Shown here: positions 1 through 64,000 of the stretch, in pieces
Numbering within the stretch: the stretch's first letter is position 1
How the letters are laid out: each line of letters begins with the position of its first letter
Origin: Brevibacterium antiquum
Lineage (GTDB): Bacteria; Actinomycetota; Actinomycetes; Actinomycetales; Brevibacteriaceae
NCBI RefSeq assembly: GCF_016107655.1
Contig: NZ_JABASX010000002.1
Span: 124,001 to 188,000 of the forward strand
DNA length: 64,000 nt
Reading direction: 5' to 3'
Made by a program: the position numbers and the translations under genes
The notes under the pieces: generated by a model
The model's input: only the letters and a program-made list of their open reading frames with translations
Database searches by the model: none
Told to the model about the DNA's origin: nothing

Positions 1-56
1 ATAGGGTTCAAGAAACGCAGCTGATCATTCGTTCAGCTTTGGAACCGGAGGACTTC

Positions 57-911
57 ATGCCCCACGCAGCACATTCGAACGTCACCTATACAATCGACCG
101 GGGCGTCGCCCATGTGGAGATCGACCGCGCCGAGAAGCTCAACTCACTGACCAGAGAGGTGTTCGAAGACCTCGTCGAGGTCGGCCTCGCGCTCAGGGAA
201 TCGACTGAGGTCAGGGCCGTCGTGCTCTCCGGCCGCGGGCGGGCGTTCAGTGCTGGCCTGGACTTCACCGAGATGTCCAGGCTCGCGGAGGAAGGCACCG
301 CGACGACCTCCGCCGAGGCGGGTGCGGGGTCCGAGTCATCGACCGAAGGCGCCGTCGACGTGGGTGAGCGGCTCGGGTCCGCTCGGGCACTGGCGCAGAA
401 AGCCGTGCACGTGTGGTCCCTGATCGAAGTTCCGGTCATCGCCGGACTCAGGGGTCCGGCGCTCGGCGGTGGGATGCAGATCGCGCTGGGCACGGACATC
501 CGCATCGCCGGACCCGACGTCCAGCTTTCGCTGATGGAGATCAAATGGGGGATCATCCCGGACATGTGCGGGACTCAGCTGCTGCCGCGCCTGGTCGGAC
601 CCGGAACGGCGAAGAAGCTCATCGCCACAGGCGAGGCCATCGGCGCCGAGGAGGCGCTGCGGATCGGTCTCGTCGAAGAGCTGGCCGAGGACCCGGTCGA
701 GCGAGCTCTCGAACTTGCCGCCGACATCGCGGGGAAATCACGCTCGGCACTCGTGTGGGCGAAGAAGCTCGTGGACCTCTCCTATGAGGCTGACCTGGCC
801 ACGGGCCTCGATGCAGAGCAGGAGGCGCTGGCCTCCCTGATCGGCACCGACGAGCAGCGCGAGGTCGTCACAGAACGGCTGGCGCGCATGGCCAAGCGGT
901 CGAAGGGCTGA
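57..911 (+). CDS. Enoyl-CoA hydratase/isomerase family protein
   Basis: A 284-aa crotonase-fold protein expected to act on acyl-CoA thioesters in fatty-acid or aromatic-acid catabolism in the cytosol. Visible signatures are the early RAEKLNSL segment, the first oxyanion-hole strand with SAGLDF, and the second oxyanion-hole Gly segment GPALGGG, followed by the typical ALGTDIRIAG helix. A roughly 35-residue Ala/Gly/Ser/Glu-rich insertion sits between the SAGLDF strand and the ALAQKA helix. The ATG at 57 is preferred over the in-frame TTG at 39 because GGAGGA at 47-52 lies 4 nt before it. The exact reaction (hydratase, isomerase or other) cannot be told from the sequence. Confidence 0.85.
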   Translation: MPHAAHSNVTYTIDRGVAHVEIDRAEKLNSLTREVFEDLVEVGLALRESTEVRAVVLSGRGRAFSAGLDFTEMSRLAEEGTATTSAEAGAGSESSTEGAVDVGERLGSARALAQKAVHVWSLIEVPVIAGLRGPALGGGMQIALGTDIRIAGPDVQLSLMEIKWGIIPDMCGTQLLPRLVGPGTAKKLIATGEAIGAEEALRIGLVEELAEDPVERALELAADIAGKSRSALVWAKKLVDLSYEADLATGLDAEQEALASLIGTDEQREVVTERLARMAKRSKG

Positions 912-963
912 GGCGCAGCGATGCAGTTGTGATGTGCGGGCTGCTCAGCTGACGGCCCGCCGC

Positions 964-999
964 GGCTCAGCCGTGACGACCCTGCGAGGCTCAGCCGTG
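964..999. repeat. 12-bp direct repeat, period 24, at the NUDIX gene end
   Basis: GGCTCAGCCGTG occurs at 964-975 and again at 988-999. The second copy contains the stop codon of the minus-strand NUDIX gene (991-993), so the other copy lies just past the stop and carries a second TGA. It looks like a small 24-bp duplication of the gene end, as also seen at 3401-3446. Confidence 0.7.
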
Positions 1000-1698
1000 C
1001 TTGCCGGGGAACTCCGGGCGGACCGGGTCGATGCTCCGGTCGGATCCGACGACCTCGGCGACGGTGTCGAACATGTCGAGCTCGCGCATGAGCACGAGTG
1101 TCGGGCGCATCAGCTTCAGACGCTCCTCGGCTTCGGCGGTCAGGATCTGGGCCACCGACATCCATTCACTCGAATGCGCCTCGGTGGTCTGATGATGGGC
1201 CGACTCAAGGTCGCCGGCCGAGAGCGCGTAGAAGTAGGTGTCGAATCGCTTCGGTCGCCCCGCCGGGGTCACCCAGTTCGCCCACGGCTTCAGCCCTGCC
1301 GGGTCGAGCACGGCTCCTGTCTCCTCTTCGACCTCACGCACAGCGGTGGCAAGCAGGATGCGCCAACCATCGGCCACCTCGGCGATGGTGGAGTCCTTCC
1401 ACGCTGCCTGATGACTCTGCGGATCGGGGACCGCGATGGAGGCCGCGGTCTGCTCATCGATGGGATCGACGCGGCCGCCGGGGAAGACGACGACGCCGGC
1501 TGCGAAGTCCATCGTCGATACCCGGTGCTGGACGAAGACCTCGAGCCCGGTGGCACCGTCGCGGATCATGAGCACGCTGACGGCGGGCTTGATCGGCACG
1601 GCCGAGGGGTCGGGCACATCGGGTCCGCTGCTGGAGGAATCGGCGAGGTCCGAACGGTCGGACCCCTCGGGGGAGATATCTCGAATCACTGTCAGCAC
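991..1698 (-). CDS. NUDIX hydrolase (NUDT8/NUDT19-like split box)
   Basis: A 235-aa protein predicted to hydrolyse nucleoside-diphosphate-linked substrates, possibly CoA-type diphosphates. The Nudix helix AVREVEEETGA is clear at about residues 119-129 and carries the metal-binding Glu residues. The upstream FPGGRVDPID strand is separated from it by an insertion of about 40 residues, as in NUDT8/NUDT19-type enzymes. The GTG at 1698 is the first start after an in-frame stop. A CATAAT hexamer on the minus strand about 35 nt upstream could be a -10 box. It is convergent with the crotonase gene at 57. The substrate is not determinable from sequence. Confidence 0.82.
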   Translation of the reverse strand: MLTVIRDISPEGSDRSDLADSSSSGPDVPDPSAVPIKPAVSVLMIRDGATGLEVFVQHRVSTMDFAAGVVVFPGGRVDPIDEQTAASIAVPDPQSHQAAWKDSTIAEVADGWRILLATAVREVEEETGAVLDPAGLKPWANWVTPAGRPKRFDTYFYALSAGDLESAHHQTTEAHSSEWMSVAQILTAEAEERLKLMRPTLVLMRELDMFDTVAEVVGSDRSIDPVRPEFPGKHG

Positions 1699-1922
1699 CT
1701 TCGCTTCTGTGTCTGGTCGTCACCTTCCATTATGACTCTGACTGTTGTCCTCGACGGAGGTGGGGTGGGCTGCTGGGGCGATCTCCTGAGGATTCGTGCG
1801 GCAGGATACGATGGTGCCAGATGAGAACGACGACGAATTTCTCAGGGCAGCTTGGCTCTGGTGCCTGGGTGTCTGAGCGCGGCACCGGGCGTTGACGGCC
1901 CGAAGACCGGAAGAGTAAGGAC

Positions 1923-3419
1923 ATGACCGGATTGGAGAACTATCTTTTCTTCTCAATCGATCAGGCGTGGCCGAACTGGCTGATTGTCACCCTTCTGGCG
2001 ATCGACATGATCATCCGCATCGTTGCGCTGGGCTGGATTCCGCACAATCGCAGACCATCTGTCGCGCTCGGCTGGCTGCTCGCAATCTTCCTCATCCCCT
2101 ATGTCGGGATTCTCGCGTTCCTGCTGCTCGGCTCAGCGAAGCTGCCGAAGAGGCGGCGGGACAAACAGGTGCTCGTCAACGACATCTTCCGGGACCAGAC
2201 CGATGATCGGGCGATCATCGGCGACTCCAGCCACATGCCCGAACCGCTGAGCACCGCAGCGCAGCTGAACTACGATCTGGGCGCGCTGCCGATGACGCAC
2301 GGCAACGCCTTCGACCTGCAGATCGACAACCATGCGTGCATGGAGGCGATGGCCGACGAGATCGATGCGGCCACCCGGTTCGTCCACTTCGAGTTCTACA
2401 TCGTCGCCATCGATGACACGACGAGGCGGCTCTTCGAATCGCTGCTGGCCGCGCACGAGCGCGGGGTGGAGGTGAGAATCCTCATCGACCATCTGGGCTC
2501 ATTGGGATATCCCGGCTACTCGGAGCTGGTCAAGCGGCTCAACTCATCGGGAGTGGCGTGGCGCCGAGCCCTGCCGATCCGTCCTTGGAAGGGCGAATAC
2601 CAGCGACCCGACCTGCGCAACCACCGGAAGATCCTCGTCGTCGACGGCGAAGTCGCCTTCACCGGGTCGCAGAACATCATCGACCGGTCCTACAACAAGC
2701 GACGCAACCTGCGGAAGGGCTTCCAATGGATGGACCTGTCGCTGAAGTGCACAGGCCCAGTCGTCGATGAACTCGATGCGGTCTTCATCACGGACTGGTA
2801 TTCGGAGACGGGGGAACTCTTCGACGAAGCCTCGCAGGGGGAACTCCGGGCCCCGCAGAACGGCGGTATCCAGGCGCAGGTGGTGCCGTCGGGACCAGGG
2901 TTCGAAGACGAGAACAATCTGCGTCTGTTCAACCACCTCATCTACAACGCGAACCGCAGCGTCGTCGTCTGCTCACCGTACTTCGTGCCCGACGAATCAC
3001 TCATGCACGCGCTCACGACGGAGGCCCGGTCCGGAGTCGACGTGCGCCTGTATGTGGGGGAGACGAGCGACCACTGGGTGACGCAACGAGCCCAGCAGTC
3101 CTATTACGCCGATCTGGTGCGCGCCGGAGTCCGAATCTTCCTCTACCACGCCCCGACCGTTCTGCATTCGAAGTTTCTCTTGATCGACGATGAAGTGTCG
3201 ATCATCGGATCCTCGAACATGGATGAGCGATCGTTCGCGATGAATATGGAGGTCACAATGTTCATCGTCGACAAGGAGTTCACCCAGCGGATGTACGACC
3301 TCGAAGCGCAGCGATACGCGCCGAACTCCGTCGAGCTCGACGCCGAACGCTGGAACGATCGGCCGCTGCTGCACAAGTATGTGGAGAACGTCGCCAGGCT
3401 CACGAGCTCGCTGCTCTGA
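1923..3419 (+). CDS. cls: Cardiolipin synthase (phospholipase D superfamily)
   Basis: A 498-aa membrane enzyme that condenses phosphatidylglycerol-type phospholipids to cardiolipin. Two N-terminal membrane helices (about residues 15-35 and 45-70, with the PLDc_N-type segment NRRPSVALGWLLAI) precede two HKD catalytic motifs: HRKILVVDGEVAFTGSQN at about 236-253 and HSKFLLIDDEVSIIGSSN at about 417-434. Length fits bacterial Cls. GGAAGAG at 1909-1915 is the likely ribosome-binding site for the ATG at 1923; the closer AAGGA is too near. The gene end is duplicated (see 3401-3446) and followed by a strong hairpin. Confidence 0.93.
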   Translation: MTGLENYLFFSIDQAWPNWLIVTLLAIDMIIRIVALGWIPHNRRPSVALGWLLAIFLIPYVGILAFLLLGSAKLPKRRRDKQVLVNDIFRDQTDDRAIIGDSSHMPEPLSTAAQLNYDLGALPMTHGNAFDLQIDNHACMEAMADEIDAATRFVHFEFYIVAIDDTTRRLFESLLAAHERGVEVRILIDHLGSLGYPGYSELVKRLNSSGVAWRRALPIRPWKGEYQRPDLRNHRKILVVDGEVAFTGSQNIIDRSYNKRRNLRKGFQWMDLSLKCTGPVVDELDAVFITDWYSETGELFDEASQGELRAPQNGGIQAQVVPSGPGFEDENNLRLFNHLIYNANRSVVVCSPYFVPDESLMHALTTEARSGVDVRLYVGETSDHWVTQRAQQSYYADLVRAGVRIFLYHAPTVLHSKFLLIDDEVSIIGSSNMDERSFAMNMEVTMFIVDKEFTQRMYDLEAQRYAPNSVELDAERWNDRPLLHKYVENVARLTSSLL

Positions 3420-3446
3420 ACTGCCACGAGCTCGCTGCTCTGAACT
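3401..3446 (+). repeat. 22-bp direct repeat duplicating the cls gene end
   Basis: Positions 3401-3422 and 3425-3446 are identical over 22 bp (period 24). The first copy contains the last sense codons and TGA of cls; the second lies entirely downstream and repeats the TGA. This is a recent-looking tandem duplication. Confidence 0.85.
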
Positions 3447-3461
3447 TCGCGGGATAAGACA

Positions 3462-3495
3462 ACGCTCCCGCCCACTGATCAGTGTGCGGGAGCGT
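3462..3495. terminator. Bidirectional hairpin terminator between convergent genes
   Basis: A 10-bp perfect stem, ACGCTCCCGC (3462-3471) with GCGGGAGCGT (3486-3495). The loop contains a further self-complementary CACTGATCAGTG, so nearly the whole element can fold. It sits 42 bp after cls and 15 bp after the end of the minus-strand YtxH-like gene, so it can serve both. Confidence 0.8.
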
Positions 3496-3510
3496 CGTCT
3501 CTTACGAGCC

Positions 3511-3915
3511 TCAGGTGTCTTCGGAGAGTCCGGATGGGCCTTCGTCATCGAGATCGCGCATGGGGTCTGCCATGACATCGTCCTTGACCTCAGGGGTGCC
3601 CGTGGAGGTGCCACCTGGGGTCCCAGCGGACTTGCTGCCCGTGGAGGCTGCACCGGCTCCAGCAGCACCGGTGCCTGCTGTGCCGGCTCCAGCGGCGGAG
3701 TTGACCTTGTCGGCTGCTGTCTGCACAGCATCGGCGACGGCCGGTGACTTCTCGCGGATCGACTGGTTGGCCTTCTCGACGGTGTCCTGCACTCGCGGGT
3801 CGGCCCAGAGATCCTGTGCCTGGGCCTTGAGCTTTTCGTAGCTCTGACGTCCGGTGCGTGATCCGAGCACGTAACCGACTCCCAGACCTGCCAGGAGAAT
3901 CAATCGCTTCTTCAT
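3511..3915 (-). CDS. YtxH-like small membrane-anchored protein
   Basis: A 134-aa protein that begins MKKRLILLAGLGVGYVLGSR, one short hydrophobic Gly-zipper segment followed by an Arg/Lys-rich stretch, as in YtxH-type general-stress membrane proteins. The middle (about residues 25-65) is a charged amphipathic helix. The C-terminal half is Ala/Gly/Thr/Ser low complexity ending in acidic residues. The start at 3915 is chosen because AAGGAG lies about 9 nt upstream and the hydrophobic segment begins there; an upstream start at 3951 would add 12 charged residues. Function is unknown; a role in envelope stress is a family-level guess. Confidence 0.7.
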   Translation of the reverse strand: MKKRLILLAGLGVGYVLGSRTGRQSYEKLKAQAQDLWADPRVQDTVEKANQSIREKSPAVADAVQTAADKVNSAAGAGTAGTGAAGAGAASTGSKSAGTPGGTSTGTPEVKDDVMADPMRDLDDEGPSGLSEDT

Positions 3916-4097
3916 TTTCCTGCTCTCCTTCTCAGCTTGCCGTGACTGCATGCAACACGTGTGAGTGCGCAGACCGACGATGATCGACGATCGTGCGCAT
4001 CGGCACTGTGCCCTGGTTCACCACCTTATACTGCCGATGGTTCCACAGTGAAAGGATATCGTCCCAGATCTGTGGAGAAGATACAGTTCTTCGACGT

Positions 4098-5132
4098 TCA
4101 GTCCACCGTGGGCTGCTGCTGGGTGATGCAGTGGATCCCACCGCCGCGGGCGTAGAGTTCGCGTGCATCGACGCCGACGACCTTGCGCCCTGGGTACACC
4201 TTCTCGAGCACGGCGACCGCTTCGGCGTCCATCGGATCGTCGAAGGTGCAGGCGATGACCCCGTCATTGGTGACGAGGTGGTTGACGTAGGAGTAGTCGA
4301 CCCAGTCGTCATCATCGCGCAGCACCTCGGGGGCCGGAATCGGCACGACGTCGAAGGGTTGGCCTTCGGCAGTGGTCTCGGCGGTGAATCGGGTCTTGAG
4401 CTGCTGAGAGAATTCGAAGTCCGGGTGTTCGGGATTGCGCTGATCGTGGATGAGGATGACGCCCGGGCTGGGCATGGCCGCGACGATGTCGACATGGCCG
4501 CGCGTGCCGAAGGTCTGATTGTCGCGGTAGAGGCCGTGGTCGAGCCAGATGACCTTCTTCGCCCCGATGGTGCGGGCGAATTCGGCCTCCACCTCGGCCT
4601 CGGTCAGGTCGGGATTGCGACCAGGATCCAGCTGTACGCTGCGCGTGGCCAACACGGTGCCCTGTCCGTCGACGTGGAAGCCGCCGCCCTCATTGCGCAG
4701 CTGGGAATCCACGATCGGGACGCCTGCCTGGTTCGCGACGAAGACGCCGATGTGCTCATCGTGATCCCACTTCGCCCACTCCTGGGCACCCCAGCCGTTG
4801 AACACCCAGTCCACCGCGTGCAGTGCACCGTTGTCGTCGACGACGAAGCTCGGTCCGATATCGCGCATCCACGCATCGTCGAGTTCGGCATTGACCACAG
4901 TGATCGGATGGCTGATCCCCTCGCCGAGGTGGCGGCGGGCATTGTCCGTCTGCGAGGTCGAGACCACGACGGTCACCGGAGTGAACTCGCTGGTGGCACG
5001 CGCCACCGCGGCCCAGGTGCGGCGGGCGGCTTCGGCCTCGTCCTCGGTGTCGCCCAAGGCATAGCCGGAGGATGGGAACGCCATCCAGATGCGGTCATGG
5101 GCAGCGGTTTCCGCGGGCATGTGAAACGTCAT
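4098..5132 (-). CDS. aguA: Agmatine deiminase
   Basis: A 344-aa enzyme of the porphyromonas-type peptidyl-arginine deiminase superfamily that converts agmatine to N-carbamoylputrescine and ammonia. Family landmarks are WMAFPSSGYALG at the N-terminus, DAWMRDIGPSF, the GGGFHVDGQGT loop, GHVDIVA with the catalytic His and Asp, and the C-terminal ARGGGIHCITQQQP, where Cys335 is the nucleophile. Length is typical. AAGGGATG lies just upstream of the ATG at 5132. No N-carbamoylputrescine amidase or other polyamine gene is adjacent, so the next step must be encoded elsewhere. Confidence 0.93.
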   Translation of the reverse strand: MTFHMPAETAAHDRIWMAFPSSGYALGDTEDEAEAARRTWAAVARATSEFTPVTVVVSTSQTDNARRHLGEGISHPITVVNAELDDAWMRDIGPSFVVDDNGALHAVDWVFNGWGAQEWAKWDHDEHIGVFVANQAGVPIVDSQLRNEGGGFHVDGQGTVLATRSVQLDPGRNPDLTEAEVEAEFARTIGAKKVIWLDHGLYRDNQTFGTRGHVDIVAAMPSPGVILIHDQRNPEHPDFEFSQQLKTRFTAETTAEGQPFDVVPIPAPEVLRDDDDWVDYSYVNHLVTNDGVIACTFDDPMDAEAVAVLEKVYPGRKVVGVDARELYARGGGIHCITQQQPTVD

Positions 5133-5379
5133 CGTTCATCCCTTCGAGTCTGGCTGACTGGTGAGTCTCGTGGTCGGTTGAGCTTCGCACCGCAGTGAAC
5201 TCTCCCCGGTGCCGCAGGCAGCAGTTGGCTTGTCCCGAGTGTAGCGAGGTTCGGCTCGTGGGGGTCAACGGATTCCGTACCTCCCGGGCCCCGTCTGCGG
5301 CGGGAGAAGTCCGTATAGTCTGGCGTGGAAGACAGGACGCCTGGATATCAGGGGTCGAACGCGCCATGGGAGGCAGCAC

Positions 5380-6555
5380 GTGGAACAGCAGGATCTGCAG
5401 GAATTGTTCGGTCGGTCCGGGACCGGCCCGTTGGCGGGAGTGGTCGTCGCCGATTTCTCGCGTGTGCTGGCGGGGCCCTACGCGACGATGATGCTTGCCG
5501 ACCTCGGTGCCACAGTGATCAAGGTCGAGGGCAGGACCGGTGACGATACACGGCACTGGGCGCCACCTCGGCGAGGTGATGATGCGACGTATTTCCTCAC
5601 GGCGAATCGGAACAAGCATTCCGTGGTCCTTGACTTCAAGGACGATGAGGAGCTGGGTCTGGCGCAGGAGCTGGCCAGACGGGCCGACATTCTGGTTGAG
5701 AATTTCAAGGCCGGCGGGCTGGCGAAGTACGGGCTCGACTACGACACCGTCAAGGTCGAGAATCCGGGCATCATCTACGCCTCGGTGACTGGATTCGGCC
5801 GCGACAACCCGCAACCCGGTTACGATCTGCTCATCCAGGGACTGTCGGGTTTCATGAGCGTGACCGGTTCGCAGGAGTCGGGCCCGGTCAAGGCAGGGGT
5901 CGCCGTCGTCGACGTGTTCACCGGCTTGCACACGACCGTCGGCATCCTCGCCGCGCTCGCCCACCGCAAGGACACCGGTGAGGGGCAGCTGGTGGAGACG
6001 AACCTCCTGTCCTCAGCACTGTCGGGGCTGGCGAACCAGACCTCGGCGTACGTGGCCGGCGGTGTCGTCCCGCAGGCCATGGGCAACGCTCACCCGAGCC
6101 TGTACCCCTACCAGCCGATGCCCACCGCCGAGGGGCAGATCATCATCGCCGTCGGCAACGACAACCAGTTCCGTTCGCTTGCGGCGGTGCTGGGCCATCC
6201 CGAGTGGGCCGAGGATGAACGCTTCGCGAACTTCTCCGACCGCAACGAGAACCGGGCCGAACTCGAGCCCGAACTCATCGCTGCGCTGAGTGAGAAGACG
6301 AATCAGGAATGGTTCGACATCCTGTCGGACGCCGGTCTGCCGTGCGCTCCGATCAACACGATCGCCCAGGGTGTCGACCTGGCGAGTTCGCTGGGTCTCG
6401 AGCCCGTCGCCGAGGCGGGGGCCGGGGACCGTGTGATCCCGACGGTGGCCAATCCGATCCGTCTGTCCCAGACCCCGCCCAGCTACGATCTCGCGCCCCC
6501 GCAGCTGGGGGAGAGCACGGAGGCAGTCAAGGACTGGCTGCGCGGCCCGCGCTGA
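5380..6555 (+). CDS. Class III CoA-transferase (CaiB/BaiF family)
   Basis: A 391-aa family III CoA-transferase that moves CoA between acyl-CoA and a free carboxylic acid via a covalent aspartyl intermediate. The N-terminus has the family signature VVADFSRVLAGPYATMMLAD, followed by VIKVEGRTGDDTR and NRNKHSVVLDFK. The Asp in GVAVVDVFTGL (about residue 178) aligns with the catalytic aspartate. The GTG at 5380 is supported by GGGAGG at 5368-5373, 6 nt upstream. It stands alone, with agmatine deiminase divergent and no acyl-CoA dehydrogenase beside it, so the substrate is unknown. Confidence 0.88.
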   Translation: MEQQDLQELFGRSGTGPLAGVVVADFSRVLAGPYATMMLADLGATVIKVEGRTGDDTRHWAPPRRGDDATYFLTANRNKHSVVLDFKDDEELGLAQELARRADILVENFKAGGLAKYGLDYDTVKVENPGIIYASVTGFGRDNPQPGYDLLIQGLSGFMSVTGSQESGPVKAGVAVVDVFTGLHTTVGILAALAHRKDTGEGQLVETNLLSSALSGLANQTSAYVAGGVVPQAMGNAHPSLYPYQPMPTAEGQIIIAVGNDNQFRSLAAVLGHPEWAEDERFANFSDRNENRAELEPELIAALSEKTNQEWFDILSDAGLPCAPINTIAQGVDLASSLGLEPVAEAGAGDRVIPTVANPIRLSQTPPSYDLAPPQLGESTEAVKDWLRGPR

Positions 6556-6581
6556 GCTCAGTCATTTCGCCGTCATTGTTT

Positions 6582-6619
6582 GGGTCATACCCGGAGCGTT
6601 GTCCGGGTCACACCCGGAG
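6582..6619 (+). repeat. Near-identical 15-bp repeats forming small hairpins
   Basis: GGGTCATACCCGGAG (6582-6596) and GGGTCACACCCGGAG (6605-6619) differ at one base (period 23). Each has self-complementary GGGT/ACCC ends, and the second gives CCGGGT-CAC-ACCCGG. It lies 27 bp after the CoA-transferase and may act as its terminator. The rest of the 298-bp gap to the next gene shows nothing else that I can identify. Confidence 0.45.
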
Positions 6620-6853
6620 TCATGCCCAGCATTGCCCGTGTGTCGGCTCCGGCTGATGGCAGTCATGCGTTCTCACAGCTGTTCTGGCAGGTCGGGTTCG
6701 TGAAACACGGGGGATGCTCGGGCTGAACTTCCGGATTCACTGACGTACCCTAGAGTCTGTATGAATGCACCCTAGCCACTGGGGAGATCCTGAGCAGTCC
6801 AGTTCTGGTCAAGGCGGATTTCGCAAAGTGGCGCACCAGATTCCAGGACTGAG

Positions 6854-7645
6854 ATGGACACAGACAAGACTGAGACGAAGGCCGCCAAGCGGCCGGTCGT
6901 CAAACGCGTGCTGATGGTTGTGGCCATGCTGCTGACAGCGTTTCACCTGCTCGCAAGCTTCCTTTGGATCGCTCCGTCGTCGACGGCGCGGGAAGTCTTC
7001 CCGGGGAACCTCCTCTCCGAGTACATGATTCCGTTGTGGGGCCAGTCGTGGAGCGTCTTCGCACCCGAACCGATCAACGGCGACTACTACTTCGATGTTC
7101 GCGCGGTCGTGAAGACTCCCGACGGTGGAGAAGAGGTCACCGATTGGGTGCGTGCCACCGATGTCGAACTCGACCATTCGACCTACAAGCTCTTCCCGCC
7201 ACGCTCGGCCGGGCTGGGCATCGGGGTCGCCTCCGACATCAAGGGGTCGTGGGAGGACCTGCCCAACGATCAGAAGGCGATCGTCAAGCTCGACTACTTC
7301 AAGGGTGCTGATTCCGTCGACCGGTTGACGACGAAGTTGGAAGAGTACGACGATCCCGACGGCGCCGTGGACGGATATCTGGAAAGCGAGCACCTGGCCA
7401 CGGCCTACGCGACTCAGGTGGCCAAAGCGATCTGGGGTGAGGACGTCCAGCGCGTCCAGTACCAGGCGTCGAGACAGAATGTTGTGCCGTTCGCACAGCG
7501 CAACGACGACGGTGCCGAACGGCCGAACGTCCAGCCGGTTCCGGTCGGCTGGAGAGCACTGGTGACCGAACCTCACCAGTCCGATGAGGAGTTCGCGAAG
7601 TACTTCTGTGCCTCCGACGAAGTGAGGTGCGCAGATGAGCAGTGA
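6854..7645 (+). CDS. DUF5819 family membrane-anchored protein
   Basis: A 263-aa protein with a basic N-terminus, one membrane segment (about residues 17-38) and a soluble, probably extracytoplasmic remainder. The segment WGQSWSVFAPEPINGDYYF is the recognisable DUF5819 core. Two Cys residues near the C-terminus (FCASDEVRC) could form a disulfide. Its stop is overlapped by 11 nt by the HTTM gene, so the two are co-translated. In actinobacteria this pairing recurs, but the function is unknown. AGGA at about 6844 serves the ATG. Confidence 0.75.
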   Translation: MDTDKTETKAAKRPVVKRVLMVVAMLLTAFHLLASFLWIAPSSTAREVFPGNLLSEYMIPLWGQSWSVFAPEPINGDYYFDVRAVVKTPDGGEEVTDWVRATDVELDHSTYKLFPPRSAGLGIGVASDIKGSWEDLPNDQKAIVKLDYFKGADSVDRLTTKLEEYDDPDGAVDGYLESEHLATAYATQVAKAIWGEDVQRVQYQASRQNVVPFAQRNDDGAERPNVQPVPVGWRALVTEPHQSDEEFAKYFCASDEVRCADEQ

Positions 7646-8792
7646 CAAGGACACCCGCGTCAAGGGCGAAGAAGTCAAGGGCGAAGACATCGGCGCGCAC
7701 GGATCGAAGTCCGGGAAGGCAGAGCCGACGAAGACTGCGGCGCCGACGACAGCGGATTCGAACGAGCATATTCCGATGTCTTCCCGTGTTCTTGGGAGCA
7801 TCTCGCGAGGCTGGAATTGGCTGGAGGAGATGCTGACCGGTCGCTATCACGCGACATACGGCCTCGCGGTGACGCGTATCCTCATCGGCGTGACCGGACT
7901 CGGCCTGCTGCTGACGAACTTCAATGCCAGGCACTATGCCTTCGGCGTGGGCAGCGCCTGGAACGGGGAGATCGCCGAACCCAAGAGCGACTTCCCGAAC
8001 ATCTGGCTGTTCTCGCTCTTCCACAGAGCGGTGACCAACCCGCCGCTCTTCACCGTCATGATCATCGGTCTGGCCATTCTCGCCGTCGTCATCATCCTCG
8101 GATGGCGGACCCGCATCGTTCTGCCGTTCTACCTGGTCCTGTGGGTGAGCTTCATCGAGCTCAACGACGGTGCCGGCGATCAGGGCGACAACGCCTATCG
8201 CATGTTCATGATCGCGATGCTCTTCGCCGACACCACCCGGCGGTGGTCGCTGGATGCCAGGCGCAAGAGACAGCAGAACCCGGAGTTCCCTGAGACCGAC
8301 GGCGGCAGCTACCGCTGGGCCCTCATCATGGCCAACAACCTCGCGATCGTCGTGCTGGCCTTCCAAGTCTGTGCGATCTACATGTCGGGTGGACTGTACA
8401 AGGCAGGCGGTGCCGCATGGCAGCACGGATTCGCGGTGTACAACCCGCTGCACACACAGCAGTTCGGAACCTGGCCGGTGCTCTCGGACCTGCTCACGGC
8501 CTGGGGGCCGATGGTCGTCGCCGTCTCTTGGGCCTCGGTCCTGTTCCAGTGCGCGTTCCCGTTCATGCTGTTCAACCGGTACACGCGAATCGTAGGCTTG
8601 GTGGGCATCCTCTCCTTCCACCTGGGAATCGCCCTGCTGATGGGACTGCCCTGGTTCTCGCTGACGATGATCGCCGTCGACGCCATCTTCATCCGCGATC
8701 GCAGCTTCGAAAAGCTCCACAAACTGGTGGGACGCTGGTGGGCGTCGACCACCGACGGCATGGAACGCGCGAAGGCGAAGCCCTCGCGCTGA
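7635..8792 (+). CDS. HTTM-domain membrane protein (vitamin K-dependent carboxylase-like)
   Basis: A 385-aa polytopic membrane protein. A charged cytoplasmic N-terminus of about 70 residues contains a duplicated VKGE segment. It is followed by multiple hydrophobic helices starting at YGLAVTRILIGVTGLGLLL. The order and the segments FIELNDGAGDQGDN, QVCAIYMSGGLYKAGGAAWQHG and FHLGIALLMGL match HTTM proteins, related to the membrane part of gamma-glutamyl carboxylase. The ATG lies inside the preceding gene with GAGGTG upstream. Catalytic activity is unproven; the partner is the DUF5819 protein. Confidence 0.8.
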   Translation: MSSDKDTRVKGEEVKGEDIGAHGSKSGKAEPTKTAAPTTADSNEHIPMSSRVLGSISRGWNWLEEMLTGRYHATYGLAVTRILIGVTGLGLLLTNFNARHYAFGVGSAWNGEIAEPKSDFPNIWLFSLFHRAVTNPPLFTVMIIGLAILAVVIILGWRTRIVLPFYLVLWVSFIELNDGAGDQGDNAYRMFMIAMLFADTTRRWSLDARRKRQQNPEFPETDGGSYRWALIMANNLAIVVLAFQVCAIYMSGGLYKAGGAAWQHGFAVYNPLHTQQFGTWPVLSDLLTAWGPMVVAVSWASVLFQCAFPFMLFNRYTRIVGLVGILSFHLGIALLMGLPWFSLTMIAVDAIFIRDRSFEKLHKLVGRWWASTTDGMERAKAKPSR

Positions 8793-8857
8793 GCGCGTGA
8801 GCGTCGTGAGCGCGTTGGATCTGAGGCTCGCGGTCTGCGGAAACGTTGGTGAATCAC

Positions 8858-8909
8858 CAGTCGAAGTCAGACTGAGTGGGTTGCAACCCACTCAGTCTGA
8901 CTTCGACTG
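8858..8909. terminator. 52-bp perfect palindrome, convergent terminator
   Basis: Positions 8858-8883 and 8884-8909 are exact reverse complements: 26 bp per arm with no spacer. It lies between the HTTM gene (ends 8792) and minus-strand clpB (ends 8977), where a bidirectional terminator is expected. No U-tract follows on either strand. Confidence 0.85.
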
Positions 8910-8976
8910 TCGCTGGGCGCCGGGACGCTCTGCTTCGGCAAGCGCCGCACGCCCCGCGCCGCACGCCCCGGGCACA

Positions 8977-11577
8977 TCACCGCTTCGGGCGCAGCTCCAG
9001 GCCGGTGGTTTCCGGATCCTCGGGCAGGCCGATGACGATGTCGTCGCCGTCGGCCACGTCGCCGGACAACAGTCCGCGGGCCAACTTGTCTCCGATCTCG
9101 CGTTGGACCAGCCTGCGCAGAGGGCGGGCGCCGAAGGCAGGGTCGTAGCCTTCGAGGGCGAGCCAGTCCTCGGCGGCATCGGTGACCTCGAGCGTGATCC
9201 GCCGTTCGGTCAGGCGAGACGCCAGTCGCTGGATCTGCAGGTCGACGATCGAGGACAGTTCCTCGGTGCTCAGCGCATCGAAGAGCACGATGTCGTCGAG
9301 GCGGTTGAGGAACTCGGGTTTGAACGTCGAATTCACGACGCCCAGCACCGCATCCTTCTGCTCCTGGGCACTCAGCGACTTGTCGACGAGGAACTGCGAA
9401 CCCAGGTTCGAGGTCAGGATGAGGATCGTGTTCCGGAAGTCGACCGTGCGTCCCTGACCATCGGTGAGGCGACCGTCGTCGAGGACCTGCAACAGGATGT
9501 CGAAGACGCTCGGGTGCGCCTTCTCCACCTCGTCGAGAAGGACGACGGAGTAGGGACGACGACGCACAGCCTCGGTGAGCTGACCGCCCTCGTCATACCC
9601 GACATAACCCGGAGGAGCACCGACGAGACGGGACACGGTGTGCTTCTCCCCGTACTCACTCATATCGATCCTGATCAGGGCCTTCTCATCGTCGAAGAGG
9701 AAGTCCGCGAGGGACTTCGCCAGCTCCGTCTTGCCGACGCCCGTGGGTCCGAGGAACAGGAACGAACCGGTCGGGCGGTCAGGGTCGGCGATGCCGGCAC
9801 GTGAGCGACGGATCGCATCGGAGACCGTGCCCACGGCACTCTTCTGGCCGATGAGACGCTTGCCGAGGACATCCTCGGCGCCCAGCAGCTTCTCGATCTC
9901 GCCTTGGAGCAGACGGCCTGCGGGGATGCCCGTCCAGGACGCGACGACCTCGGCGATGTCGTTGCTCGAGACACGGTCGCTGACCATCGGATCGGTCTCG
10001 GATTCGGCATTCGCCTCCTCCGCTTCGGCGAGGTCGATCTCCTTCTGCACGGCTGGGATCTCCCCATACAGCAGGCGGGATGCAGTCTCTAAGTCCGTGT
10101 CGCGCTGAGCCTTGTCGGCTTGGGAACGCAGCTCGTCGAGCTTCGTCTTGAGCTCGCCGACGCGGTTGAGGCCGGCACGCTGGGATTCCCAGGTGGCCTC
10201 GAGGCCGTGCAGCTCCTCTTCCCGATCGGCCAGATCTGCACGCAGGGCACCGAGGCGCTCCTTCGAGGCCGTGTCCGTTTCCTTGGACAGGGCCATGTCC
10301 TCCATCTTCAGGCGGTCGACGGTGCGGCGGAGCTCATCGATCTCGACCGGAGCCGAGTCGATCTCCATGCGCAGCCGGGATGCTGCCTCGTCGACGAGGT
10401 CGATGGCCTTGTCCGGCAGCTGACGTCCGGTGATGTAGCGATTGGACATCGTTGCTGCGGCGACGAGCGCTCCGTCGTTGATCGAGACCTTGTGGTGGGC
10501 TTCGTAGCGTTCTTTGAGTCCACGCAGGATCGCGACAGTGTCCTCGACGCTGGGTTCTCCGACGTAGACCTGCTGGAACCTGCGTTCCAGAGCCGGATCC
10601 TTCTCGATGTTCTCGCGGTACTCGTCGAGCGTGGTCGCGCCGACGAGGCGCAGTTCACCGCGGGCGAGCATCGGCTTGAGCATGTTGCCGGCGTCCATCG
10701 CGGAGTCTCCGGTGGCGCCGGCGCCGACAACGGTGTGGAGCTCATCGATGAACGTGATGATCTGACCGTCGGCGTTCTTGATCTCCTCGAGGACGGCCTT
10801 GAATCGCTCCTCGAATTCGCCGCGGTACTTCGCTCCGGCGACCATCGCGGACAGGTCGAGGCTGATCAGCGTCTTGTTGCGCAGGGATTCGGGTACGTCT
10901 CCGGCCACGATCCGCTGGGCCAGTCCTTCGACGACGGCGGTCTTGCCGACGCCGGGCTCGCCGATGAGGACAGGGTTGTTCTTCGTCCTGCGTGAGAGGA
11001 CCTGGATGACCCGGCGGATCTCCTTGTCGCGTCCGATCACCGGGTCGAGTTTGGCCTCACGCGCGGTGGCCGTGAGGTCGACGCCGTACTTCTCCAGGGA
11101 CTGCATCGTGTCCTCGGGATTCTCCGAGGTGACCTTCTTGCCTCCGCGCAGCTCCGGCAGAGCCGCCAACAGGGCATCGCGACCGGCACCATTGCGGCGC
11201 AGGGCTTCACCTGCGCCGTCCTTGCCTGCGGCGGCGGCGAGCAGCAGGTGCTCCGTCGACACGAACTGGTCGCCGAGGCTGGTCATCTCCTCCTGCGCAA
11301 GATTCATCATCTCGAGTCCGGCCCGTGACAGCCCGGGTTGGGACACGGTCTGACCGCTGACGGTGGGGAAGCCTTCGATGGCCGAGCGGACCTCTGCCAG
11401 CACGGTTCGTGTGTCGGCACCGACCTTCGTCACCAGGTTCGAGGCCAGCGAGTCCGGCTGGTCCAGAAGGGCCGCGACCAGGTGGGCGGGCTCGATCTGA
11501 TTGTTCCGCCGAGCCACGACGTCATTGATGGCCGATTGCACCATCTCGCGAGATTTGGTTGTCAGCTGTGCGTCCAT
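8977..11577 (-). CDS. clpB: ATP-dependent chaperone ClpB
   Basis: An 866-aa Hsp100 disaggregase that works with DnaK to resolubilise aggregated proteins. Order: Clp N-domain repeats (about 1-145), NBD1 with Walker A GEPGVGKT (about 206-213), coiled M-domain (about 400-530), NBD2 with Walker A GPTGVGKT (about 604), and a C-terminal small domain. Three in-frame starts exist (11592 GTG, 11583 ATG, 11577 ATG). AAGGAG at 11584-11589 abuts the second but is 6 nt from the third, so 11577 is chosen. A perfect HAIR inverted repeat upstream (11651-11679) points to HspR repression and heat induction. Confidence 0.96.
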
Positions 11578-11605
11578 GCGCATCTCCTTCACAAATGTTC
11601 TTCGC

Positions 11606-11624
11606 AGCTGTTCTGTGAACAGCT
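11606..11624. promoter_or_regulatory. 19-bp inverted repeat in the clpB leader
   Basis: AGCTGTTC (11606-11613), TGT, GAACAGCT (11617-11624): a perfect 8-bp inverted repeat with a 3-nt centre, 29 nt upstream of the clpB start codon and downstream of the HAIR element. It could be a second operator or a leader hairpin near the ribosome-binding site. Confidence 0.5.
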
Positions 11625-11650
11625 TTTGCTCTCGAAGAGTTCAACACCAA

Positions 11651-11679
11651 CAAAGTTGAGTCTATTCCACTCAACTTTG
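11651..11679 (-). promoter_or_regulatory. HAIR element (HspR operator) upstream of clpB
   Basis: CAAAGTTGAGT (11651-11661), a 7-nt spacer, and ACTCAACTTTG (11669-11679) form a perfect 11-bp inverted repeat. The core TTGAGT-N7-ACTCAA matches the known HspR-binding HAIR consensus (CTTGAGT-N7-ACTCAAG) except at the outermost base. HspR control of clpB and dnaK is established in Streptomyces and mycobacteria. Confidence 0.85.
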
Positions 11680-11699
11680 AAAAAGCGAGTGGGTCTGCG

Positions 11700-13277
11700 T
11701 CACCTCAGCAGCACGGATTGGAGATCGAATCGGCGCAGCACTCTGTCGGCGATCTCCGGATCGGTGCCGCGTTCGCGTCGGGCCTTGAGCACTTCCGTGC
11801 GGGCGGACTGCAGTGCCTTGGTCTGCACCTTCGCCATCGCCTCGCGGTTCTCCTTCAGCGTCGCCGCCTGCTCCGCGCTGACCTGGTCGTCAGAGGTCCC
11901 CACCAGCTGCGAGTAGAGGACCTTGAAGCGTGCGCGCAGAGGCTCGGCCACCTCGTCGGGCAGGTTGTCGTCGTTCTTGATCTGGAGGAGCGCGGCCTTG
12001 TAGGCACGACGTGCGATCTCCGCGGTGTCCGCTCGCTCCTTCTCCGCCTCGTCGTCGATGCCGAGGACGTTGACGATGGTGGGGAAGGTGAGCCCGGCCA
12101 GCACCAAGGTGACCAGCAGGATCACGGCGGCCGCGACGAGGATGGAGGAGCGGCCGGGGAACGGCTCCCCGGTCGCGGTGGTCGCCGGAATCGACAGAGC
12201 CAGAGCGATCGTCGCCAAGCCGCGCATTCCGCCCCAGGTCATGAGGGTGGCATCCCTGATATTCAGTGGTGCGGCATCCGGATCCTCCTCCCGGCGCTTG
12301 TTCTCCAACACGGTTCCGATGAGCAGCCAGCCGAACCGCACAACGATGACGATGAGCGCGATGCCCAGCCCCACCAGTACCGCTCGACCCAGGTCGGCAT
12401 GCTCTGATTCGACGACCATGCGCAGGTCGAGGCCGATGAGGCCGAAGGCGATGCCGGTGATGAGCATCTCGAGGACCTGCCACGTCGAGGCCTGGGTGAC
12501 ACGTTCGGCTGAATTGGCTTCGACGTCGCGTCGGCGCACCTCGAGAGCGGCCACGACGACGGCGATGACGCCGCTGGCATGGAGGTGCTCGGCGATGAGG
12601 TAGACGCCGAAGGGCAGCATGAGCATGAGTGAGGAGCGGGCGATCGTATGGTCGATCTTCTCCATCACCCACCACACGATGAACACGACGACGAGACCGA
12701 CCGTGATGGCGATGATCGCAGAGATGAGGAAGGACAGGGCCAGCTGCCCGAAGTCCACCTCGGTGCCGGCCATGGCCGCCGCCATCGCGGTCTGGAAGAT
12801 CACGAGTGACGCGGCATCGTTGAACAGCCCCTCGCTCTGCAGGGTCGACATGATCCGCCGAGGTATCGACACGGTTCCTGCGACCGCATCGACGGCGACG
12901 GGGTCGGGAGGGGCGAGCATGGCTCCCAGCGCCACCGCAGCGGCGATGGTGATTCCGGGAATGAGGAGCACCGCGGTCCCGGCCACGGCCGCCACCGTCA
13001 CGCCGACCAACGCGACCGCCATTCCCAGGATCGTGCGCCAGCGGATGGCGAAGAGCGCCCATGACGTCTTCTGTGCTGCCGCGAACAGAAGCGGGGGCAG
13101 GAACAGGGGCAGGATGAGCTCGGGCTCGATGGTGATCTCAGCGAACGTGGGAATGAATGCACCGGCGATGCCGATGACCACCATCAGGGCAGGCCAGGGG
13201 AGACGCAGCTTCTGGCCCAGGCCGACGACCACGCTGGTTGCCGCACCGAATCCGATGATCATCAGCAGGGTTGTCAT
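11700..13277 (-). CDS. CPA1-family Na+/H+ antiporter
   Basis: A 525-aa cation/proton exchanger of the Na_H_Exchanger family. About 12 hydrophobic segments fill residues 1-400. The helix containing EGLFNDAASLVIF carries the Asn-Asp pair that binds the ion in CPA1 proteins. A charged cytoplasmic tail of about 110 residues follows (RAYKAALLQIKNDDN onward). The start at 13277 places the ATG behind GAGGGAGA and directly at the first membrane helix; an earlier start would add 30 non-hydrophobic residues. The ion preference (Na+, K+, Li+) is not readable. Confidence 0.88.
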   Translation of the reverse strand: MTTLLMIIGFGAATSVVVGLGQKLRLPWPALMVVIGIAGAFIPTFAEITIEPELILPLFLPPLLFAAAQKTSWALFAIRWRTILGMAVALVGVTVAAVAGTAVLLIPGITIAAAVALGAMLAPPDPVAVDAVAGTVSIPRRIMSTLQSEGLFNDAASLVIFQTAMAAAMAGTEVDFGQLALSFLISAIIAITVGLVVVFIVWWVMEKIDHTIARSSLMLMLPFGVYLIAEHLHASGVIAVVVAALEVRRRDVEANSAERVTQASTWQVLEMLITGIAFGLIGLDLRMVVESEHADLGRAVLVGLGIALIVIVVRFGWLLIGTVLENKRREEDPDAAPLNIRDATLMTWGGMRGLATIALALSIPATTATGEPFPGRSSILVAAAVILLVTLVLAGLTFPTIVNVLGIDDEAEKERADTAEIARRAYKAALLQIKNDDNLPDEVAEPLRARFKVLYSQLVGTSDDQVSAEQAATLKENREAMAKVQTKALQSARTEVLKARRERGTDPEIADRVLRRFDLQSVLLR

Positions 13278-13390
13278 AGCCGTCTCCCTCGGTATGGGTG
13301 GCATGTCTGCGCACCGCCAGCTGAGGACCTCGAAGGAAATCCCCGTCAGGTTTCCGCGCCGGACCAACGATATTTTGGCAGAATGCTGTT

Positions 13391-14170
13391 ATGTCTGACT
13401 CAATTGTATTCTCTCTGGCCGACGACGCAGTCGCGACGATTTCGATCAACGAACCGGAGACTCGGAACGCGCTGTCTCGTGCGGTGATGAATGAGCTCAT
13501 CGCCATCCTCGCCGAGGTGGGGCAACGCACCGACGTCCGTGCAGTGATCCTGTCCACCGCAGGACACGTATTCAGCTCCGGCCATGATCTCAAGGAGATC
13601 CATGGGGCCGAGCTGGAATCACAGCAGGAGACCTTCGCCGTCTGTTCTGAACTCATGCAGCTGATTCAGTCGCTCCCACAGCCGGTCATCGCGCAGGTCC
13701 AAGGGGTGGCGACCGCAGCCGGTTGCCAGCTTGTCGCCAGCTGTGACCTGGCGGTGGCTGCGCAGTCGGCCCGATTCGCCACACCGGGGGTGAAGATCGG
13801 CCTGTTCTGCTCCACGCCCATGGTGGCGCTGACCCGGGTTGTGCCGGCGAAGACGGCGCTGCGGATGCTGCTGACCGGAGACTTCCTCAGCGCTGCCGAT
13901 GCACTGACATTCGGACTCGTCTCCGATGTGGTCGCCGATGACGAACTCGAGACAGCGACTGCCGATCTGGCGCGGAAAGTCGCGTCAGCCTCGTCGGCTA
14001 CAGTGGCAATAGGCAAAGCAGCGTTCTACGAACAGCGTGATCTGCCTCTGGCAGAGGCCTATGCGCACATGTCGGAGGTGATGGCGCACAACGCCGTCGC
14101 AGCCGATGCACAAGAGGGAATCGACGCATTTCTGCACAAGAGAGAACCTCAGTGGCAGCATCGGAACTGA
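13391..14170 (+). CDS. Enoyl-CoA hydratase-related protein (ECHDC3-like)
   Basis: A 259-aa crotonase-fold protein. Oxyanion-hole segments are FSSGHDLKE (about 56-64) and GVATAAGCQL (about 105-114); the latter has Ala-Ala-Gly where classical hydratases have Gly-Gly-Gly. TPGVKIGLFCSTPM follows, and neither classical catalytic Glu is obvious. This pattern is typical of the ECHDC3/short-chain crotonase subgroup, so hydratase activity is uncertain. It is divergent from the antiporter gene, with 113 bp between them and no clear ribosome-binding site. Confidence 0.82.
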   Translation: MSDSIVFSLADDAVATISINEPETRNALSRAVMNELIAILAEVGQRTDVRAVILSTAGHVFSSGHDLKEIHGAELESQQETFAVCSELMQLIQSLPQPVIAQVQGVATAAGCQLVASCDLAVAAQSARFATPGVKIGLFCSTPMVALTRVVPAKTALRMLLTGDFLSAADALTFGLVSDVVADDELETATADLARKVASASSATVAIGKAAFYEQRDLPLAEAYAHMSEVMAHNAVAADAQEGIDAFLHKREPQWQHRN

Positions 14171-14247
14171 CAGTGTGATTTCCTATGACTGTGGACTTGT
14201 TCGGATGAACCGGATGAGACGCTTCAGACGATGATGGAGGATCAGAC

Positions 14248-15180
14248 GTGGCGGTAATCGTGACCGGAGCCAGCGGCTTCATCGGTGGCGCCATCGCCCG
14301 TGCCCTGGCGACCAGGGACGAGACGGTCTATGCCCTGGGGCGGCGCGATCCTGAGATCCCCGGTGTGAATTTCCAAGAGTGGGATATCACGGAACCCGCG
14401 GACGGTGCGGTGGAGTCTCTGGCGAAGAAGGCCACCGCGGTCTTCCACTGCGCGGGCCTCTCGAAGGTCAATGCCGATGACGATGAGCTCTACGCTGTGA
14501 AGGTCACCGGCACCAGAAACGTGCTCGACGCATTCCCCAAGGCTCGGATCGTACACATCTCCTCGACGACGGTCTATTCCTCGAACGTGCATCATGCGGA
14601 CCTGTGGGAAGAGGCCGGCCCCAAAGACCCGAACGATTTCCACGATGCCTACTCCAGGACGCATGCTCTGGCTGAGCAGCTCGTCACGCGGATCCGACCC
14701 GATGCGGCGATCCTCAGGCCGGCTGCGATCTACGGCCCCGGTGAGTCGATGCTCATGCCGTATCTGAGCCGAGTGGCGAAGAAGGGGGTCCTGCGACTTC
14801 CCGGCGGCGGCAGGCAGAAGCTCACCCTGACCCACATCGACAACCTCGTGCGAGCGGCGATCGCCTGCGTCGATGTGCCTTCGGCCTCGGGCCCGTTCAA
14901 CATCGGCGATCCGACCCCGTACAAGCTCAAGGACGCTGTGTCCACTCACTTCGCGCGCATGGAGTACGACCCAGTCGTCATCGAGGCGATCGCGAAGGAC
15001 AAGGCGCTCTTCGCTGCGAAGCTGGGGCTGAAGATCAAGACATTCTTCAAACGCGGCAACAGCACCGAGTTGTTCCTCGTCGAGTACCTCCAGCACGATC
15101 GCACCTACAATCTCACTCGTCAGCAGCGGGTGCTGGGAATCTCGACGACGCAGTTCCTCCTGCCCTCACGATTCCAGTAG
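14248..15180 (+). CDS. NAD(P)-dependent epimerase/dehydratase (extended SDR)
   Basis: A 310-aa extended short-chain dehydrogenase. The N-terminal nucleotide-binding motif is TGASGFIG. The catalytic elements are ISSTTVYS and YSRTHALAE, where the Tyr is followed three residues later by His rather than the canonical Lys of YxxxK. The Lys substitution is unusual and may affect catalysis. ILRPAAIYGPG, a clear SDR signature, follows. The GTG start has GGAGG a few bases upstream. It resembles 3-beta-hydroxysteroid dehydrogenase and sugar epimerase relatives; the substrate is unknown. Confidence 0.8.
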   Translation: MAVIVTGASGFIGGAIARALATRDETVYALGRRDPEIPGVNFQEWDITEPADGAVESLAKKATAVFHCAGLSKVNADDDELYAVKVTGTRNVLDAFPKARIVHISSTTVYSSNVHHADLWEEAGPKDPNDFHDAYSRTHALAEQLVTRIRPDAAILRPAAIYGPGESMLMPYLSRVAKKGVLRLPGGGRQKLTLTHIDNLVRAAIACVDVPSASGPFNIGDPTPYKLKDAVSTHFARMEYDPVVIEAIAKDKALFAAKLGLKIKTFFKRGNSTELFLVEYLQHDRTYNLTRQQRVLGISTTQFLLPSRFQ

Positions 15181-15298
15181 CAGCTCTCGGGTCAACTGCC
15201 GCTCTCGGTCAGCAGCCCCAGCAGCTCTCGGTGAGTAGCCTCAACAGCCCCAGCGTGACCTCAGCGCCGAGAGCCAGGGCCGTGGGATCGTGGGGAAC

Positions 15299-16111
15299 TC
15301 ACCGCTTGAGCCCGTGCTGGCCGGCGATGATCCGCGACACCACGCTCCGCGGTAGTGCTCGTTTGAGCAGGAACGGCAACGGTGACCGGCTGCCCACAGC
15401 ATAGAATTCGCGAGGTTTGGCGGCGTCGATGGCCTTGACGATGGTTGCAGCGACGGTCTCGGGCGAGATTCCCTGCCGCTCATTGTCATCGAGGTGCGAA
15501 AGCATCGTGATCACATCGTCGGTGTAGACGGAGCCGGGGTTGAGGTACTTCGTGCGCCGGTTGCCGATGCCGGTGGCGATGGACCCGGGCTCGACGATGC
15601 TGATCCAGACCCCGAACGGTGAGAGTTCTTGGCGCGCGGCCGTGGCGAATCCGCGCAGGGCCGCCTTGGCCGCGACATAGGAACTGCGATGTGCCAGGGG
15701 GAAGCTCGCGAGCATTGAACCGACCATGATAATCCGGCCGCGACGCCGTTTGCGCATGCCGGGCAGGGCGAGTTGGCTCAGCCGCACCGGCCCGAAGACA
15801 TTCGTCCGGAACAGGCGGTCGACGGCCTCGGGCGGGAGTTCTTCGAAAGGACCGGACTGGCTCTCGCCGGCGTTGTTGACGAGAACGTCGACCTCGGCGA
15901 CCTCGTGTCCGAGAGCCTCGAGGCTGTCGGGATCGGCGAGATCCAATTGAAGATAGCGCACGCCGGGGACCCGCTCCGATTTCCCAATCCGCTCAGGGTC
16001 TCGGCTCGTGGTCAGGACCGTGCAGCCTCTGTCTGCCAGCACCCCGACCAGTGCGGCACCGATGCCGGAGGTGCCGCCGGTGACGAGCACCGTGAGATCT
16101 GTGTTCACCAT
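15299..16111 (-). CDS. Short-chain dehydrogenase/reductase
   Basis: A 270-aa classical SDR with TGGTSGIG (cofactor loop, near residue 11), NNAG, an active-site Ser in VGSMLAS, and YVAAK (Tyr and Lys of the catalytic triad). The C-terminus is basic and hydrophobic. The ATG at 16111 lies 2 nt after the stop of the flavoprotein gene 16114-17877, so the two form an operon; earlier in-frame starts would overlap that gene by 60 nt or more. Substrate unknown; a lipid or sterol-like alcohol would fit the flavoprotein partner. Confidence 0.85.
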   Translation of the reverse strand: MVNTDLTVLVTGGTSGIGAALVGVLADRGCTVLTTSRDPERIGKSERVPGVRYLQLDLADPDSLEALGHEVAEVDVLVNNAGESQSGPFEELPPEAVDRLFRTNVFGPVRLSQLALPGMRKRRRGRIIMVGSMLASFPLAHRSSYVAAKAALRGFATAARQELSPFGVWISIVEPGSIATGIGNRRTKYLNPGSVYTDDVITMLSHLDDNERQGISPETVAATIVKAIDAAKPREFYAVGSRSPLPFLLKRALPRSVVSRIIAGQHGLKR

Positions 16112-16113
16112 GG

Positions 16114-17877
16114 TCAGCGCTCCGCTCCCAAGCCTTTCGCGACGGCTCGTCCAGCGCGCATCCCGGAGAAGATGCACCCGCCCAGGAAGGTTCCCTCCAG
16201 CGCGTTGTAGCCGTGCATTCCTCCGCCGCCGAAGCCCGTGACCTCGCCAGCGGCGTACAGTCCGGGAATCGGGGTGCCGCTTCCCCCGATGACCTGGGCG
16301 TCGAGGTTCGTCTCCAAGCCGCCCAGCGTCTTGCGTGAGAGCAGGCTCAACCGCACCGCGATGAGCGGCCCGTGGGCGGGGTCGAGGATCTTGTGTGGTT
16401 TCTGCACCCGTACGATCTTGTCGCCGAGGTAGTTCCTGGCATTGTGGATCGCCTGCACCTGCGCATCCTTGGAGAATGTGTGATCCATCTGCCGATCACG
16501 CTCGATGATCTGTTCGACGAGGTGGTCATGATCGATGGCGGGCCCCCGGGAGCGCTCATTCATCCCGGCGACCAGCTCTTCGGTGGTGTCGGCGACGACG
16601 AAGTCGGAGCCGAAGCGCTTGAACGCTTCGACCGGGCCGGGCGCATCGGAGGACCGGACACGGTCGAGGGTCAGGCGCCAGTCCTTCTTCGTGATGTCGG
16701 GATTCTGCTCCGAGCCTGAGAGCGCGAACTCCTTGCGGATGATCGACTCGTTGAGCACGAACCACGAATAGTCGTGGCCGGTCGACAGAATGGTCTTCAT
16801 GGTCCGGTTGGTGTCGAAACCGGGGTAGTTCGGCGCGGGGAAGCGATTGCCCTCGGCATCGAACCACAGTGACGAGGGTCCTGGAATGATGCGGATCCCG
16901 TGGTTCGGCCAGACCGGATTCCAGTTCTCGATGCCCTCCGTATAGGCCCAGATCCGGTCCCGATTGATCAGGCTCGCACCTGCGTCCTCGGAGATCTGGA
17001 GCATCCGTCCATCGACATGGGCGGGCACTCCGGCGAGCATCTTCTGCGGGAATTCGCCGAGGCGCTCGATCGGCCAGTACTGACGCATGAGTTCGAAATT
17101 GTGTCCGATGCCGCCGCTGGTGACGATGACCGCGGGAGCACGGAGTTCGAAGTCTCCGAGCTCCTCGCGGTTCGAAGCAACCCCTCTGCCGGTGTGGCTG
17201 GGGGCAAGTGTTCGTCCGCGAACCCCGACGACACCGCGTCCGTCGCTATGGCCGTACTCACCATTGCCGCCGTCTTCGACGATCAGCTCATCGACACGAT
17301 GCCGGAAGCCCATCGTCACGAGGCCCGCGGATTCCGCTCGCTCCACTGGTTCGCGGAAGACTCTGACCACCTCGGGGCCGGTGCCCCAGGCGAGGTGGAA
17401 CCTCGGCACGGAATTCCCATGTTCGGAGGCGCCGGACCCGCCCCTTTCCGCCCACCCGACGATCGGTGTCAGGCGCAGCCCCAGATCGTGCAGGTAGCGG
17501 CGTTTGTCTCCGGCGGCGAACTGCAGGTATGCCTCGGCCCATTGCCGGGGCCAGTTGTCCTCGTCCCGATCGAAGCCCGCCGAGGTGGCCCAATCCTGGC
17601 GCGCTAGGTCGAGGGAATCGTGGACACCGAGTCGGCGCTGTTCGGGGGAGTCGACGAGGAAGAGGCCGCCGAGGGACCAGAAGGCCTGACCGCCGAGGTT
17701 GGCCCGATTCTCCTGGTCGAGGATGAGCACTTTCTTCCCGGCGAGACTGAGCTCATGGGCGGCAACAAGTCCCGCGAGGCCGGCCCCGACGACGATAGCG
17801 TCGTAATCCTCGGTGCCACCGTGCGCGCTGTTGGTGCCGGTTGCTTCTGAACCGGTGGCCGGTGAAGTGATTTCCAT
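16114..17877 (-). CDS. FAD-binding dehydrogenase (fumarate reductase/KstD-like flavoprotein)
   Basis: A 587-aa flavoprotein of the fumarate reductase/succinate dehydrogenase family. The Rossmann motif VVGAGLAGLVAA lies at about residues 29-40. The C-terminal FAD segment IPGLYAAGEVTGFGGGGMHG and GTFLGGCIFSGMRAGR are characteristic of the group annotated FAD-binding dehydrogenase, related to 3-ketosteroid delta1-dehydrogenases. No signal peptide is seen. It is upstream of and coupled to the SDR at 15299. The reaction is probably oxidation or desaturation of a hydrophobic ketone; this is inferred from family only. Confidence 0.83.
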   Translation of the reverse strand: MEITSPATGSEATGTNSAHGGTEDYDAIVVGAGLAGLVAAHELSLAGKKVLILDQENRANLGGQAFWSLGGLFLVDSPEQRRLGVHDSLDLARQDWATSAGFDRDEDNWPRQWAEAYLQFAAGDKRRYLHDLGLRLTPIVGWAERGGSGASEHGNSVPRFHLAWGTGPEVVRVFREPVERAESAGLVTMGFRHRVDELIVEDGGNGEYGHSDGRGVVGVRGRTLAPSHTGRGVASNREELGDFELRAPAVIVTSGGIGHNFELMRQYWPIERLGEFPQKMLAGVPAHVDGRMLQISEDAGASLINRDRIWAYTEGIENWNPVWPNHGIRIIPGPSSLWFDAEGNRFPAPNYPGFDTNRTMKTILSTGHDYSWFVLNESIIRKEFALSGSEQNPDITKKDWRLTLDRVRSSDAPGPVEAFKRFGSDFVVADTTEELVAGMNERSRGPAIDHDHLVEQIIERDRQMDHTFSKDAQVQAIHNARNYLGDKIVRVQKPHKILDPAHGPLIAVRLSLLSRKTLGGLETNLDAQVIGGSGTPIPGLYAAGEVTGFGGGGMHGYNALEGTFLGGCIFSGMRAGRAVAKGLGAER

Positions 17878-17973
17878 GGGCGACTCCTTCGTCGATGTGT
17901 GGGCCGTGCGACCCGTGCATACTCAGACTATTGTTCTCCGAGCCGGCAGAACCCCCACGCGCCAGGCTTGAAA

Positions 17974-18019
17974 GTGGACTCCCGTTCGATATCAGCAAGG
18001 ATATCGAACGGGAGTCCAC
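17974..18019 (-). terminator. 20-bp-stem hairpin terminator after pheA
   Basis: Arms 17974-17993 and 18000-18019 are perfect reverse complements with a 6-nt loop. It lies 57 bp past the pheA stop and about 100 bp upstream of the flavoprotein start, so it should end the DUF5926-glycosyltransferase-pheA transcript. On the minus strand it is followed by TTTC. Confidence 0.82.
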
Positions 18020-18075
18020 AATCACGACGGCTACGTGAAGCTCGGCAAGATCGCGGCGGTTCGAACTCAGCGGCT

Positions 18076-19014
18076 TCAGCCGTTCAGCGTCGAATCCAGC
18101 CAGGCGGAGGCGGCCGCGAAGGAGTCGTCCGTGGTCGTCGGGTCGAGGGGCACCGTGGTCTTCGATGCACTGGGATAGCTGCCGAGGAAGCTCAGACTGC
18201 GGGTCACTCGGTGGACTCCCTGCAGGGCATCGGCCATTCTGGCCTCGTGCACATGGCCCAACAAGTCAATGGAGAATTGGTAGAGGCCGAGCCCGTCACC
18301 AGTGGGCCGAGATTCGATGCGCGACATGTTCACACCACGGCTGGAGAACTGTTCGAGCATCTCCAGCAGCGCACCGGCGCGGTCGGAGCGCAGTGAGGCT
18401 ACCACCGTGGTTTTGTCCGACCCTGTCGGCGCGGGAATGGTGCCGGGACGGGTGACGACGACGAACCGGGTTTCGGCATCCTGGCGTTCCCCGATGTCGT
18501 TGGCGAGGATCTCGAGACCGTAGCGTTCGGCGGCGATGGCAGGGCATACGGCCGCCACATGGTCGGCGGCGTCGTTGGCCAGATCCCGTGCGGCCGCGGC
18601 CGTCGATGAGGTCGGGCGGTAGACGGCATCGGGGAAGTTCGCGGACATGAACGTGCGTACCTGTGCCTCACCGTGCGGGTGGGACCCGAACGACGTCAGC
18701 GTGCTGGGATCGGTCCCCGGCTTCACCGCCAGGACGAAGCGAACGGGCACGACCACCTCGGCGATGATCTGCAGCCGACCATGATCGGTCAGGGCATCGA
18801 TGGTGGCGGGAACACCGCCCTCGATGGAGTTCTCGATCGGCACCACAGCAGCCAGGCAGTCGCCGTCGAGGACGGCGTCCAAGGCTGCGGCTCCATTGCG
18901 CATGGGCTGGGTCAACGCGCTCGAGCGCAGGTCGTGGGAGTCGAGGTACTGCAGGAGTGCTGCCTCGGTGAATGTGGCCTCGGGGCCCAGGTAGGCGTAG
19001 CGATCGGCGTTCAC
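18076..19014 (-). CDS. pheA: Prephenate dehydratase
   Basis: A 312-aa enzyme that converts prephenate to phenylpyruvate in phenylalanine synthesis. The N-terminus AYLGPEATFTEAAL and the catalytic-site TRF in ETRFVVVTRPG (about residue 182) define the dehydratase domain. The C-terminal ACT domain carries the phenylalanine-binding ESRPTGDGLGLYQF segment. It is monofunctional (no chorismate mutase domain), as usual in actinobacteria. The GTG start overlaps the glycosyltransferase stop by 4 nt, with AAGGAG about 8 nt before it. Confidence 0.94.
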   Translation of the reverse strand: MNADRYAYLGPEATFTEAALLQYLDSHDLRSSALTQPMRNGAAALDAVLDGDCLAAVVPIENSIEGGVPATIDALTDHGRLQIIAEVVVPVRFVLAVKPGTDPSTLTSFGSHPHGEAQVRTFMSANFPDAVYRPTSSTAAAARDLANDAADHVAAVCPAIAAERYGLEILANDIGERQDAETRFVVVTRPGTIPAPTGSDKTTVVASLRSDRAGALLEMLEQFSSRGVNMSRIESRPTGDGLGLYQFSIDLLGHVHEARMADALQGVHRVTRSLSFLGSYPSASKTTVPLDPTTTDDSFAAASAWLDSTLNG

Positions 19015-19826
19015 TTCGACGACTCCTTCTGCGTACGCGGCTTCTTTGAACTCAGCTTCTCAGCGCGCAGTCTGCGGACGACGATGGCGCGCGCGACATC
19101 GCGGTACTGGGCCGCACGGTGCATCTGTGATTTGAGGTCCTTGCCGGTGACGCGGTGGTGGAGATCGCATTCGACCTCTTCGACACGAAGCCCGGCATTG
19201 ATGACGTCGATCGTCATTGCTGTTTCGACGCCCCAGCCAGCGGCGAATGGCAGCGCCGCGTCGAAGGCCTCACGGCTCAGGCAGCGCATGCCCGAGAGCG
19301 GCTGGGTCGCTTCGAATCCGCTGAGCTCGGCGATGCCCTTCTTCGCGAGCCCGACGACGAAGCCGAATCCGCCGCCCTTGCGCTTCTGGGCGGGCAGGAT
19401 TGCAATCGTCATATCGGCGTCACCGGCGAGGACAGGTGCAGCGAGCGGGGCCGTGTTGAGTGCTGAATCCTCCAGATCTCCGTCGATGAAGAGGAGAGCG
19501 CGATGGTCGGGGTGCTGGTCGGGATCTGAATCGGAGATCTCACGATTGCGGATCGCGAACGCACCGGTCATCATCGCCGCGGCCTTGCCTTTGTTCTTGC
19601 GGTGGGTGACCACCTCGGCGCCGGCCCTGCGAGCGTGGGCACCGGTGTCATCGGAGGAACCGTCATCGACGACCATGATGATGTCGACACCGGGAATCTG
19701 TTTGGTGCTGCGCACCGTCGCTGCAATCCGATCGGCTTCGTTCATCGCGGGGATGATCGCAGCGATCGCGCGCGGAGCAGTCGCCGAGGAGGCATCCGGG
19801 TGTGCGGGATTCGACTGTTCGGGCAT
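19011..19826 (-). CDS. Family 2 glycosyltransferase
   Basis: A 271-aa GT-A fold transferase using a nucleotide sugar. IIPAMNEADRI, VVDDGSSDDT and LFIDGDLED (the metal-binding D-x-D) are visible in the first half. QPLSGMRCLSR and WGVETAMTIDV follow, as in glucosyl-3-phosphoglycerate synthase-like or dolichol-phosphate-sugar-type members. No membrane helix is evident. It overlaps pheA by 4 nt. The start at 19826 has AGGAG upstream; the more distal start adds only 10 residues. Acceptor unknown. Confidence 0.8.
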   Translation of the reverse strand: MPEQSNPAHPDASSATAPRAIAAIIPAMNEADRIAATVRSTKQIPGVDIIMVVDDGSSDDTGAHARRAGAEVVTHRKNKGKAAAMMTGAFAIRNREISDSDPDQHPDHRALLFIDGDLEDSALNTAPLAAPVLAGDADMTIAILPAQKRKGGGFGFVVGLAKKGIAELSGFEATQPLSGMRCLSREAFDAALPFAAGWGVETAMTIDVINAGLRVEEVECDLHHRVTGKDLKSQMHRAAQYRDVARAIVVRRLRAEKLSSKKPRTQKESSK

Positions 19827-19901
19827 GGAAACTCTTCTCCTGTCCGGCTCACGCACCGGCGGAGTCGAATCGACTCCCGCCGGTGGCCGTGGCGACGGAA
19901 C

Positions 19902-20780
19902 TCAGTGGATGGTCAGCTGGCGGGCAATGATGCCCGAGCGTGCACGACGCGCCTCGGTGCTGAGAGGTTCACTCGTGTTCATCGCGTTCTCGATGCGCTT
20001 GCCGAATTCGGCGATGGGCTCTTCGATGTCATCGACCTGTGTGCCGAATTTCAGTTCCCAGACGGGCACGACGATGCCGTGCGCGCGGAAGTAGCCCAGG
20101 AACGTGCCGGGGCCGCCGAGGTCGTTGAGGCCCTCGACCTGAAGACGGGCGAGAGCGTCGACGAGTGCATCCTCGCCCTCGGGCCGTGCCCAGCGCACGT
20201 AGGTGCGGCCGGACATCTCGGTCCAGTACGCGGACTTCACGGAGACGACCTTCTCCGTGGGGGAGATGGAGTCATTGGCCTGTTCGAGTGCCGCTGCGAC
20301 ATCGGAGTCCGTCTCGGCTTCTGGCAGCTTCCAGTATTCGAAGGTCTCGAGCACGCGGATCTCGAACGGGTGGTCGGTGTCGAGGATGTCCTGAAGACGC
20401 GGACCCTGACCGGGTTCGGTCGTCGCCTCGATCGTGGTCCCCGGCTGCGCCTCGATTGCGGCGAGGATGCCGTGCGCGACATCGCGGGAGGCATCGGTGG
20501 ATGACACCGGAACCTGCATTCCAGCCAGGATCTGGCCGTCCTCACGGTGCCAGGCCTGCCACGCGGCGGGCAGCAGAGAGGTGACCGTGATCTCCTGACC
20601 ACCGAACTCCTCTTTCAGCTTCGCCGAGGCGGTCGCCGCCGGCACCAGCTCGCGCAGGCAGATGAGGTCCGCCTCGAACGGCAGGCCCTCGAACGGACGC
20701 GCAACGAAGGCCGTGGCCTCTGCACGTGCCAGTCGCTTGGCAATGACATCTTCTTTGGAACGCTTCGACTTCTTACCCAT
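19902..20780 (-). CDS. DUF5926 family protein
   Basis: A 292-aa conserved actinobacterial protein of unknown function. It opens with a Lys-rich MGKKSKRSKEDVIAKRLARA segment that could bind nucleic acid, followed by a mixed alpha/beta body and no membrane segment. The neighbours pheA and a GT2 gene are shared with many actinobacteria. The start at 20780 is preferred over an upstream in-frame start at 20828. There is no Shine-Dalgarno sequence, but TAGACT lies 8 nt upstream, suggesting a leaderless transcript. Confidence 0.75.
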   Translation of the reverse strand: MGKKSKRSKEDVIAKRLARAEATAFVARPFEGLPFEADLICLRELVPAATASAKLKEEFGGQEITVTSLLPAAWQAWHREDGQILAGMQVPVSSTDASRDVAHGILAAIEAQPGTTIEATTEPGQGPRLQDILDTDHPFEIRVLETFEYWKLPEAETDSDVAAALEQANDSISPTEKVVSVKSAYWTEMSGRTYVRWARPEGEDALVDALARLQVEGLNDLGGPGTFLGYFRAHGIVVPVWELKFGTQVDDIEEPIAEFGKRIENAMNTSEPLSTEARRARSGIIARQLTIH

Positions 20781-20788
20781 GGAAAACA

Positions 20789-20794
20789 AGTCTA
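20789..20794 (-). promoter_or_regulatory. TAGACT -10 box, probable leaderless promoter
   Basis: TAGACT on the minus strand ends 8 nt before the DUF5926 ATG, and no ribosome-binding site intervenes. A TANNNT box at this distance is the usual layout of leaderless actinobacterial genes. Confidence 0.5.
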
Positions 20795-20837
20795 GTCGGT
20801 CTGGCGACTCAGGAAGCATCCCGTTCACCGGGACGAA

Positions 20838-21755
20838 TCAGCGCTGCACGGCCACCGGGATGAAGTAGCGGGTGGTGTTCGACTCGTCCATCGTCACCTG
20901 CAGTTTGTCGCCTGGGCTCGGAAAGGCCGACCTCTCGGGATTCTCCGGAGTGAGTCCCAGGTTCTCCAGGCGGATGATCCCGTGCCGACCGACCTCGTCG
21001 GCGGCGAGGACATAGGAATGATTGAGCTCGCGGATGGTGACCTCTATCGACGGAACCTCAGCCGCGGCATCGACATTCGTCACGGTCCGAGGTGGTGAGG
21101 CGTTCCCCATTCCCAGATAGGCGCCGACATCGTCGGCGATATAACCGGCAACCACATCGGCCTGGGCCAGAAGACCGGAGAGGACGACTGAGAGACGCTC
21201 CTGCTGGGCGTCCGATTTCAGTGCCTGACCGGGCTTGAACAGGTGCTCCTCGGCGAGCACGCACCATGCATCCTGCATGATCGTGCGCAGCTGCAGCTCA
21301 ACGAGCACCGATGGTTCGGCGTCGAAGGGAACTTCGATGATGAGATGGCGCCCGCGATAACCGGAGGGCTTGGGCTGGGCAAAGTAGTCCCGCACCTCGG
21401 CGACGGAGAGATTCGATTCGTCATTGCTGTCGGTGAGCAGATCCCACAGCGCCGTCTGTTCACGCTCGGTGCGGCACACGGCACGGGCACCGACGACATC
21501 GATGACCTGGTTCTCGACCTCGACGGCCTCATGGATCTCGTCATTGGCATCGGCAAGTTTGCGGCGCAGCTTCTCCCCGGCTCGGAGTCGGTCCTTGATC
21601 CGTCCGCGGCCGACAGTGACTCTCTCACCCGACAACAGCGCGGAGCCCGAGCACGCGGCCTCGACCCAATCGTTGACCGTCTCCAGGGCGGCCCTCCACG
21701 TCGACTCGCGCCTTTCGTAGGCTTCGTCGACCAGTTCGCGGACTGTTGCTGACAT
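20838..21755 (-). CDS. RelA/SpoT-type (p)ppGpp synthetase-domain protein
   Basis: A 305-aa protein with a synthetase domain at about residues 40-190 and a C-terminal beta-rich region. Aligning segments are RGRIKDRLRAGEKLRRKL (ATP-binding basic helix), VIDVVGARAVC (Asp-x-x-Gly-x-Arg), PKPSGYRGRHLIIEV (G-loop, normally NGYRS) and VELQLRTIMQDAWCVLAEEHLFK. The key Asp, Tyr, Glu/Gln and His are present, so alarmone synthesis is plausible. No HD hydrolase domain is present. The ATG at 21755 has AGGAAGG 8 nt upstream. It overlaps nothing and may be an independent unit. Confidence 0.8.
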   Translation of the reverse strand: MSATVRELVDEAYERRESTWRAALETVNDWVEAACSGSALLSGERVTVGRGRIKDRLRAGEKLRRKLADANDEIHEAVEVENQVIDVVGARAVCRTEREQTALWDLLTDSNDESNLSVAEVRDYFAQPKPSGYRGRHLIIEVPFDAEPSVLVELQLRTIMQDAWCVLAEEHLFKPGQALKSDAQQERLSVVLSGLLAQADVVAGYIADDVGAYLGMGNASPPRTVTNVDAAAEVPSIEVTIRELNHSYVLAADEVGRHGIIRLENLGLTPENPERSAFPSPGDKLQVTMDESNTTRYFIPVAVQR

Positions 21756-21875
21756 CCTCGTCACCTTCCTAGCTCCTGATTCAACTTCACCAGAAGACGA
21801 GGTGGATGTCCATGCTTTCCGCGCGAAGCTTTCTTCGTGAAGATGCGGGCGGTGCTTTGGGCGACGGCTCAGCCG

Positions 21876-24320
21876 TCAGCGATCGGTGGGGAGGTACCCG
21901 TATTCGTAGCCGCGAGCCAGCGCATCCCGACGATTGCGGACGCCGAGGCGCGCGTAGAGATTCGACAGTTTGTTCTTGACCGTACCTTCGACAAGGCTCA
22001 GTTCAGCCGCGATGGCGGACACAGACGACTGGGTGTCCAGCAGGGCCAGGAGCTGCCTCTGCGAGGGGCTGAGCAGGGTGTGACCGGCGCGGATGCGAAG
22101 TGTCTCCCCGAAGCTCAGCAGCCGCTGCCGAAGTCGCTCCCCGGCACCGAGTCCGCCGGGCCCGCCGATGGAACCGTCGCCGAAGCGGGTCTCGCCCAAG
22201 CGGAGGTCGTCAACAGGTCCGGGTCCGTCAGCCAGTCCGACTTCGTCAGCTGAACCAGGGTCGTCAACAGGTCCGGGTCCGGTCGGAAAGACCGGTGCGA
22301 TCAGATCCCACTCGGCGGCGTTGGAACTGCGCTCGATCAGCTGATCGCGCAGAGACTTGGGAACCATCGCAACGGGAATGAGGCTGGCCGCGATCCTGCA
22401 GTACTCGAGCGCGTCGACGAACGCAGAATCTGACTCGACCAGTTCACCCTTGCCCAACAGGCTGGCAGCCTGAACCGCTCGAGCAGAGGCCTTGGTGTGC
22501 AGATCGAGTGAATTCTGAGACAGAACTCTGTTCGCCAGGTGCGCCGCGGTCCCGTGTTCGCCGATGGTCAGATGGAGCTGAGCTCTGGCCAGGATGATGT
22601 ACGGCGATTCGGTCTCGGCATCGAGCAGAACGTTCTGGGCGAGGTGAGTCTGCCCCTGAGCCAGGTGGAGGCCGACCAGAGTGAGCTGCAGAGTATGCAG
22701 CAGGAGTCCGTCAGCCGGCAAGGATGAGCGATTGGTGTCGATGACCTGCTGCAGCCGTTTGGCCTCGATCCCGACATCGCTGTGCAGAATGGCGAACAGT
22801 GATCTGTACTGAACGACTCCGAGCCACGAGTGATGACCCAGAGAGGGGTCGGCCAGACGTGCCGAGTACTGACTTGCCTCGTCGAGGTCCAGTGCGTCCA
22901 TGGCACGAATCATGCGGGCCAGAGAGTAGGCGGTGAGCGTGTGGGGGCTGCTGAAGCGAGTCCGCTCCTTGAGTTCGTCGAAGTGGCGTAGGTGCACGTC
23001 ACTCGATGGCCCGTTTCCGAGCATCGCGTGTGCCAGGGCGCTGTAGGCGTGCGCCGGGAGCAGGAGATAAGGGGAGGACGCGGAGGCGAGCTCTGTGAGG
23101 ATGATCGACCGACGCAGCAGTTGGGCACTTTCCGTGAGATCGCCGACGAACATGCTGGTGATCCCATATTCGAGGTGAAATCGTGCTTCGCAGAGCCGGC
23201 TGGGTGCCGACTGGAAATGCCGGGTGTCGTTGATGAGTTCCTGGGCCGCTCGGGCGATGTGGACGCCCTGGTCCGACTGGCCGAGCAGCTTCTGGCGCCG
23301 CATCGATGCGATGGCCATGATCATGATGTCATCGACGGTGAAGTCGCCGTCCTTGATCCGTTCCAGCCGCGAGTCGAGCGTCGGGACTGCCGCATGCTCG
23401 AAGTTGACTTCGTTGAGAACGGTCAGAGCGTCGTTGACGCCGAGGCGCCGTCTGACTTCGTCGACCTGCAGACAGTCGCCCAAGGCCTCGGCCAATACCG
23501 CCGAGTTGTGAGCCTGGGCCTCAGGGACCTTCGAGAACGCCTCGAGCGTCGCGTCGAAATGGTCGACCATGAGTGCATGACCCCGGTTAGCCCAGAGTTC
23601 TGTCAGTGCCTTCCACTCTCCGGTCTCCGCAGCCTGCAGCAGAGCTTCGTCGAAGCCCTCGGACTGATATGCGGCCGGGGCCTGCAGCCATTCGGCGGCG
23701 CTTGCACCAAGTGCTCGGCGGGACCGTGATTCGCTGTGTCGATCTCTGGCGTCGTAGAGGCGCCTCAAGATCGTTCTCATGACAGGAGCAATCGTGTGGT
23801 GACCGGTGCGGTCCAGAGCTGGGAGCAGCACGCCGTCTTCGTTCAGTTGCGCTGAGAGGTCAGAGACCTCGAACGGACGTGTGTCCTCTGGAGCAGCGGG
23901 TATGGAAAACGATCCCAGATGGGGCATGGCGCCGGCGGCGATTGCGAGGGTGTCGGCGTTGACGTCGCGCATGAATGACAGCAGATGGGCAAACCTCAGC
24001 TCGGGGCTGTCCGGTGCCTGACGTCTGATCTGCGTGAGAACGTCGGCGGAAGGAAGATCCGAGTAGTGATCGGCATCGACTGCAGAGAGGTCTTGTCCTA
24101 TTGAGTCAGCGCCCTGCAGAACGGCCCGGCCCGCCAGGAGGTGGCCAGACGTCTGTTGGAACAGATTCTTCCACACTGTGTCAGGCAGTTCGGGCGCGAT
24201 GTCGGCGAGGCCAGCTGCGAAGGAGCGGACCGTCGTCGCGCGCTCGCCGGGAAAGACGCCATCACCTGGCGAGGGGGCCGTCGGGGAAACGGGACCGCTC
24301 TGGTCAGCGGAATCATGCAT
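21876..24320 (-). CDS. Large LuxR-family regulator without NTPase motifs
   Basis: An 814-aa protein ending in a LuxR helix-turn-helix (about residues 750-810: LSPSQRQLLALLDTQ...EGTVKNKLSNLYARLGV). The body is helical and repeat-like (TPR-type), with recurring short Ala/Leu helices. No Walker A or B motif is seen, unlike typical LAL regulators. At about residues 683-725 lies a Gly/Pro/Asp-rich linker with GPGPVDD repeated. It resembles the three LuxR proteins at 40.8-51.7 kb in size and layout. The target is unknown. AGAGG lies about 10 nt before the ATG. Confidence 0.8.
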   Translation of the reverse strand: MHDSADQSGPVSPTAPSPGDGVFPGERATTVRSFAAGLADIAPELPDTVWKNLFQQTSGHLLAGRAVLQGADSIGQDLSAVDADHYSDLPSADVLTQIRRQAPDSPELRFAHLLSFMRDVNADTLAIAAGAMPHLGSFSIPAAPEDTRPFEVSDLSAQLNEDGVLLPALDRTGHHTIAPVMRTILRRLYDARDRHSESRSRRALGASAAEWLQAPAAYQSEGFDEALLQAAETGEWKALTELWANRGHALMVDHFDATLEAFSKVPEAQAHNSAVLAEALGDCLQVDEVRRRLGVNDALTVLNEVNFEHAAVPTLDSRLERIKDGDFTVDDIMIMAIASMRRQKLLGQSDQGVHIARAAQELINDTRHFQSAPSRLCEARFHLEYGITSMFVGDLTESAQLLRRSIILTELASASSPYLLLPAHAYSALAHAMLGNGPSSDVHLRHFDELKERTRFSSPHTLTAYSLARMIRAMDALDLDEASQYSARLADPSLGHHSWLGVVQYRSLFAILHSDVGIEAKRLQQVIDTNRSSLPADGLLLHTLQLTLVGLHLAQGQTHLAQNVLLDAETESPYIILARAQLHLTIGEHGTAAHLANRVLSQNSLDLHTKASARAVQAASLLGKGELVESDSAFVDALEYCRIAASLIPVAMVPKSLRDQLIERSSNAAEWDLIAPVFPTGPGPVDDPGSADEVGLADGPGPVDDLRLGETRFGDGSIGGPGGLGAGERLRQRLLSFGETLRIRAGHTLLSPSQRQLLALLDTQSSVSAIAAELSLVEGTVKNKLSNLYARLGVRNRRDALARGYEYGYLPTDR

Positions 24321-24740
24321 GGTTGGGGACCTCTGGCAGCGGGGATACGGGGATTATCTACCACTGAGTAATCTATCCGATCTCCGTGATCGAATTCTGC
24401 TTACTCAATGTCATTATGATGTGATTTTCACTAAGCCTGTGTTCAAAAATGCCTGCGCAGCGTTTCGGGGAATGAACAGCGACACATTTTCCTCAAGGAT
24501 CACCTTTGAAGTGATGTTTCGTCAATACGGATCAGCATTGACAGGGATCCGCATCGGTGCCGAGCATCTCCGTGGCGGCCGCGGTAGGAGTGTCGACCGC
24601 GGAGTGCAGCGGCGTGCGGCGACGGCCGAGGTGACACTGGCGTGCAGCTGAGGGGGCGCTGCGGTGAGAGAAGCTGTGGGGTGCGGTTGGTGCTCCAGTG
24701 GGTGAATCTGTGGGGCGTGGTTGCGGTGTGAAGCGGCGCC
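24321..24740. other. 420-bp intergenic stretch
   Basis: No convincing gene. The first 200 bp (to about 24530) are markedly more AT-rich than the surroundings, consistent with a promoter region for the LuxR gene. The remainder up to exonuclease III shows G-rich degenerate sequence without a clear terminator. Confidence 0.5.
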
Positions 24741-25535
24741 TCACACGTCGAAGTCGACGATGACGGGAGCGTGATCGGACGCGCCCTTGCCCTTACGTTC
24801 CTCGCGGTCGATCTCCGCGCCGGTGGCCTGCGCGGCCAGGGACGGTGAGGCGAGTTCGAAGTCGATGCGCATGCCCTTCTTCTTCGGGAAGGCCAGCCTC
24901 TGGTAATCCCAGAAAGTGTAGACCCCAGGGCCAGGTGTGAACTGCCGAGTGACTTCGCTGAGCCCCGCGTCCAGGAGGGCGTTGAAGGCCTGGCGCTCGG
25001 GTTCGGACACGTGGGTGAGTCCGTCGAACTCCTCCATGTCCCAGACGTCCTCATCCAGAGGCGCGACATTGAAGTCGCCGCACAGGACGAGCTTCTTATC
25101 AGGAGTATCGCGCAGCTGCGCAGAGATATCGGCAGTCAGCGCCCGATACCATTCGAGCTTATAGGTGTAGTGAGGGTGGTCGAGTTCACGACCGTTGGGG
25201 ACATAGAGCGAATACACCCTGACTCCGCCGCAGGTCGCTGACAGAGCACGGGCCTCGACCACGGGCTCGTCGTCGCCGAACGAGGGAATGCCGGCGAACC
25301 CGATCTCGGGGTCCTCAAGGCCCACTCGAGAGGCGATTGCAACGCCATTCCACTGGTTGAGGCCGTGGAAGCTGACCTCATAGCCTCGGGAGGTGAACAG
25401 TTCCTTCGGGAACTGTTCGTCCTTGCATTTGAGTTCCTGGATGGCCAGGACGTCGACGTCTGAGCGATCCAGCCAAGCACCGATTCTGTCGTGTCGGGCG
25501 CGGATCGAGTTCACATTCCAGCTCGCGATTCTCAC
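24741..25535 (-). CDS. xthA: Exodeoxyribonuclease III
   Basis: A 264-aa AP endonuclease/3'-5' exonuclease for base-excision repair. Motifs of the ExoIII/endonuclease-exonuclease-phosphatase fold: WNVNSIRAR, QELKCKDEQFP (metal-binding Glu), CGDFNVAP (Asp and Asn), MRIDFELAS and GASDHAPVIVDF (catalytic Asp-His at the C-terminus). Length is normal. The GTG start has GGGAG just upstream and TAGGGT 6 nt before it, so it may be leaderless. Confidence 0.94.
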   Translation of the reverse strand: MRIASWNVNSIRARHDRIGAWLDRSDVDVLAIQELKCKDEQFPKELFTSRGYEVSFHGLNQWNGVAIASRVGLEDPEIGFAGIPSFGDDEPVVEARALSATCGGVRVYSLYVPNGRELDHPHYTYKLEWYRALTADISAQLRDTPDKKLVLCGDFNVAPLDEDVWDMEEFDGLTHVSEPERQAFNALLDAGLSEVTRQFTPGPGVYTFWDYQRLAFPKKKGMRIDFELASPSLAAQATGAEIDREERKGKGASDHAPVIVDFDV

Positions 25536-25541
25536 TCTCCC

Positions 25542-25547
25542 ACCCTA
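25542..25547 (-). promoter_or_regulatory. TAGGGT -10-like box before xthA
   Basis: TAGGGT (minus strand) ends 6 nt before the GTG start, fitting TANNNT leaderless spacing. It is divergent from a similar box at 25641. Confidence 0.4.
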
Positions 25548-25640
25548 AGCTGTCCCGGCCGCAGGCCCAAGCTCAACGGGCAGAACAAGCCAGCGGACGC
25601 ACCCGCTGGCCCCATCGCCTCGGCGCCGGTCCGATACCGA

Positions 25641-25646
25641 TAGCCT
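25641..25646 (+). promoter_or_regulatory. TAGCCT -10-like box before the thioesterase gene
   Basis: TAGCCT ends 6 nt before the ATG at 25653, and no Shine-Dalgarno is present in between. Likely leaderless start. Confidence 0.42.
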
Positions 25647-25652
25647 GGGTTC

Positions 25653-26477
25653 ATGCCTGAAGCACGCAACGAACATCTCGGCCACGACGGTGCCGCCTGC
25701 CCCGATTCCTACTATGTGCGCACGGCACCGGAGGCCTTCGTCTCGACGCTGCACAGTCAGGGTGCGTGGCAGCCGGGCGAACAGCATCTGGCCCCGGCCG
25801 CAGGGCTGGTGTTGGCGGAGATCGAACGCCGGCTGCCTTCGGACAAGATGGTCTCGCGGGTCAGCTTCGACATACTCGGCGTCATCCATTCGGGCGAATT
25901 CACCATCGACGTCAACGTCATCCGACCTGGTCGGACCATCGAACTCATCGAGGCAAGCATGCGCCACGGTGAGCGCACGAGCGTCCACGCCAGAGTCTGG
26001 CGCCTGCTGCCGGGCGACACCGGAGACGTCGTCGGCGACGAATGGCCGACTCTGCCTGAGCCCGAAGAAGCTCCCGCCGTCCCGTTCACCGGCCGCTGGG
26101 GTGGAGGCTTCATCGCCTCGTTGGGCGGCGGTCAGTTCGCCGACGCCCGTCCCGGATTCGCCCGTTCCTGGATCAGGTCCCCCTATCCGCTCGTCGACGG
26201 GGAGGACGATCCCGCGACCGCGGCCTTCGTGAAACTCGTCGACACCGCCAATGGGCTGGCCGTGAGAGAAGACCCGAAGACGACGTTCTTCCCCAACGTC
26301 GACCTCACCATCCACCTCACCCGAGTCCCCGAACCAGGTTGGGTCGGCTTCGAGACGAAGGTTGCGTTCGGCCCCACCGGGATCGGTGAGACCACAAGCG
26401 TCCTCAGCGACGTGAACGGGCCGATCGGCACCGCTGCTCAGTCGTTGACGGTGCGCGTGGGCCAAGGCGCGAAGTGA
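25653..26477 (+). CDS. Acyl-CoA thioesterase family protein (double hotdog)
   Basis: A 274-aa protein matching the thioesterase family with two hotdog domains. The N-terminal half contains GAWQPGEQHLAPAAGLVLAEIERR and VSFDILGVIHSGEFTIDVNVIRPGRTIELIEA; the second half ends with TSVLSDVNGPIGTAAQSL. It probably hydrolyses an acyl-CoA, substrate unknown. The next gene (SDR) starts inside its stop codon by a 4-nt overlap, so they are translated together. Confidence 0.82.
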   Translation: MPEARNEHLGHDGAACPDSYYVRTAPEAFVSTLHSQGAWQPGEQHLAPAAGLVLAEIERRLPSDKMVSRVSFDILGVIHSGEFTIDVNVIRPGRTIELIEASMRHGERTSVHARVWRLLPGDTGDVVGDEWPTLPEPEEAPAVPFTGRWGGGFIASLGGGQFADARPGFARSWIRSPYPLVDGEDDPATAAFVKLVDTANGLAVREDPKTTFFPNVDLTIHLTRVPEPGWVGFETKVAFGPTGIGETTSVLSDVNGPIGTAAQSLTVRVGQGAK

Positions 26478-27247
26478 CGAGACCGCGCGCACTCGTCACC
26501 GGTGCCAGCTCAGGGCTGGGGCGCGGGTATGCACGTGCCCTCGCCGCCGATCAGTACGACCTGGTCCTCGTGGCCCGTGATGAGGTCCGTCTCCAGGAGC
26601 TGGCGACGAGCATCGAAGATGACAGCGGCACCCACGCCGAGGTTGTTCTGGCCGATCTGTCGACCCGAGCCGGCATCGACGTGGTCCGGACCGTGATCGA
26701 TTCCTCGCGGATCGATCTGCTCATCAACAACGCCGGATACGGACTCAAGCAAGGTCTGCTCGAGTCGGAGATCTCGGAGCTCGAGGACCAGGATATGGTG
26801 CTCACCGGCGCGGTGCGCGAACTCTCTCTGTCCGCGGTCAGGCGGATGCGCGAGCGTGGGCGCGGCGGCCTGATCAATGTCTCGTCAATGGCGGCGCTGA
26901 CGACGATGGGCCAGTATGCGGCCTCGAAGATGTCGACCGTGATCTTCACCGAAGCTCTCGCCGGTGAGCTGCGCGGAAGCCCTGTGACGGCCACCGTCGT
27001 GCTGCCCGGATTCATTCGCACCAGGTTCCACGAACGACTCGGCGTCGACCGACCGGGACCCGGATGGATCTGGCTGAGTGTGGAGCAGGTCGTCGCCGCA
27101 TCCTTACGCGATGCGCGACGCGGCAAGGTGGTCTCGATCCCGGGGGCGAGCTATGGGCTGGCGGCTCGGGTCGCTCGCTTCGTTCCCCGCTCTCTGGTGC
27201 GCTGGGGGTCGACCGGTTTTACTCTCAGCAGGCGAGACGATCACTGA
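26474..27247 (+). CDS. Short-chain dehydrogenase/reductase
   Basis: A 257-aa classical SDR with TGASSGLG (about residues 9-16), NNAGYG (about 90), NVSSMAAL with the active-site Ser, and YAASK giving the catalytic Tyr and Lys. The GTG start overlaps the thioesterase stop (GTGA). The C-terminal ARVARFVPRSLVRW is amphipathic, as in membrane-associated lipid SDRs. The substrate is unknown; pairing with a thioesterase suggests lipid metabolism. Confidence 0.86.
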   Translation: MTRPRALVTGASSGLGRGYARALAADQYDLVLVARDEVRLQELATSIEDDSGTHAEVVLADLSTRAGIDVVRTVIDSSRIDLLINNAGYGLKQGLLESEISELEDQDMVLTGAVRELSLSAVRRMRERGRGGLINVSSMAALTTMGQYAASKMSTVIFTEALAGELRGSPVTATVVLPGFIRTRFHERLGVDRPGPGWIWLSVEQVVAASLRDARRGKVVSIPGASYGLAARVARFVPRSLVRWGSTGFTLSRRDDH

Positions 27248-27307
27248 GGTCGCAGCAGCGGAATTGCGACCCGCCGTATGAAGTTGAGTCTTGAATTATT
27301 TTCAGTG

Positions 27308-27330
27308 AACCCTGTGACCTGGGGTTTTAT
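27308..27330 (+). terminator. Weak hairpin with T-tail after the SDR
   Basis: AACCC (27308-27312) can pair with GGGTT (27322-27326), followed by TTAT. The stem is only 5 bp, so this is a tentative terminator 60 bp past the SDR stop. Confidence 0.35.
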
Positions 27331-27498
27331 CGGGTGTTAGGGCTCGGTGAAACGCCACGGCGCGATTCAGAGAGGGCAGAACAATCTTTACAAGTGGGAT
27401 CGATGTGTGATCCAATAATGGTGTTCGCCCGGTGGGGATCGGGTGGACACAACGGACGTATGGGGATGCGTCCGGGTACTCGAGGGGAGTGCTGCGAG

Positions 27499-27533
27499 GG
27501 CCCCGGGATGTCGCGATTACGCGCCCCGGGGTC
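27499..27533. terminator. GC-rich hairpin facing the Asp23 operon end
   Basis: GGCCCCGGG (27499-27507) pairs with CCCGGGGTC (27525-27533, one G-U). Inside it a second stem CGCG-ATTA-CGCG forms. On the plus strand TTTG follows; on the minus strand it lies 9 bp past the end of the AmaP-like gene. Probably bidirectional. Confidence 0.6.
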
Positions 27534-27541
27534 TTTGTCAT

Positions 27542-28135
27542 TCACAGCTGAACACTGCGCTGCCTCCTCTGACGTGACCGGGCGATTCCGATCTCCACTC
27601 CCACGGCGGAAAGCGGGACGCCAAGAGCCTGGCTGCAGTTGCAAGCTACGCGTTCTGCGATGTCGGCGACGACCGTATCGAAATCGGCGCGTTCGTCGAC
27701 ATCGACGTGGAGGATGAGCTCGGGTCGTCGCGCAGTTCCGCGCAGGATGGCTTGCGCATCGACGACCTCAGGGGTGGCTTCGAGGTCATCTTCCACGGCA
27801 GCGGCAACGACGTTTGCCGTCACTGTGGTCACACCGCTCCGAGAATCCTCCTGCATGCGCAGGGGCTTGGCGGAATCCTTCCGTGGGACCTGCACAGCGA
27901 GCCAACGGACCCCGATCATGGCCAGGATGAGAGCCGCCACCAGCGCGATGCCTGCGGAGAACGGCAATGCGAACACCGCGGCGATTGGCTGCAGCTGCGC
28001 GTCCGGCGACAGGCCGGGTGCCGCCGTCGCTGCCAGACCGAAGCTGATCGCGAGCGCGGCGAATCCGGCCCCGAGGGAGATCAGCCCGACGATGATGAGA
28101 CCGGTGCGATTGGCACCTGCGGCCATTCGTCTCAT
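27542..28135 (-). CDS. AmaP-like membrane protein with Asp23-like tail
   Basis: A 197-aa protein with two membrane helices (about residues 12-35 and 52-78) joined by a short loop, then a soluble Asp23-like domain of about 100 residues. It resembles AmaP, the membrane anchor of Asp23 in firmicutes. The ATG at 28135 overlaps the previous stop by 4 nt. It is the last gene of a five-gene operon starting at 29735. The C-terminus is Arg/Gln-rich. Anchoring of Asp23 proteins is inferred by analogy. Confidence 0.72.
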   Translation of the reverse strand: MRRMAAGANRTGLIIVGLISLGAGFAALAISFGLAATAAPGLSPDAQLQPIAAVFALPFSAGIALVAALILAMIGVRWLAVQVPRKDSAKPLRMQEDSRSGVTTVTANVVAAAVEDDLEATPEVVDAQAILRGTARRPELILHVDVDERADFDTVVADIAERVACNCSQALGVPLSAVGVEIGIARSRQRRQRSVQL

Positions 28136-28701
28136 GCCTGCCTCCTCTGTACGCGGACTTTGACGGTGGGCGTGCGGTTGAACGCGATCGAAGCGAAGCG
28201 CTGGGTGACTGCGGCATCGACGTCGCGGCGGATCCCGTCATTGTCACGTACGGGAGTAGAGAAGGTGACGATCGTCGACGAGGCATTGGATGCGGCACGG
28301 ACGCTCGAAACGCCGTCGACGGAGTCCGCCGCTGCCGCTGCCAGGCTCGCCAGGGCCGAGGTCGGCAGAATCACCTCGAAGCGTTCGATGTGCTCTGGCG
28401 CTTCCGTGCGATAACCGATGTTGCGTTTGGCTCCTGGTGAGATCCCTATGACGAGGAGGATCAGTCCCAGAAGCGCGATGATGACAGCGGCAGTGATGAC
28501 TGGTGGCGCACCCCATGTCATCGCGCCGAGGCTCGCGAATCCGGAGAACCCGGACGATAGTGCCGAGTCCCCAGATCCGCCAGTTGCAATTGCGGCGATC
28601 GCGACCCATCCGAGGGCCGCTGCGATGGCCAGGATGACGATGGCGACGATGACGGCAGGGACGACGCGAGCCGGGCGTGACCGAAACAGACGTGGACTCA
28701 T
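28132..28701 (-). CDS. DUF6286-type membrane protein of the Asp23 operon
   Basis: A 189-aa protein. A basic N-terminus is followed by two hydrophobic helices (about residues 11-40 and 58-85) and a C-terminal soluble alpha/beta domain with RTEAPEHIERFEVILPTSAL. The layout matches DUF6286 proteins that accompany Asp23 genes in actinobacteria. The start at 28701 is fixed by the ATGA overlap with the upstream Asp23 stop; a longer reading from 28752 would overlap that gene. Function unknown, presumably envelope stress. Confidence 0.72.
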   Translation of the reverse strand: MSPRLFRSRPARVVPAVIVAIVILAIAAALGWVAIAAIATGGSGDSALSSGFSGFASLGAMTWGAPPVITAAVIIALLGLILLVIGISPGAKRNIGYRTEAPEHIERFEVILPTSALASLAAAAADSVDGVSSVRAASNASSTIVTFSTPVRDNDGIRRDVDAAVTQRFASIAFNRTPTVKVRVQRRQA

Positions 28702-29066
28702 TTCAGGTGCCTCACTGAGCTTCCGGACCCCGAGGTGTGAGGTTTGAGCCATTTGACCGCTACGTCGACCTGATGGACGCTGACTCCGGTGAGTGCTTCG
28801 ACATCGGTGCTCAGGCGACGACGGACCGATTCGGTCGCCTCGGTGATGGGGGAGGGATACGCCAGCCCCAGGTGGACTTCGAGGGTGCAGCTGCGGCCGG
28901 ACAGGGTCACGTCCACGCTGGGACGGCTGTCGAGGTCGGCATTCGAACCGAACCCGAACAGGCCCGACTTCGCGCCGCCGACCCCGGGCAGACTCTTGAG
29001 GATCTGGGAGGCCGTCTTCTCGATGACTCGGTCAGCGATCGTGAGGCCACCACGTGATGAAGCCAC
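28698..29066 (-). CDS. Asp23/Gls24 family envelope stress protein
   Basis: A 122-aa protein with the Asp23 pattern: IADRVIEKTASQILKSLPGV, then SVDVTLSGRSCTLEVHLGLAYPSPITEATESVRRRL and VHQVDVAVKWL. A Gly-rich loop (about residues 28-45) is a little longer than usual. It overlaps the DUF6286 gene (4 nt) and follows the 60-aa membrane gene by 4 nt. Asp23 proteins form a membrane-associated layer tied to envelope homeostasis in firmicutes; the role here is inferred. Confidence 0.83.
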   Translation of the reverse strand: MASSRGGLTIADRVIEKTASQILKSLPGVGGAKSGLFGFGSNADLDSRPSVDVTLSGRSCTLEVHLGLAYPSPITEATESVRRRLSTDVEALTGVSVHQVDVAVKWLKPHTSGSGSSVRHLK

Positions 29067-29070
29067 GATG

Positions 29071-29253
29071 CTACCTCCGGGTCGTCGAGCGCGAACTCAG
29101 CGCGCTGAGATCGAGACGTCCGTCAAGGACGAGGCCGATGACCAGCCCGAGCCCGCCGCAGATGGCGACGATGAGGAACGCGAGGAAACCACCGAAGAAC
29201 GCAACGATGCCCAGCGTCAGTCCGACGAACAGCCCGATGAGAGTTTTCGACAT
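29071..29253 (-). CDS. Small two-helix membrane protein (DUF2273-like)
   Basis: A 60-aa protein made mostly of two hydrophobic Gly-rich helices (about residues 5-22 and 25-45), ending in a basic LSSRSTTRR tail. Size and position between two Asp23 genes match DUF2273-type partners of Asp23 in other bacteria. The gene ends 4 nt before the next one and starts 14 nt after the previous, so it is clearly within the operon. Confidence 0.75.
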   Translation of the reverse strand: MSKTLIGLFVGLTLGIVAFFGGFLAFLIVAICGGLGLVIGLVLDGRLDLSALSSRSTTRR

Positions 29254-29267
29254 GTCAGTCCTTCGTC

Positions 29268-29735
29268 TCAGTTGAGTTCGACGGTGTCATCGGTGTTCTG
29301 CTGATCATCGTCATCGCCGGGGAGATGGACGTCAGCGACCTCGATGTTGACCTCGACGACCTGGAGGCCGGTGCCCTGCTCGACGGCACGGATCACGTTG
29401 CGACGGATCGCCTCGGCGACGTCGACGATCGACGTTCCGTACTCCACGACGATGGTGAGGTCGATCGCAGTCTGCTTCTCACCCTTCTCGACGGAGACTC
29501 CTCCGGAGACATTCGTCTGCGAGCCGGGGATGCGTTCGGCGAGGGCGTCGAAGGTGCGGCGTGCAGCATTGCCCATCCCGAACACGCCGGGGACCTCACG
29601 GGCGGCGATGCCGGAGAGCTTGGCGACGACGTTCTCAGCGATCGTGGTATTGCCCATGTCGGTCACGAGAGGGCTGCGAACCGAATCGTCGGTCCTGGGC
29701 TGCTGGGAAACGGTGGAGTGCTGGTCTTCTGGCAT
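29268..29735 (-). CDS. Asp23/Gls24 family envelope stress protein
   Basis: A 155-aa protein, first gene of the minus-strand operon. It has about 30 polar N-terminal residues, then the Asp23 domain: TTIAENVVAKLSGIAAREVPGV, TAIDLTIVVEYGTSIVDVAEAIRRNV, GLQVVEVNIEVADVHL. The tail is acidic (DDDDQQ). It diverges from the ECF sigma gene across a 194-bp region with a 17-bp direct repeat. Probably the main structural Asp23 of the island. Confidence 0.88.
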   Translation of the reverse strand: MPEDQHSTVSQQPRTDDSVRSPLVTDMGNTTIAENVVAKLSGIAAREVPGVFGMGNAARRTFDALAERIPGSQTNVSGGVSVEKGEKQTAIDLTIVVEYGTSIVDVAEAIRRNVIRAVEQGTGLQVVEVNIEVADVHLPGDDDDQQNTDDTVELN

Positions 29736-29833
29736 CTGTCTTCCTTGTTGCTTCGACGATCCTGTTGCGAGAACAGGCTAGTTATGAGTACAGACGCGCA
29801 TGACCGACAAACCTCACGCATGATTGCGAAAGA

Positions 29834-29868
29834 ATCTTCTCGCCGGTGAAGATCTTCTCGCCGGTGAA
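29834..29868. repeat. 17-bp direct repeat in the Asp23/sigma divergent promoter
   Basis: ATCTTCTCGCCGGTGAA occurs at 29834-29850 and 29852-29868, identical, with period 18. It lies between the divergent Asp23 operon (start 29735) and the sigma gene (start 29930). The 18-bp spacing places the copies on nearly the same face of the helix, which suits a paired regulator site, but it may be a simple duplication. Confidence 0.6.
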
Positions 29869-29917
29869 ACAGGTTCGTCCCGACGTGGCGAACATGCTCA
29901 CGGCGATTGCGGTCACA

Positions 29918-29923
29918 TACGAT
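29918..29923 (+). promoter_or_regulatory. TACGAT -10-like box before the sigma gene
   Basis: TACGAT ends 6 nt before the ATG at 29930. No Shine-Dalgarno is present, so the transcript may be leaderless. This also supports the chosen start over the upstream ones. Confidence 0.42.
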
Positions 29924-29929
29924 GTGGAT

Positions 29930-30493
29930 ATGACAAGGCACGATGATCGCTTCGATATCGTCACCCTCGTTGTGCGCGCGAGAGAGGGCGATATCGACGC
30001 CTTCGAGGCGTTGGTTGACCGGTATGAGACGAAGCTCCTGCGATTCTGCCTGCGCACGCTCGGCGACCGGCAGGACGCGGAAGACGTCGTGCAGGACACG
30101 CTGGTGCAGGCGTGGAAATCGATGAATGCTCTGACCGAGCCGGCCGCTTTCGGCACGTGGATCTACCGTCTGGCATCGAACAAGTGCACCGACCTGCTGC
30201 GCAGGAGGATGGCCAGACCTTCGGACGCGCAGGATCCCGACGATATGAGCATCCACGCGGATGGGCGGGCTTCGGTTGAGAAGTCCGTCGAGGCGCGTAC
30301 AGCTCTGCAGCATTTCTCAGACGTTCTCCAGACGCTCTCATCAGAACAGCGGGTAACGTGGGTACTCCACCAGATGGAAGGCCTCAGCTACGCCGAGGTG
30401 GCGACAACTCTGGGTATCAGTGAAGGCAGTGTGCGCGGCCGAATTCACAGAGCCCGCACTGCCATCATGGAGGGGATGGAAGGATGGACATGA
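29930..30493 (+). CDS. ECF-type RNA polymerase sigma factor
   Basis: A 187-aa sigma-70-family factor. Region 2 (FEALVDRYETKLLRFC to DAEDVVQDTLVQAWKSM, about residues 24-65) and region 4 (LSSEQRVTWVLHQMEGLSYAEVATTLGISEGSVRGRIHRAR, about 138-178) are clear. No region 3 is present, so it is group 4 (ECF). No zinc anti-sigma gene follows; instead its end overlaps an Asp23-like gene. Upstream starts at 29846 or 29894 lack a ribosome-binding site. It probably directs envelope-stress genes, perhaps the flanking Asp23 operons. Confidence 0.87.
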   Translation: MTRHDDRFDIVTLVVRAREGDIDAFEALVDRYETKLLRFCLRTLGDRQDAEDVVQDTLVQAWKSMNALTEPAAFGTWIYRLASNKCTDLLRRRMARPSDAQDPDDMSIHADGRASVEKSVEARTALQHFSDVLQTLSSEQRVTWVLHQMEGLSYAEVATTLGISEGSVRGRIHRARTAIMEGMEGWT

Positions 30494-30984
30494 ACGAGCA
30501 TGTCGGCTCCGGCTCTGAACCCGACCAGACGAGCGACGATTCCCAGCGGGAGTCAGACGCCCAACTTCGCGGTGTCATCGACGAATACATGAGCACGTTC
30601 CAACCCGAGCCCGAAGATACGGCCGGAGTGCGTGAGCGCATCCTGCAGCTGGTCAGAGACGATTTGTACCGGGGGCCCTCGACCAGTCTGCAGACACAGC
30701 AGGGACACCCGTTCTCGATCTCGACCGCTTCGGTGCGCTCAATTGTGCGCAATGCCGTTGATGCGGTGGACGGGATCCGAGCCCGCAGCGTCGACGTCGA
30801 GCCTGCCGGGGATCCTGAAGGGAGTGCGGCGATGGTGTCGCTGACGGTGGCCATGCGCGCCGGCATCTCCTTCGCCCCGACCGCCGAGGCGATCCGACGA
30901 TCCGTATCCGCCGAGGTCCTGGCCGAGCTGGGGATCCCCGCGGCCCGGATCGATATCAATGCTGAGGATGTGTACGTTGACTGA
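30484..30984 (+). CDS. Asp23-like protein in the anti-sigma position
   Basis: A 166-aa protein. The first 60 residues are acidic and include a helix AQLRGVIDEYMSTF and RILQLVRDDL. The rest resembles an Asp23 domain (ISTASVRSIVRNAVDAVDG, MVSLTVAMRAGISFAPTAEAIRRSV, IDINAEDVYV). It overlaps the sigma gene by 10 nt, the usual place of an anti-sigma factor, but has no zinc-finger HxxxCxxC and no membrane helix. A second ATG at 30490 has GGAAGG 6 nt upstream and may be the true start. Its regulation of the sigma factor is inference. Confidence 0.7.
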   Translation: MDMNEHVGSGSEPDQTSDDSQRESDAQLRGVIDEYMSTFQPEPEDTAGVRERILQLVRDDLYRGPSTSLQTQQGHPFSISTASVRSIVRNAVDAVDGIRARSVDVEPAGDPEGSAAMVSLTVAMRAGISFAPTAEAIRRSVSAEVLAELGIPAARIDINAEDVYVD

Positions 30985-31378
30985 TCGTGGCGAGTCGAAG
31001 GACTCCAATCTCGTGTACAGCGGCAATGGCTCTGTCAACGGCAGCAACAGCGGTAAAGAGGTCGTGGAGTCGGCCCGGCTGGCTGACTCCGTGACCTCGA
31101 TCGCCGGGGTCAGAGCCCTGGCACCGGGACTGCGTGATCTGGTCGCCACCGCCACGGCCAAGGTGCTGCGCCGCACCGGCGATGAGCCCGTGGGCGTTGA
31201 CGTGACCCGGGGCGGTGATGGTGTGAAGGTGAGGATCGACGCTCACCTTGACCACACCCGTGCGGTCGCCGAGGTCGTCGATGAGATCTTCTCCGTCGTC
31301 GAGGCCGACATCGCTCGCGGGGCCGTGGAGGTCAGCGGACGGCTCGACATCGACCTGCGCGTCGTCAGCCGGGGGTAG
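30959..31378 (+). CDS. Asp23/Gls24-family protein
   Basis: A protein of up to 139 aa. A Gly/Ser/Asn-rich N-terminus is followed by SVTSIAGVRALAPGLRDLV, VGVDVTRGGDGVKVRIDAHLDHTRAVAEVVDEI and VSGRLDIDLRVVSRG, an Asp23-like pattern with the helix-strand order preserved. The gene overlaps the previous one by 26 nt if the ATG at 30959 is used. An ATG at 30968 or TTG at 30977 (with GAGG at 30963-30966) would shorten the overlap. Third plus-strand gene of the sigma unit. Confidence 0.72.
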   Translation: MLRMCTLTDRGESKDSNLVYSGNGSVNGSNSGKEVVESARLADSVTSIAGVRALAPGLRDLVATATAKVLRRTGDEPVGVDVTRGGDGVKVRIDAHLDHTRAVAEVVDEIFSVVEADIARGAVEVSGRLDIDLRVVSRG

Positions 31379-31467
31379 TCGCGCGACCAGCCGTCGGCGA
31401 CGGTGGGCGGCAGCTGGGACTGCCGATGGCAGTTGGGACCGCAGGTGATAGCTGGGACTGCGGGTGA

Positions 31468-31513
31468 ATGTGAAGAGGCTCGGAATCCAGTGCTGGATTC
31501 CGAGCCTCTTCAC
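31468..31513. terminator. 22-bp-stem hairpin between convergent units
   Basis: Arms 31468-31489 and 31492-31513 are perfect reverse complements with only 2 nt between. The element is 90 bp past the last Asp23 gene and 52 bp past the end of the minus-strand GlsB-like gene. There is no U-tract, as with several hairpins in this window. Confidence 0.85.
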
Positions 31514-31564
31514 ACGCTGGGCGTGACTCGACAAGGGTCGAATCGTGCCTGAGTCAGATCATGA

Positions 31565-31843
31565 TCAGGCTGCTTTGTCCTTCTTGCCCATCTTGTTGGT
31601 GATGAAGCCCCAGATGATGAGGACGATCAGCGCGCCGCCGATCGCACACAGCCAGGAGGACAGCGAGAAGAACGCATCCATCTGGACTCCGAAGAGTGCG
31701 CCTCCGATCCAACCTCCGAGCATGGCTCCGATGACGCCGATGATGAGTGTGGCGATGATGCCGCCGCCTTGCTTGCCCGGCAGAATCGCCTTGGCAATGG
31801 CGCCGGCAATGAGTCCGAGGATCAAATATGCGATGAAACCCAT
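31565..31843 (-). CDS. GlsB/YeaQ/YmgE family membrane protein
   Basis: A 92-aa polytopic membrane protein with three hydrophobic Gly-rich segments: MGFIAYLILGLIAGAIAK, GIIATLIIGVIGAMLGGWIG and a C-terminal ALIVLIIWGF. The Lys-rich end is typical of transglycosylase-associated/GlsB proteins, often co-regulated with Asp23/Gls24. The ATG at 31843 has AAGGGA 10 nt upstream; GTG at 31852 is only 2 nt from it. It faces the sigma-Asp23 unit. Confidence 0.85.
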   Translation of the reverse strand: MGFIAYLILGLIAGAIAKAILPGKQGGGIIATLIIGVIGAMLGGWIGGALFGVQMDAFFSLSSWLCAIGGALIVLIIWGFITNKMGKKDKAA

Positions 31844-32023
31844 GAGGTTCACATCCCTTCTGAAGTAGCTGATGATCGGGCTTGTTGGGTGGAGCTGTCT
31901 CCCATGGTAGATCCGATTCTCACGGAACGTACAGCTTCGCCCGATCTTTTATGACATTGGTACAGACGTTCGCTCGGTGGAAACCTCACGTACGGATTCG
32001 ATTCGAATGCCGTGATCCCCATC

Positions 32024-32105
32024 ACCACCTCGGCGGGGGCAGCCAGAGCTCACCACCACCTCGGCGTGGGCAGCCGGAGATTCGCGACCACCTCGGCGGG
32101 GGAGG
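32024..32105 (+). repeat. Three imperfect ~31-bp repeats upstream of pyrE
   Basis: ACCACCTCGGCG begins at 32024, 32055 and 32087 (spacing 31 and 32). Each copy continues with a G-rich segment and CAGCC or AGGCC. They occupy much of the 372-bp gap between the GlsB-like gene (divergent) and pyrE. The rest of the gap holds an AT-richer stretch near 31940-31960, a likely promoter region for the GlsB-like gene, and no gene. Confidence 0.65.
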
Positions 32106-32186
32106 CCCTCTGATGGGAGGCGTGGGAGCCCGTGACAGCCTCGATGTGAAGAGGCCCTGGGCGTGTGTGACGGCCCTGGTCTGCGC

Positions 32187-32208
32187 AACGGCACTGGCCG
32201 TTTAGACT
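32187..32208 (+). promoter_or_regulatory. Small hairpin and TAGACT box before pyrE
   Basis: AACGGC-ACTG-GCCGTT (32187-32202) forms a 6-bp stem. TAGACT at 32203-32208 ends 7 nt before the ATG and is identical to the box before the DUF5926 gene. A leaderless start is possible, though a G-rich stretch also precedes the ATG. The adjacent hairpin could be an operator. Confidence 0.45.
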
Positions 32209-32215
32209 TGGGGGC

Positions 32216-32782
32216 ATGACCGATAGTGCAGACACCCGCCGACAGTTGCTCGACCTCATCGACGAACTCGCTGTTGTTCGTGGCAAGGTGACCCTCTCAT
32301 CTGGCAGGGAAGCTGACTACTATCTGGATCTGCGCAGGGTCACTCTCGACCATCGCTCCGCACCACTGATCGGTGATGTGGTGCTCGATCTCCTGGCCGC
32401 CGAGGGGCTGCTCGACAAAGTCGACGCCGTGGGCGGGCTGACGATGGGTGCCGATCCGGTCGGAACCGCCGTCATGCACCGCTCAGTGGTTCGCGGCACT
32501 CCGGTGGATTCGTTCGTCGTTCGCAAGGAGGCGAAGAAGCACGGGATGTCTCGTCGAGTTGAGGGCCCAGACGTCAAGGGCAAGCGGGTCGTCGCCGTCG
32601 AGGACACCTCGACCACTGGCGGTTCCGTGCTCACCGCGGTCGAAGCCCTCAAAGAGGCCGGCGCCGAGGTGGTGGCCGTGGCTGTGGTCATGGACCGGGA
32701 CACGGGCGCCAAGGAGCGCGTCGAGGCAACAGGCATTCCGTATCTCACGGCGTTGACGACAAGCGATCTTGGGTTGGATTGA
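32216..32782 (+). CDS. pyrE: Orotate phosphoribosyltransferase
   Basis: A 188-aa enzyme that joins orotate and PRPP to form orotidine 5'-phosphate in pyrimidine synthesis. VTLSSGREADYYLDLRR is the orotate-binding N-terminus, and VVAVEDTSTTGGS (about 125-137) is the PRPP-binding loop. Length fits the short actinobacterial form. No other pyr gene is adjacent. Confidence 0.94.
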   Translation: MTDSADTRRQLLDLIDELAVVRGKVTLSSGREADYYLDLRRVTLDHRSAPLIGDVVLDLLAAEGLLDKVDAVGGLTMGADPVGTAVMHRSVVRGTPVDSFVVRKEAKKHGMSRRVEGPDVKGKRVVAVEDTSTTGGSVLTAVEALKEAGAEVVAVAVVMDRDTGAKERVEATGIPYLTALTTSDLGLD

Positions 32783-32800
32783 GACGTTTCTCGGAGCTTC

Positions 32801-32820
32801 ACGGGTGGATCTCCACCCGT
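32801..32820 (+). terminator. Hairpin after pyrE
   Basis: ACGGGTGGA (32801-32809) and TCCACCCGT (32812-32820) form a 9-bp stem with a 2-nt loop, 19 bp after the pyrE stop. No T-tract. Confidence 0.6.
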
Positions 32821-32949
32821 CGATCACCAGCTGGGACTCGACTGGCAATTCTGTCGTAATCGGGGTCCTGGTTTGAAACATCGTGGTCGATTCAACACGA
32901 TAGATGAGACACTCCCACAGTACTGCTTCAGGAAAAGTAAGGATGACGC

Positions 32950-33831
32950 GTGCTCACACTGAAAGAGGTTTCCCTGCGCAAGGGAAAGCGAACTTATCTC
33001 GACGAGGTGAGTTTCACCGCACAGGCAGGCCGGATCACTGCAATCGTCGGAACCCGTTCGGCCGGCCGGACCGAGCTGGTTCGCGTCATCATGGGGCTGA
33101 TCTCGCCCGATGAGGGCACCGTCAAGCTCGAGGACTTCGAGCTCGACTTCGGCGATCGTCAGAACTTCGGATATCTGCCCGCCGAGCGCGGCGGCTACCC
33201 GAACATGCGTGTGATCGATCAGATCGTCTACCTGGCGCGTCTGCACGGCATCACGCTCGGTGCCGCAGAGCGCAATGCGCTGACTCTGCTCTCGCGCCTC
33301 GAGCTCGCCGATCGCGGGTATGCACCGCTGAAGAACCTCAGCGGCACGGAGATCGCCCGCGTCGACATCGCAGCGACACTGGCCGCCGACCCCGATGTCG
33401 TCGTCATCGACGATGCCTTCTCCGGTCTCGACTCACAGTCAACCGAACTTGTGATGTCTCTCCTGCGCGCCCACGCCGCCTCCGGGGTGCCCGTCATCCT
33501 GGCCACCGACAATTGGGAGGCCGCGCAGACCCACGCCGACGATGTCATCGTCCTCAGCCAGGGCCGGACCAGCGTGTCCGGCAGCGTGGAAGAGCTGCGC
33601 TCGGACGTGAAGTACCGTGTGGAGCTTGCCGACGCCGAGGCGGCCGCCAAGACATTGGAGAGCCGCGCGGGCATCAGCGAGGTTGCGGTGCTCGATTCCG
33701 CAGACAACATCGTCAGCTTCCGGGCAGCCGATGCAGGCTCGGCCGCGCAGACCGTGGCAGCACTGAATGGTGTGAAGAGTTTCGAGAGTGTTCGCCCGAC
33801 ATTGGCCGAGCAGTACAAGGAGGCTTTGTGA
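32950..33831 (+). CDS. ABC transporter ATP-binding protein, degenerate motifs
   Basis: A 293-aa NBD of the NatA/DrrA type (GYLPAERGGYPNM is the family Q-loop region), with a C-terminal 80-residue extension. Catalytic motifs deviate. Walker A reads GTRSAGRT (Ser for the fourth-position Gly, Arg for Lys). The signature reads LSGTE. After Walker B comes Asp-Asp (VIDDAFSGLD) instead of Asp-Glu, and the H-loop His appears to be Asp (LATDNWE). ATP hydrolysis may be reduced or absent. The GTG start is at 32950. The permease starts at the last base of its stop. Confidence 0.85.
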   Translation: MLTLKEVSLRKGKRTYLDEVSFTAQAGRITAIVGTRSAGRTELVRVIMGLISPDEGTVKLEDFELDFGDRQNFGYLPAERGGYPNMRVIDQIVYLARLHGITLGAAERNALTLLSRLELADRGYAPLKNLSGTEIARVDIAATLAADPDVVVIDDAFSGLDSQSTELVMSLLRAHAASGVPVILATDNWEAAQTHADDVIVLSQGRTSVSGSVEELRSDVKYRVELADAEAAAKTLESRAGISEVAVLDSADNIVSFRAADAGSAAQTVAALNGVKSFESVRPTLAEQYKEAL

Positions 33832-35456
33832 TGGCAGGCAAGGACGAAGGCCAGGACGGGGACACCCCGGAGCCGCAGGTGTCGAAGGGCACTGCGGGAG
33901 AGAACATCGATGATCTGGGCACACCCGTCGGCGACGACGTCGCGGTGACCGACAACGATGCAGACTCAACACAGGGCACAGGCGCGAAGTCGGCCGAGAC
34001 CGCGAAGTCGGCGAAAAAGGCCAAGGGCGCGAAGCCCGCAGTGGCTGCCGACGATGCTGACGCAGTGGCTGCCGACGACGGGCTCGACGAGGTTCCGTTC
34101 GAACTTGCCGAGGACCGGCCATCGGCCGATGAACTTCCCGAGACCGGTCTGGTCTCCGAGTTCGTCGACGTGAACAGGCGTCAGGCCGCCTGGCTGGTAT
34201 CGAACCGGGAGAGTACGACCGCATTGCGCAGTCCGTTCTTCCTGGTCACCGGTGCAGTCATCGTGCTCGGAATCCTTGCTGCGATCATCTCGGGCGTCGT
34301 CGCTGGATCAGACTCGAAGTCGGGTACTCCGAGCATGGCTATGGTCGGTGTGGGTGAGCAGGCTGCCATGTACGAGCAGCAGCTGGGCGTGAAGATCACC
34401 GACGCCAAGGACGCTCAAACCGCAGAGAAGCTGGTCAAGGAAGGCAAGGTCGACGCGGCCTTCATCCAGGACCCCAGCGGACAGGCACAGCCGACGATCA
34501 TCGCCTTGGACGAACAGCCCGAGGCGCTGCTGGAGAAGCTGGCACCGAAGACTGAGGCCACTCTGCTGAACTCGCCGGCGGTCGGCGACGAGGTCGCCAC
34601 TCCGCTGCTGTGGGCCATGGCAGTGTTCGCACTGCTCGTGGTGGCCACACTCGGCACCGCGCTCTATCAGAACCTGCGCCTGGAGAAGCGCAATCGGATC
34701 ACCGAGATCATCGCCGCCACGATCCCCCCTCGCGCCTCGGCGTCGGGTCGGATCACGGGCATGCTGTCTCTGACAGCTGTCCACCTTGTCGTCGCGATCG
34801 TTGTGGCCGAACTAGGACTCTCCATCACAGGCAAGACCTCACTGGCGTTCGCCATGCTGCCCGGCCTGGGCTGGTTCGCACTGACGCTGCTGTTCACTGC
34901 GTGGGCGATCTACGCGCTCCTCGTCTGGGCATCGACGGTGTCCGGCAGCAAGGCGCGCAAGACCTTCGTCTCGATCATCGGCGTCATCACCGTGGCTGGC
35001 TTCATCGCACCCGTCATCGTGGGAGCATCGGGAACAGCTGCCAAGGTGCTGTCGTGGACTCCGTTCACCTCGCCGCTGGGAATTGCCGGACGTTTCTTCG
35101 GCAGCCCACCCGCATGGTGGGAGGGCCTCGTCGCCGCAGCCATTGCCGCCCTGGTCGCCCTCATCATCCACTCCTTGGCCAGCAGCGCCTACGTTCGCGC
35201 GGTGCTCACCGGCGGAGGACGCGGCGGCAAGACCGTGAAGATGAGCAAGCGTGCGCAGAAGGTCTCCGTCGGCTCAGCCGGCAAGAAGGCTGGTTCTCAG
35301 GACGTTGCCGCGGAATCGGACATTGATGCAGACTCTGACTCCGACTCAGACTCTGACTCCGTCTCGGACGACGGGATCGACTCGGACGCCGACGACACCT
35401 CGGCGAAGAAGACGAAGGTTGATGAGTCAACGGATGAAACCGATGACAAGAAGTGA
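33831..35456 (+). CDS. ABC-2 type transporter permease (NatB-like)
   Basis: A 541-aa membrane subunit. About 120 acidic, Ala-rich cytoplasmic residues precede the first helix (LVTGAVIVLGILAAIISGVV), then a soluble extracytoplasmic domain of about 120 residues, then five or so helices. A C-terminal tail of about 70 residues has an Asp-Ser alternating run (near 35330-35370) and a Lys-rich end. The domain order matches NatB/ABC-2 exporters. ATG 33831 has AAGGAGG 7 nt upstream and overlaps the NBD stop by 1 nt. The next gene overlaps by 4 nt. Substrate unknown. Confidence 0.85.
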   Translation: MAGKDEGQDGDTPEPQVSKGTAGENIDDLGTPVGDDVAVTDNDADSTQGTGAKSAETAKSAKKAKGAKPAVAADDADAVAADDGLDEVPFELAEDRPSADELPETGLVSEFVDVNRRQAAWLVSNRESTTALRSPFFLVTGAVIVLGILAAIISGVVAGSDSKSGTPSMAMVGVGEQAAMYEQQLGVKITDAKDAQTAEKLVKEGKVDAAFIQDPSGQAQPTIIALDEQPEALLEKLAPKTEATLLNSPAVGDEVATPLLWAMAVFALLVVATLGTALYQNLRLEKRNRITEIIAATIPPRASASGRITGMLSLTAVHLVVAIVVAELGLSITGKTSLAFAMLPGLGWFALTLLFTAWAIYALLVWASTVSGSKARKTFVSIIGVITVAGFIAPVIVGASGTAAKVLSWTPFTSPLGIAGRFFGSPPAWWEGLVAAAIAALVALIIHSLASSAYVRAVLTGGGRGGKTVKMSKRAQKVSVGSAGKKAGSQDVAAESDIDADSDSDSDSDSVSDDGIDSDADDTSAKKTKVDESTDETDDKK

Positions 35457-36082
35457 CTGAAGACAGCACGCCACAGGTAGGGGTCGGTCCGTGGACCGGC
35501 CCCTGGCCTGTGTCTGAGCACTTTGATCCCGAGCTGCTGGCTGAGGGCGACCGTCGCAATGTCGTCGACAGATACCGCTACTGGAAGCTCGATGCGATCG
35601 TCGCCGATCTCGACACGACACGGCACGAATTCCATGTCGGTGTGGAGAACTGGCAGCACGACCTCAACATCGGGTCGGTCGTCAGGACGGCCAACGCCTT
35701 CAACGCCGCCGCGGTGCACATCGTGGGCAGGCGGCGGTGGAATCGGCGTGGGGCGATGGTCACCGACCGGTATCAGCACATCATCCACCACCCGAGCATC
35801 GACGACCTCCTGCAGTGGTGCACCGACAATTCCGTACCGCTGATCGGAATCGACAACTTCCCGGACTCGGTGCCGTTGGAGACCTATGACCTGCCGCGAC
35901 GCAGCCTGCTGCTCTTCGGGCAGGAGGGGCCGGGCCTGAGCGAGGAAGCGCACCAGGCGAGCACAGCGGTGCTGTCGATCGCACAGTACGGTTCGACCCG
36001 GTCGATGAACGCGGCCGCCGCTGCGGCGATCACCATGCACTCCTGGGTCCGCCGCCACGTCTACGACCAGCCGGTGGACTGA
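35453..36082 (+). CDS. SpoU/TrmH-family RNA methyltransferase
   Basis: A 209-aa SPOUT methyltransferase using S-adenosylmethionine. The three family motifs are present: NIGSVVRTANAF, LFGQEGPGLSEE and AQYGSTRSMNAAAAAAI (knot region). The first two carry the catalytic Asn and Arg positions. It could be a tRNA or rRNA 2'-O-methyltransferase; the RNA target is not readable. The GTG start overlaps the permease stop (GTGA). Confidence 0.88.
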   Translation: MTEDSTPQVGVGPWTGPWPVSEHFDPELLAEGDRRNVVDRYRYWKLDAIVADLDTTRHEFHVGVENWQHDLNIGSVVRTANAFNAAAVHIVGRRRWNRRGAMVTDRYQHIIHHPSIDDLLQWCTDNSVPLIGIDNFPDSVPLETYDLPRRSLLLFGQEGPGLSEEAHQASTAVLSIAQYGSTRSMNAAAAAAITMHSWVRRHVYDQPVD

Positions 36083-36145
36083 ATCGGTTGCTGCGGACAG
36101 CATCGCAGCGCTGCGATGCCTCTGTCGGCGAGACTGCTCCCAACA

Positions 36146-36197
36146 GTTGGTAAGTTCGTCTCGATCCGGGCGCTTGGATCGCGACGAACTTACCAAC
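36146..36197 (+). terminator. 22-bp-stem hairpin after the methyltransferase
   Basis: Arms 36146-36167 and 36176-36197 pair with one mismatch and an 8-nt loop, 63 bp after the SpoU gene. It separates the ABC/SpoU unit from the ATP-grasp gene. The remaining 230 bp up to 36431 hold the presumed promoter of the ATP-grasp gene, with AT-richer sequence near 36230-36350. Confidence 0.8.
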
Positions 36198-36431
36198 CGT
36201 TCTACTTCACGTGCTCAAGCCGCGTCGTGCTGGAACACCACCACCCAGAATTCCATCCGACGGTTTCGCATTGTCATTGGGTCAGGCGTCAAAGTTCTGA
36301 GTCCCAATCTCAAGTTCGCGAGCCGAGTTCCACAACCAAGTGATACGTTCAGATGACCCTGGCTGAAAGGCGGTCCAAATAGCCCAGTTCCAGTGCCGTC
36401 AGTGCACTGACACTCTTGCGAAGGAGAACTT

Positions 36432-37496
36432 ATGCATGCTGCTCGTCCACTAAAAATCGTCATCGCCTCAGCAGGTCGCCGTGCCCACTACATTGAGTGG
36501 TTTCGCAGTGCTTTGAGTTCTCAGGGAATCAGCGGAGAGATCATCGCGATGGAGTATCGAACTACCAGCCCGACGTTCGGACTCGCGAACAGAAACATGG
36601 TTGCTCCGGCCTATAACAGCCCCGACTACAGCGATTTCATTCGAGATTGGGTACGCGCCGAGCGGCCCGACCTTTTTCTGTCGCTCAACGACTACGAGAA
36701 TCAGATTATGTCCGATGGATTAGCCGATGAGCTGCGGGAACTTGGCTGCAAGGTCGCCGCTCTATCCCCATTCGCCCAGTCAGTCGTACTCGACAAATAC
36801 CGCATGGCTGCGGTTCTCGCTGAACACGGCCTGGCCACACCCATCACTCACCTTGGCAGCCACGCAACGTTGGTCAAAGGCGAACGGCCGCAAGGTCGGT
36901 TCGTCGTGAAGCATCGCTTCGGGAGCGGGTCTAGAGGCTTGCAAGTCGCCTCAGGCTGCGATCTCGAGGAAGCCGTGACCGAGTCCGCCAGAACAGCAAT
37001 TGGAAAGCATGGCACGTTGGACGGCGGGAAGGTCGACAACGTCGTCGTACAAGAGCTGTTGCCCGGGACCGAATACGGCATCGACGGAATGTTCTCACTC
37101 GACGGGAGCGGAAGCTTGCTCGGAGTTCTCGCCCGGCGCAAAGACGTTATGCGGGACGGCGACACGGATATTGCGACCACTGTTTCAGCAGACAGGTTCG
37201 TACCGGCAATGTCGGGCCTGGGCGATCTTCTCAAACCGATCGGGCCCATCGATGTGGATTTTCGTGAAACTGCGGAAGGTCGTCCAGACATCATCGACAT
37301 CAACCCCCGTCTTGGCGGAGGCTATCCCTATTGCCATCGTGCCGGGGCTGACCTCCCGGCGGCAATAGTCAGGACTCTCGCTGGTTTGGAAGACGAACCA
37401 TCATTGTTGACATACCGTTTCGGGGTCACGACTGCACGACGAGAAGACTTTACAGTGGTGCACGAAGACGTGGACATGCCCGTAGGGAGCCGCTGA
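36432..37496 (+). CDS. ATP-grasp ligase (CarB/PylC-like), copy 1
   Basis: A 354-aa ATP-grasp protein, expected to join a carboxylate to an amine or thiol through an acyl-phosphate. The N-terminal pre-grasp segment IVIASAGRRAHYIEWFRSAL and DKYRMAAVLAEHGLATP are diagnostic. RFVVKHRFGSGSRGL is the ATP-binding loop, and VDVDFR...DIIDINPRLGGGYPYCHRAGADLP is the metal/ATP site (Glu replaced by Asp in DINPR). AGGAG at 36423 is 6 nt from the ATG. It is paralogous to 46359-47438. The substrate is unknown; no carrier protein is visible nearby. The 255 bp downstream contain a terminator. Confidence 0.8.
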   Translation: MHAARPLKIVIASAGRRAHYIEWFRSALSSQGISGEIIAMEYRTTSPTFGLANRNMVAPAYNSPDYSDFIRDWVRAERPDLFLSLNDYENQIMSDGLADELRELGCKVAALSPFAQSVVLDKYRMAAVLAEHGLATPITHLGSHATLVKGERPQGRFVVKHRFGSGSRGLQVASGCDLEEAVTESARTAIGKHGTLDGGKVDNVVVQELLPGTEYGIDGMFSLDGSGSLLGVLARRKDVMRDGDTDIATTVSADRFVPAMSGLGDLLKPIGPIDVDFRETAEGRPDIIDINPRLGGGYPYCHRAGADLPAAIVRTLAGLEDEPSLLTYRFGVTTARREDFTVVHEDVDMPVGSR

Positions 37497-37678
37497 ACTG
37501 CACTGCAGCAAGCTGACTTCTGAGCCGGGTTCGAGTAAATCGCATCTCCGTCAGCGTCGGCAGATCTGCTAGTGGACCTAACCGAGACAAAGAGCGCCCT
37601 GCTCTGGCAGCACTGGTGGTCATCGGCCGCGCTTTGGCAGCTAAACCAGTGCGACTCAGTTCTCACTGAGAATAGAAC

Positions 37679-37718
37679 GAGCGCCGGGGATACAGTCGCA
37701 ATGCAGTCCCCGGCGCTC
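37679..37718. terminator. 12-bp-stem hairpin between convergent genes
   Basis: GAGCGCCGGGGA (37679-37690) and TCCCCGGCGCTC (37707-37718) pair perfectly with a 16-nt loop. It lies between the ATP-grasp gene and the minus-strand acyl-CoA dehydrogenase operon, and probably ends both. Confidence 0.8.
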
Positions 37719-37751
37719 TATCGCTGGCTCATCTGAGCTCGTCGGCCAGCC

Positions 37752-38900
37752 TCAGTTCAGGTCGGCCGCCTGGGGCTCGATGAGCCCACCGATCTCTGCC
37801 AGCTCGGCAGTCAGCGAATCGGCATCGTCGAAGGTGCGCGAGATGACGGTCAGGCGCTTTGCGTAATGACCGATCGGGTACTCCATCGTCATGCCGATTC
37901 CGCCGTGCATCTGAATCGACTCCTGGCTGATGGTGCGAGCCGACTGATCGATGATGATCTTGGCAGCGATGACATCACGGTGGCGGTCCTTCTCGGAGCC
38001 GGCTTCCTCGTTGGTGACAGCAAGACGTGAGTACAGGGCCATGCTGCGCGCATACTCGAGGTCCGCGTAGAGGTCGGCAGCACGGTGCTGCAGGGCCTGG
38101 TTCGCACCGATCGGGGCACCGAACTGCTCACGGGTCTTGAGGTACTCGGCGGTCATGGTCAGCGAGGCTTCCATGACACCGACTGCTTCGGCCATGATCG
38201 CAGCGTTCGCAGTGTCGAGCAGCTCAGCGACGACAGCATGTGCATCGGCAGCACCGAGGCGCTGGGCCGGTGCGTTGTCGAACTTCACGCTGGCGCTTCC
38301 CTGGCCGTCGGCCTGACGGTGAGTGACGCGGGAGACTCCGGTTGCCGTCGCAGCGACCAGGAACAATCCGAGTTCGCCATTCTCCGAGGCTGTGACGATG
38401 AACTGGTCGGCGACGTCGCCGCCGAGCACGCCGTTCTTCTCGCCACTGATCGTGAAGGCACCGTCAGCGCCCGCCGAGGCGGTGGTGGACGGAGCATCGA
38501 CCGCGTAGCGCAGGCCGGGCTCGAGTGCCGCAAATGCGAGGAAGGTCTGGCCTTCGCACACGGAGGGCAGGATCTCCTGCTTCTGCTCTTCGCTGCCGGC
38601 GGCGGCGATCGCGTTGGCACCCAGCACTGCTGTGGCCAGGAACGGCTCGAGCACGAGTGAACGGCCGAAGGCTTCCAAGACCACAGCAACCTCGGCGAAG
38701 GTCATTTCTGCTCCACCGTAGTTCTCCGGGATTGCCAGGCCGAGCAGGCCCATCTCTGCGAACGCCTCCCACTTCTCGCGGGAGATGCCCTCTTCGCTGT
38801 GCAGAATGGCTTCGCGGGCTTGGGTGTCGTACTCGCTGCGCAGGTACTTGTTCAGGGTGCTGGCGAGTTCTTGCTGAATGTCGTTGAGTTCAAGATCCAT
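37752..38900 (-). CDS. Acyl-CoA dehydrogenase, subunit 2
   Basis: A 382-aa ACAD. N-terminal helices, a beta domain with GEKNGVLGGDVADQFIVTA, and a C-terminal helical bundle with QMHGGIGMTMEYPIGHYAKR (FAD and substrate region). It lies 41 bp downstream of a second ACAD and presumably forms a heteromeric flavoprotein with it, as FadE pairs do in actinobacterial steroid and fatty-acid catabolism. The substrate cannot be told. GAGGA precedes the ATG. It sits between the ATP-grasp and LuxR genes on the opposite strand. Confidence 0.87.
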   Translation of the reverse strand: MDLELNDIQQELASTLNKYLRSEYDTQAREAILHSEEGISREKWEAFAEMGLLGLAIPENYGGAEMTFAEVAVVLEAFGRSLVLEPFLATAVLGANAIAAAGSEEQKQEILPSVCEGQTFLAFAALEPGLRYAVDAPSTTASAGADGAFTISGEKNGVLGGDVADQFIVTASENGELGLFLVAATATGVSRVTHRQADGQGSASVKFDNAPAQRLGAADAHAVVAELLDTANAAIMAEAVGVMEASLTMTAEYLKTREQFGAPIGANQALQHRAADLYADLEYARSMALYSRLAVTNEEAGSEKDRHRDVIAAKIIIDQSARTISQESIQMHGGIGMTMEYPIGHYAKRLTVISRTFDDADSLTAELAEIGGLIEPQAADLN

Positions 38901-38941
38901 TGTTGTCCTCTTCTTAAGTGTTCTGGGGTCGCAGAGAGACC

Positions 38942-40135
38942 TCAGAGACCAAGCAGTGCTTTCGAGATGATTCCGCGCTGCACCTCGGACGAGCCGCCGT
39001 AGATGGTGACCTTGCGGGTGTTGAAGTACGCGGGAAGGGCGTCGACTGCTCCGAGCGGAAGGTCCGAGAGTCCCTCGCCCTGAGCGCGGTCGGTGACGAA
39101 GTCCAGGCCCTGGGGACCGAGGACGTCGACGAGCAGCTCGCTGATGTCTTCCTGCAGCTGTGAGCCCTTGAGCTTGAGCACGGAGGAGCGTGGATCCGGC
39201 TTGTCAGATCCGGCGGCCTGAGTCGAGAGGATCCGCAACTGGGTCATCTCGAGCGCGGTGAGCTCGGCTTCGATCCGAGTTAGGCGGGCGGAGAACAGCG
39301 GATCGTCGAGCAAGGTGCCGCGTGCCGTCTTCGTGACCGCAGCGTAAGCCTTGGCACGGGCCAGGTTAACCTTCGAGCCGCCGATCCGGGCGATGCCTGT
39401 TCGCTCATTACCGAGCAGGAACTTCGCGTAGGTCCATCCCTTGTTCTCTTCGCCGACGAGGTTCTCGACGGGAACCTCGACATTGTCGAAGAAGACTTCG
39501 TTGACCTCATGGCCGCCGTCGATGAGCTGGATCGGGCGAACCGTGACTCCGGGCGTCTTCATGTCGATGAGCAGGAACGAGATGCCGGCCTGCTTCTTCA
39601 CATTCGGATCGGTGCGGACCAGGTTGAACATCCAGTCGCCGTACTGGCCCAGGGTCGTCCACGTCTTCTGTCCGTTGACGATGTACTTGTCGCCGTCACG
39701 GACCGCGGAGGTCTTCAGCGATGCGAGGTCAGAGCCGGCATCGGGTTCGGAGAAGCCCTGTGACCACCAGATGTCGATATTGGCGGTGGCCGGAAGGAAG
39801 CGCTCCTTGATCTCCTGGCTGCCGAAGGTCGCGATGACCGGGCCGACCATGGAGACGTTGAAGGGCAGCGGCTGTGGAACGCAGGCCAGCTGCATCTCTT
39901 CAAGCCAGATGTGACGCTGTACAGGAGTCCAGTCCTGGCCGCCCCATTCGACGGGCCAGTTGGGTACGGCGAAACCGTGCTGATTGAGGATCCGCTGCGA
40001 AGTGACCATGTCCTCCTTGGTCAGCTCCTGGCCGGTGGCGACCTTGAAGCGCAGCTCCTCGGGGATCTCCGTGCGATAGAACTGACGCATCTTCTGAGCG
40101 AACTCGCGCTCCTCTGCATTCAGCAAGGTGTCCAT
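38942..40135 (-). CDS. Acyl-CoA dehydrogenase, subunit 1
   Basis: A 397-aa ACAD. FNVSMVGPVIATFG, WWSQGFSEPDAGSDLASL (FAD contact region), NGQKTWTT and the C-terminal YFNTRKVTIYGGSSEVQRGIISKALLGL are typical of the FadE29-like half of actinobacterial ACAD pairs. AGGAG lies 5 nt before the ATG. The upstream region carries repeated TTCGGT segments near 40157 and 40180 that could be part of a regulator site. The start of a two-gene operon with 37752. Confidence 0.88.
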   Translation of the reverse strand: MDTLLNAEEREFAQKMRQFYRTEIPEELRFKVATGQELTKEDMVTSQRILNQHGFAVPNWPVEWGGQDWTPVQRHIWLEEMQLACVPQPLPFNVSMVGPVIATFGSQEIKERFLPATANIDIWWSQGFSEPDAGSDLASLKTSAVRDGDKYIVNGQKTWTTLGQYGDWMFNLVRTDPNVKKQAGISFLLIDMKTPGVTVRPIQLIDGGHEVNEVFFDNVEVPVENLVGEENKGWTYAKFLLGNERTGIARIGGSKVNLARAKAYAAVTKTARGTLLDDPLFSARLTRIEAELTALEMTQLRILSTQAAGSDKPDPRSSVLKLKGSQLQEDISELLVDVLGPQGLDFVTDRAQGEGLSDLPLGAVDALPAYFNTRKVTIYGGSSEVQRGIISKALLGL

Positions 40136-40820
40136 GAAAACTCCTGATTGATCGTTCGGTAACTTAGCTCCAATAGTACGGTTCGGTGTTCGGGCTCACA
40201 AGTGGGGTAAGGGGTGAGCGCGACCGATGGCCGCGGAAGATCACACCGTGCGGTCGTCATCGATGATCCAGTCGTTCGAGGCGAGAGTCAGAGTGGTGCG
40301 GTTCGGGCGGGATCTTCGTGCCTGTTATCGGACATCCCTGAAGTCGTGCCTTTCTGTGACATTCGATCGTCTGGAATGTTACAACTCCTTAACATTGCGG
40401 TGCTGGAGGTCCAGTTGATCACGAAGCAGATCTAGAATCGAATGAGTACCGCCCCGTTTATCGGGAGCGATTAGCTAATCAAGAACAACCGGTTTGTCGC
40501 ATAATCGAGCGATTCCACCAAAGCACACTCGAAATGCGCTCTTTGAGAGAAGTGAACGGGATGAATCTCGTGTCCCAAGAACCTCGCACATTCAATGTCG
40601 AATTGTGTGAGACTCTCCGCCGTTTCGGCGGGAGTGTGCGCCATCGTCAGTCGGTTCCTCTGGTCCGGAGCAGTCGCCTCAGCGCCGTTGTGCACCCGGC
40701 TGCTACTGTGGCGTGCCTGCAGCGCTGCAAGCACGCATCGACGCAGTCGGCCGCTCGAGGAACGATACTCGAGCGAGCGAGCGTGTCGAAGTGAAATCGG
40801 ATACCGCCCTACGTCCATCG
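40136..40820. other. Long intergenic/regulatory region before the LuxR pair
   Basis: About 685 bp. 40370-40500 is AT-richer than the surroundings and includes GTTACAACTCCTTAACATT, a plausible promoter area. The 40561-40794 stretch may hold a small ORF (listed separately). No terminator or RNA gene is seen. If the LuxR gene starts at its distal GTG (40713), the region is shorter. Confidence 0.45.
40561..40794 (+). CDS. Possible small ORF of 77 codons
   Basis: An ATG preceded by GAACGGG opens a 77-aa frame ending 26 bp before the preferred LuxR start. The product is Arg/Ser-rich toward the end with four Cys residues and resembles nothing I know. Third-position G+C is only moderately high. It may be a spurious frame in a leader; treat as tentative. 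Confidence 0.22.
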   Translation: MNLVSQEPRTFNVELCETLRRFGGSVRHRQSVPLVRSSRLSAVVHPAATVACLQRCKHASTQSAARGTILERASVSK

Positions 40821-43421
40821 ATGAGTGCTGTCAACAGCGGCAGTCAGGCACAGGTCGCGGAGATCACCAGAAACCTGGCGAAACCCGATGTCTATGGTTC
40901 GCTGGTCATCGGTGCCTCGGGAATGGGCAAGACCACTGTCATCAATGCGGTTGCTGCGAATGTGGACCCGGAGGTGCCCGTATTCCGTTTCCGCGGCTCA
41001 AACCTGATCGCTTCCAGGAATCTGGGCATCTTCGAAGTTCTGCTCTCGTGTGAAGTCGAGGCGAGCCACGAGATCGCGCCTGGCGCCGCGCTGTCGATCA
41101 TCAGTCGGATATTCGAGCGAGAGCGCACTCCTGTTGTGATCATCGACAATGCTGATCGGGTCGATGAGCATTCCCTATCGATCGTCTCCCAATTGGCTGC
41201 CGCTGGTCGGATCAAGCTTGTGGCAGCGGCGGAGACGATCAGGCCTCCGGTTGATCTGCTGGCGGCCCTCTGGACAGCTGGCAAGGTCGCGCGCACGGAT
41301 CTTGAGGGCCTTGACGGACCGGCCATCGCAGCCGTTGCTCGGGAGCTGGGGTATGAGCTCGATGATAGGAGGATCGCCGCTTACCGGGAGAGGTCCCGGG
41401 GCAACCCCCGGATGCTGAGAAAACTCATTGTCGGCAGAACCACTAAAGTCGCTTCCCGGCGTGGGGGCGACCATCGGGCACTGTGGAATGTGCTGCCGGC
41501 TCAGAAGCGGATTCTCGAAATGATCGCCATGGCTGGGGCGCTGCCCTATGAAGCACTGCGAAGCATGTATGAGCCGGAGCTCCTCGACAGTCTGGAGGAA
41601 CGCGGAATCATCAGCATCACCAGAGGCAGGCGCGCCGAGGTGGCTGTGGTCGAACCTGCGGTCGCTCAGCACCTGCGTGACAGCGTTCAGCCCTCGCAGG
41701 GCCTGCAGCTGCTCAGGGACATCACACCTGTTCTGGAGACGACTCCCCTCGTTGGAGCTTCGCTGTTCGGGCAGGTGAGATGGACGCAGGACTGGGGCGT
41801 CCCAGTGGACTCGGTCAAGGTTCTCGGTGCTGCCATGTGGGCGAATGAACGGGGAGACTTCGCTGGCGCGATCGACGTGCTGCGTGATTCGAAATCTGAG
41901 GACCCCGAGATCCACCTCGAGCTGGCGCGTGCAGAACGCGGTCGAGGGGACACCGTGGAGGCAGAGCTGATCGTCGATCGACTGGTCTCCTCGCCCCAGG
42001 CGAGTCAGGGATCGGACAGATATCTCTCCCGACTGGCGTGCCTTGAGCTGAGATTGACCGATCCGCGTGAACCGCACACTCTGCGCACCGAATGGGTTCG
42101 TGATCGGCTGAAGAGCACTGTCGACACCGGCCGCTTGGATGTCACCCGAGCCCAGTTCGAGGTGCGCGGCGGGCGTTTGGAGGAGGGGCGGAAACTGTCC
42201 GAGCGCGTCTTCCGCGATCGCGACTGTCTGCCCCGGCACCGACAGCGTGCATGCTCGCTTCTGGGCCAGGTTGAAATAATGTGTGGCCGAATCGAGCGGG
42301 GGCTCGAGTACCTGGCTCAGGCCGAAATGATGTTCAGTCTGCCGGATACCACCAGCTTTGAGGTGGAGGACTCGGTGCCGCAGATCTTTATGGGTCGCTA
42401 TTTGGCCGGAGACTGGGACCGTGCTCGTACGACCTTACGGCGACTGGTTCCCCTGCAGGCTGACTCGGCCTCCGTCACAGCACTTGTCGATTTGTGGACC
42501 GGACACATCACTCGAGCGCAGCAGACTCTGGACAAGGCCTTGGCCGATGCGACCGAGCGTGAGGACAACCGTGCTCTCATGCAGGCTGCCCTCCGCCTGG
42601 CCGAGGGGCTTCTGCGGATGCGTGAAACTTCGACTCGGCGTGCAACGACACCGGTGTCGGGCGATCGGACGACCCACCTTCGCAGGGGCGAGCGGATTCG
42701 CAGGGGCGAACGGTCCGGCGGCAGCAATGTCGCTGATGGCACGGAACCGACGCGCGGAGTTCCCAGAGCCGATTACGATTGGTGCCTTGACTTCCTTACC
42801 GACCTGCTCGAGCTCGAGGCCGAGGCGCTGACCAATCCTGCAAAGATCGCAGACGAGATGTACGGCCTTGGTGCGGAGGCTGCGGAGCGTGGGGCCCACA
42901 CTCTGGCTGTCTACGCCTGGATGGAGGCGAGCCGGCACGGCAGTCCAGCGGCGCAGCTGAATCTGATCGATGAGGCTGAGAACGTGGACGGCGATCTTGG
43001 GCGTTTGGCGTCTGCAGTCGCCAAGGCCTGCCTCGGAGAAGACGACGGTGCAGAGATCAAAGCCGCAGATGAAGCGCTGAGCTTCGGTGCTGTCGTGATG
43101 GGCGCTGATCTGGCACGATCGGCACGTGACAGAGCTGTGCGGAACCACGATTCTGCCGCTGTCAAACATGCTCGGATCTTATTGGACTCGAGTCTGCGCG
43201 CGATCACCTTCGATGCTGGCGGTGCGAATCTGTCGGAGATACTCACCGCGATGGAGAAGCAGCTGGTGAACGGTGTGGCGGAGGGAGCCAGCAACTCGGA
43301 GCTCGGGGCTCGACTGCATCTTTCGGTGCGTACGGTGGAATGGCACCTCGGCCGACTCTATCGACGTCTGCACGTGAGCGACCGTCAAGAACTCAAGCAG
43401 ATCGCACGGAGTCTGGCGTGA
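40821..43421 (+). CDS. Large ATPase LuxR-family regulator (LAL type), first of a pair
   Basis: An 866-aa regulator. The P-loop GASGMGKT (about residues 31-38) and Walker B TPVVIIDNADRVD (about 130) form an NTPase domain. A winged/TPR-like helical middle follows, with a basic repeated linker (RRGERIRRGERS, about 620). The C-terminal LuxR HTH is NSELGARLHLSVRTVEWHLGRLYRRLHV. The start is uncertain: GTG at 40713 or 40791 would add 36 or 10 residues, but none has a clear ribosome-binding site, and the ATG at 40821 begins just before the NTPase fold. It overlaps the next LuxR gene by 4 nt. Confidence 0.82.
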   Translation: MSAVNSGSQAQVAEITRNLAKPDVYGSLVIGASGMGKTTVINAVAANVDPEVPVFRFRGSNLIASRNLGIFEVLLSCEVEASHEIAPGAALSIISRIFERERTPVVIIDNADRVDEHSLSIVSQLAAAGRIKLVAAAETIRPPVDLLAALWTAGKVARTDLEGLDGPAIAAVARELGYELDDRRIAAYRERSRGNPRMLRKLIVGRTTKVASRRGGDHRALWNVLPAQKRILEMIAMAGALPYEALRSMYEPELLDSLEERGIISITRGRRAEVAVVEPAVAQHLRDSVQPSQGLQLLRDITPVLETTPLVGASLFGQVRWTQDWGVPVDSVKVLGAAMWANERGDFAGAIDVLRDSKSEDPEIHLELARAERGRGDTVEAELIVDRLVSSPQASQGSDRYLSRLACLELRLTDPREPHTLRTEWVRDRLKSTVDTGRLDVTRAQFEVRGGRLEEGRKLSERVFRDRDCLPRHRQRACSLLGQVEIMCGRIERGLEYLAQAEMMFSLPDTTSFEVEDSVPQIFMGRYLAGDWDRARTTLRRLVPLQADSASVTALVDLWTGHITRAQQTLDKALADATEREDNRALMQAALRLAEGLLRMRETSTRRATTPVSGDRTTHLRRGERIRRGERSGGSNVADGTEPTRGVPRADYDWCLDFLTDLLELEAEALTNPAKIADEMYGLGAEAAERGAHTLAVYAWMEASRHGSPAAQLNLIDEAENVDGDLGRLASAVAKACLGEDDGAEIKAADEALSFGAVVMGADLARSARDRAVRNHDSAAVKHARILLDSSLRAITFDAGGANLSEILTAMEKQLVNGVAEGASNSELGARLHLSVRTVEWHLGRLYRRLHVSDRQELKQIARSLA
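42679..42714 (+). repeat. 18-bp tandem repeat coding an Arg/Glu linker
   Basis: TTCGCAGGGGCGAGCGGA and TTCGCAGGGGCGAACGGT follow each other (two differences). They encode duplicated RRGER units in the middle of the first paired LuxR protein. Confidence 0.6.
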
Positions 43422-46072
43422 CACGTCAACGGGCGTTCAGTCGCCCGCCGCTCTTCGGTCGCGTGGACGAGCTTCGAATCATTGAGGAATCGCTGAGTGA
43501 TTCGTCGATGGTCGGCATCCTCATCGAAGGCGATATCGGCATGGGGAAGACATGTTTGGCGAGGGAGGTGCATCGGCGCCGAGGTGGGCAGGAGCACTGG
43601 CTGCGCGCCGATCGTGTGCTCAGTGAAATTCCGTTCGGAGTCTTCGCGATGATCGTCGACCTCGATGACCCAGGTGGTCTGCCAGGGCGAGTCATATCGG
43701 CGGTGACGGGGAATTCCCAGGTGCCGGCTGTATTCGTCGACGACGCTCACTATCTCGATGAGCACAGTCTCCGCATGCTCACACAGCTCGCGGCCAACGG
43801 CACGATCAAACTGGTGGCGATGACTCGCCACTCCGTGGTCGAAGGGTTCTGGCCGTTCGCTGACCTGGTAGACGAACAGGCGCTGACGCAGATGGTGCTG
43901 GAGCCGCTCGCTCAGGAGGACCTGCGTAACGCAGTCGAATACAGTTTCGACGGGATCGCCGCACAGGGCGTGCTCGACATCGTCGATTTTCACTCGGGGC
44001 GCAATCCCGGCAAGCTGCTGGAGCTCCTCGAATACTGCCGGAGGAAGAACCGCCTGCTGTCGCGGAATGGTGTGCTGTTGCTTGACGGACTCGACATCGA
44101 TTTCGATGTACGGGCACGCGATTTCGCCCGCATCGATCTCGACCAGCATTCGACGGAGGAGAAGGAAGCTCTCGAACTTGTCGTCATGGCCGGTGAGATC
44201 GACATCGATCTGATGCTCTCGATCGGACTCGGGCCAGCAGCAGACCGCCTGGTCGACGGCGGTGAGCTGCGCATCCTCGGAGACACCGCCCGAGTCTACG
44301 TTGCACGCGAGCATCACTCGTCGGAGACGATTCGATACAGCGCCCCGATCGGCCGCAGCCGGAGGTGGTACGGCATAGTCCGCGACTACCCGGGCCATCC
44401 CAGTCGAAGGTCTCAGATGCTCAGAACGGAATGGGCACTGGGATGTGGGGTTGACGTGGACGAACGGCAGGTCATCGATGCTGCGATAACCGCGATCGAG
44501 ACAGGTGACTGGCATCGAGCTCTGCGAATCATGTCCGATGTTCCGACTGATCGGCTGAGCGCTCACGAACTCTACGAGCTGGCGAGTCTCTATTGCAACG
44601 TCGGGCAGGTGGCGCTGGGCCTGGACCTGCTTGCCTATTGTCTGCATAAGGCGTGCTGTCCGGAACTCGTCATCACCGCGGCAGTGCTCTGGGCCAACCG
44701 CCAGGTCACCCACAAGTCGGTGGCAGTTGAGGCCGCCGACTTCCCAGCGGCTCTCGACAGGGTCGCTGCACAGGAGCGAGACTGCTCCACGGATGAGACC
44801 TGCCATCACAACGGTAAGAGGCAGGATCAGACGACGAGGGGATTCGCCGCTGGGGGTCTTGACGACGCGACCGCGCGAGCCTTGCTGCAGACCGTGAATT
44901 CCGTTGTGAGCACTCATGGTCAGCCGAACAGGGAGCTGCTGCACCGGCAGGCGCTCGACGTCTCTCTGCCGGATGCGTACCGATTGGGGGCATTAGTCGT
45001 CTGCGTATCTCTCGAGCTGGAGCAGGGGCGGATTGAGCAGGCGGACGAAATTATGACCCTGGTGAAACGCGAACTCCCCGGCTTGGGGATGGGAACCGTG
45101 GTGCTCAGAATGCTCGGCGCTCGGGTGCTGATGGAGCACGGCGATCTGAGTGCCGCTCGGAGATCACTGCAGATGCCGCAGTCGAGCGATATCGCCCATA
45201 TTGCGTCTCAGAGCGGGACCAGCGACATGATGGCGGCAGAGCTTGCACTGCTCGAAGGCAACCTGGACGCGGCATTGCGATCGGCTCGGGCCGGTGTCGA
45301 GGCCCTGGAATACTGGGAGCAGCTTTCATTGCTGGCTGCGGCTCTGGGCGTGGCACAGTACGTTGCCACACTCAGCGGCGAGAGGGACTTGGCAGCGGGT
45401 TTCGATGCTCGGTTCGCCCGGTTGGCGCGCTTTGGTCTGCACCTCGAGTCCAGGCGCGCGCTGGTGTACACCCTCATCTCCCGGTGGCTGCGGACATCTG
45501 ATCCGGAGTCCGAGAGGCAGCTGCGGCAGCTGCTCGACGATGCGGAACGGGACCAGGCATACGGCCTGTCCGCGCAGATCCGCTTTCTGCTGTTCCGCCA
45601 CCTCGGGGAAGTCGATATTGAGGAGATGCGCCGTATCTCCGGATTGGGCGAGGGGCCAGCATTCCGAATCCTCGGGGCGGTGGGGGAGGCGCTGTGGACG
45701 AAAGACGCCGCGGCGCTGCTGAGGATCGCTGATGCCCACCGATCCTCTGCCCCTGACGTCGCTGCACGATGCGTGCAGATGGCCAAGGACCGCCTTCACC
45801 ACCGCGGCAGCGTACCGTTATCGCGAGGATCCTACGACCTGTCCGTGGAGTTGACGGAACGGGAGCGAGAGATCTGCGGCTTCCTCGTCAAGGGAATGTC
45901 GAACGCTGAGATAGCCGCTCTGCTCGGAGCCGCGGTGAGGACGGTGGAAGGACATGCCTATCGCCTGTATCGAAAGCTCGGTGTCACCCGGCGTCATCAG
46001 GTCGCCGAGGCTTTGGCACGACTGAACATCGAGGCTGTGGGAGCCGCAAAGCAGGAGTCCGAGAACTCCTAG
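43418..46072 (+). CDS. Large ATPase LuxR-family regulator (LAL type), second of a pair
   Basis: An 884-aa regulator. FGRVDELRIIEE leads into P-loop GDIGMGKT (about 38-45) and Walker B PAVFVDDAHYLD (about 108). A long helical repeat region follows, with two insert-like polar stretches (about residues 450-500). The C-terminal HTH (LTEREREICGFLVKGMSNAEIAALL...TVEGHAYRLYRKLGV) is clear. The GTG at 43418 overlaps the preceding stop (GTGA) with GGAG 8 nt upstream, so the two regulators are translationally coupled. Upstream starts inside the previous gene are rejected. Confidence 0.85.
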   Translation: MTRQRAFSRPPLFGRVDELRIIEESLSDSSMVGILIEGDIGMGKTCLAREVHRRRGGQEHWLRADRVLSEIPFGVFAMIVDLDDPGGLPGRVISAVTGNSQVPAVFVDDAHYLDEHSLRMLTQLAANGTIKLVAMTRHSVVEGFWPFADLVDEQALTQMVLEPLAQEDLRNAVEYSFDGIAAQGVLDIVDFHSGRNPGKLLELLEYCRRKNRLLSRNGVLLLDGLDIDFDVRARDFARIDLDQHSTEEKEALELVVMAGEIDIDLMLSIGLGPAADRLVDGGELRILGDTARVYVAREHHSSETIRYSAPIGRSRRWYGIVRDYPGHPSRRSQMLRTEWALGCGVDVDERQVIDAAITAIETGDWHRALRIMSDVPTDRLSAHELYELASLYCNVGQVALGLDLLAYCLHKACCPELVITAAVLWANRQVTHKSVAVEAADFPAALDRVAAQERDCSTDETCHHNGKRQDQTTRGFAAGGLDDATARALLQTVNSVVSTHGQPNRELLHRQALDVSLPDAYRLGALVVCVSLELEQGRIEQADEIMTLVKRELPGLGMGTVVLRMLGARVLMEHGDLSAARRSLQMPQSSDIAHIASQSGTSDMMAAELALLEGNLDAALRSARAGVEALEYWEQLSLLAAALGVAQYVATLSGERDLAAGFDARFARLARFGLHLESRRALVYTLISRWLRTSDPESERQLRQLLDDAERDQAYGLSAQIRFLLFRHLGEVDIEEMRRISGLGEGPAFRILGAVGEALWTKDAAALLRIADAHRSSAPDVAARCVQMAKDRLHHRGSVPLSRGSYDLSVELTEREREICGFLVKGMSNAEIAALLGAAVRTVEGHAYRLYRKLGVTRRHQVAEALARLNIEAVGAAKQESENS

Positions 46073-46358
46073 CCTCACACCGTTCATGAGCTCAGGTTGA
46101 TGCGGTCGAAACACGGTCGACTGACGCAGTGCGCAGACTGTTTTCGGGAAACCGCAAAGATGGCGAATTCCATTCATGAGGTAGGCGTAGTGAAACTACT
46201 ATGAGGTGGCATCGGGATGATCTGCATTGACCGCTGAAACCGGACTTAATGCGTCATTCTGAGTGAATATTCGTGTCATTGTGACAGCAATGCATTTCGG
46301 TGCGGGATAAATGTCCGGTAACTCCGATTGATCGGCACGGCGATTTCAGGAGGGCGAA
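46073..46358. other. 286-bp AT-rich intergenic region
   Basis: Separates the LuxR pair from the second ATP-grasp gene. It contains short inverted repeats GTAG-TGAAA-CTAC (near 46190) and CATTG-TGACAG-CAATG (near 46275). The segment is noticeably AT-richer than the flanking genes and likely holds the promoter and operator of the ATP-grasp gene. Confidence 0.45.
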
Positions 46359-47438
46359 TTGACAGATGCACCTGTGACGATTGTGATTGGCTCAGCAGGT
46401 CGACGTCTCTATCTCATTGATTGGTTTCGCGCCGCGTTCGACACACTCGGGCTCAGCGGGCGAATCATCGTCGCTGAGAATGACGCTTCGAGCGCTGCTG
46501 CGTCCTATGGTGACGAGACCCGATTGCTGCCGAGATACACCGACCCGGCCTATGGAGAGGAGGTCCTGCGCCTGGTTGACGAGGTCGAGCCGAGGCTCTT
46601 CCTGACGGCGAACGACTTCGAGCTGATGCAACTCCATGTGAACTCGGGAATAGCGGATGCACTGCGTGATCGTGGCGTTTTCGTTCCCGGAGTGTCTGCC
46701 GCATGGCAGGTCGGCTGCGCCGACAAGCTCCGGATGGCGCAGATGCTCGAGGACGTTGACGTCCCGACGCCGAAGACGGTGAAGGGGAGCGATCTGGACC
46801 TTCTCACAGACGTGGGGGAGAACGGCGAATTCGTGGTGAAGCACCGATTCGGCAGTCGTTCTTCCGGATTGGCGGTGGTGACCGGAGGTGATGTCGACGA
46901 GGCTGTGGTGAATTCTGCGAAGAGTGTTCCGCCGCGTGCTGATCGTACGGACCCCCGGGACGACGTCGTCGTCCAGCCGAGGATGCCGGGCAGCGAATAC
47001 GGTGTCGACATCGTCTCCAGCCTGCTGGACCCAGGCCCCCTCACCGGGGTGTTCGCACGTCGCAAGCTGCGGATGCGCGCCGGCGAGAGCGACAAAGCTG
47101 TCACAGTTGACCCCGGGCCGTTCCGGGAAGCTTCGGGAAAGATCGCTCGTGCCGCCGAACTGTCCGGCCTCATCGATGTCGACATGTTCCTTGACGATCA
47201 AGGCCGGGCTTCGGTGATCGATATCAATCCTCGGTTCGGCGGCGGATATCCGTTCGTCCATCTGGCAGGTGCCGACGTTCCGCTCTACTACGTGAGCCAG
47301 ATCTTCGGGATCCCGATCGACGAGGGATGGAATCAGTACGAGGCAGGAGTCATCTCTGCCAAATATCAGGAAACCCGGGTGACGGCCCGTGGGTCGCAGG
47401 AGATTTCCGACTCGTCCACCGCGGTGGAACACACATAG
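46359..47438 (+). CDS. ATP-grasp ligase (CarB/PylC-like), copy 2
   Basis: A 359-aa paralogue of 36432-37496. IVIGSAGRRLYLIDWFRAAF, DKLRMAQMLEDVDVPTPKT, EFVVKHRFGSRSSGLAV, and IDVDMFLDDQGRASVIDINPRFGGGYPFVHLAGADVP align segment by segment with copy 1. The metal site again reads DINPR. A TTG start at 46359 is strongly supported by AGGAGGG 5 nt upstream. A PLP decarboxylase gene follows 87 bp later, so the two likely act in one pathway. Substrate unknown. Confidence 0.83.
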   Translation: MTDAPVTIVIGSAGRRLYLIDWFRAAFDTLGLSGRIIVAENDASSAAASYGDETRLLPRYTDPAYGEEVLRLVDEVEPRLFLTANDFELMQLHVNSGIADALRDRGVFVPGVSAAWQVGCADKLRMAQMLEDVDVPTPKTVKGSDLDLLTDVGENGEFVVKHRFGSRSSGLAVVTGGDVDEAVVNSAKSVPPRADRTDPRDDVVVQPRMPGSEYGVDIVSSLLDPGPLTGVFARRKLRMRAGESDKAVTVDPGPFREASGKIARAAELSGLIDVDMFLDDQGRASVIDINPRFGGGYPFVHLAGADVPLYYVSQIFGIPIDEGWNQYEAGVISAKYQETRVTARGSQEISDSSTAVEHT

Positions 47439-47525
47439 ACGTCAAACTCGCATAGACGATGTGCGAGAGCACTGCTGCAATGACGAGATTGTTGAAGACG
47501 TTTAAACTCAATGAGGAAGGCAGCC

Positions 47526-48770
47526 ATGAGCTCCATAGAACATCCACGGATCGCCGGCCCGCCGACCCCGGCGTTTGTCATCGACGAATCTGCGTTGAAT
47601 ATTCTGGTCAATCGCTTTCGGGATGCGTTGGCAGAGCATTGGCCGAATTCTGTCATGTCATACTCCGTGAAAACGAACTCCCTGCCCTGGCTGCTGTCCT
47701 ATATGAAACGGCAGGGTGTCTGGGCAGAAGTCGTCTCCGACTCCGAATATAAGCTGGCATGCGCGGTCGGCTACACGCCCGAGCAGATCGTGTACAACGG
47801 TCCCGTGAAGAGCCGAGCGGTTCTGCGGTCTGCCCTGCGCAACGGCTCACTCACCAACTTGGACTCCAAGCGCGAAGTCAGGTGGGCAGCCGAGCTGGCA
47901 GCGGAGGACCCCAGCCTGAATGTGAGGGTCGGGCTCAGGGTCAACTGGGACCTCGACGCATTGTGTCCCGGACAGAGTACGGTGGTCGGAGACATGAGCA
48001 GGTTCGGTTTCGACTACGTCAACGGTGAATTCGAGGCAGCCATCGTGCAGTTGACCGATGCCGGGGCCAGTGTTGCGGGCCTCCACATGCACCGGAATTC
48101 CCGAAGCAACAGCCCGCAGGTATATCAGGCGGCCGCCGGCGTCGCCCGCGAGATCATCTCGACGTTCGATCTCGAGCTGGACTGGATCGATATCGGTGGT
48201 GGCTTCTTCGGAAGTCTCGATGACACTGCACTGTTCGACGACTACATTTCCTGCATCCGCGCGGAACTCGAGGGCGCAGTCGATCTCAGTCGAACTCGGC
48301 TGGTCATCGAACCCGGAGGTTCCGTGATCGCAGCCCCTGTGGAGTTTCATGCGCAGGTGCTCGACACCAAGGACATCGGACAGCGGCGTTTCGTCATCAC
48401 TAATGTGAGCAGGACCGACATCGATCCGCTCTTCCGCAAGCAGGCCCCCTACTACATCGTTACCGAGGCTGCTGCGGACACGGACCACCCCGAGCAGGTG
48501 ATCGCCGGATTCACCTGCATGGAGGACGATCGTCTGATGGTGCTGAAGGATTCTCCGAAACTCATCGAGGGAGACCGTATCGTCTTCAGGAGAGTTGGTG
48601 CGTACACCATGTCGTACGGCTCCTCGTTCATCGAGTTTCCCCCGGCAGTCTATGTTCTCCACGAGAATCATCTGACGCTGGTGCGACGCGCAGGTGACGT
48701 CGAGGACTACCTTCAGGGCAATATATGGACAGGCGGACAGCTGCAGCCCACGGGCGCTCAGCCCGAATAG
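47526..48770 (+). CDS. Fold-III PLP-dependent decarboxylase (DAP/ornithine decarboxylase-like)
   Basis: A 414-aa enzyme of the alanine-racemase-like PLP fold, removing a carboxyl group from an amino acid. SYSVKTN carries the PLP Lys (about residue 50). GLHMHRNSRSNS replaces the usual HxHxGS. DIGGGFFG binds phosphate. FTCMEDD near the C-terminus supplies the Cys and, four residues on, the Asp of the second active-site half; the intervening residues differ from CESGD (DAP) and CDGLD (ornithine). The start is set by AGGAAGG 6 nt before the ATG at 47526. It is downstream of ATP-grasp copy 2. Substrate probably non-standard. Confidence 0.8.
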   Translation: MSSIEHPRIAGPPTPAFVIDESALNILVNRFRDALAEHWPNSVMSYSVKTNSLPWLLSYMKRQGVWAEVVSDSEYKLACAVGYTPEQIVYNGPVKSRAVLRSALRNGSLTNLDSKREVRWAAELAAEDPSLNVRVGLRVNWDLDALCPGQSTVVGDMSRFGFDYVNGEFEAAIVQLTDAGASVAGLHMHRNSRSNSPQVYQAAAGVAREIISTFDLELDWIDIGGGFFGSLDDTALFDDYISCIRAELEGAVDLSRTRLVIEPGGSVIAAPVEFHAQVLDTKDIGQRRFVITNVSRTDIDPLFRKQAPYYIVTEAAADTDHPEQVIAGFTCMEDDRLMVLKDSPKLIEGDRIVFRRVGAYTMSYGSSFIEFPPAVYVLHENHLTLVRRAGDVEDYLQGNIWTGGQLQPTGAQPE

Positions 48771-49011
48771 GTCACGGCAACGCAATCGCGCCCTCAGACG
48801 TTGCCCAGACTGCGCTCACCGCCGTTCAATTCGCCTGAGTAGCGGAACCAGTGCTGTCTCCATCGTGACTGAGTACTGACCGGAATATGTCCGGGCATGA
48901 CCACCTGTCTGTGTGCTCTCGACGACGGAATCATGAGGGCATGGACAACAACACGCCGCTGCGCGCGCAGCTGAGGAACGACGATGAATCAGGAACTGAG
49001 CGGAACACATC

Positions 49012-51696
49012 ATGCATACGCTGATCCGCCGTCGCGAGCTTGATCAGCTGCGCAACCTGCTCGATCGTCACAGCGCGGCCGCGATCATCAGCCCACCTGG
49101 CCTGGGCGGTGACGAGATGCTCATGGCATTGGAAGCTGATTCGACCGTCCCGATCATCCGAGTTCCCAACGGCCAGGCGGAGTTCTCTCGGACCTATGCG
49201 GGCTTGGAGATCGTTCTCGCCTCGCTGCGCACCCTCAAGCTCGGGGACTTCGAATCGACGGAGCTGGAGAGTCGGCTGAAGGCAGAGAATTCCGACAGCC
49301 CGGAATCGGTGCGGGAGATTGCCGACGAGGTCACCCGGCTGATCGGCAGCATGGAATCGGGACAGGGCGTTCTGGTCATCGTGCCGGCAGCCGATGAGAT
49401 GGATCGGCCCTCGCAGCTCGTCCTCAGTCACATGCTGCGACGCATGGCAGGGCACAGGCTGAAGATCGCAGTCACAACCGGTGCGCTGTCTCCGACCAGT
49501 CCGCTGGCCGGAGTCCCCAGCGTGGAGCTGCGATATCTGGACGAGATCCGAATGCACGAGTTGGCGGAAGAGCTGACATCCGGACGCGTTACCGCCGCAG
49601 TCGCCGCTGCGGCAGTGCGGACCGCCTCGGGTCGGCCGTCTGCTCTGCGTCAGCTGCTCGAACGGCTTCCTTCGAACCAGTTGGAGGGATCGCAGGCACT
49701 GGACATGCCGTTGCATCTGGAGCCGAACGCTGACGCGATGATCTTGGGTGCCAAGAACAGACTCGGCGAAGAGGCCGATGCGCTGCTCGACCTCATGTCC
49801 TTGGCTCCGCTGTCTCCGCGGCCCACAGTTCTCGGAGCGTCGAGGGAAGCACAGGAATGGTTCTCGGAACTCGAATTCCGGGGCGCCGTCGAGAAAGACG
49901 GTGTGTACTGCCGCTTCTCTGAGGAACTGGCTCGTGCCTGCAGGCACCGGACGTTGAGCGTCGATGAGCGTCTGGCAGGGCACTCGCTGCTCGCGCAGAG
50001 GTGCGAGGAAGGTTATCCCGAACTTCACCACTGGCATCGGTCGTTCATCGACGCCACGGATGAGACCCCATGCCAGCTGCTCTCCGATGCCTGTGCGCTG
50101 GTTTCGGAGGGGCTGGATTGGGCCGGAATCGAGTTCGCCGAACGAGCTCTCGCTCTCAGCATGGAACTCGGACCGGTCTCCACGCAGCTGAACGATCTCG
50201 CTGCGCGGCTGATCGACCGAGGGCAGATCGACTTCGCACTGCGCTACCTCACCTACGCCGCTCGAAGCACAGACGTCAGAGTCCTCGTTCGAGCTCGCAT
50301 GCTGCGTGTGTGGGCCGAATTCCTTGTTCACCAGTCGGTTCCGTTGCGTCTGCGCAACCAGTGGAGTCGCAGCGAAGTCGCTGCGGCGCCCGCCGAGGTG
50401 GCCCACCTGCAGTTGGTCATCGCCTTGTGCCATGCGCTGAGGAGAGAAACCGCCGAGGCGCAGGAGCTGTTGGACAATGCAAGCAGCCTGAGCGCTCACT
50501 TCGACGATCGATCGCTGCGCCTACACCGTTCTTTGGACGTTCTGCTCGAATGTGGACGAGGCCATGACGCCCGTGCCGTGGAGGAATTCCGGGACCTCGA
50601 CTCCAGTGAAGTCTCAGACCCGGTCTGTCTGCTTCTGCTGTCCATGGGTCTGATGGCGGCTGAGAACTACGGCGCGGCCCTCGCAACGTTGGACTGTCTG
50701 GACGCGCGTGGGGCACGGGAGACTATCTGGGACACACAGTCCAAGTGTGTGCGTGCCGAGGTCGCGATTCGCCGAGGCGAAATCGGTCTGGCCATCGCGC
50801 TCATCGACAGGTGTGCGTCTCAGGCCACCGCCAGTGGAATGATTCGGCGGGATCGTCAGCTGCTGCTGCGGTGCTGGAGTCTTCTGGCGCAAGGACGTGC
50901 CAGTGATGCGGAGACAGTGGAAGCTGCGCTGACGGCGCATGCCATGGCCTCCCAGAACTTCAGTCTGCTGGCTGAGCTCAATGCGATGCAGGGCAACTAC
51001 CTGCTGCGCATGGGGCTCGCCGCCGAGGCGGTACGCCATCTGCATCGCTGCGAAGAGTTGGCTCTGAGCGAGCTCAACCCCAATGTCATTCGCTACGAAC
51101 CTGATCTCATCGAGGCGCTGATCGCGACAGGGCGTCGAGAGCATGCGGGAATGCTGGTTCGTGTCTTCCACGGCAGAGTCGAGAGGGCACCGTCGCGCTG
51201 GGCGGAACTGGCACTTGAGCGGTCTCGTATTCTTCTGCTCCCAGAAGACGCGGGGATCGAAGCCATGGGCAGGCTGCTCGGCTCGTGGCGTCCTGGGGAC
51301 TCCCAATTCGACAAGGGAGTGACACTCCTGGTGATGGCTGAACGGCTTGCCGATTCTGGTGCTCGTGCAGGTGCCGCAGAGCGAGCCAGCCTGGCGGTAG
51401 GGATCTTTCGCGAAGTCGGTTCTGACCATCTGGCCACCGTCGCCCGACCCGAAATTACAGCAGCTCGGGAGGAGCCGGCACGAAACAGTCTGCTGGAACG
51501 TTTGAGCGCTGATGAGCGGGCAGTCGTCGAGCTGGTGCGGGAAGGACTGAAGAATCGGGAGATCGCCCTACGGATATTCGTCTCGCTGCGCACGGTTGAA
51601 CTTCGGCTGACCTCTGTGTACCGCAAGTTGGACGTCACGTCTCGGACCGGACTCATCGCCCGGCTGGCGAATGGTGCCGGCGCCCCCGTGGCCTGA
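49012..51696 (+). CDS. Large LuxR-family regulator with degenerate P-loop
   Basis: An 894-aa protein with the same layout as the LuxR pair. The P-loop position reads SPPGLGGDE (about residues 27-35), with Gly in place of Lys and Asp in place of Thr. The Walker B position reads VLVIVPAADEMD without the two Asp, so ATP binding is probably lost. Long TPR-like helices follow. The C-terminal HTH is LSADERAVVELVREGLKNREIALRIF...RTVELRLTSVYRKLDV. The ATG has GAGCGGAA about 8 nt upstream. It is immediately upstream of the polysaccharide genes. The 241 bp before it show no other gene. Confidence 0.83.
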   Translation: MHTLIRRRELDQLRNLLDRHSAAAIISPPGLGGDEMLMALEADSTVPIIRVPNGQAEFSRTYAGLEIVLASLRTLKLGDFESTELESRLKAENSDSPESVREIADEVTRLIGSMESGQGVLVIVPAADEMDRPSQLVLSHMLRRMAGHRLKIAVTTGALSPTSPLAGVPSVELRYLDEIRMHELAEELTSGRVTAAVAAAAVRTASGRPSALRQLLERLPSNQLEGSQALDMPLHLEPNADAMILGAKNRLGEEADALLDLMSLAPLSPRPTVLGASREAQEWFSELEFRGAVEKDGVYCRFSEELARACRHRTLSVDERLAGHSLLAQRCEEGYPELHHWHRSFIDATDETPCQLLSDACALVSEGLDWAGIEFAERALALSMELGPVSTQLNDLAARLIDRGQIDFALRYLTYAARSTDVRVLVRARMLRVWAEFLVHQSVPLRLRNQWSRSEVAAAPAEVAHLQLVIALCHALRRETAEAQELLDNASSLSAHFDDRSLRLHRSLDVLLECGRGHDARAVEEFRDLDSSEVSDPVCLLLLSMGLMAAENYGAALATLDCLDARGARETIWDTQSKCVRAEVAIRRGEIGLAIALIDRCASQATASGMIRRDRQLLLRCWSLLAQGRASDAETVEAALTAHAMASQNFSLLAELNAMQGNYLLRMGLAAEAVRHLHRCEELALSELNPNVIRYEPDLIEALIATGRREHAGMLVRVFHGRVERAPSRWAELALERSRILLLPEDAGIEAMGRLLGSWRPGDSQFDKGVTLLVMAERLADSGARAGAAERASLAVGIFREVGSDHLATVARPEITAAREEPARNSLLERLSADERAVVELVREGLKNREIALRIFVSLRTVELRLTSVYRKLDVTSRTGLIARLANGAGAPVA

Positions 51697-51812
51697 GCGC
51701 GAAGACGACCGCAGGAACTCAACGGTGTCCCGCAAGACTTCGGCAAGACGAGTGGCGGCACCGTCGTGCATGCCTAGCCTGAGAACCAGAAGATAGTGAG
51801 GAGTGCGTTGCC

Positions 51813-51914
51813 ATGTTGACAACCGAAACGAGCTTCAGCTTTGAGCCATTCCGCCAGGGACCCGGCCCAGCTCCGGTCGGGACCGTCCTACCGGCCCGGG
51901 GAGCAGCAAGATGA
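51813..51914 (+). CDS. 33-codon upstream ORF coupled to the sugar transferase
   Basis: A 33-aa reading frame with ATG at 51813, GAGGAG about 9 nt upstream, and a TGA that overlaps the sugar-transferase start (ATGA at 51911-51914). The product begins MLTTETSFSFEPF and is then Gly/Pro-rich with a basic end (PARGAAR). It has no membrane helix. The 4-nt overlap suggests translational coupling: a leader peptide controlling initiation of the polysaccharide operon. It may also be a tiny functional peptide. It was identified directly from the bases; no homologue is known to me. Confidence 0.5.
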   Translation: MLTTETSFSFEPFRQGPGPAPVGTVLPARGAAR

Positions 51915-53038
51915 ACGGATATCACTTCGTCAAGAGGGTGCTTGATGTTCTCGCCGCTCTGGTCTTTCTGATCGTGCTCTCGCCGGTTCTCATCGTCGTC
52001 TGCCTCCTGATTCTCCTCTTTCTCGGAGCGCCGATCTTCTTCCACCAGGAGAGAGTGACAAAAGGCGAAAGGGTCTTCCAGCTGTGGAAATTCCGCAGTA
52101 TGCGCAACCCTGATCCCGAGCGGGGACTCGTCTCCGATAGTCAGAGGATGACACGCTTCGGTCGATTGCTGCGGTCGAGCAGCTTGGATGAATTGCCGAG
52201 TCTGTGGAACGTGCTGCGCGGAGACATGAGTCTGATCGGCCCGCGGCCATTGCCCACCCGCTATCTGCCCCACTACTCGGACCAGCAGCGTCGTCGGCAC
52301 CAAGTGCGTGGAGGGCTGAGCGGACTGGCGCAGATCAGCGGACGCAATCGTGTGCGCTGGGACGACAGATTCGATCTTGACGTCGAATACGTGGATACGG
52401 TGAGTTTCGGCCTCGATCTGCGCATACTCATGAGCACAATCAGAATCGTGCTCCGTGCGGATGGAATCAGTCAGGACGGCGAGGTGACAGCGGAGAACTT
52501 CGGCGGCACATTGAAATCCGAGCTGTTGGTGTTTGATCAGCGAAATCGGGCAGAGACCATCACGACATGGTCGGTGAGCAGCTCCGACGGTCACGAGATC
52601 GGATACTGCGAAATTACGGTCATGAGCGAGCACGCTCTCCTGATCCGATTCGATGACTGCACGGAATCAGATCCGGCCATCGAGATTCGACGAGAGGTCG
52701 TCAGACTGCTGACGAACCGTACGCGGGCGACCGAGGCCGAATTCGCCGTCTGCGTGGTGCGCGCCGACAGTGTGGACCGTTCGGTGCTGACCGAAGCCGG
52801 ATTCAAAGAAATCGCCGACCCGGGGGAACAGCTGAAATTCGGACACCTTGCTTCAGCCGACCGGATTCTTGCCGTCTGCAGGCTGTGGCCGGACGAGTCG
52901 GCCGATGCCGGTGCTGATGCGCATGCCGATACCGACGCCGGTCGGAGCCGACTCATTTCGTATGGTCGGGTGCCGGACGAGGCAGGTCGAGGCGAATCGG
53001 CAATGCGGAGGCTGCCGAAGGCGGACGCAAGCCAATGA
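51911..53038 (+). CDS. PglC-type sugar transferase with C-terminal extension
   Basis: A 375-aa enzyme. Residues 1-200 are a complete bacterial sugar transferase (phosphoglycosyl transferase): a hydrophobic re-entrant N-terminal helix, LWKFRSM, LRRSSLDELPSLWNVL-type catalytic Asp-Glu region, GDMSLIGPRPL and VRGGLSGLAQI. It starts the lipid-linked repeat by moving a sugar phosphate to undecaprenyl phosphate. Residues about 205-330 are extra, with helix-strand patterns and VLTEAGFKEI resembling a GNAT acetyltransferase end, but degenerate. An Asp/Ala-rich tail follows. GGGGAGC precedes the ATG, which overlaps the small ORF stop. Confidence 0.85.
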   Translation: MNGYHFVKRVLDVLAALVFLIVLSPVLIVVCLLILLFLGAPIFFHQERVTKGERVFQLWKFRSMRNPDPERGLVSDSQRMTRFGRLLRSSSLDELPSLWNVLRGDMSLIGPRPLPTRYLPHYSDQQRRRHQVRGGLSGLAQISGRNRVRWDDRFDLDVEYVDTVSFGLDLRILMSTIRIVLRADGISQDGEVTAENFGGTLKSELLVFDQRNRAETITTWSVSSSDGHEIGYCEITVMSEHALLIRFDDCTESDPAIEIRREVVRLLTNRTRATEAEFAVCVVRADSVDRSVLTEAGFKEIADPGEQLKFGHLASADRILAVCRLWPDESADAGADAHADTDAGRSRLISYGRVPDEAGRGESAMRRLPKADASQ

Positions 53039-53658
53039 CGAACGCAGCTGTGAACGGAGACTGGGCAGTGATGCCCACAGGATTTCGGATACTCGTCGTG
53101 GGGCTGAGCAATATCTGCCGTTCCCCATTGGCAGCACGGATGCTGCAGCACGAGCTCGACACCGAGGCGCCAGGTGAGTTCACCGTGCGCAGCGCGGGAA
53201 CCCAGGTCACGCCTGGGCATCCAGCTGCGGTGGAAGTCTTGAGATTGGCATCGCGCCGCGGAATTCGTCTGCACGGATTCGTCGTCAGCCAGCTTGATGA
53301 GGCGATGATCTCTGAAGCCGATCTCATCCTGGTCATGGACAGAGCACTCAGACGGCAGGTCGTGAAGGTGAGTCCGCGGGCACTGCGGACCACGTTCACC
53401 CTGCGCGAGTTCGCGCGCATCCTTCCCACCGTGCGTCCCGAGCAGCTGGCAACGCCGACAGGGAGGTGGCAGTCCCTCGTCGCTCTTGCGCCCCGATATC
53501 GAACTCCTCCACCAGGGGGCGCAGCCGATGATGATGTCATCGATCCGCACGATCGCCCGACACGGGCATACGAGCGGATGAACACCCAGATCGTCTCCGC
53601 GATCGATGTGATTCGCGAATGGGAAGTGCGGGGATGTGCCCCCGACAGCAGGCAATGA
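53035..53658 (+). CDS. Low-molecular-weight phosphotyrosine phosphatase homologue, Cys-less
   Basis: A 207-aa member of the LMW-PTP family. The P-loop, normally CxxxxxR, reads GLSNICR (residues 23-29): Gly23, codon GGG, replaces the nucleophilic Cys, although Arg29, Ser30 and the DPHD general-acid segment (about 173-176) are present. Cys28 is at the wrong position. The protein may bind phosphotyrosine without hydrolysis. The ATG overlaps the sugar-transferase stop by 4 nt. The C-terminal 60 residues are longer than in classical LMW-PTPs. A later paralogue (55480) keeps the Cys. Confidence 0.85.
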   Translation: MTNAAVNGDWAVMPTGFRILVVGLSNICRSPLAARMLQHELDTEAPGEFTVRSAGTQVTPGHPAAVEVLRLASRRGIRLHGFVVSQLDEAMISEADLILVMDRALRRQVVKVSPRALRTTFTLREFARILPTVRPEQLATPTGRWQSLVALAPRYRTPPPGGAADDDVIDPHDRPTRAYERMNTQIVSAIDVIREWEVRGCAPDSRQ

Positions 53659-53836
53659 GAATGCGGCTCTGGTCGAAATCCCCAGGGGTGAGTCAGTGGG
53701 TGACGAACGCCTCCGCAGGGCCGTTGCGGGACGCCGCAAGCTCGGTGACGCGACCGACCGTTCTGCCGTCGCCGACAGTACAGTTGGGGCCAAACATCAT
53801 CGCAGCAGTTTCCCTTCAGACTGGATTGGACCCGAG

Positions 53837-55483
53837 ATGACCATCATCGATTTTCTGCGGATTGTGCGGAAGAACATCGTCCTGCTGATCGTGATGATTG
53901 CAGCAGGCGGTCTTGGCGGTGTCGGTGTCTACCTCCTGCTCCCCGACGAGTACACCTCGCAGACCGAGCTGTTTGTGTCCACGGTCGAGGCCTCGAACCC
54001 AGACCAGAAGCAGATCGCCTCTGCATTCGTCCAGGAACGGCTGCGAACCTATGTTGATCTCGCCGACTCCCGGCTTGTGCTTGAGCCCGTGATCCGCGAT
54101 CTGGACTTGAAGATCAGTCCCGAGAAGTTGGCGGAGTACGTCACGGCCTCATCCGACCACGGGACCGTGCTGCTCACAGTCAGCGCGACAGCCACGACAC
54201 CGGGAGGAGCCGCTCGAGTGTCGGAGGCGGTGGCAGACAGCCTCACCACGACGATCACCGACCTCGAATCCCGTCATGGCAAAGCACAATCGGGTATCCG
54301 GTTGGCTGTGGCCAACGATGCGAGCGTCCCTTCGTCAGCGAGCGGTCCGGCCCGGTGGCTCTGCGCAGCAATCGGAATCCTCCTGGGGGCGGCACTCGGC
54401 ATCGCTATTGCGCTGTTCCGCTCCGCAGTGGACTCCAAGATCCGCGATATCACAGGTGTTCGCGAGGTGACCGCCGCGCCGATCCTCGCCTCGGTGCCAG
54501 TGCACAACGAGTCCTCAGCGCATCCGGAGCCGACAGCGATCCATCAGGATTCTCCCTATGCCGAGGCCATTCGTCGCCTGCGAGCCAACTTGCGTTTCGC
54601 TCGAGTCGAAGACTCGAACAACGTCATCGAGGTCACCTCATCGGTGCCCTCCGAAGGGAAGACATCAACCAGTGTGAATCTGGCGATATCGCTGGCACAG
54701 TCCGGGCAGAGAGTGGTTCTCGTTGATGTCGACCTGCGCCAGCCCGCCGTTGCGGACAGGCTCGGTCTTGAGAACTCGGCAGGGCTGACTACTGCACTGC
54801 TGGGAACCGCAGATGTTCACGATCTGCTGCAGCCGTGGGGACAGGACGAGCTGTACGTGCTGACCGCCGGCGACAAGGTGTCCAATCCGGTGGAACTCAT
54901 TGACTCGCGGTCGATGTCCAAACTGATGACGGTCCTGCGCAATGATTTCGACACTGTCATCCTCGACTGTCCGCCGGTGCTTCCTGTTGCAGACGGGCTG
55001 ATTTTGGCCAAGATGGCCGGTCGGATCATCCACGTCATCGCGGTGAATGAGACCTCACGCAACGAGCTGGAGGAAGCGCTGAACGATCTGTCCGTGGTCG
55101 AAACTCCGCTCAGCCTCGTCGTCAACAAAGTCCCGCTGGGACATTCCGACCTGACCGGATATACGAAGACCTATTCGGCGCGCCAGTCGGCTGCCGGCCT
55201 GTCACCCGCTTCCGGTCACGGCACGACGCGCGGTGGAGAAGAGCCAGCCCGCACCGAAGGCATGGAGCCGGTCGGATGGCTGCAGGGGGAGCTCGGCGCC
55301 GAGCAGTCCGCGCGCACACCTCGAGTCTGGCCCGGAAGCCGGACTCGGCGAAGAGCACAGCGCACCGGGGGATCCGGACGCCTCACCGCACGCTCCGATC
55401 GACCGGCTGGAGAATTGGATCAGGCGGCAGGAGCCGATGACACCAAGAGAATCAGGGCCGGAGAGCGGACTGCGGAGCAGTGA
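53837..55483 (+). CDS. Wzz/BY-kinase (polysaccharide tyrosine autokinase), copy 1
   Basis: A 548-aa fused chain-length regulator and bacterial tyrosine kinase. N-terminal Wzz domain (TM about 11-35 and 180-203, with extracytoplasmic part between). The kinase domain has Walker A SVPSEGKTSTS, Walker A' VVLVDVDLRQP and Walker B VILDCPPVLPVADG. The last 100 residues are Arg/Gly-rich with few Tyr. A start at 53837 begins at the membrane region; an upstream GTG at 53636 would add 67 charged residues and overlap the previous gene. It overlaps the next gene by 4 nt. The 178 bp before it show no clear ribosome-binding site. Confidence 0.83.
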   Translation: MTIIDFLRIVRKNIVLLIVMIAAGGLGGVGVYLLLPDEYTSQTELFVSTVEASNPDQKQIASAFVQERLRTYVDLADSRLVLEPVIRDLDLKISPEKLAEYVTASSDHGTVLLTVSATATTPGGAARVSEAVADSLTTTITDLESRHGKAQSGIRLAVANDASVPSSASGPARWLCAAIGILLGAALGIAIALFRSAVDSKIRDITGVREVTAAPILASVPVHNESSAHPEPTAIHQDSPYAEAIRRLRANLRFARVEDSNNVIEVTSSVPSEGKTSTSVNLAISLAQSGQRVVLVDVDLRQPAVADRLGLENSAGLTTALLGTADVHDLLQPWGQDELYVLTAGDKVSNPVELIDSRSMSKLMTVLRNDFDTVILDCPPVLPVADGLILAKMAGRIIHVIAVNETSRNELEEALNDLSVVETPLSLVVNKVPLGHSDLTGYTKTYSARQSAAGLSPASGHGTTRGGEEPARTEGMEPVGWLQGELGAEQSARTPRVWPGSRTRRRAQRTGGSGRLTARSDRPAGELDQAAGADDTKRIRAGERTAEQ

Positions 55484-56169
55484 CGACCAGGAGTGAGCCG
55501 CCGACCTACCCACCGACCCACCTGCCGACCGACTCGCCGACTGACCCACTGACAGGCCCGACCGCCTGGTCCGCCGAGGCTGGCCGTTGCGACCGTTTCA
55601 GAATCCTCGTCGTCTGCACCGGAAATCTCTTTCGTTCGCCGCTGGCCGCTGGACTTCTCCAACAGGGACTCGACGAAGTCGCCCCCGGACGGTTCGCCCT
55701 CGACAGCGCGGGCACCGAGGGAGTGGCCGGGGTCGGTGTGACCGATGATGTGCAGTCCCTGGCGGCAGACTGGGGATTCGACCTCAGCGAGTTTCGCGCC
55801 AAACGTCTGCACTCTGCTCAAGTCACGAACGCGGATCTGGTGATCGGCATGGAGCGGTGGCACCGGAGCCAAGTGGTGACTCTTGAGCCGCGCGCGCTCA
55901 GACGAACCTTCACACTGCGGGAATTCGCTCGCATCATTCATTCCCTCTCGACGAGCGAAGATCTGGCGACTCGGCAGCGCTGGGAGAACCTGGTCGCTCT
56001 GGCACAGCGTTCCCGCACGCCGGCTCCCGGTGGACCGGACTTCGACGATGTGGTCGATCCGCACGATGATTGGGACCTACTCAGCCCGGTGATGACCGAC
56101 CAGATGCTCCCAGGCGTGTACGAGATGGTCGACTGGGAGTACAGGAACAGCAGCCTCGGCGAAGCCTGA
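55480..56169 (+). CDS. Low-molecular-weight phosphotyrosine phosphatase, catalytic
   Basis: A 229-aa LMW-PTP with an intact P-loop VVCTGNLFRSP (Cys46, Arg52) and a DPHD general acid near residue 190. It likely dephosphorylates the BY-kinases of the locus. The first 30 residues are a Pro/Thr-rich repeat-like stretch (PPTYPPTHLPTDSPT) absent from the paralogue at 53035. GTG at 55480 overlaps the kinase stop. Its counterpart without Cys precedes kinase copy 1. Confidence 0.88.
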   Translation: MTTRSEPPTYPPTHLPTDSPTDPLTGPTAWSAEAGRCDRFRILVVCTGNLFRSPLAAGLLQQGLDEVAPGRFALDSAGTEGVAGVGVTDDVQSLAADWGFDLSEFRAKRLHSAQVTNADLVIGMERWHRSQVVTLEPRALRRTFTLREFARIIHSLSTSEDLATRQRWENLVALAQRSRTPAPGGPDFDDVVDPHDDWDLLSPVMTDQMLPGVYEMVDWEYRNSSLGEA

Positions 56170-56210
56170 AGCGGCGCACGTTCTCCGAGTCTTCGGTACT
56201 GACCGTCGTG

Positions 56211-56260
56211 GACTCGATCACACCGTCTGAGACTCAATGACGTTATCTGGACTCAATCAC
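56211..56260. repeat. Three 11-bp near-repeats at the end of wzx
   Basis: GACTCGATCAC (56211), GACTCAATGAC (56231) and GACTCAATCAC (56250) are spaced 20 and 19 bp apart. They span the gap between the phosphatase and the converging flippase gene. Meaning unknown; no strong hairpin. Confidence 0.5.
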
Positions 56261-57642
56261 AGAGTGACCGGCGATGACTCATGACGGGGCCGGGAACAGT
56301 AGAACTCGCCCAGCAGCCGTGTCAGCGAGCCGACGAACACCGCGAGGCAACCTGCTTCCACGGCCGACATTCCGGCCATGCCGGCGACCCCACCGCTGGC
56401 GAGGACAGTGCCGATCGCAGCTGCGCCGACGAAGAAGGTCGCCCAATAGCGGTTGAGGACAAGCAGATTCGCCGATGCCAGATAGGTCGGCAATGTGCAG
56501 AGCGCCGCCAGGGCGAGGAAGAGCACGGCTTCTCGGGAGAGGACGAAGTCGGCGCCGTAGATGGTCGACAGCAGCCACGGTCCGATGAACAGTGCGAGCA
56601 CGACAAAGGGGACAAGGCTGGTCAGAGCGATCGCGCACAGTCGCTTCACTCTGCGTCGCAGCACAACAGGCCCGTCGCCGTCGTGGATGGTGCGGAAGGC
56701 AGGTAGGACGACCGTCTCGATCGACGCGCCCACCAGATTGGCGAAGACGACGAGGTAGGCGGCCGAAGCGTACCGTCCGACGTCGCTGGGTGATCCGAAC
56801 CAGGCGACCACGGCAAGCGGCACATAGGACAGCAGGGAATAGACACCCTGCATCAGGGACATCGGAACACCGGCCGAAATGAGTGCACGGATCTCCTCGC
56901 GTACCGAGGTCCGTGACTCTATCGCCTCAGGCATTTCGGGTGGTTTGGCCGAGGCCACCCAGATGGTGACGACCGTGCCTGCGGCAGACACCACGGCTGC
57001 CGACCAGAGTGCGGTGACGACTGAACCGGTTGTGAGGATCACCGCGGTGACTGTGATTGCGCTGACTGCGGCCACGCCGAGGAGGATGAGTCCGAAGGTG
57101 AAGAGACGCTCGGTCTTCTGCAGTCGGGCATAGAACAGATCACCGATCGAATCGCTGACCTTGATCATCAGCAGTGGACAAGCGAGAGCAGAGTGGATCT
57201 GAGCGGGCCCGTAGATGACCAGCCCGCTGATGATGAGGACGGACAGGCCGACGGTGGACAAGCGGCACCCGAGATAGATGCGCCAGCGTACAGTCTGCTG
57301 CAGGGTGACGAAGAGATTGCGCAGACCAAGCTGCGTGGCGATGAATACCGGTGTCATCATTGCGATCAGCGTGGAGTAGTGGCCGACGGCGATCGGTCCG
57401 CTCTGCTGAGCGAACAGCCACACCAGATACCACTGGGCGCCGGCAACCGCGACATTACCCAAAGTGACCAACGCAAAAGCGGATCGGGAGCTGTGCACCG
57501 GAGGTTTCCTCCTCGACTGTGGGCGCGACCTCAGGATGGCCAGGGCCGGACTCCAGTATCGTCCCCATCGACGGTTCCGTGGCCGGCTTCGCTGCCGGAT
57601 TGCGGATGCGCCACTGACATGTGCGGTATTCCGTGCATCCAT
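56257..57642 (-). CDS. Polysaccharide flippase (Wzx-like)
   Basis: A 461-aa polytopic membrane protein with about 12 hydrophobic helices, of the MOP/Wzx family that moves lipid-linked repeat units across the membrane. The first 45 residues are basic and polar. SAFALVTLGNVAVAGAQWYL begins the first helix, and GVPMSLMQGVYSLLSYVPLAVVAWFG is a family-like segment. It lies opposite to all neighbouring plus-strand EPS genes. The start at 57642 is the only one before the membrane region, but has no clear Shine-Dalgarno. Confidence 0.78.
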   Translation of the reverse strand: MDARNTAHVSGASAIRQRSRPRNRRWGRYWSPALAILRSRPQSRRKPPVHSSRSAFALVTLGNVAVAGAQWYLVWLFAQQSGPIAVGHYSTLIAMMTPVFIATQLGLRNLFVTLQQTVRWRIYLGCRLSTVGLSVLIISGLVIYGPAQIHSALACPLLMIKVSDSIGDLFYARLQKTERLFTFGLILLGVAAVSAITVTAVILTTGSVVTALWSAAVVSAAGTVVTIWVASAKPPEMPEAIESRTSVREEIRALISAGVPMSLMQGVYSLLSYVPLAVVAWFGSPSDVGRYASAAYLVVFANLVGASIETVVLPAFRTIHDGDGPVVLRRRVKRLCAIALTSLVPFVVLALFIGPWLLSTIYGADFVLSREAVLFLALAALCTLPTYLASANLLVLNRYWATFFVGAAAIGTVLASGGVAGMAGMSAVEAGCLAVFVGSLTRLLGEFYCSRPRHESSPVTL

Positions 57643-57789
57643 CGCGGTGAACCGTAGTCAGGGGCGGGAAGGGGTCCTTCCCGAAGCAAGTCTCACTAGG
57701 CTGAGAGCGCGAGTACGAGTCCCGGACATCGAGCTGAGCTGCGATGTCGTCTCATGCCGGTTCTCCGGCCCGACTGAAGCTGATCTCTG

Positions 57790-59196
57790 ATGAAACTCCA
57801 GCAATTTCTCCACCTCCTCCGCCGTCATATCGTGCTGCTCATCCTCACCGTCCTACTCGGCGGGCTGGGAGGATTCGGAGTCTCGACCCTGCTCCCGCCG
57901 ACGTATACAGCGCGTACAGAGCTGTTCGTGTCGGTGCCCACCTCAGGAGATCCCTATGAGATGCGCATGGCTTCGGATTTCATCAAGGAGCGCATCCAGA
58001 CCTATGTGGGCATGGTCAGCAGCGAATCCGTCCTCGAACCAGTGGTCTCAGATCTGAGACTCGACACCACTCCAGAAGCGCTGGCTGGCCAGGTCGAAGC
58101 ATTCAGCGACCCCGAGACGGTGCTCATCACCGTTCAGGCTCGGGCCGAGGACGCGGACGGCGCGGCTCGGCTGTCGACGGCAGCGGCTCGCAGCCTGACG
58201 GAGAGGATCGAAATGCTCGAGAACCCGGGAAAGACCGATACAGCGTCCATCGACCTCATCGAGGCGAATGCGGCGGTGGTGCCGGAAGCTTCAGACGGCC
58301 TGCCGACCTGGGTCTTCGCGCCCATCGGTGCACTGCTCGGTCTGGCGGCAGGCATCGCCATCGCGATTGTGCGTGGAACCTTCGACAACGTAGTCCGGAC
58401 GAAGGACGACCTGGCGGCCATCACCTCGGCGCCGTTGATGGCGTCGGTCCCGGAAGACCGCGCCATCGTTCACGAGTCTGCCAAGGGCGGACCCGCGATC
58501 TCAGGAGTTCGCGGCGAGTCGATTCTTCGTCTGCGAACCAACCTCCGCTTCGCCCACGTCGACGAAGAGAGCACCGTCCTGCTCATGACCTCAGCCCAGG
58601 CAGGGGAGGGCAAAACCACGCTCAGCCTCGATCTGGCCATCGCGAGCGCCCGAGCGGGGCAGCGTGTCGTCCTCGTCGATGCCGACCTGCGACGACCGAG
58701 TGTCGCCTCACGTCTGGGGTTGGAGAATGCGGCCGGCCTCACGACCGCCCTGGTCGGAGGCCTCGACTTGAGTGAGCTGCTGCAGACCTGGGGTGATCAC
58801 GACCTCAGTGTGCTCACGGCCGGAGAGATTCCGCCCAACCCCTCGGAGCTGCTCGAGACCCGTGCAATGGCAGAACTGGTGTCCGAACTGGCAGGCAGGT
58901 TCGACCTCGTCATTCTCGACAGCCCACCATTGTTGCCTGTGGCAGACGGACTCGTCCTCTCCCGACTGGCCAGCAGGACCCTCCTTGTCGCGGGCGCCGG
59001 ACGGGTGAAGTCCCGCGCCGTCGCAGAATCCGTCAGGGCTCTGGACGAACTGGGAGCTCCGATCGGTCTCGTGCTCAACAGGTCCGAACTGTCCGCGGCG
59101 GAGGCCGACCGAAACCGAACCTACGGAATTCAGTCCGAGCCCCCGATCGCTGCTCTGCCGCTGATGGTCAACGACGGTGGCACGAACCGATCATGA
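57790..59196 (+). CDS. Wzz/BY-kinase, copy 2
   Basis: A 468-aa paralogue of 53837-55483. Wzz part with TM at about 14-33 and about 178-200. Kinase part with Walker A SAQAGEGKTTLS, Walker A' VVLVDADLRRPSV and Walker B VILDSPPLLPVADG. The C-terminus is short, with a single Tyr near NRTYGIQ and no Tyr cluster, so autophosphorylation targets are unclear. No clear ribosome-binding site precedes ATG 57790. It overlaps the polymerase gene by 4 nt. It has lost the long Arg-rich tail of copy 1. Confidence 0.86.
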   Translation: MKLQQFLHLLRRHIVLLILTVLLGGLGGFGVSTLLPPTYTARTELFVSVPTSGDPYEMRMASDFIKERIQTYVGMVSSESVLEPVVSDLRLDTTPEALAGQVEAFSDPETVLITVQARAEDADGAARLSTAAARSLTERIEMLENPGKTDTASIDLIEANAAVVPEASDGLPTWVFAPIGALLGLAAGIAIAIVRGTFDNVVRTKDDLAAITSAPLMASVPEDRAIVHESAKGGPAISGVRGESILRLRTNLRFAHVDEESTVLLMTSAQAGEGKTTLSLDLAIASARAGQRVVLVDADLRRPSVASRLGLENAAGLTTALVGGLDLSELLQTWGDHDLSVLTAGEIPPNPSELLETRAMAELVSELAGRFDLVILDSPPLLPVADGLVLSRLASRTLLVAGAGRVKSRAVAESVRALDELGAPIGLVLNRSELSAAEADRNRTYGIQSEPPIAALPLMVNDGGTNRS

Positions 59197-60287
59197 TGGC
59201 CATCTGGTTCGGGGTGACGACTGTCTGGGTTCTCATGCTCGTTCTGAGCTGGAGAGTCCCGCAGCTGCGGCATTGGAGCAATGCTCTGCTTCCGCTGATT
59301 TCGCTGATCCTGATCAACGCCATCGTCGCAGCCTTGGGCAACTACGACATCTCCGACAAGGCGATCTATTCCACGGAATTCCAGATCCTCAGCTTCGCGC
59401 CCACCGGCGAGGTCTTCTACACCTACGACAGTGAAGGTCGCGAACCTGCCTTCCTCCTGCTGGGCTGGTTCATCGGTCTCTTCACTCATGACCCGCAGGT
59501 CTACTTCTTCGTCATTGCCCTGCTCGGCTCGATCATGCTCGCCCTCGCCCTGCTCTGGCTGCTGCGGTCGGTATGGCAGGTGACCATCGTCTACTACATC
59601 ACCTTCTGCTTCGGCTTCTTCACCGGGTATTCGAGCTATCTGCTGCGTCAGGGACTGTCTCTGCTGTTCATTCTGCTCGCTCTGGTCTCGATCTGCCGGC
59701 AGGCCCGCCTGTGGCAGACGCTCGTGTGGCTGGCCGTTGCGTCTCTCTTCCACTGGTCGGCGATTCCTGCGGCGCTGCTGCTGCTGGGCATCCGCTTTCT
59801 TCCGAAGTCCTCCACCAATTTCCTCGTGGGGGTGTGGGTGGTGTTCTCTCTGCTGTTCCTCACGGGACTCAACGCGAGCCTTTTGGCGCCGTTCGCCTCC
59901 GGATCGGAGGCACTCGAAACCTACACCGATCCTGAGAACGCCGATCTGTACACCGGCGGGACGAACAGACCGGACTTCTGGATTCTCGGCCTCTGCGTCC
60001 TGGTGATGGGCTATATCGTTCTGAGGACGATCGATGGTCTGCCGGATTGGTACCGACACTTGTTCCACGCCTTCGTCATCCTCAATACGTACTACCTGGC
60101 ATTGGGGTTCGTCTACTACAGCGACAGGGTCGCAGCTTATTCCTGGTCGATCGTGCCGCTGATCGTGACTGTCCCGGTGCTCTGTCTGAAAGGGTGGAGA
60201 CAGGGACTGGGAAGTGTCGGTCTCATGGTCGCTTTCCTCGGCTGGAGTCAGTACATCGGTGCGATGGACAATCTGCTCAACACCTGA
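59193..60287 (+). CDS. EpsG-family polysaccharide polymerase (Wzy-like)
   Basis: A 364-aa membrane protein with about 10 helices. NYDISDKAIYSTEFQ, the large periplasmic-like loop and SYLLRQGLSLLFILLALV with a following LFHWSAIPAALL segment match the EpsG/Wzy group that polymerises repeat units. The ATG overlaps the kinase stop (ATGA). It is convergent with the following glycosyltransferase gene; only a weak GATGC-GGC-GCATC hairpin (near 60326) lies between. Confidence 0.82.
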   Translation: MMAIWFGVTTVWVLMLVLSWRVPQLRHWSNALLPLISLILINAIVAALGNYDISDKAIYSTEFQILSFAPTGEVFYTYDSEGREPAFLLLGWFIGLFTHDPQVYFFVIALLGSIMLALALLWLLRSVWQVTIVYYITFCFGFFTGYSSYLLRQGLSLLFILLALVSICRQARLWQTLVWLAVASLFHWSAIPAALLLLGIRFLPKSSTNFLVGVWVVFSLLFLTGLNASLLAPFASGSEALETYTDPENADLYTGGTNRPDFWILGLCVLVMGYIVLRTIDGLPDWYRHLFHAFVILNTYYLALGFVYYSDRVAAYSWSIVPLIVTVPVLCLKGWRQGLGSVGLMVAFLGWSQYIGAMDNLLNT

Positions 60288-60352
60288 TGGCGGGCAGGCT
60301 GCTCAGCCCCTGAAACCTGTGTCGATGCGGCGCATCGCCGGCGCGTGTCGCT

Positions 60353-61396
60353 TCAGCGAATGGCCCGCCGGTTCGCCGCGGCGAGGAACCCGGTGAGGAA
60401 GAACAGCACCCGATGATCGAGCAGATTGTAGACGGCACCGAACATCAGCTGAACGGGTCTCAGTCCGCGGATGGCCACCCGTGTTGCCGCACTCCGATAT
60501 GTCTTGGCCGCTGCCAACTTCTCCCGCAGGGGGAGAGGACACTGCCGGTGGTGGAGGTCCCTGGTCGAGGACACCGCATTCTTGGCTCGGATATATCCGG
60601 CCGCTGCGATCAGCTCGGGCGAGCTCAGGTCCGAGGCGAACTGCTGCAGATCGTCGTTGACGAGCATCAGCTCATCGTGTTTTCCGGGGACGAACCTTTT
60701 GGTCACCGAGGCTGAATTGTCTCGCCGGTAGTAGTAGCCCAGCAGGGGAAGGTGGCTCCCTGTCGAAGCTGCACGGGCGAAGGAGAGATTGAACAGCAGA
60801 TCTTCGCCGAGGTGGATCCCGACGGGGAATCGCGCCCCCGACCGAGCCACAGCCGCACGACGATAGGCCTTGTTCCACACTGTATTGAACGATTCGTCGA
60901 TGATCTTCGGGACCAGATAGGACGAGTTGAGAACCCGCTTCGGCCTCCTCAGGCGAGTTTCACCGGCGATGCACCTGTGCCGCGCGAGGAGCGCGGCGTC
61001 GTGGGCATCGGCGATGTCGGCGGAGTTGCTGCTGGTCTCGAAGGTGACCACGTCGAGGGCTGAGTCCGAGCAGTCGGCTATCGCCTTGAGCAGACAAGGG
61101 CTGAGGAGCTGGTCGTCGGCGTCGACGAACATGATCCATTCGCCTCGTGCCTTCGCCAGCGCTGCATTGCGAGCCGCCGAGGCCCCGGCATGATCGGTCT
61201 GAAGACGAATGATCCGCGGGTCCCGGGAGCTGAAGTCCTCAAGGATCTCCGGTGTGTCGTCGGTGGATCCGTCGTCGACGACGATGAGCTCCAGATGGTC
61301 GTGGCACTGTGTGAGTACCGACCACAGGCAGTCCTGCAGGTACCTCTCGCCGTTGTGGACGGGGATGATGACGGAGATCAGAGCATCATTCGACAT
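60353..61396 (-). CDS. Family 2 glycosyltransferase
   Basis: A 347-aa GT-A transferase: VIIPVHNGERYLQDCLWSVL, VVDDGSTDDT, MFVDADDQL (D-x-D) and GEDLLFNLSFA are characteristic of EPS-type GT2 enzymes. The C-terminus (VYNLLDHRVLFFLTGFLA) is hydrophobic and may touch the membrane. The ATG at 61396 has GGAGAGAA upstream; earlier starts lie in the overlapping GT4 gene. It overlaps that gene by 11 nt. Probably adds one sugar of the repeat; donor and acceptor unknown. Confidence 0.87.
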   Translation of the reverse strand: MSNDALISVIIPVHNGERYLQDCLWSVLTQCHDHLELIVVDDGSTDDTPEILEDFSSRDPRIIRLQTDHAGASAARNAALAKARGEWIMFVDADDQLLSPCLLKAIADCSDSALDVVTFETSSNSADIADAHDAALLARHRCIAGETRLRRPKRVLNSSYLVPKIIDESFNTVWNKAYRRAAVARSGARFPVGIHLGEDLLFNLSFARAASTGSHLPLLGYYYRRDNSASVTKRFVPGKHDELMLVNDDLQQFASDLSSPELIAAAGYIRAKNAVSSTRDLHHRQCPLPLREKLAAAKTYRSAATRVAIRGLRPVQLMFGAVYNLLDHRVLFFLTGFLAAANRRAIR

Positions 61397-62456
61397 GAGG
61401 TTCTCTCCGCCTGTTCGACGTCGACGACACGGTGTTGATGAAGCTGGGTAGGAACTGCCGGATCGCATCGGCGGCATGTGAGTAGTCGAGGAGTTCTCGG
61501 TCGAAGTCCAGTGGTCGGCGCAGTCGCCCCGAATCCCAGTCAGCGGCGATCCGGGTGGCCAGCTGCGCTGCATCGCCGTCGACGCTCAGCTGAGCCAGAG
61601 GAATGTCACGCACACCCTTGACGTCGAAGGCATAGCTGCCTCGGCCGATCGCCAGGCTCTCCAACATGACGCGGGGCAGACCTTCCCACTGTGCGGTGTG
61701 GACCAGAGCATGGCTGTCCGCGAGCGCAGCGGCCGCATCACCCGGACCATCCGCGGAGACGAATTCCGACAATCCTCTCTCGGAGATCTCGGCACGGATC
61801 TGCGCGCGAAAGATTCCCTCGCCGAGCATCTCGAGATGGAAGTCGAGTCCTCGCCGTTGCAGTTGGGCCGCTGTGTCCAGAGCCAGATGCGGACGTTTGC
61901 GAGGGGAGAACTCCCCGATCCAGCACAGTCGGAGAGGCCCGTCCGGCAGGTCTCTGACAGGGTATCGAGCCAGGTCGAGACCGACCCCGGCCGACAGATG
62001 CAGCCGACGACGGCTCTCAAGACGGTCGGCAAACCATGCCCGGTCGTCCGAATTGAGCGAGATGACGCCTGCGGTGCGCGACAGGAGCAAGCGCTCGATG
62101 ACTGGCCACACCCGGTCTCCGACCGAACGGAGCTCGTTCCAGTGCAGGCCGTGACAGAAATAGACGACAGGTGCTCTCGTCCCTGCAAGTCTCACCAGCG
62201 CCGAGGCGGTTGCCGAGTTCGTGACGATGACATCGAGATCTTCGCCCTCCGACCACTGCCGCAGGCCGGACAGCGCTCGAACCATACCCGGGTCGGGACG
62301 ACGGGAGAGCCCGGGGATCAGAGTCGCCTGGCCCGAGATCATCGAGGACCCGGCGGCGAAGCTGACGGTCTGCCCATATGATCGCCATGATTGTGCGATC
62401 TCGATGAAGAAGGAGTCCAACATCCCACCGGTGCTGGCCAATAAGCCGATTCTCAC
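61386..62456 (-). CDS. Family 4 glycosyltransferase
   Basis: A 356-aa GT-B transferase. N-terminal LLASTGGMLDSFF region, LCWIGEFSPRKRPHLALDTA (donor-domain start), LGEGIFRAQI and QWEGLPRVMLESLAIG (the E-x7-E region) are typical of GT4. The GTG start at 62456 is followed by MRIGLLAST. First gene of a two-gene minus-strand unit, with the GT2 gene downstream. The sugar is unknown. Confidence 0.86.
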   Translation of the reverse strand: MRIGLLASTGGMLDSFFIEIAQSWRSYGQTVSFAAGSSMISGQATLIPGLSRRPDPGMVRALSGLRQWSEGEDLDVIVTNSATASALVRLAGTRAPVVYFCHGLHWNELRSVGDRVWPVIERLLLSRTAGVISLNSDDRAWFADRLESRRRLHLSAGVGLDLARYPVRDLPDGPLRLCWIGEFSPRKRPHLALDTAAQLQRRGLDFHLEMLGEGIFRAQIRAEISERGLSEFVSADGPGDAAAALADSHALVHTAQWEGLPRVMLESLAIGRGSYAFDVKGVRDIPLAQLSVDGDAAQLATRIAADWDSGRLRRPLDFDRELLDYSHAADAIRQFLPSFINTVSSTSNRRREPHVE

Positions 62457-62770
62457 GCTGCTTCACCGTCCCTGATCTCTGCTCTCGCTGACGCTCTCAG
62501 AATAGGAGAACGCGGGACGTGAAACCCTCGGGATCATCGCGGTCTACGGTCATCCGCAGACTCCGTGCGGTCAGCCGTCGAGGGCGGAATCTCGGGGCAG
62601 CCGAGTGTCTGAGGGGTGATGTGAGAGGGTTTGATCCACGAGTTCCAGGTCATAGCGGGTGACTGAGTATCGGGAGCCAGTGATGACCTGATCATGACAG
62701 AGTAGTGACACGCGGCTGTCCGGAGGTAACCCCCTATTGGCTGGGCGATGAGTGGGCAATCCTGGGCCTC
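62457..62770. other. 314-bp divergent intergenic region
   Basis: Lies between the GT4 gene and the dehydratase. AGGTCAT near 62650 and ATGACCT near 62684 form a 7-bp inverted repeat with a long spacer. No hairpin terminator or gene seen. Presumably divergent promoters. Confidence 0.4.
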
Positions 62771-64000
62771 GTGAAAACAATGAATGATCTCCCAGCCCAC
62801 TTGCCATCCGCCGGAGACGGTCCTCGTCGCCGGCCCTACTCCAGTGCTCTCGGTCTGGCTTGTCTCGACGGGGCAGCACTGATCGTTTCGTGGTTCCTCG
62901 TCGTCTCCCTGTTCGGGCGGGTCTGGGGCGGCGAGTTTCTGCTCCTGCTGCCGACACTCGTCGTCGGGCAGCTCGGTTTGGGCTACCTGCTCTCGCTGTA
63001 TCGGAATCGGTATCAGCTCGGCTCCGACCGCGAACTGCGCAATCAGGGCGTGGTCGCTGCCGTCCTCTTCACCGGCACCGCCGTGATGGGAGCAGTGCCG
63101 GAATACCGGGAGGACATCCCCTGGCTGCTTCTGGCTCTGCTCTTCGCCCAAGCCCTCATGGTCTTCGTCAGGCAGCTCGTCCGGGTCCTCCAACAGCTGC
63201 GACTCGTGCCCGTGGCCGGCGAGCCGGTCATCATCGTCGGTGCCGGTGACCTCGGTGCTTCCCTGGTCTCCCAGATGATGGCAGATCCGCTCAGCCCTTA
63301 CCGTCCCGTGGCCATCATCGACGATGACCCGAGCAAGGCCCGGCAGCTCATCCACGGTGTTCCCGTCCGCGGCACCACTTCTTCCGTCGCCGAGGTGGTT
63401 GCCGCTTCGCATGCCGCCGGAGTCATCGTCGGCATCGCCGATGCACCGGCGCAGGTGTTCGCTTCACTGGTCCAGCGCCTGGAACCGGAGACGACTTGGG
63501 TGCGGGCCGTGCCCTCTCCCTTGGACATGCTCTCATCGGACATCGGGCTCTCCGATATCCGTGACCTCGACGTCACAGACCTCATCGGCAGACCTGCCAT
63601 CGAACCCGAGAGCGATCAGATCTCTCGTCTCGTCGAGGGCCGTACCGTCCTTGTCACCGGTGCCGGCGGCTCTATCGGTTCTGAGCTGTGCCGGATCATC
63701 TCGCGACATGACCCGAGCCGACTGATCATGCTCGATCGCGACGAGTCTGAGCTGCACGCGCTGTGCATGAGCCTCGAAGGCCGAGCGCTGATGGATTCTC
63801 CTGATCTCGTCCTCGCCGATATCCGTGACCCGCAGGCCTTGGATCACGCCTTCGCCAAGCACAAGCCCGACATCGTCATCCATGCGGCTGCGCTCAAGCA
63901 TCTTCCGATGCTCGAAAGCTATCCCGCTGAAGGGTGGAAGACCAATGTGCACGGCTCGTTGAACGTTCTGCGTGCGGCCCGGAAACACGGTGTCGGCCGA
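62771..64000 (+). CDS. FlaA1/CapD-type nucleotide-sugar dehydratase (partial)
   Basis: Incomplete: 410 codons to the window end with no stop. An N-terminal membrane region of four helices (about residues 20-130) is followed by a first Rossmann domain (IVGAGDLGASLV, about 155) and a second one (VLVTGAGGSIGSEL, about 293). VIHAAALKHLPMLESYP is the CapD/PglF signature. It is expected to make UDP-4-keto-6-deoxy sugar for an amino sugar such as bacillosamine. GTG at 62771 or ATG at 62780 could be the start; neither has a clear ribosome-binding site. Confidence 0.86.
   Translation, partial: MKTMNDLPAHLPSAGDGPRRRPYSSALGLACLDGAALIVSWFLVVSLFGRVWGGEFLLLLPTLVVGQLGLGYLLSLYRNRYQLGSDRELRNQGVVAAVLFTGTAVMGAVPEYREDIPWLLLALLFAQALMVFVRQLVRVLQQLRLVPVAGEPVIIVGAGDLGASLVSQMMADPLSPYRPVAIIDDDPSKARQLIHGVPVRGTTSSVAEVVAASHAAGVIVGIADAPAQVFASLVQRLEPETTWVRAVPSPLDMLSSDIGLSDIRDLDVTDLIGRPAIEPESDQISRLVEGRTVLVTGAGGSIGSELCRIISRHDPSRLIMLDRDESELHALCMSLEGRALMDSPDLVLADIRDPQALDHAFAKHKPDIVIHAAALKHLPMLESYPAEGWKTNVHGSLNVLRAARKHGVGR

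Follow-up and report, generated by a model that had tools for sequence, protein, structure and literature searches.

An ATP-grasp ligase and a DapDC-derived decarboxylase recur as a pair in polysaccharide loci of Actinomycetota and Bacillota and may modify an amino sugar

In butirosin biosynthesis, BtrJ is the ATP-grasp ligase, acting in series with BtrK. In Bacillus cereus, Pyl is reportedly the ATP-grasp enzyme of UDP-yelosamine, and the title of that study names no decarboxylase. According to PMC7857480, BtrK decarboxylates glutamate on the carrier BtrI; section 7 of that source gives a docking model of FigC in which R387 and H357 hold the citryl group. In Neisseria, the position taken by an acetyltransferase in PglB is filled in PglB2 by an ATP-grasp, and the protein makes a glyceramido-acetamido trideoxyhexose (PMC11130364). 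In the open-licence literature, we found no paper describing the gene combination presented here.

The window, meaning the whole stretch analysed, comprises 64,000 nt of Brevibacterium antiquum (GCF_016107655.1, NZ_JABASX010000002.1, 124,001-188,000, forward strand). The original prediction placed in it two ATP-grasp genes, a PLP decarboxylase and three very large LuxR genes, and open reading frames and Pfam domains agree with it on all of these, coordinates included. Copy 1 of the ligase (type B, an optional second ligase) lies at 36432..37496 (+) and copy 2 (type A, the core ligase) at 46359..47438 (+), the latter followed by the decarboxylase, a fold-III PLP enzyme of a DapDC-derived subfamily, at 47511..48770 (+; Orn_Arg_deC_N, 105 bits). 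The large LuxR-type regulators, each with a GerE domain, occupy 40713..43421 (+; 902 aa, with an AAA ATPase), 43340..46072 (+; 910 aa, overlapping the preceding LuxR gene by 82 bp) and 49012..51696 (+; 894 aa). Between copy 1 and the remaining genes, at 37752-40135, is a pimeloyl-CoA-dehydrogenase-like pair of acyl-CoA dehydrogenases, which we considered as a core part and rejected, since its strong matches (>600 bits) are found only beside window-type loci. A promoter scan gave no clear excess (2 found, 1.0 expected, sd 1.0).

The EPS genes follow. A PglC-like phosphoglycosyl transferase (51911..53038, +; Bac_transf) with a C-terminal extension of ~190 aa precedes a first low-molecular-weight tyrosine phosphatase (53035..53658, +; by domain match), a fusion of a Wzz chain-length determinant with an AAA/ParA-type domain (53636..55483, +), a second such phosphatase (55480..56169, +), a second Wzz-AAA protein (57790..59196, +) and an EpsG-family membrane protein (59193..60287, +). 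A family 2 glycosyltransferase (60353..61573) and a group 1 glycosyltransferase (61386..62456) lie on the minus strand, and the start of a PglF/CapD-like nucleotide-sugar 4,6-dehydratase gene is at 62705..64000 (+). This gene continues beyond the window end (L071:3705-5714), where the EPS locus extends through a DegT (LegC/PseC-like) aminotransferase (L071:5711-6844) and an LCP transferase (L071:6841-7851) and also holds a fourth LuxR gene. The window genome has in one locus, then, a bacillosamine-type module of PglF-like dehydratase, DegT aminotransferase and PglC-like transferase, a grouping seen in other loci as well. Judged by the single Pfam family PglD_N, a PglD-sized frame with this domain is present in 1 of 19 genomes, and the sole PglD_N match in the window genome lies within a 688-aa frame.

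The decarboxylase belongs to fold III (the alanine-racemase fold), having Orn_Arg_deC_N, the Schiff-base Lys, HxH, GGG, EPG and the catalytic Cys. Against NCBIfam TIGR01048 (lysA), it scores 151.5 bits, under the cut-off of 297.9, and it lacks EPGR, R-x-x-L-Y and C-E-S, which we take to be the distal-group motifs of DapDC. In all 32 aligned sequences these are replaced by EPG plus G/A/T/I, by D/N-P and by C-M, and the subfamily has an active-site signature of its own, EPGG, DPLFR and CMEDD. The earlier claim that its motifs differ from those of DapDC is borne out; both motifs quoted in its favour are present in the window protein, and CMEDD in 30 of the 32 members, but HRNSRSNS is exact in the window protein only, most Actinomycetota members having HRNS...S at this position and the Bacillota HC.. 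or HV../HN... The genome's own LysA, on another contig (L001), scores 423.3 bits against TIGR01048 and has the distal-group motifs. We therefore reject the window protein as the genome's DapDC; it is not the sole ordinary DAP decarboxylase of the genome. With 123.5 bits, it is also under the 500-bit cut-off of NCBIfam NF041039 (N-citrylornithine decarboxylase FslC/FigC), although FigC/FslC is its nearest solved structure by sequence and, in a predicted monomer of an enzyme whose active site lies at the dimer interface, by fold.

Whole-genome tests covered 57 Brevibacterium genomes and 15 of 18 non-Brevibacterium loci (L039, L051 and L057 being excluded, the last two on short contigs), and flanks were counted in 26 loci, that is, 31 minus L032, L037, L051, L053 and L057, whose flanks fall short of 9 kb on one side or the other. 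The ligase is present in 25 of the 26, at no more than 300 bp from the decarboxylase in 21, and a PglC-like transferase in 22. The ligase of L041 was identified by an HMM pass. All 36 decarboxylase genomes tested contain a ligase of this ATP-grasp family, even Granulicoccus (L042, G063), where it lies 113 kb away. The conserved unit is the ligase plus the decarboxylase, and it recurs in two phyla, Actinomycetota and Bacillota. The original prediction had tied this pair to polysaccharide genes, and the homologues do occur with each other and with EPS genes rather than singly. A DegT sugar aminotransferase is found in 35 of the 36 decarboxylase genomes, Gulosibacter (G062) lacking it, and also in 21 of 36 Brevibacterium genomes without the decarboxylase; it is unlinked, on another contig, in Brevibacterium G055, and less similar to the LegC type in L052 and L056. 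PglF lies within the flanks of 8 of the 26 loci, a count of flanks rather than of genomes. Occurrence is nested, type B within the decarboxylase and the decarboxylase within the ligase, which stands without the decarboxylase in G001 and G028. Type B was set against absence of the decarboxylase within Brevibacterium only, because the other genomes had been chosen for having the decarboxylase.

The two ligases are paralogs, as had been predicted: both show PylC-like_N, ATPgrasp_Ter and ATP-grasp_3 matches, with PylC-like_N and ATP-grasp domains above Pfam cut-offs, and they are 41% identical. When each copy is excluded from the rows that define its columns, copy 1 keeps 22 of the 26 columns that do not vary among the 23 other aligned ligases, and copy 2 keeps 22 of 23 such columns. 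In a tree of 50 rows (from 51 matched places, a short piece of a broken C. lubricantis gene being excluded), copies 1 and 2 fall in separate subfamilies, types B and A, and the ligase of G001 is weakly placed (support 81/11); an earlier tree had 46 rows, loci repeating a genome and frames >600 or <250 aa having been excluded. Non-B ligases accompany the decarboxylase everywhere tested, and a type-B match is absent from 24 of the 36 decarboxylase genomes, although type B flanks the decarboxylase in other species. By sequence alignment, the stretch around copy 1 (36083..37749) is unmatched in four sister Brevibacterium loci (L083, L085, L086 and L089), where 214 to 409 bp separate its aligned flanks. 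Copy 1, with a GC content of 57.7% versus 62.8% for the window, is an insertion of a single gene that the compared sister genomes do not have. Its absence there and the separate subfamilies of the two copies lead us to reject a conserved tandem of ligases; with 24 decarboxylase genomes free of a type-B match, two ligases are not needed.

From this gene content and its recurrence, we infer substrates, an order of steps and a product: the ligase/decarboxylase pair would furnish a 4-amino sugar in the locus polysaccharide with a side chain that is a decarboxylated amino acid, a reading to which we give roughly even chances. The PglF-like dehydratase and the DegT aminotransferase would make a UDP-4-amino-4,6-dideoxy-sugar. 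The type-A ligase, taking the place of the acetyltransferase PglD, would then link the 4-amine to the distal carboxyl of an amino acid; glutamate and aspartate are offered as examples and are guesses. The DapDC-derived decarboxylase would strip the α-carboxyl from the amide-bound residue, leaving a GABA- or β-alanyl-like ω-aminoacyl group with a free amine. Where present, the type-B ligase (elsewhere FemAB/GNAT-like neighbors) might acylate this new amine, after which the PglC-like transferase would move the sugar phosphate onto undecaprenyl phosphate and the Wzz/EpsG machinery would polymerize. It is tempting, though we would lean somewhat against it, to propose a full ligate-decarboxylate-ligate series with the UDP-amino-sugar as carrier, in which type A loads glutamate or its kin, a GABA-like amine arises in situ and type B extends or caps it. 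If true, such a pathway would give Actinomycetota and Bacillota cationic or zwitterionic surface polysaccharides without a carrier protein.

The same end product could be reached in the reverse order, with the decarboxylase first making a free amine or ω-amino acid for the ligase to attach to the amino sugar. Gene content and linkage are compatible with either order, and the canonical fold-III decarboxylases, DapDC and ODC, use free amino acids. Nevertheless, we find this order unlikely: the residues presumed to hold the distal group in DapDC, a free-substrate enzyme, are replaced here, and the ligase without decarboxylase in G001 and G028 is what is expected if the ligase acts first. The nearest structural relative, moreover, works on an amide-bound residue (PMC7857480).

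If the extension of the PglC-like protein were to acetylate the 4-amine, the ligase could have another job, the pair modifying a different sugar or position. Such extensions occur in Actinomycetota; those of the homologues in L039 and L040 (Nesterenkonia) give weak GNAT matches (E 0.004-0.007), and FemAB and Acetyltransf_6 genes lie near the pair in other loci. However, the extension of the window protein, searched alone, has no Pfam or NCBIfam match, and eight Bacillota-group loci (L048-L054, L056) keep the pair beside a PglC of 212-223 aa without extension, which makes this explanation improbable. We would rate slightly lower still a route in which the decarboxylase supplies a di- or polyamine and the ATP-grasp enzyme attaches this, as an amide, to a uronic-acid carboxyl in the precursor of the polysaccharide. 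Gene cluster c16 (UDP-glucose/GDP-mannose dehydrogenase family in the member scanned) would suit it in five non-Actinomycetota loci (L048, L049, L052, L053 and L056), but members of c16 are absent from the Actinomycetota loci, where the partner is DegT.

As for the large LuxR genes, homologues of LuxA and LuxB occur in 5 of the 26 decarboxylase loci and of LuxC in 6, so we reject them as a core part of the cassette; they are a lineage-specific addition, and the regulator at 40713..43421 probably serves the EPS locus. Their predicted tie to the pair holds insofar as three surround it in window-type Brevibacterium and another cluster of large LuxR-type genes, c18 (GerE domain in the scanned member), is found in four further Brevibacterium loci. 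The signal originally proposed, taken as a small molecule derived from an amino acid that the three LuxR proteins would sense and so couple to EPS production, is very improbable, as LuxA and LuxB are missing from 21 of the 26 loci and LuxC from 20, their homologues adjoin PglF in G028 where the decarboxylase is absent, and nothing indicates a diffusible signal, the context indicating sugar modification.

If side-chain assembly on the 4-amino sugar is true, it would give a function to a two-phylum decarboxylase family whose best 120 of 991 listed relatives are named in general terms only (hypothetical protein, diaminopimelate decarboxylase, pyridoxal-dependent decarboxylase). This decarboxylase group would act on a sugar nucleotide, a use of which we found no description, and surface polysaccharides in both phyla would bear an ω-aminoacyl amide, adding positive charge to the cell surface.

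With LysA, the decarboxylase shares the fold, the PLP site and the positions of the catalytic Lys, Cys and Tyr, but not the score (151.5 against the 297.9-bit cut-off) or the three motifs, for which all 32 aligned sequences have substitutes. Like FigC, it has C-M in the catalytic loop and lacks R-x-x-L-Y; unlike FigC, it has Y369 and D339 where R387 and H357 align (alignment numbering, anchored at K63), and the siderophore context of FigC/FslC contrasts with the sugar locus here. The ligase is linked to DegT, PglF and PglC and co-occurs with them, a context from which it is predicted to be a UDP-4-amino-sugar N-acyl ligase of the Pyl/PglB2 type; the likeness to Pyl of Bacillus cereus lies in the reported role of that enzyme. 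PglB2 similarly has an ATP-grasp where PglB has an acetyltransferase, together with a phosphoglycosyl transferase, but its group is glyceramido and not aminoacyl, its ATP-grasp is fused, its setting is protein glycosylation and not EPS, and no decarboxylase is named with it (PMC11130364). The predicted butirosin likeness survives in the pair itself, an ATP-grasp ligase and a fold-III decarboxylase that would act in series as in BtrJ/BtrK/BtrI, and the two-ligase loci would fit a load, decarboxylate and cap scheme. BtrK is a distant relative (63 bits versus 115.7 for FigC), and the context is EPS and not an aminoglycoside. Among the window and locus proteins scanned, which are part of the open reading frames of at least 70 aa, no acyl carrier protein appears. 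If the proposal is true, it suggests that envelope chemistry makes parallel use of the ATP-grasp and decarboxylase logic known from the making of an antibiotic.

The decarboxylase set comprises 31 loci obtained by scanning GTDB genomes; they belong to Brevibacterium, Nesterenkonia, Brachybacterium, Gulosibacter, Granulicoccus, Enteractinococcus, Corynebacterium, Yaniella, [Zimmermannella] and several Bacillota. Neighbours were counted in the 26 loci having at least 9 kb on each side. An ATP-grasp ligase of the family found in the window is present in 25 of these, no more than 300 bp from the fold-III PLP decarboxylase (47511–48770, + strand, in the window) in 21. The tie to polysaccharide genes made in the original prediction is borne out by a PglC-like transferase in 22/26, with DegT in 13/26 and PglF in 8/26; in the five loci of the window type, DegT lies about 17 kb off and hence outside the counted stretch. 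Across whole Brevibacterium genomes, the ligase occurs in 21/21 with the decarboxylase versus 2/36 without it, and it occurs in 15/15 decarboxylase genomes of other genera. DegT is found genome-wide in 21/21 decarboxylase-bearing Brevibacterium and 14/15 other genomes, but also in 21/36 Brevibacterium lacking the decarboxylase. A PglD_N match in a PglD-sized frame was seen in 1/19 genomes. At the Lacrimispora locus, genes for a TupA-like ATP-grasp and for a class III aminotransferase (L054:7134-9333) lie immediately upstream of PglC and the decarboxylase; this genome also holds a second, weaker decarboxylase match (G073:C28:37407). FemAB/Acetyltransf_6 genes, which could acylate the same amines, are repeatedly close to the cassette (L033:7389-8594, L052:5305-6231, L056:3471-4397, L038:4922-8300).

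In the window (G000:C16:124001-188000, of a Brevibacterium genome), the ORFs lie where originally placed, and Pfam and NCBIfam uphold their families. The locus extends beyond the window edge, which falls within a PglF/CapD-like 4,6-dehydratase gene starting at 62705. Behind it, in overlapping frames, come a LegC/PseC-type DegT aminotransferase, an LCP glycopolymer transferase and then the fourth of the large LuxR-type genes (749 aa, L071:7848-10097). This DegT scores 302 bits, against 38.8 bits for the runner-up in the genome. The remainder (the PglC-like transferase, two tyrosine phosphatases, two Wzz-AAA proteins, EpsG and two glycosyltransferases) is ordinary EPS machinery. A 461-aa protein (56257–57642, − strand) has no Pfam match and has relatives in 8/31 loci (E ≤ 1e-10), from Brevibacterium and both Nesterenkonia. 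An acyl-CoA dehydrogenase pair (37752–40135), similar in NCBIfam to the pimeloyl-CoA dehydrogenases PimC/PimD (506.8 and 299.4 bits, each under cut-off), flanks the EPS locus in window-type Brevibacterium.

The large LuxR genes (40713–43421, 43340–46072, 49012–51696) had been noted as interleaved with the ligase and decarboxylase genes. Homologues of the first two occur in only 5/26 loci and of the third in 6/26, while large LuxR-type genes of another cluster occur in four further Brevibacterium loci. Since homologues also adjoin PglF in G028 (stretch L075), a genome without the decarboxylase, they look like lineage-specific regulators. Nothing in the analysis supports the signal molecule once suggested.

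The two window ligases, copy 1 (36432–37496, +) and copy 2 (46359–47438, +), are 41% identical across most of their length. Copy 1 retains 22/26 columns invariant among the other 23 aligned ligases, and copy 2 retains 22/23 when itself left out of the reference set. When 50 ligases, drawn from 38 genomes, are placed in a tree, copy 1 falls in type B (support 98/96) and copy 2 in type A (93/99). A non-B ligase is present in 36/36 decarboxylase genomes tested and type B in 12 of them, broken in one; it was not found in the remaining genomes searched. Among genomes without the decarboxylase, all of them Brevibacterium, type B occurs in 0/36 at E ≤ 1e-30. In two Brevibacterium genomes, G028 and G001 (the latter with a weak position in the tree), a non-B ligase stands beside DegT and the decarboxylase is absent. 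Type B is nested within the decarboxylase set, and the decarboxylase within the ligase set. The divergent G001 ligase (L124, G001:C5:110904-112367; 272.8 bits) possibly uses a different acid.

Type B lies 6–163 bp from the decarboxylase (match edges) in 10/12 genomes, the exceptions being the window (about 10 kb) and Corynebacterium lubricantis (nearest piece 232 bp). In the latter, the gene is split in two, about 4.7 kb apart, beside the decarboxylase (L144, G065:C13:78001-90000; matches at C13:79658-79933 and 84658-85410). In several genomes the neighbour of the non-B ligase is DegT, at a distance of 17 bp in C. lubricantis and of 26 bp in C. pacaense; in the window type, it is the decarboxylase. 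Copy 1 (GC 57.7%) looks like a one-gene gain in this strain: its aligned flanks are separated by 214 to 409 bp in sister stretches L083, L085, L086 and L089, where the 1.67 kb containing it has no match, and each of the 10 other genomes of the window type shows just one ligase match.

The decarboxylase is unusual, as first held, and its database names are general among the 120 best of 991 listed relatives. A third fold-III decarboxylase of the genome (L002, G000:C16:443562-444365; 225.9 bits to lysA, under cut-off) carries the motif C-F-A-G-D, differing from LysA and the window enzyme alike. No description of the ligase, decarboxylase and sugar-locus combination was found in the open-licence literature searched; we rate the chemistry as known in its parts and the arrangement itself as one without a description found.

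The chief objection to a role for the ligase in acylating the sugar is that the PglC-like protein of Actinomycetota bears a weakly GNAT-like extension, which could be the 4-N-acetyltransferase. The best reading is that the ligase would couple an amino acid to the 4-amine of a UDP-amino-sugar, and that the decarboxylase would then act on the residue while sugar-bound. Gene neighbourhood and nested occurrence suggest that ligase A would act first, followed by the decarboxylase and then by ligase B. By analogy with butirosin, our guess is that glutamate or aspartate would be coupled via its side-chain carboxyl. For the proposed ligase role, a likeness is offered by Neisseria PglB2, an ATP-grasp/phosphoglycosyl transferase that stands in for the acetyltransferase form (PMC11130364); for decarboxylation of a bound residue, the counterpart would be BtrK, the butirosin decarboxylase (PMC7857480).
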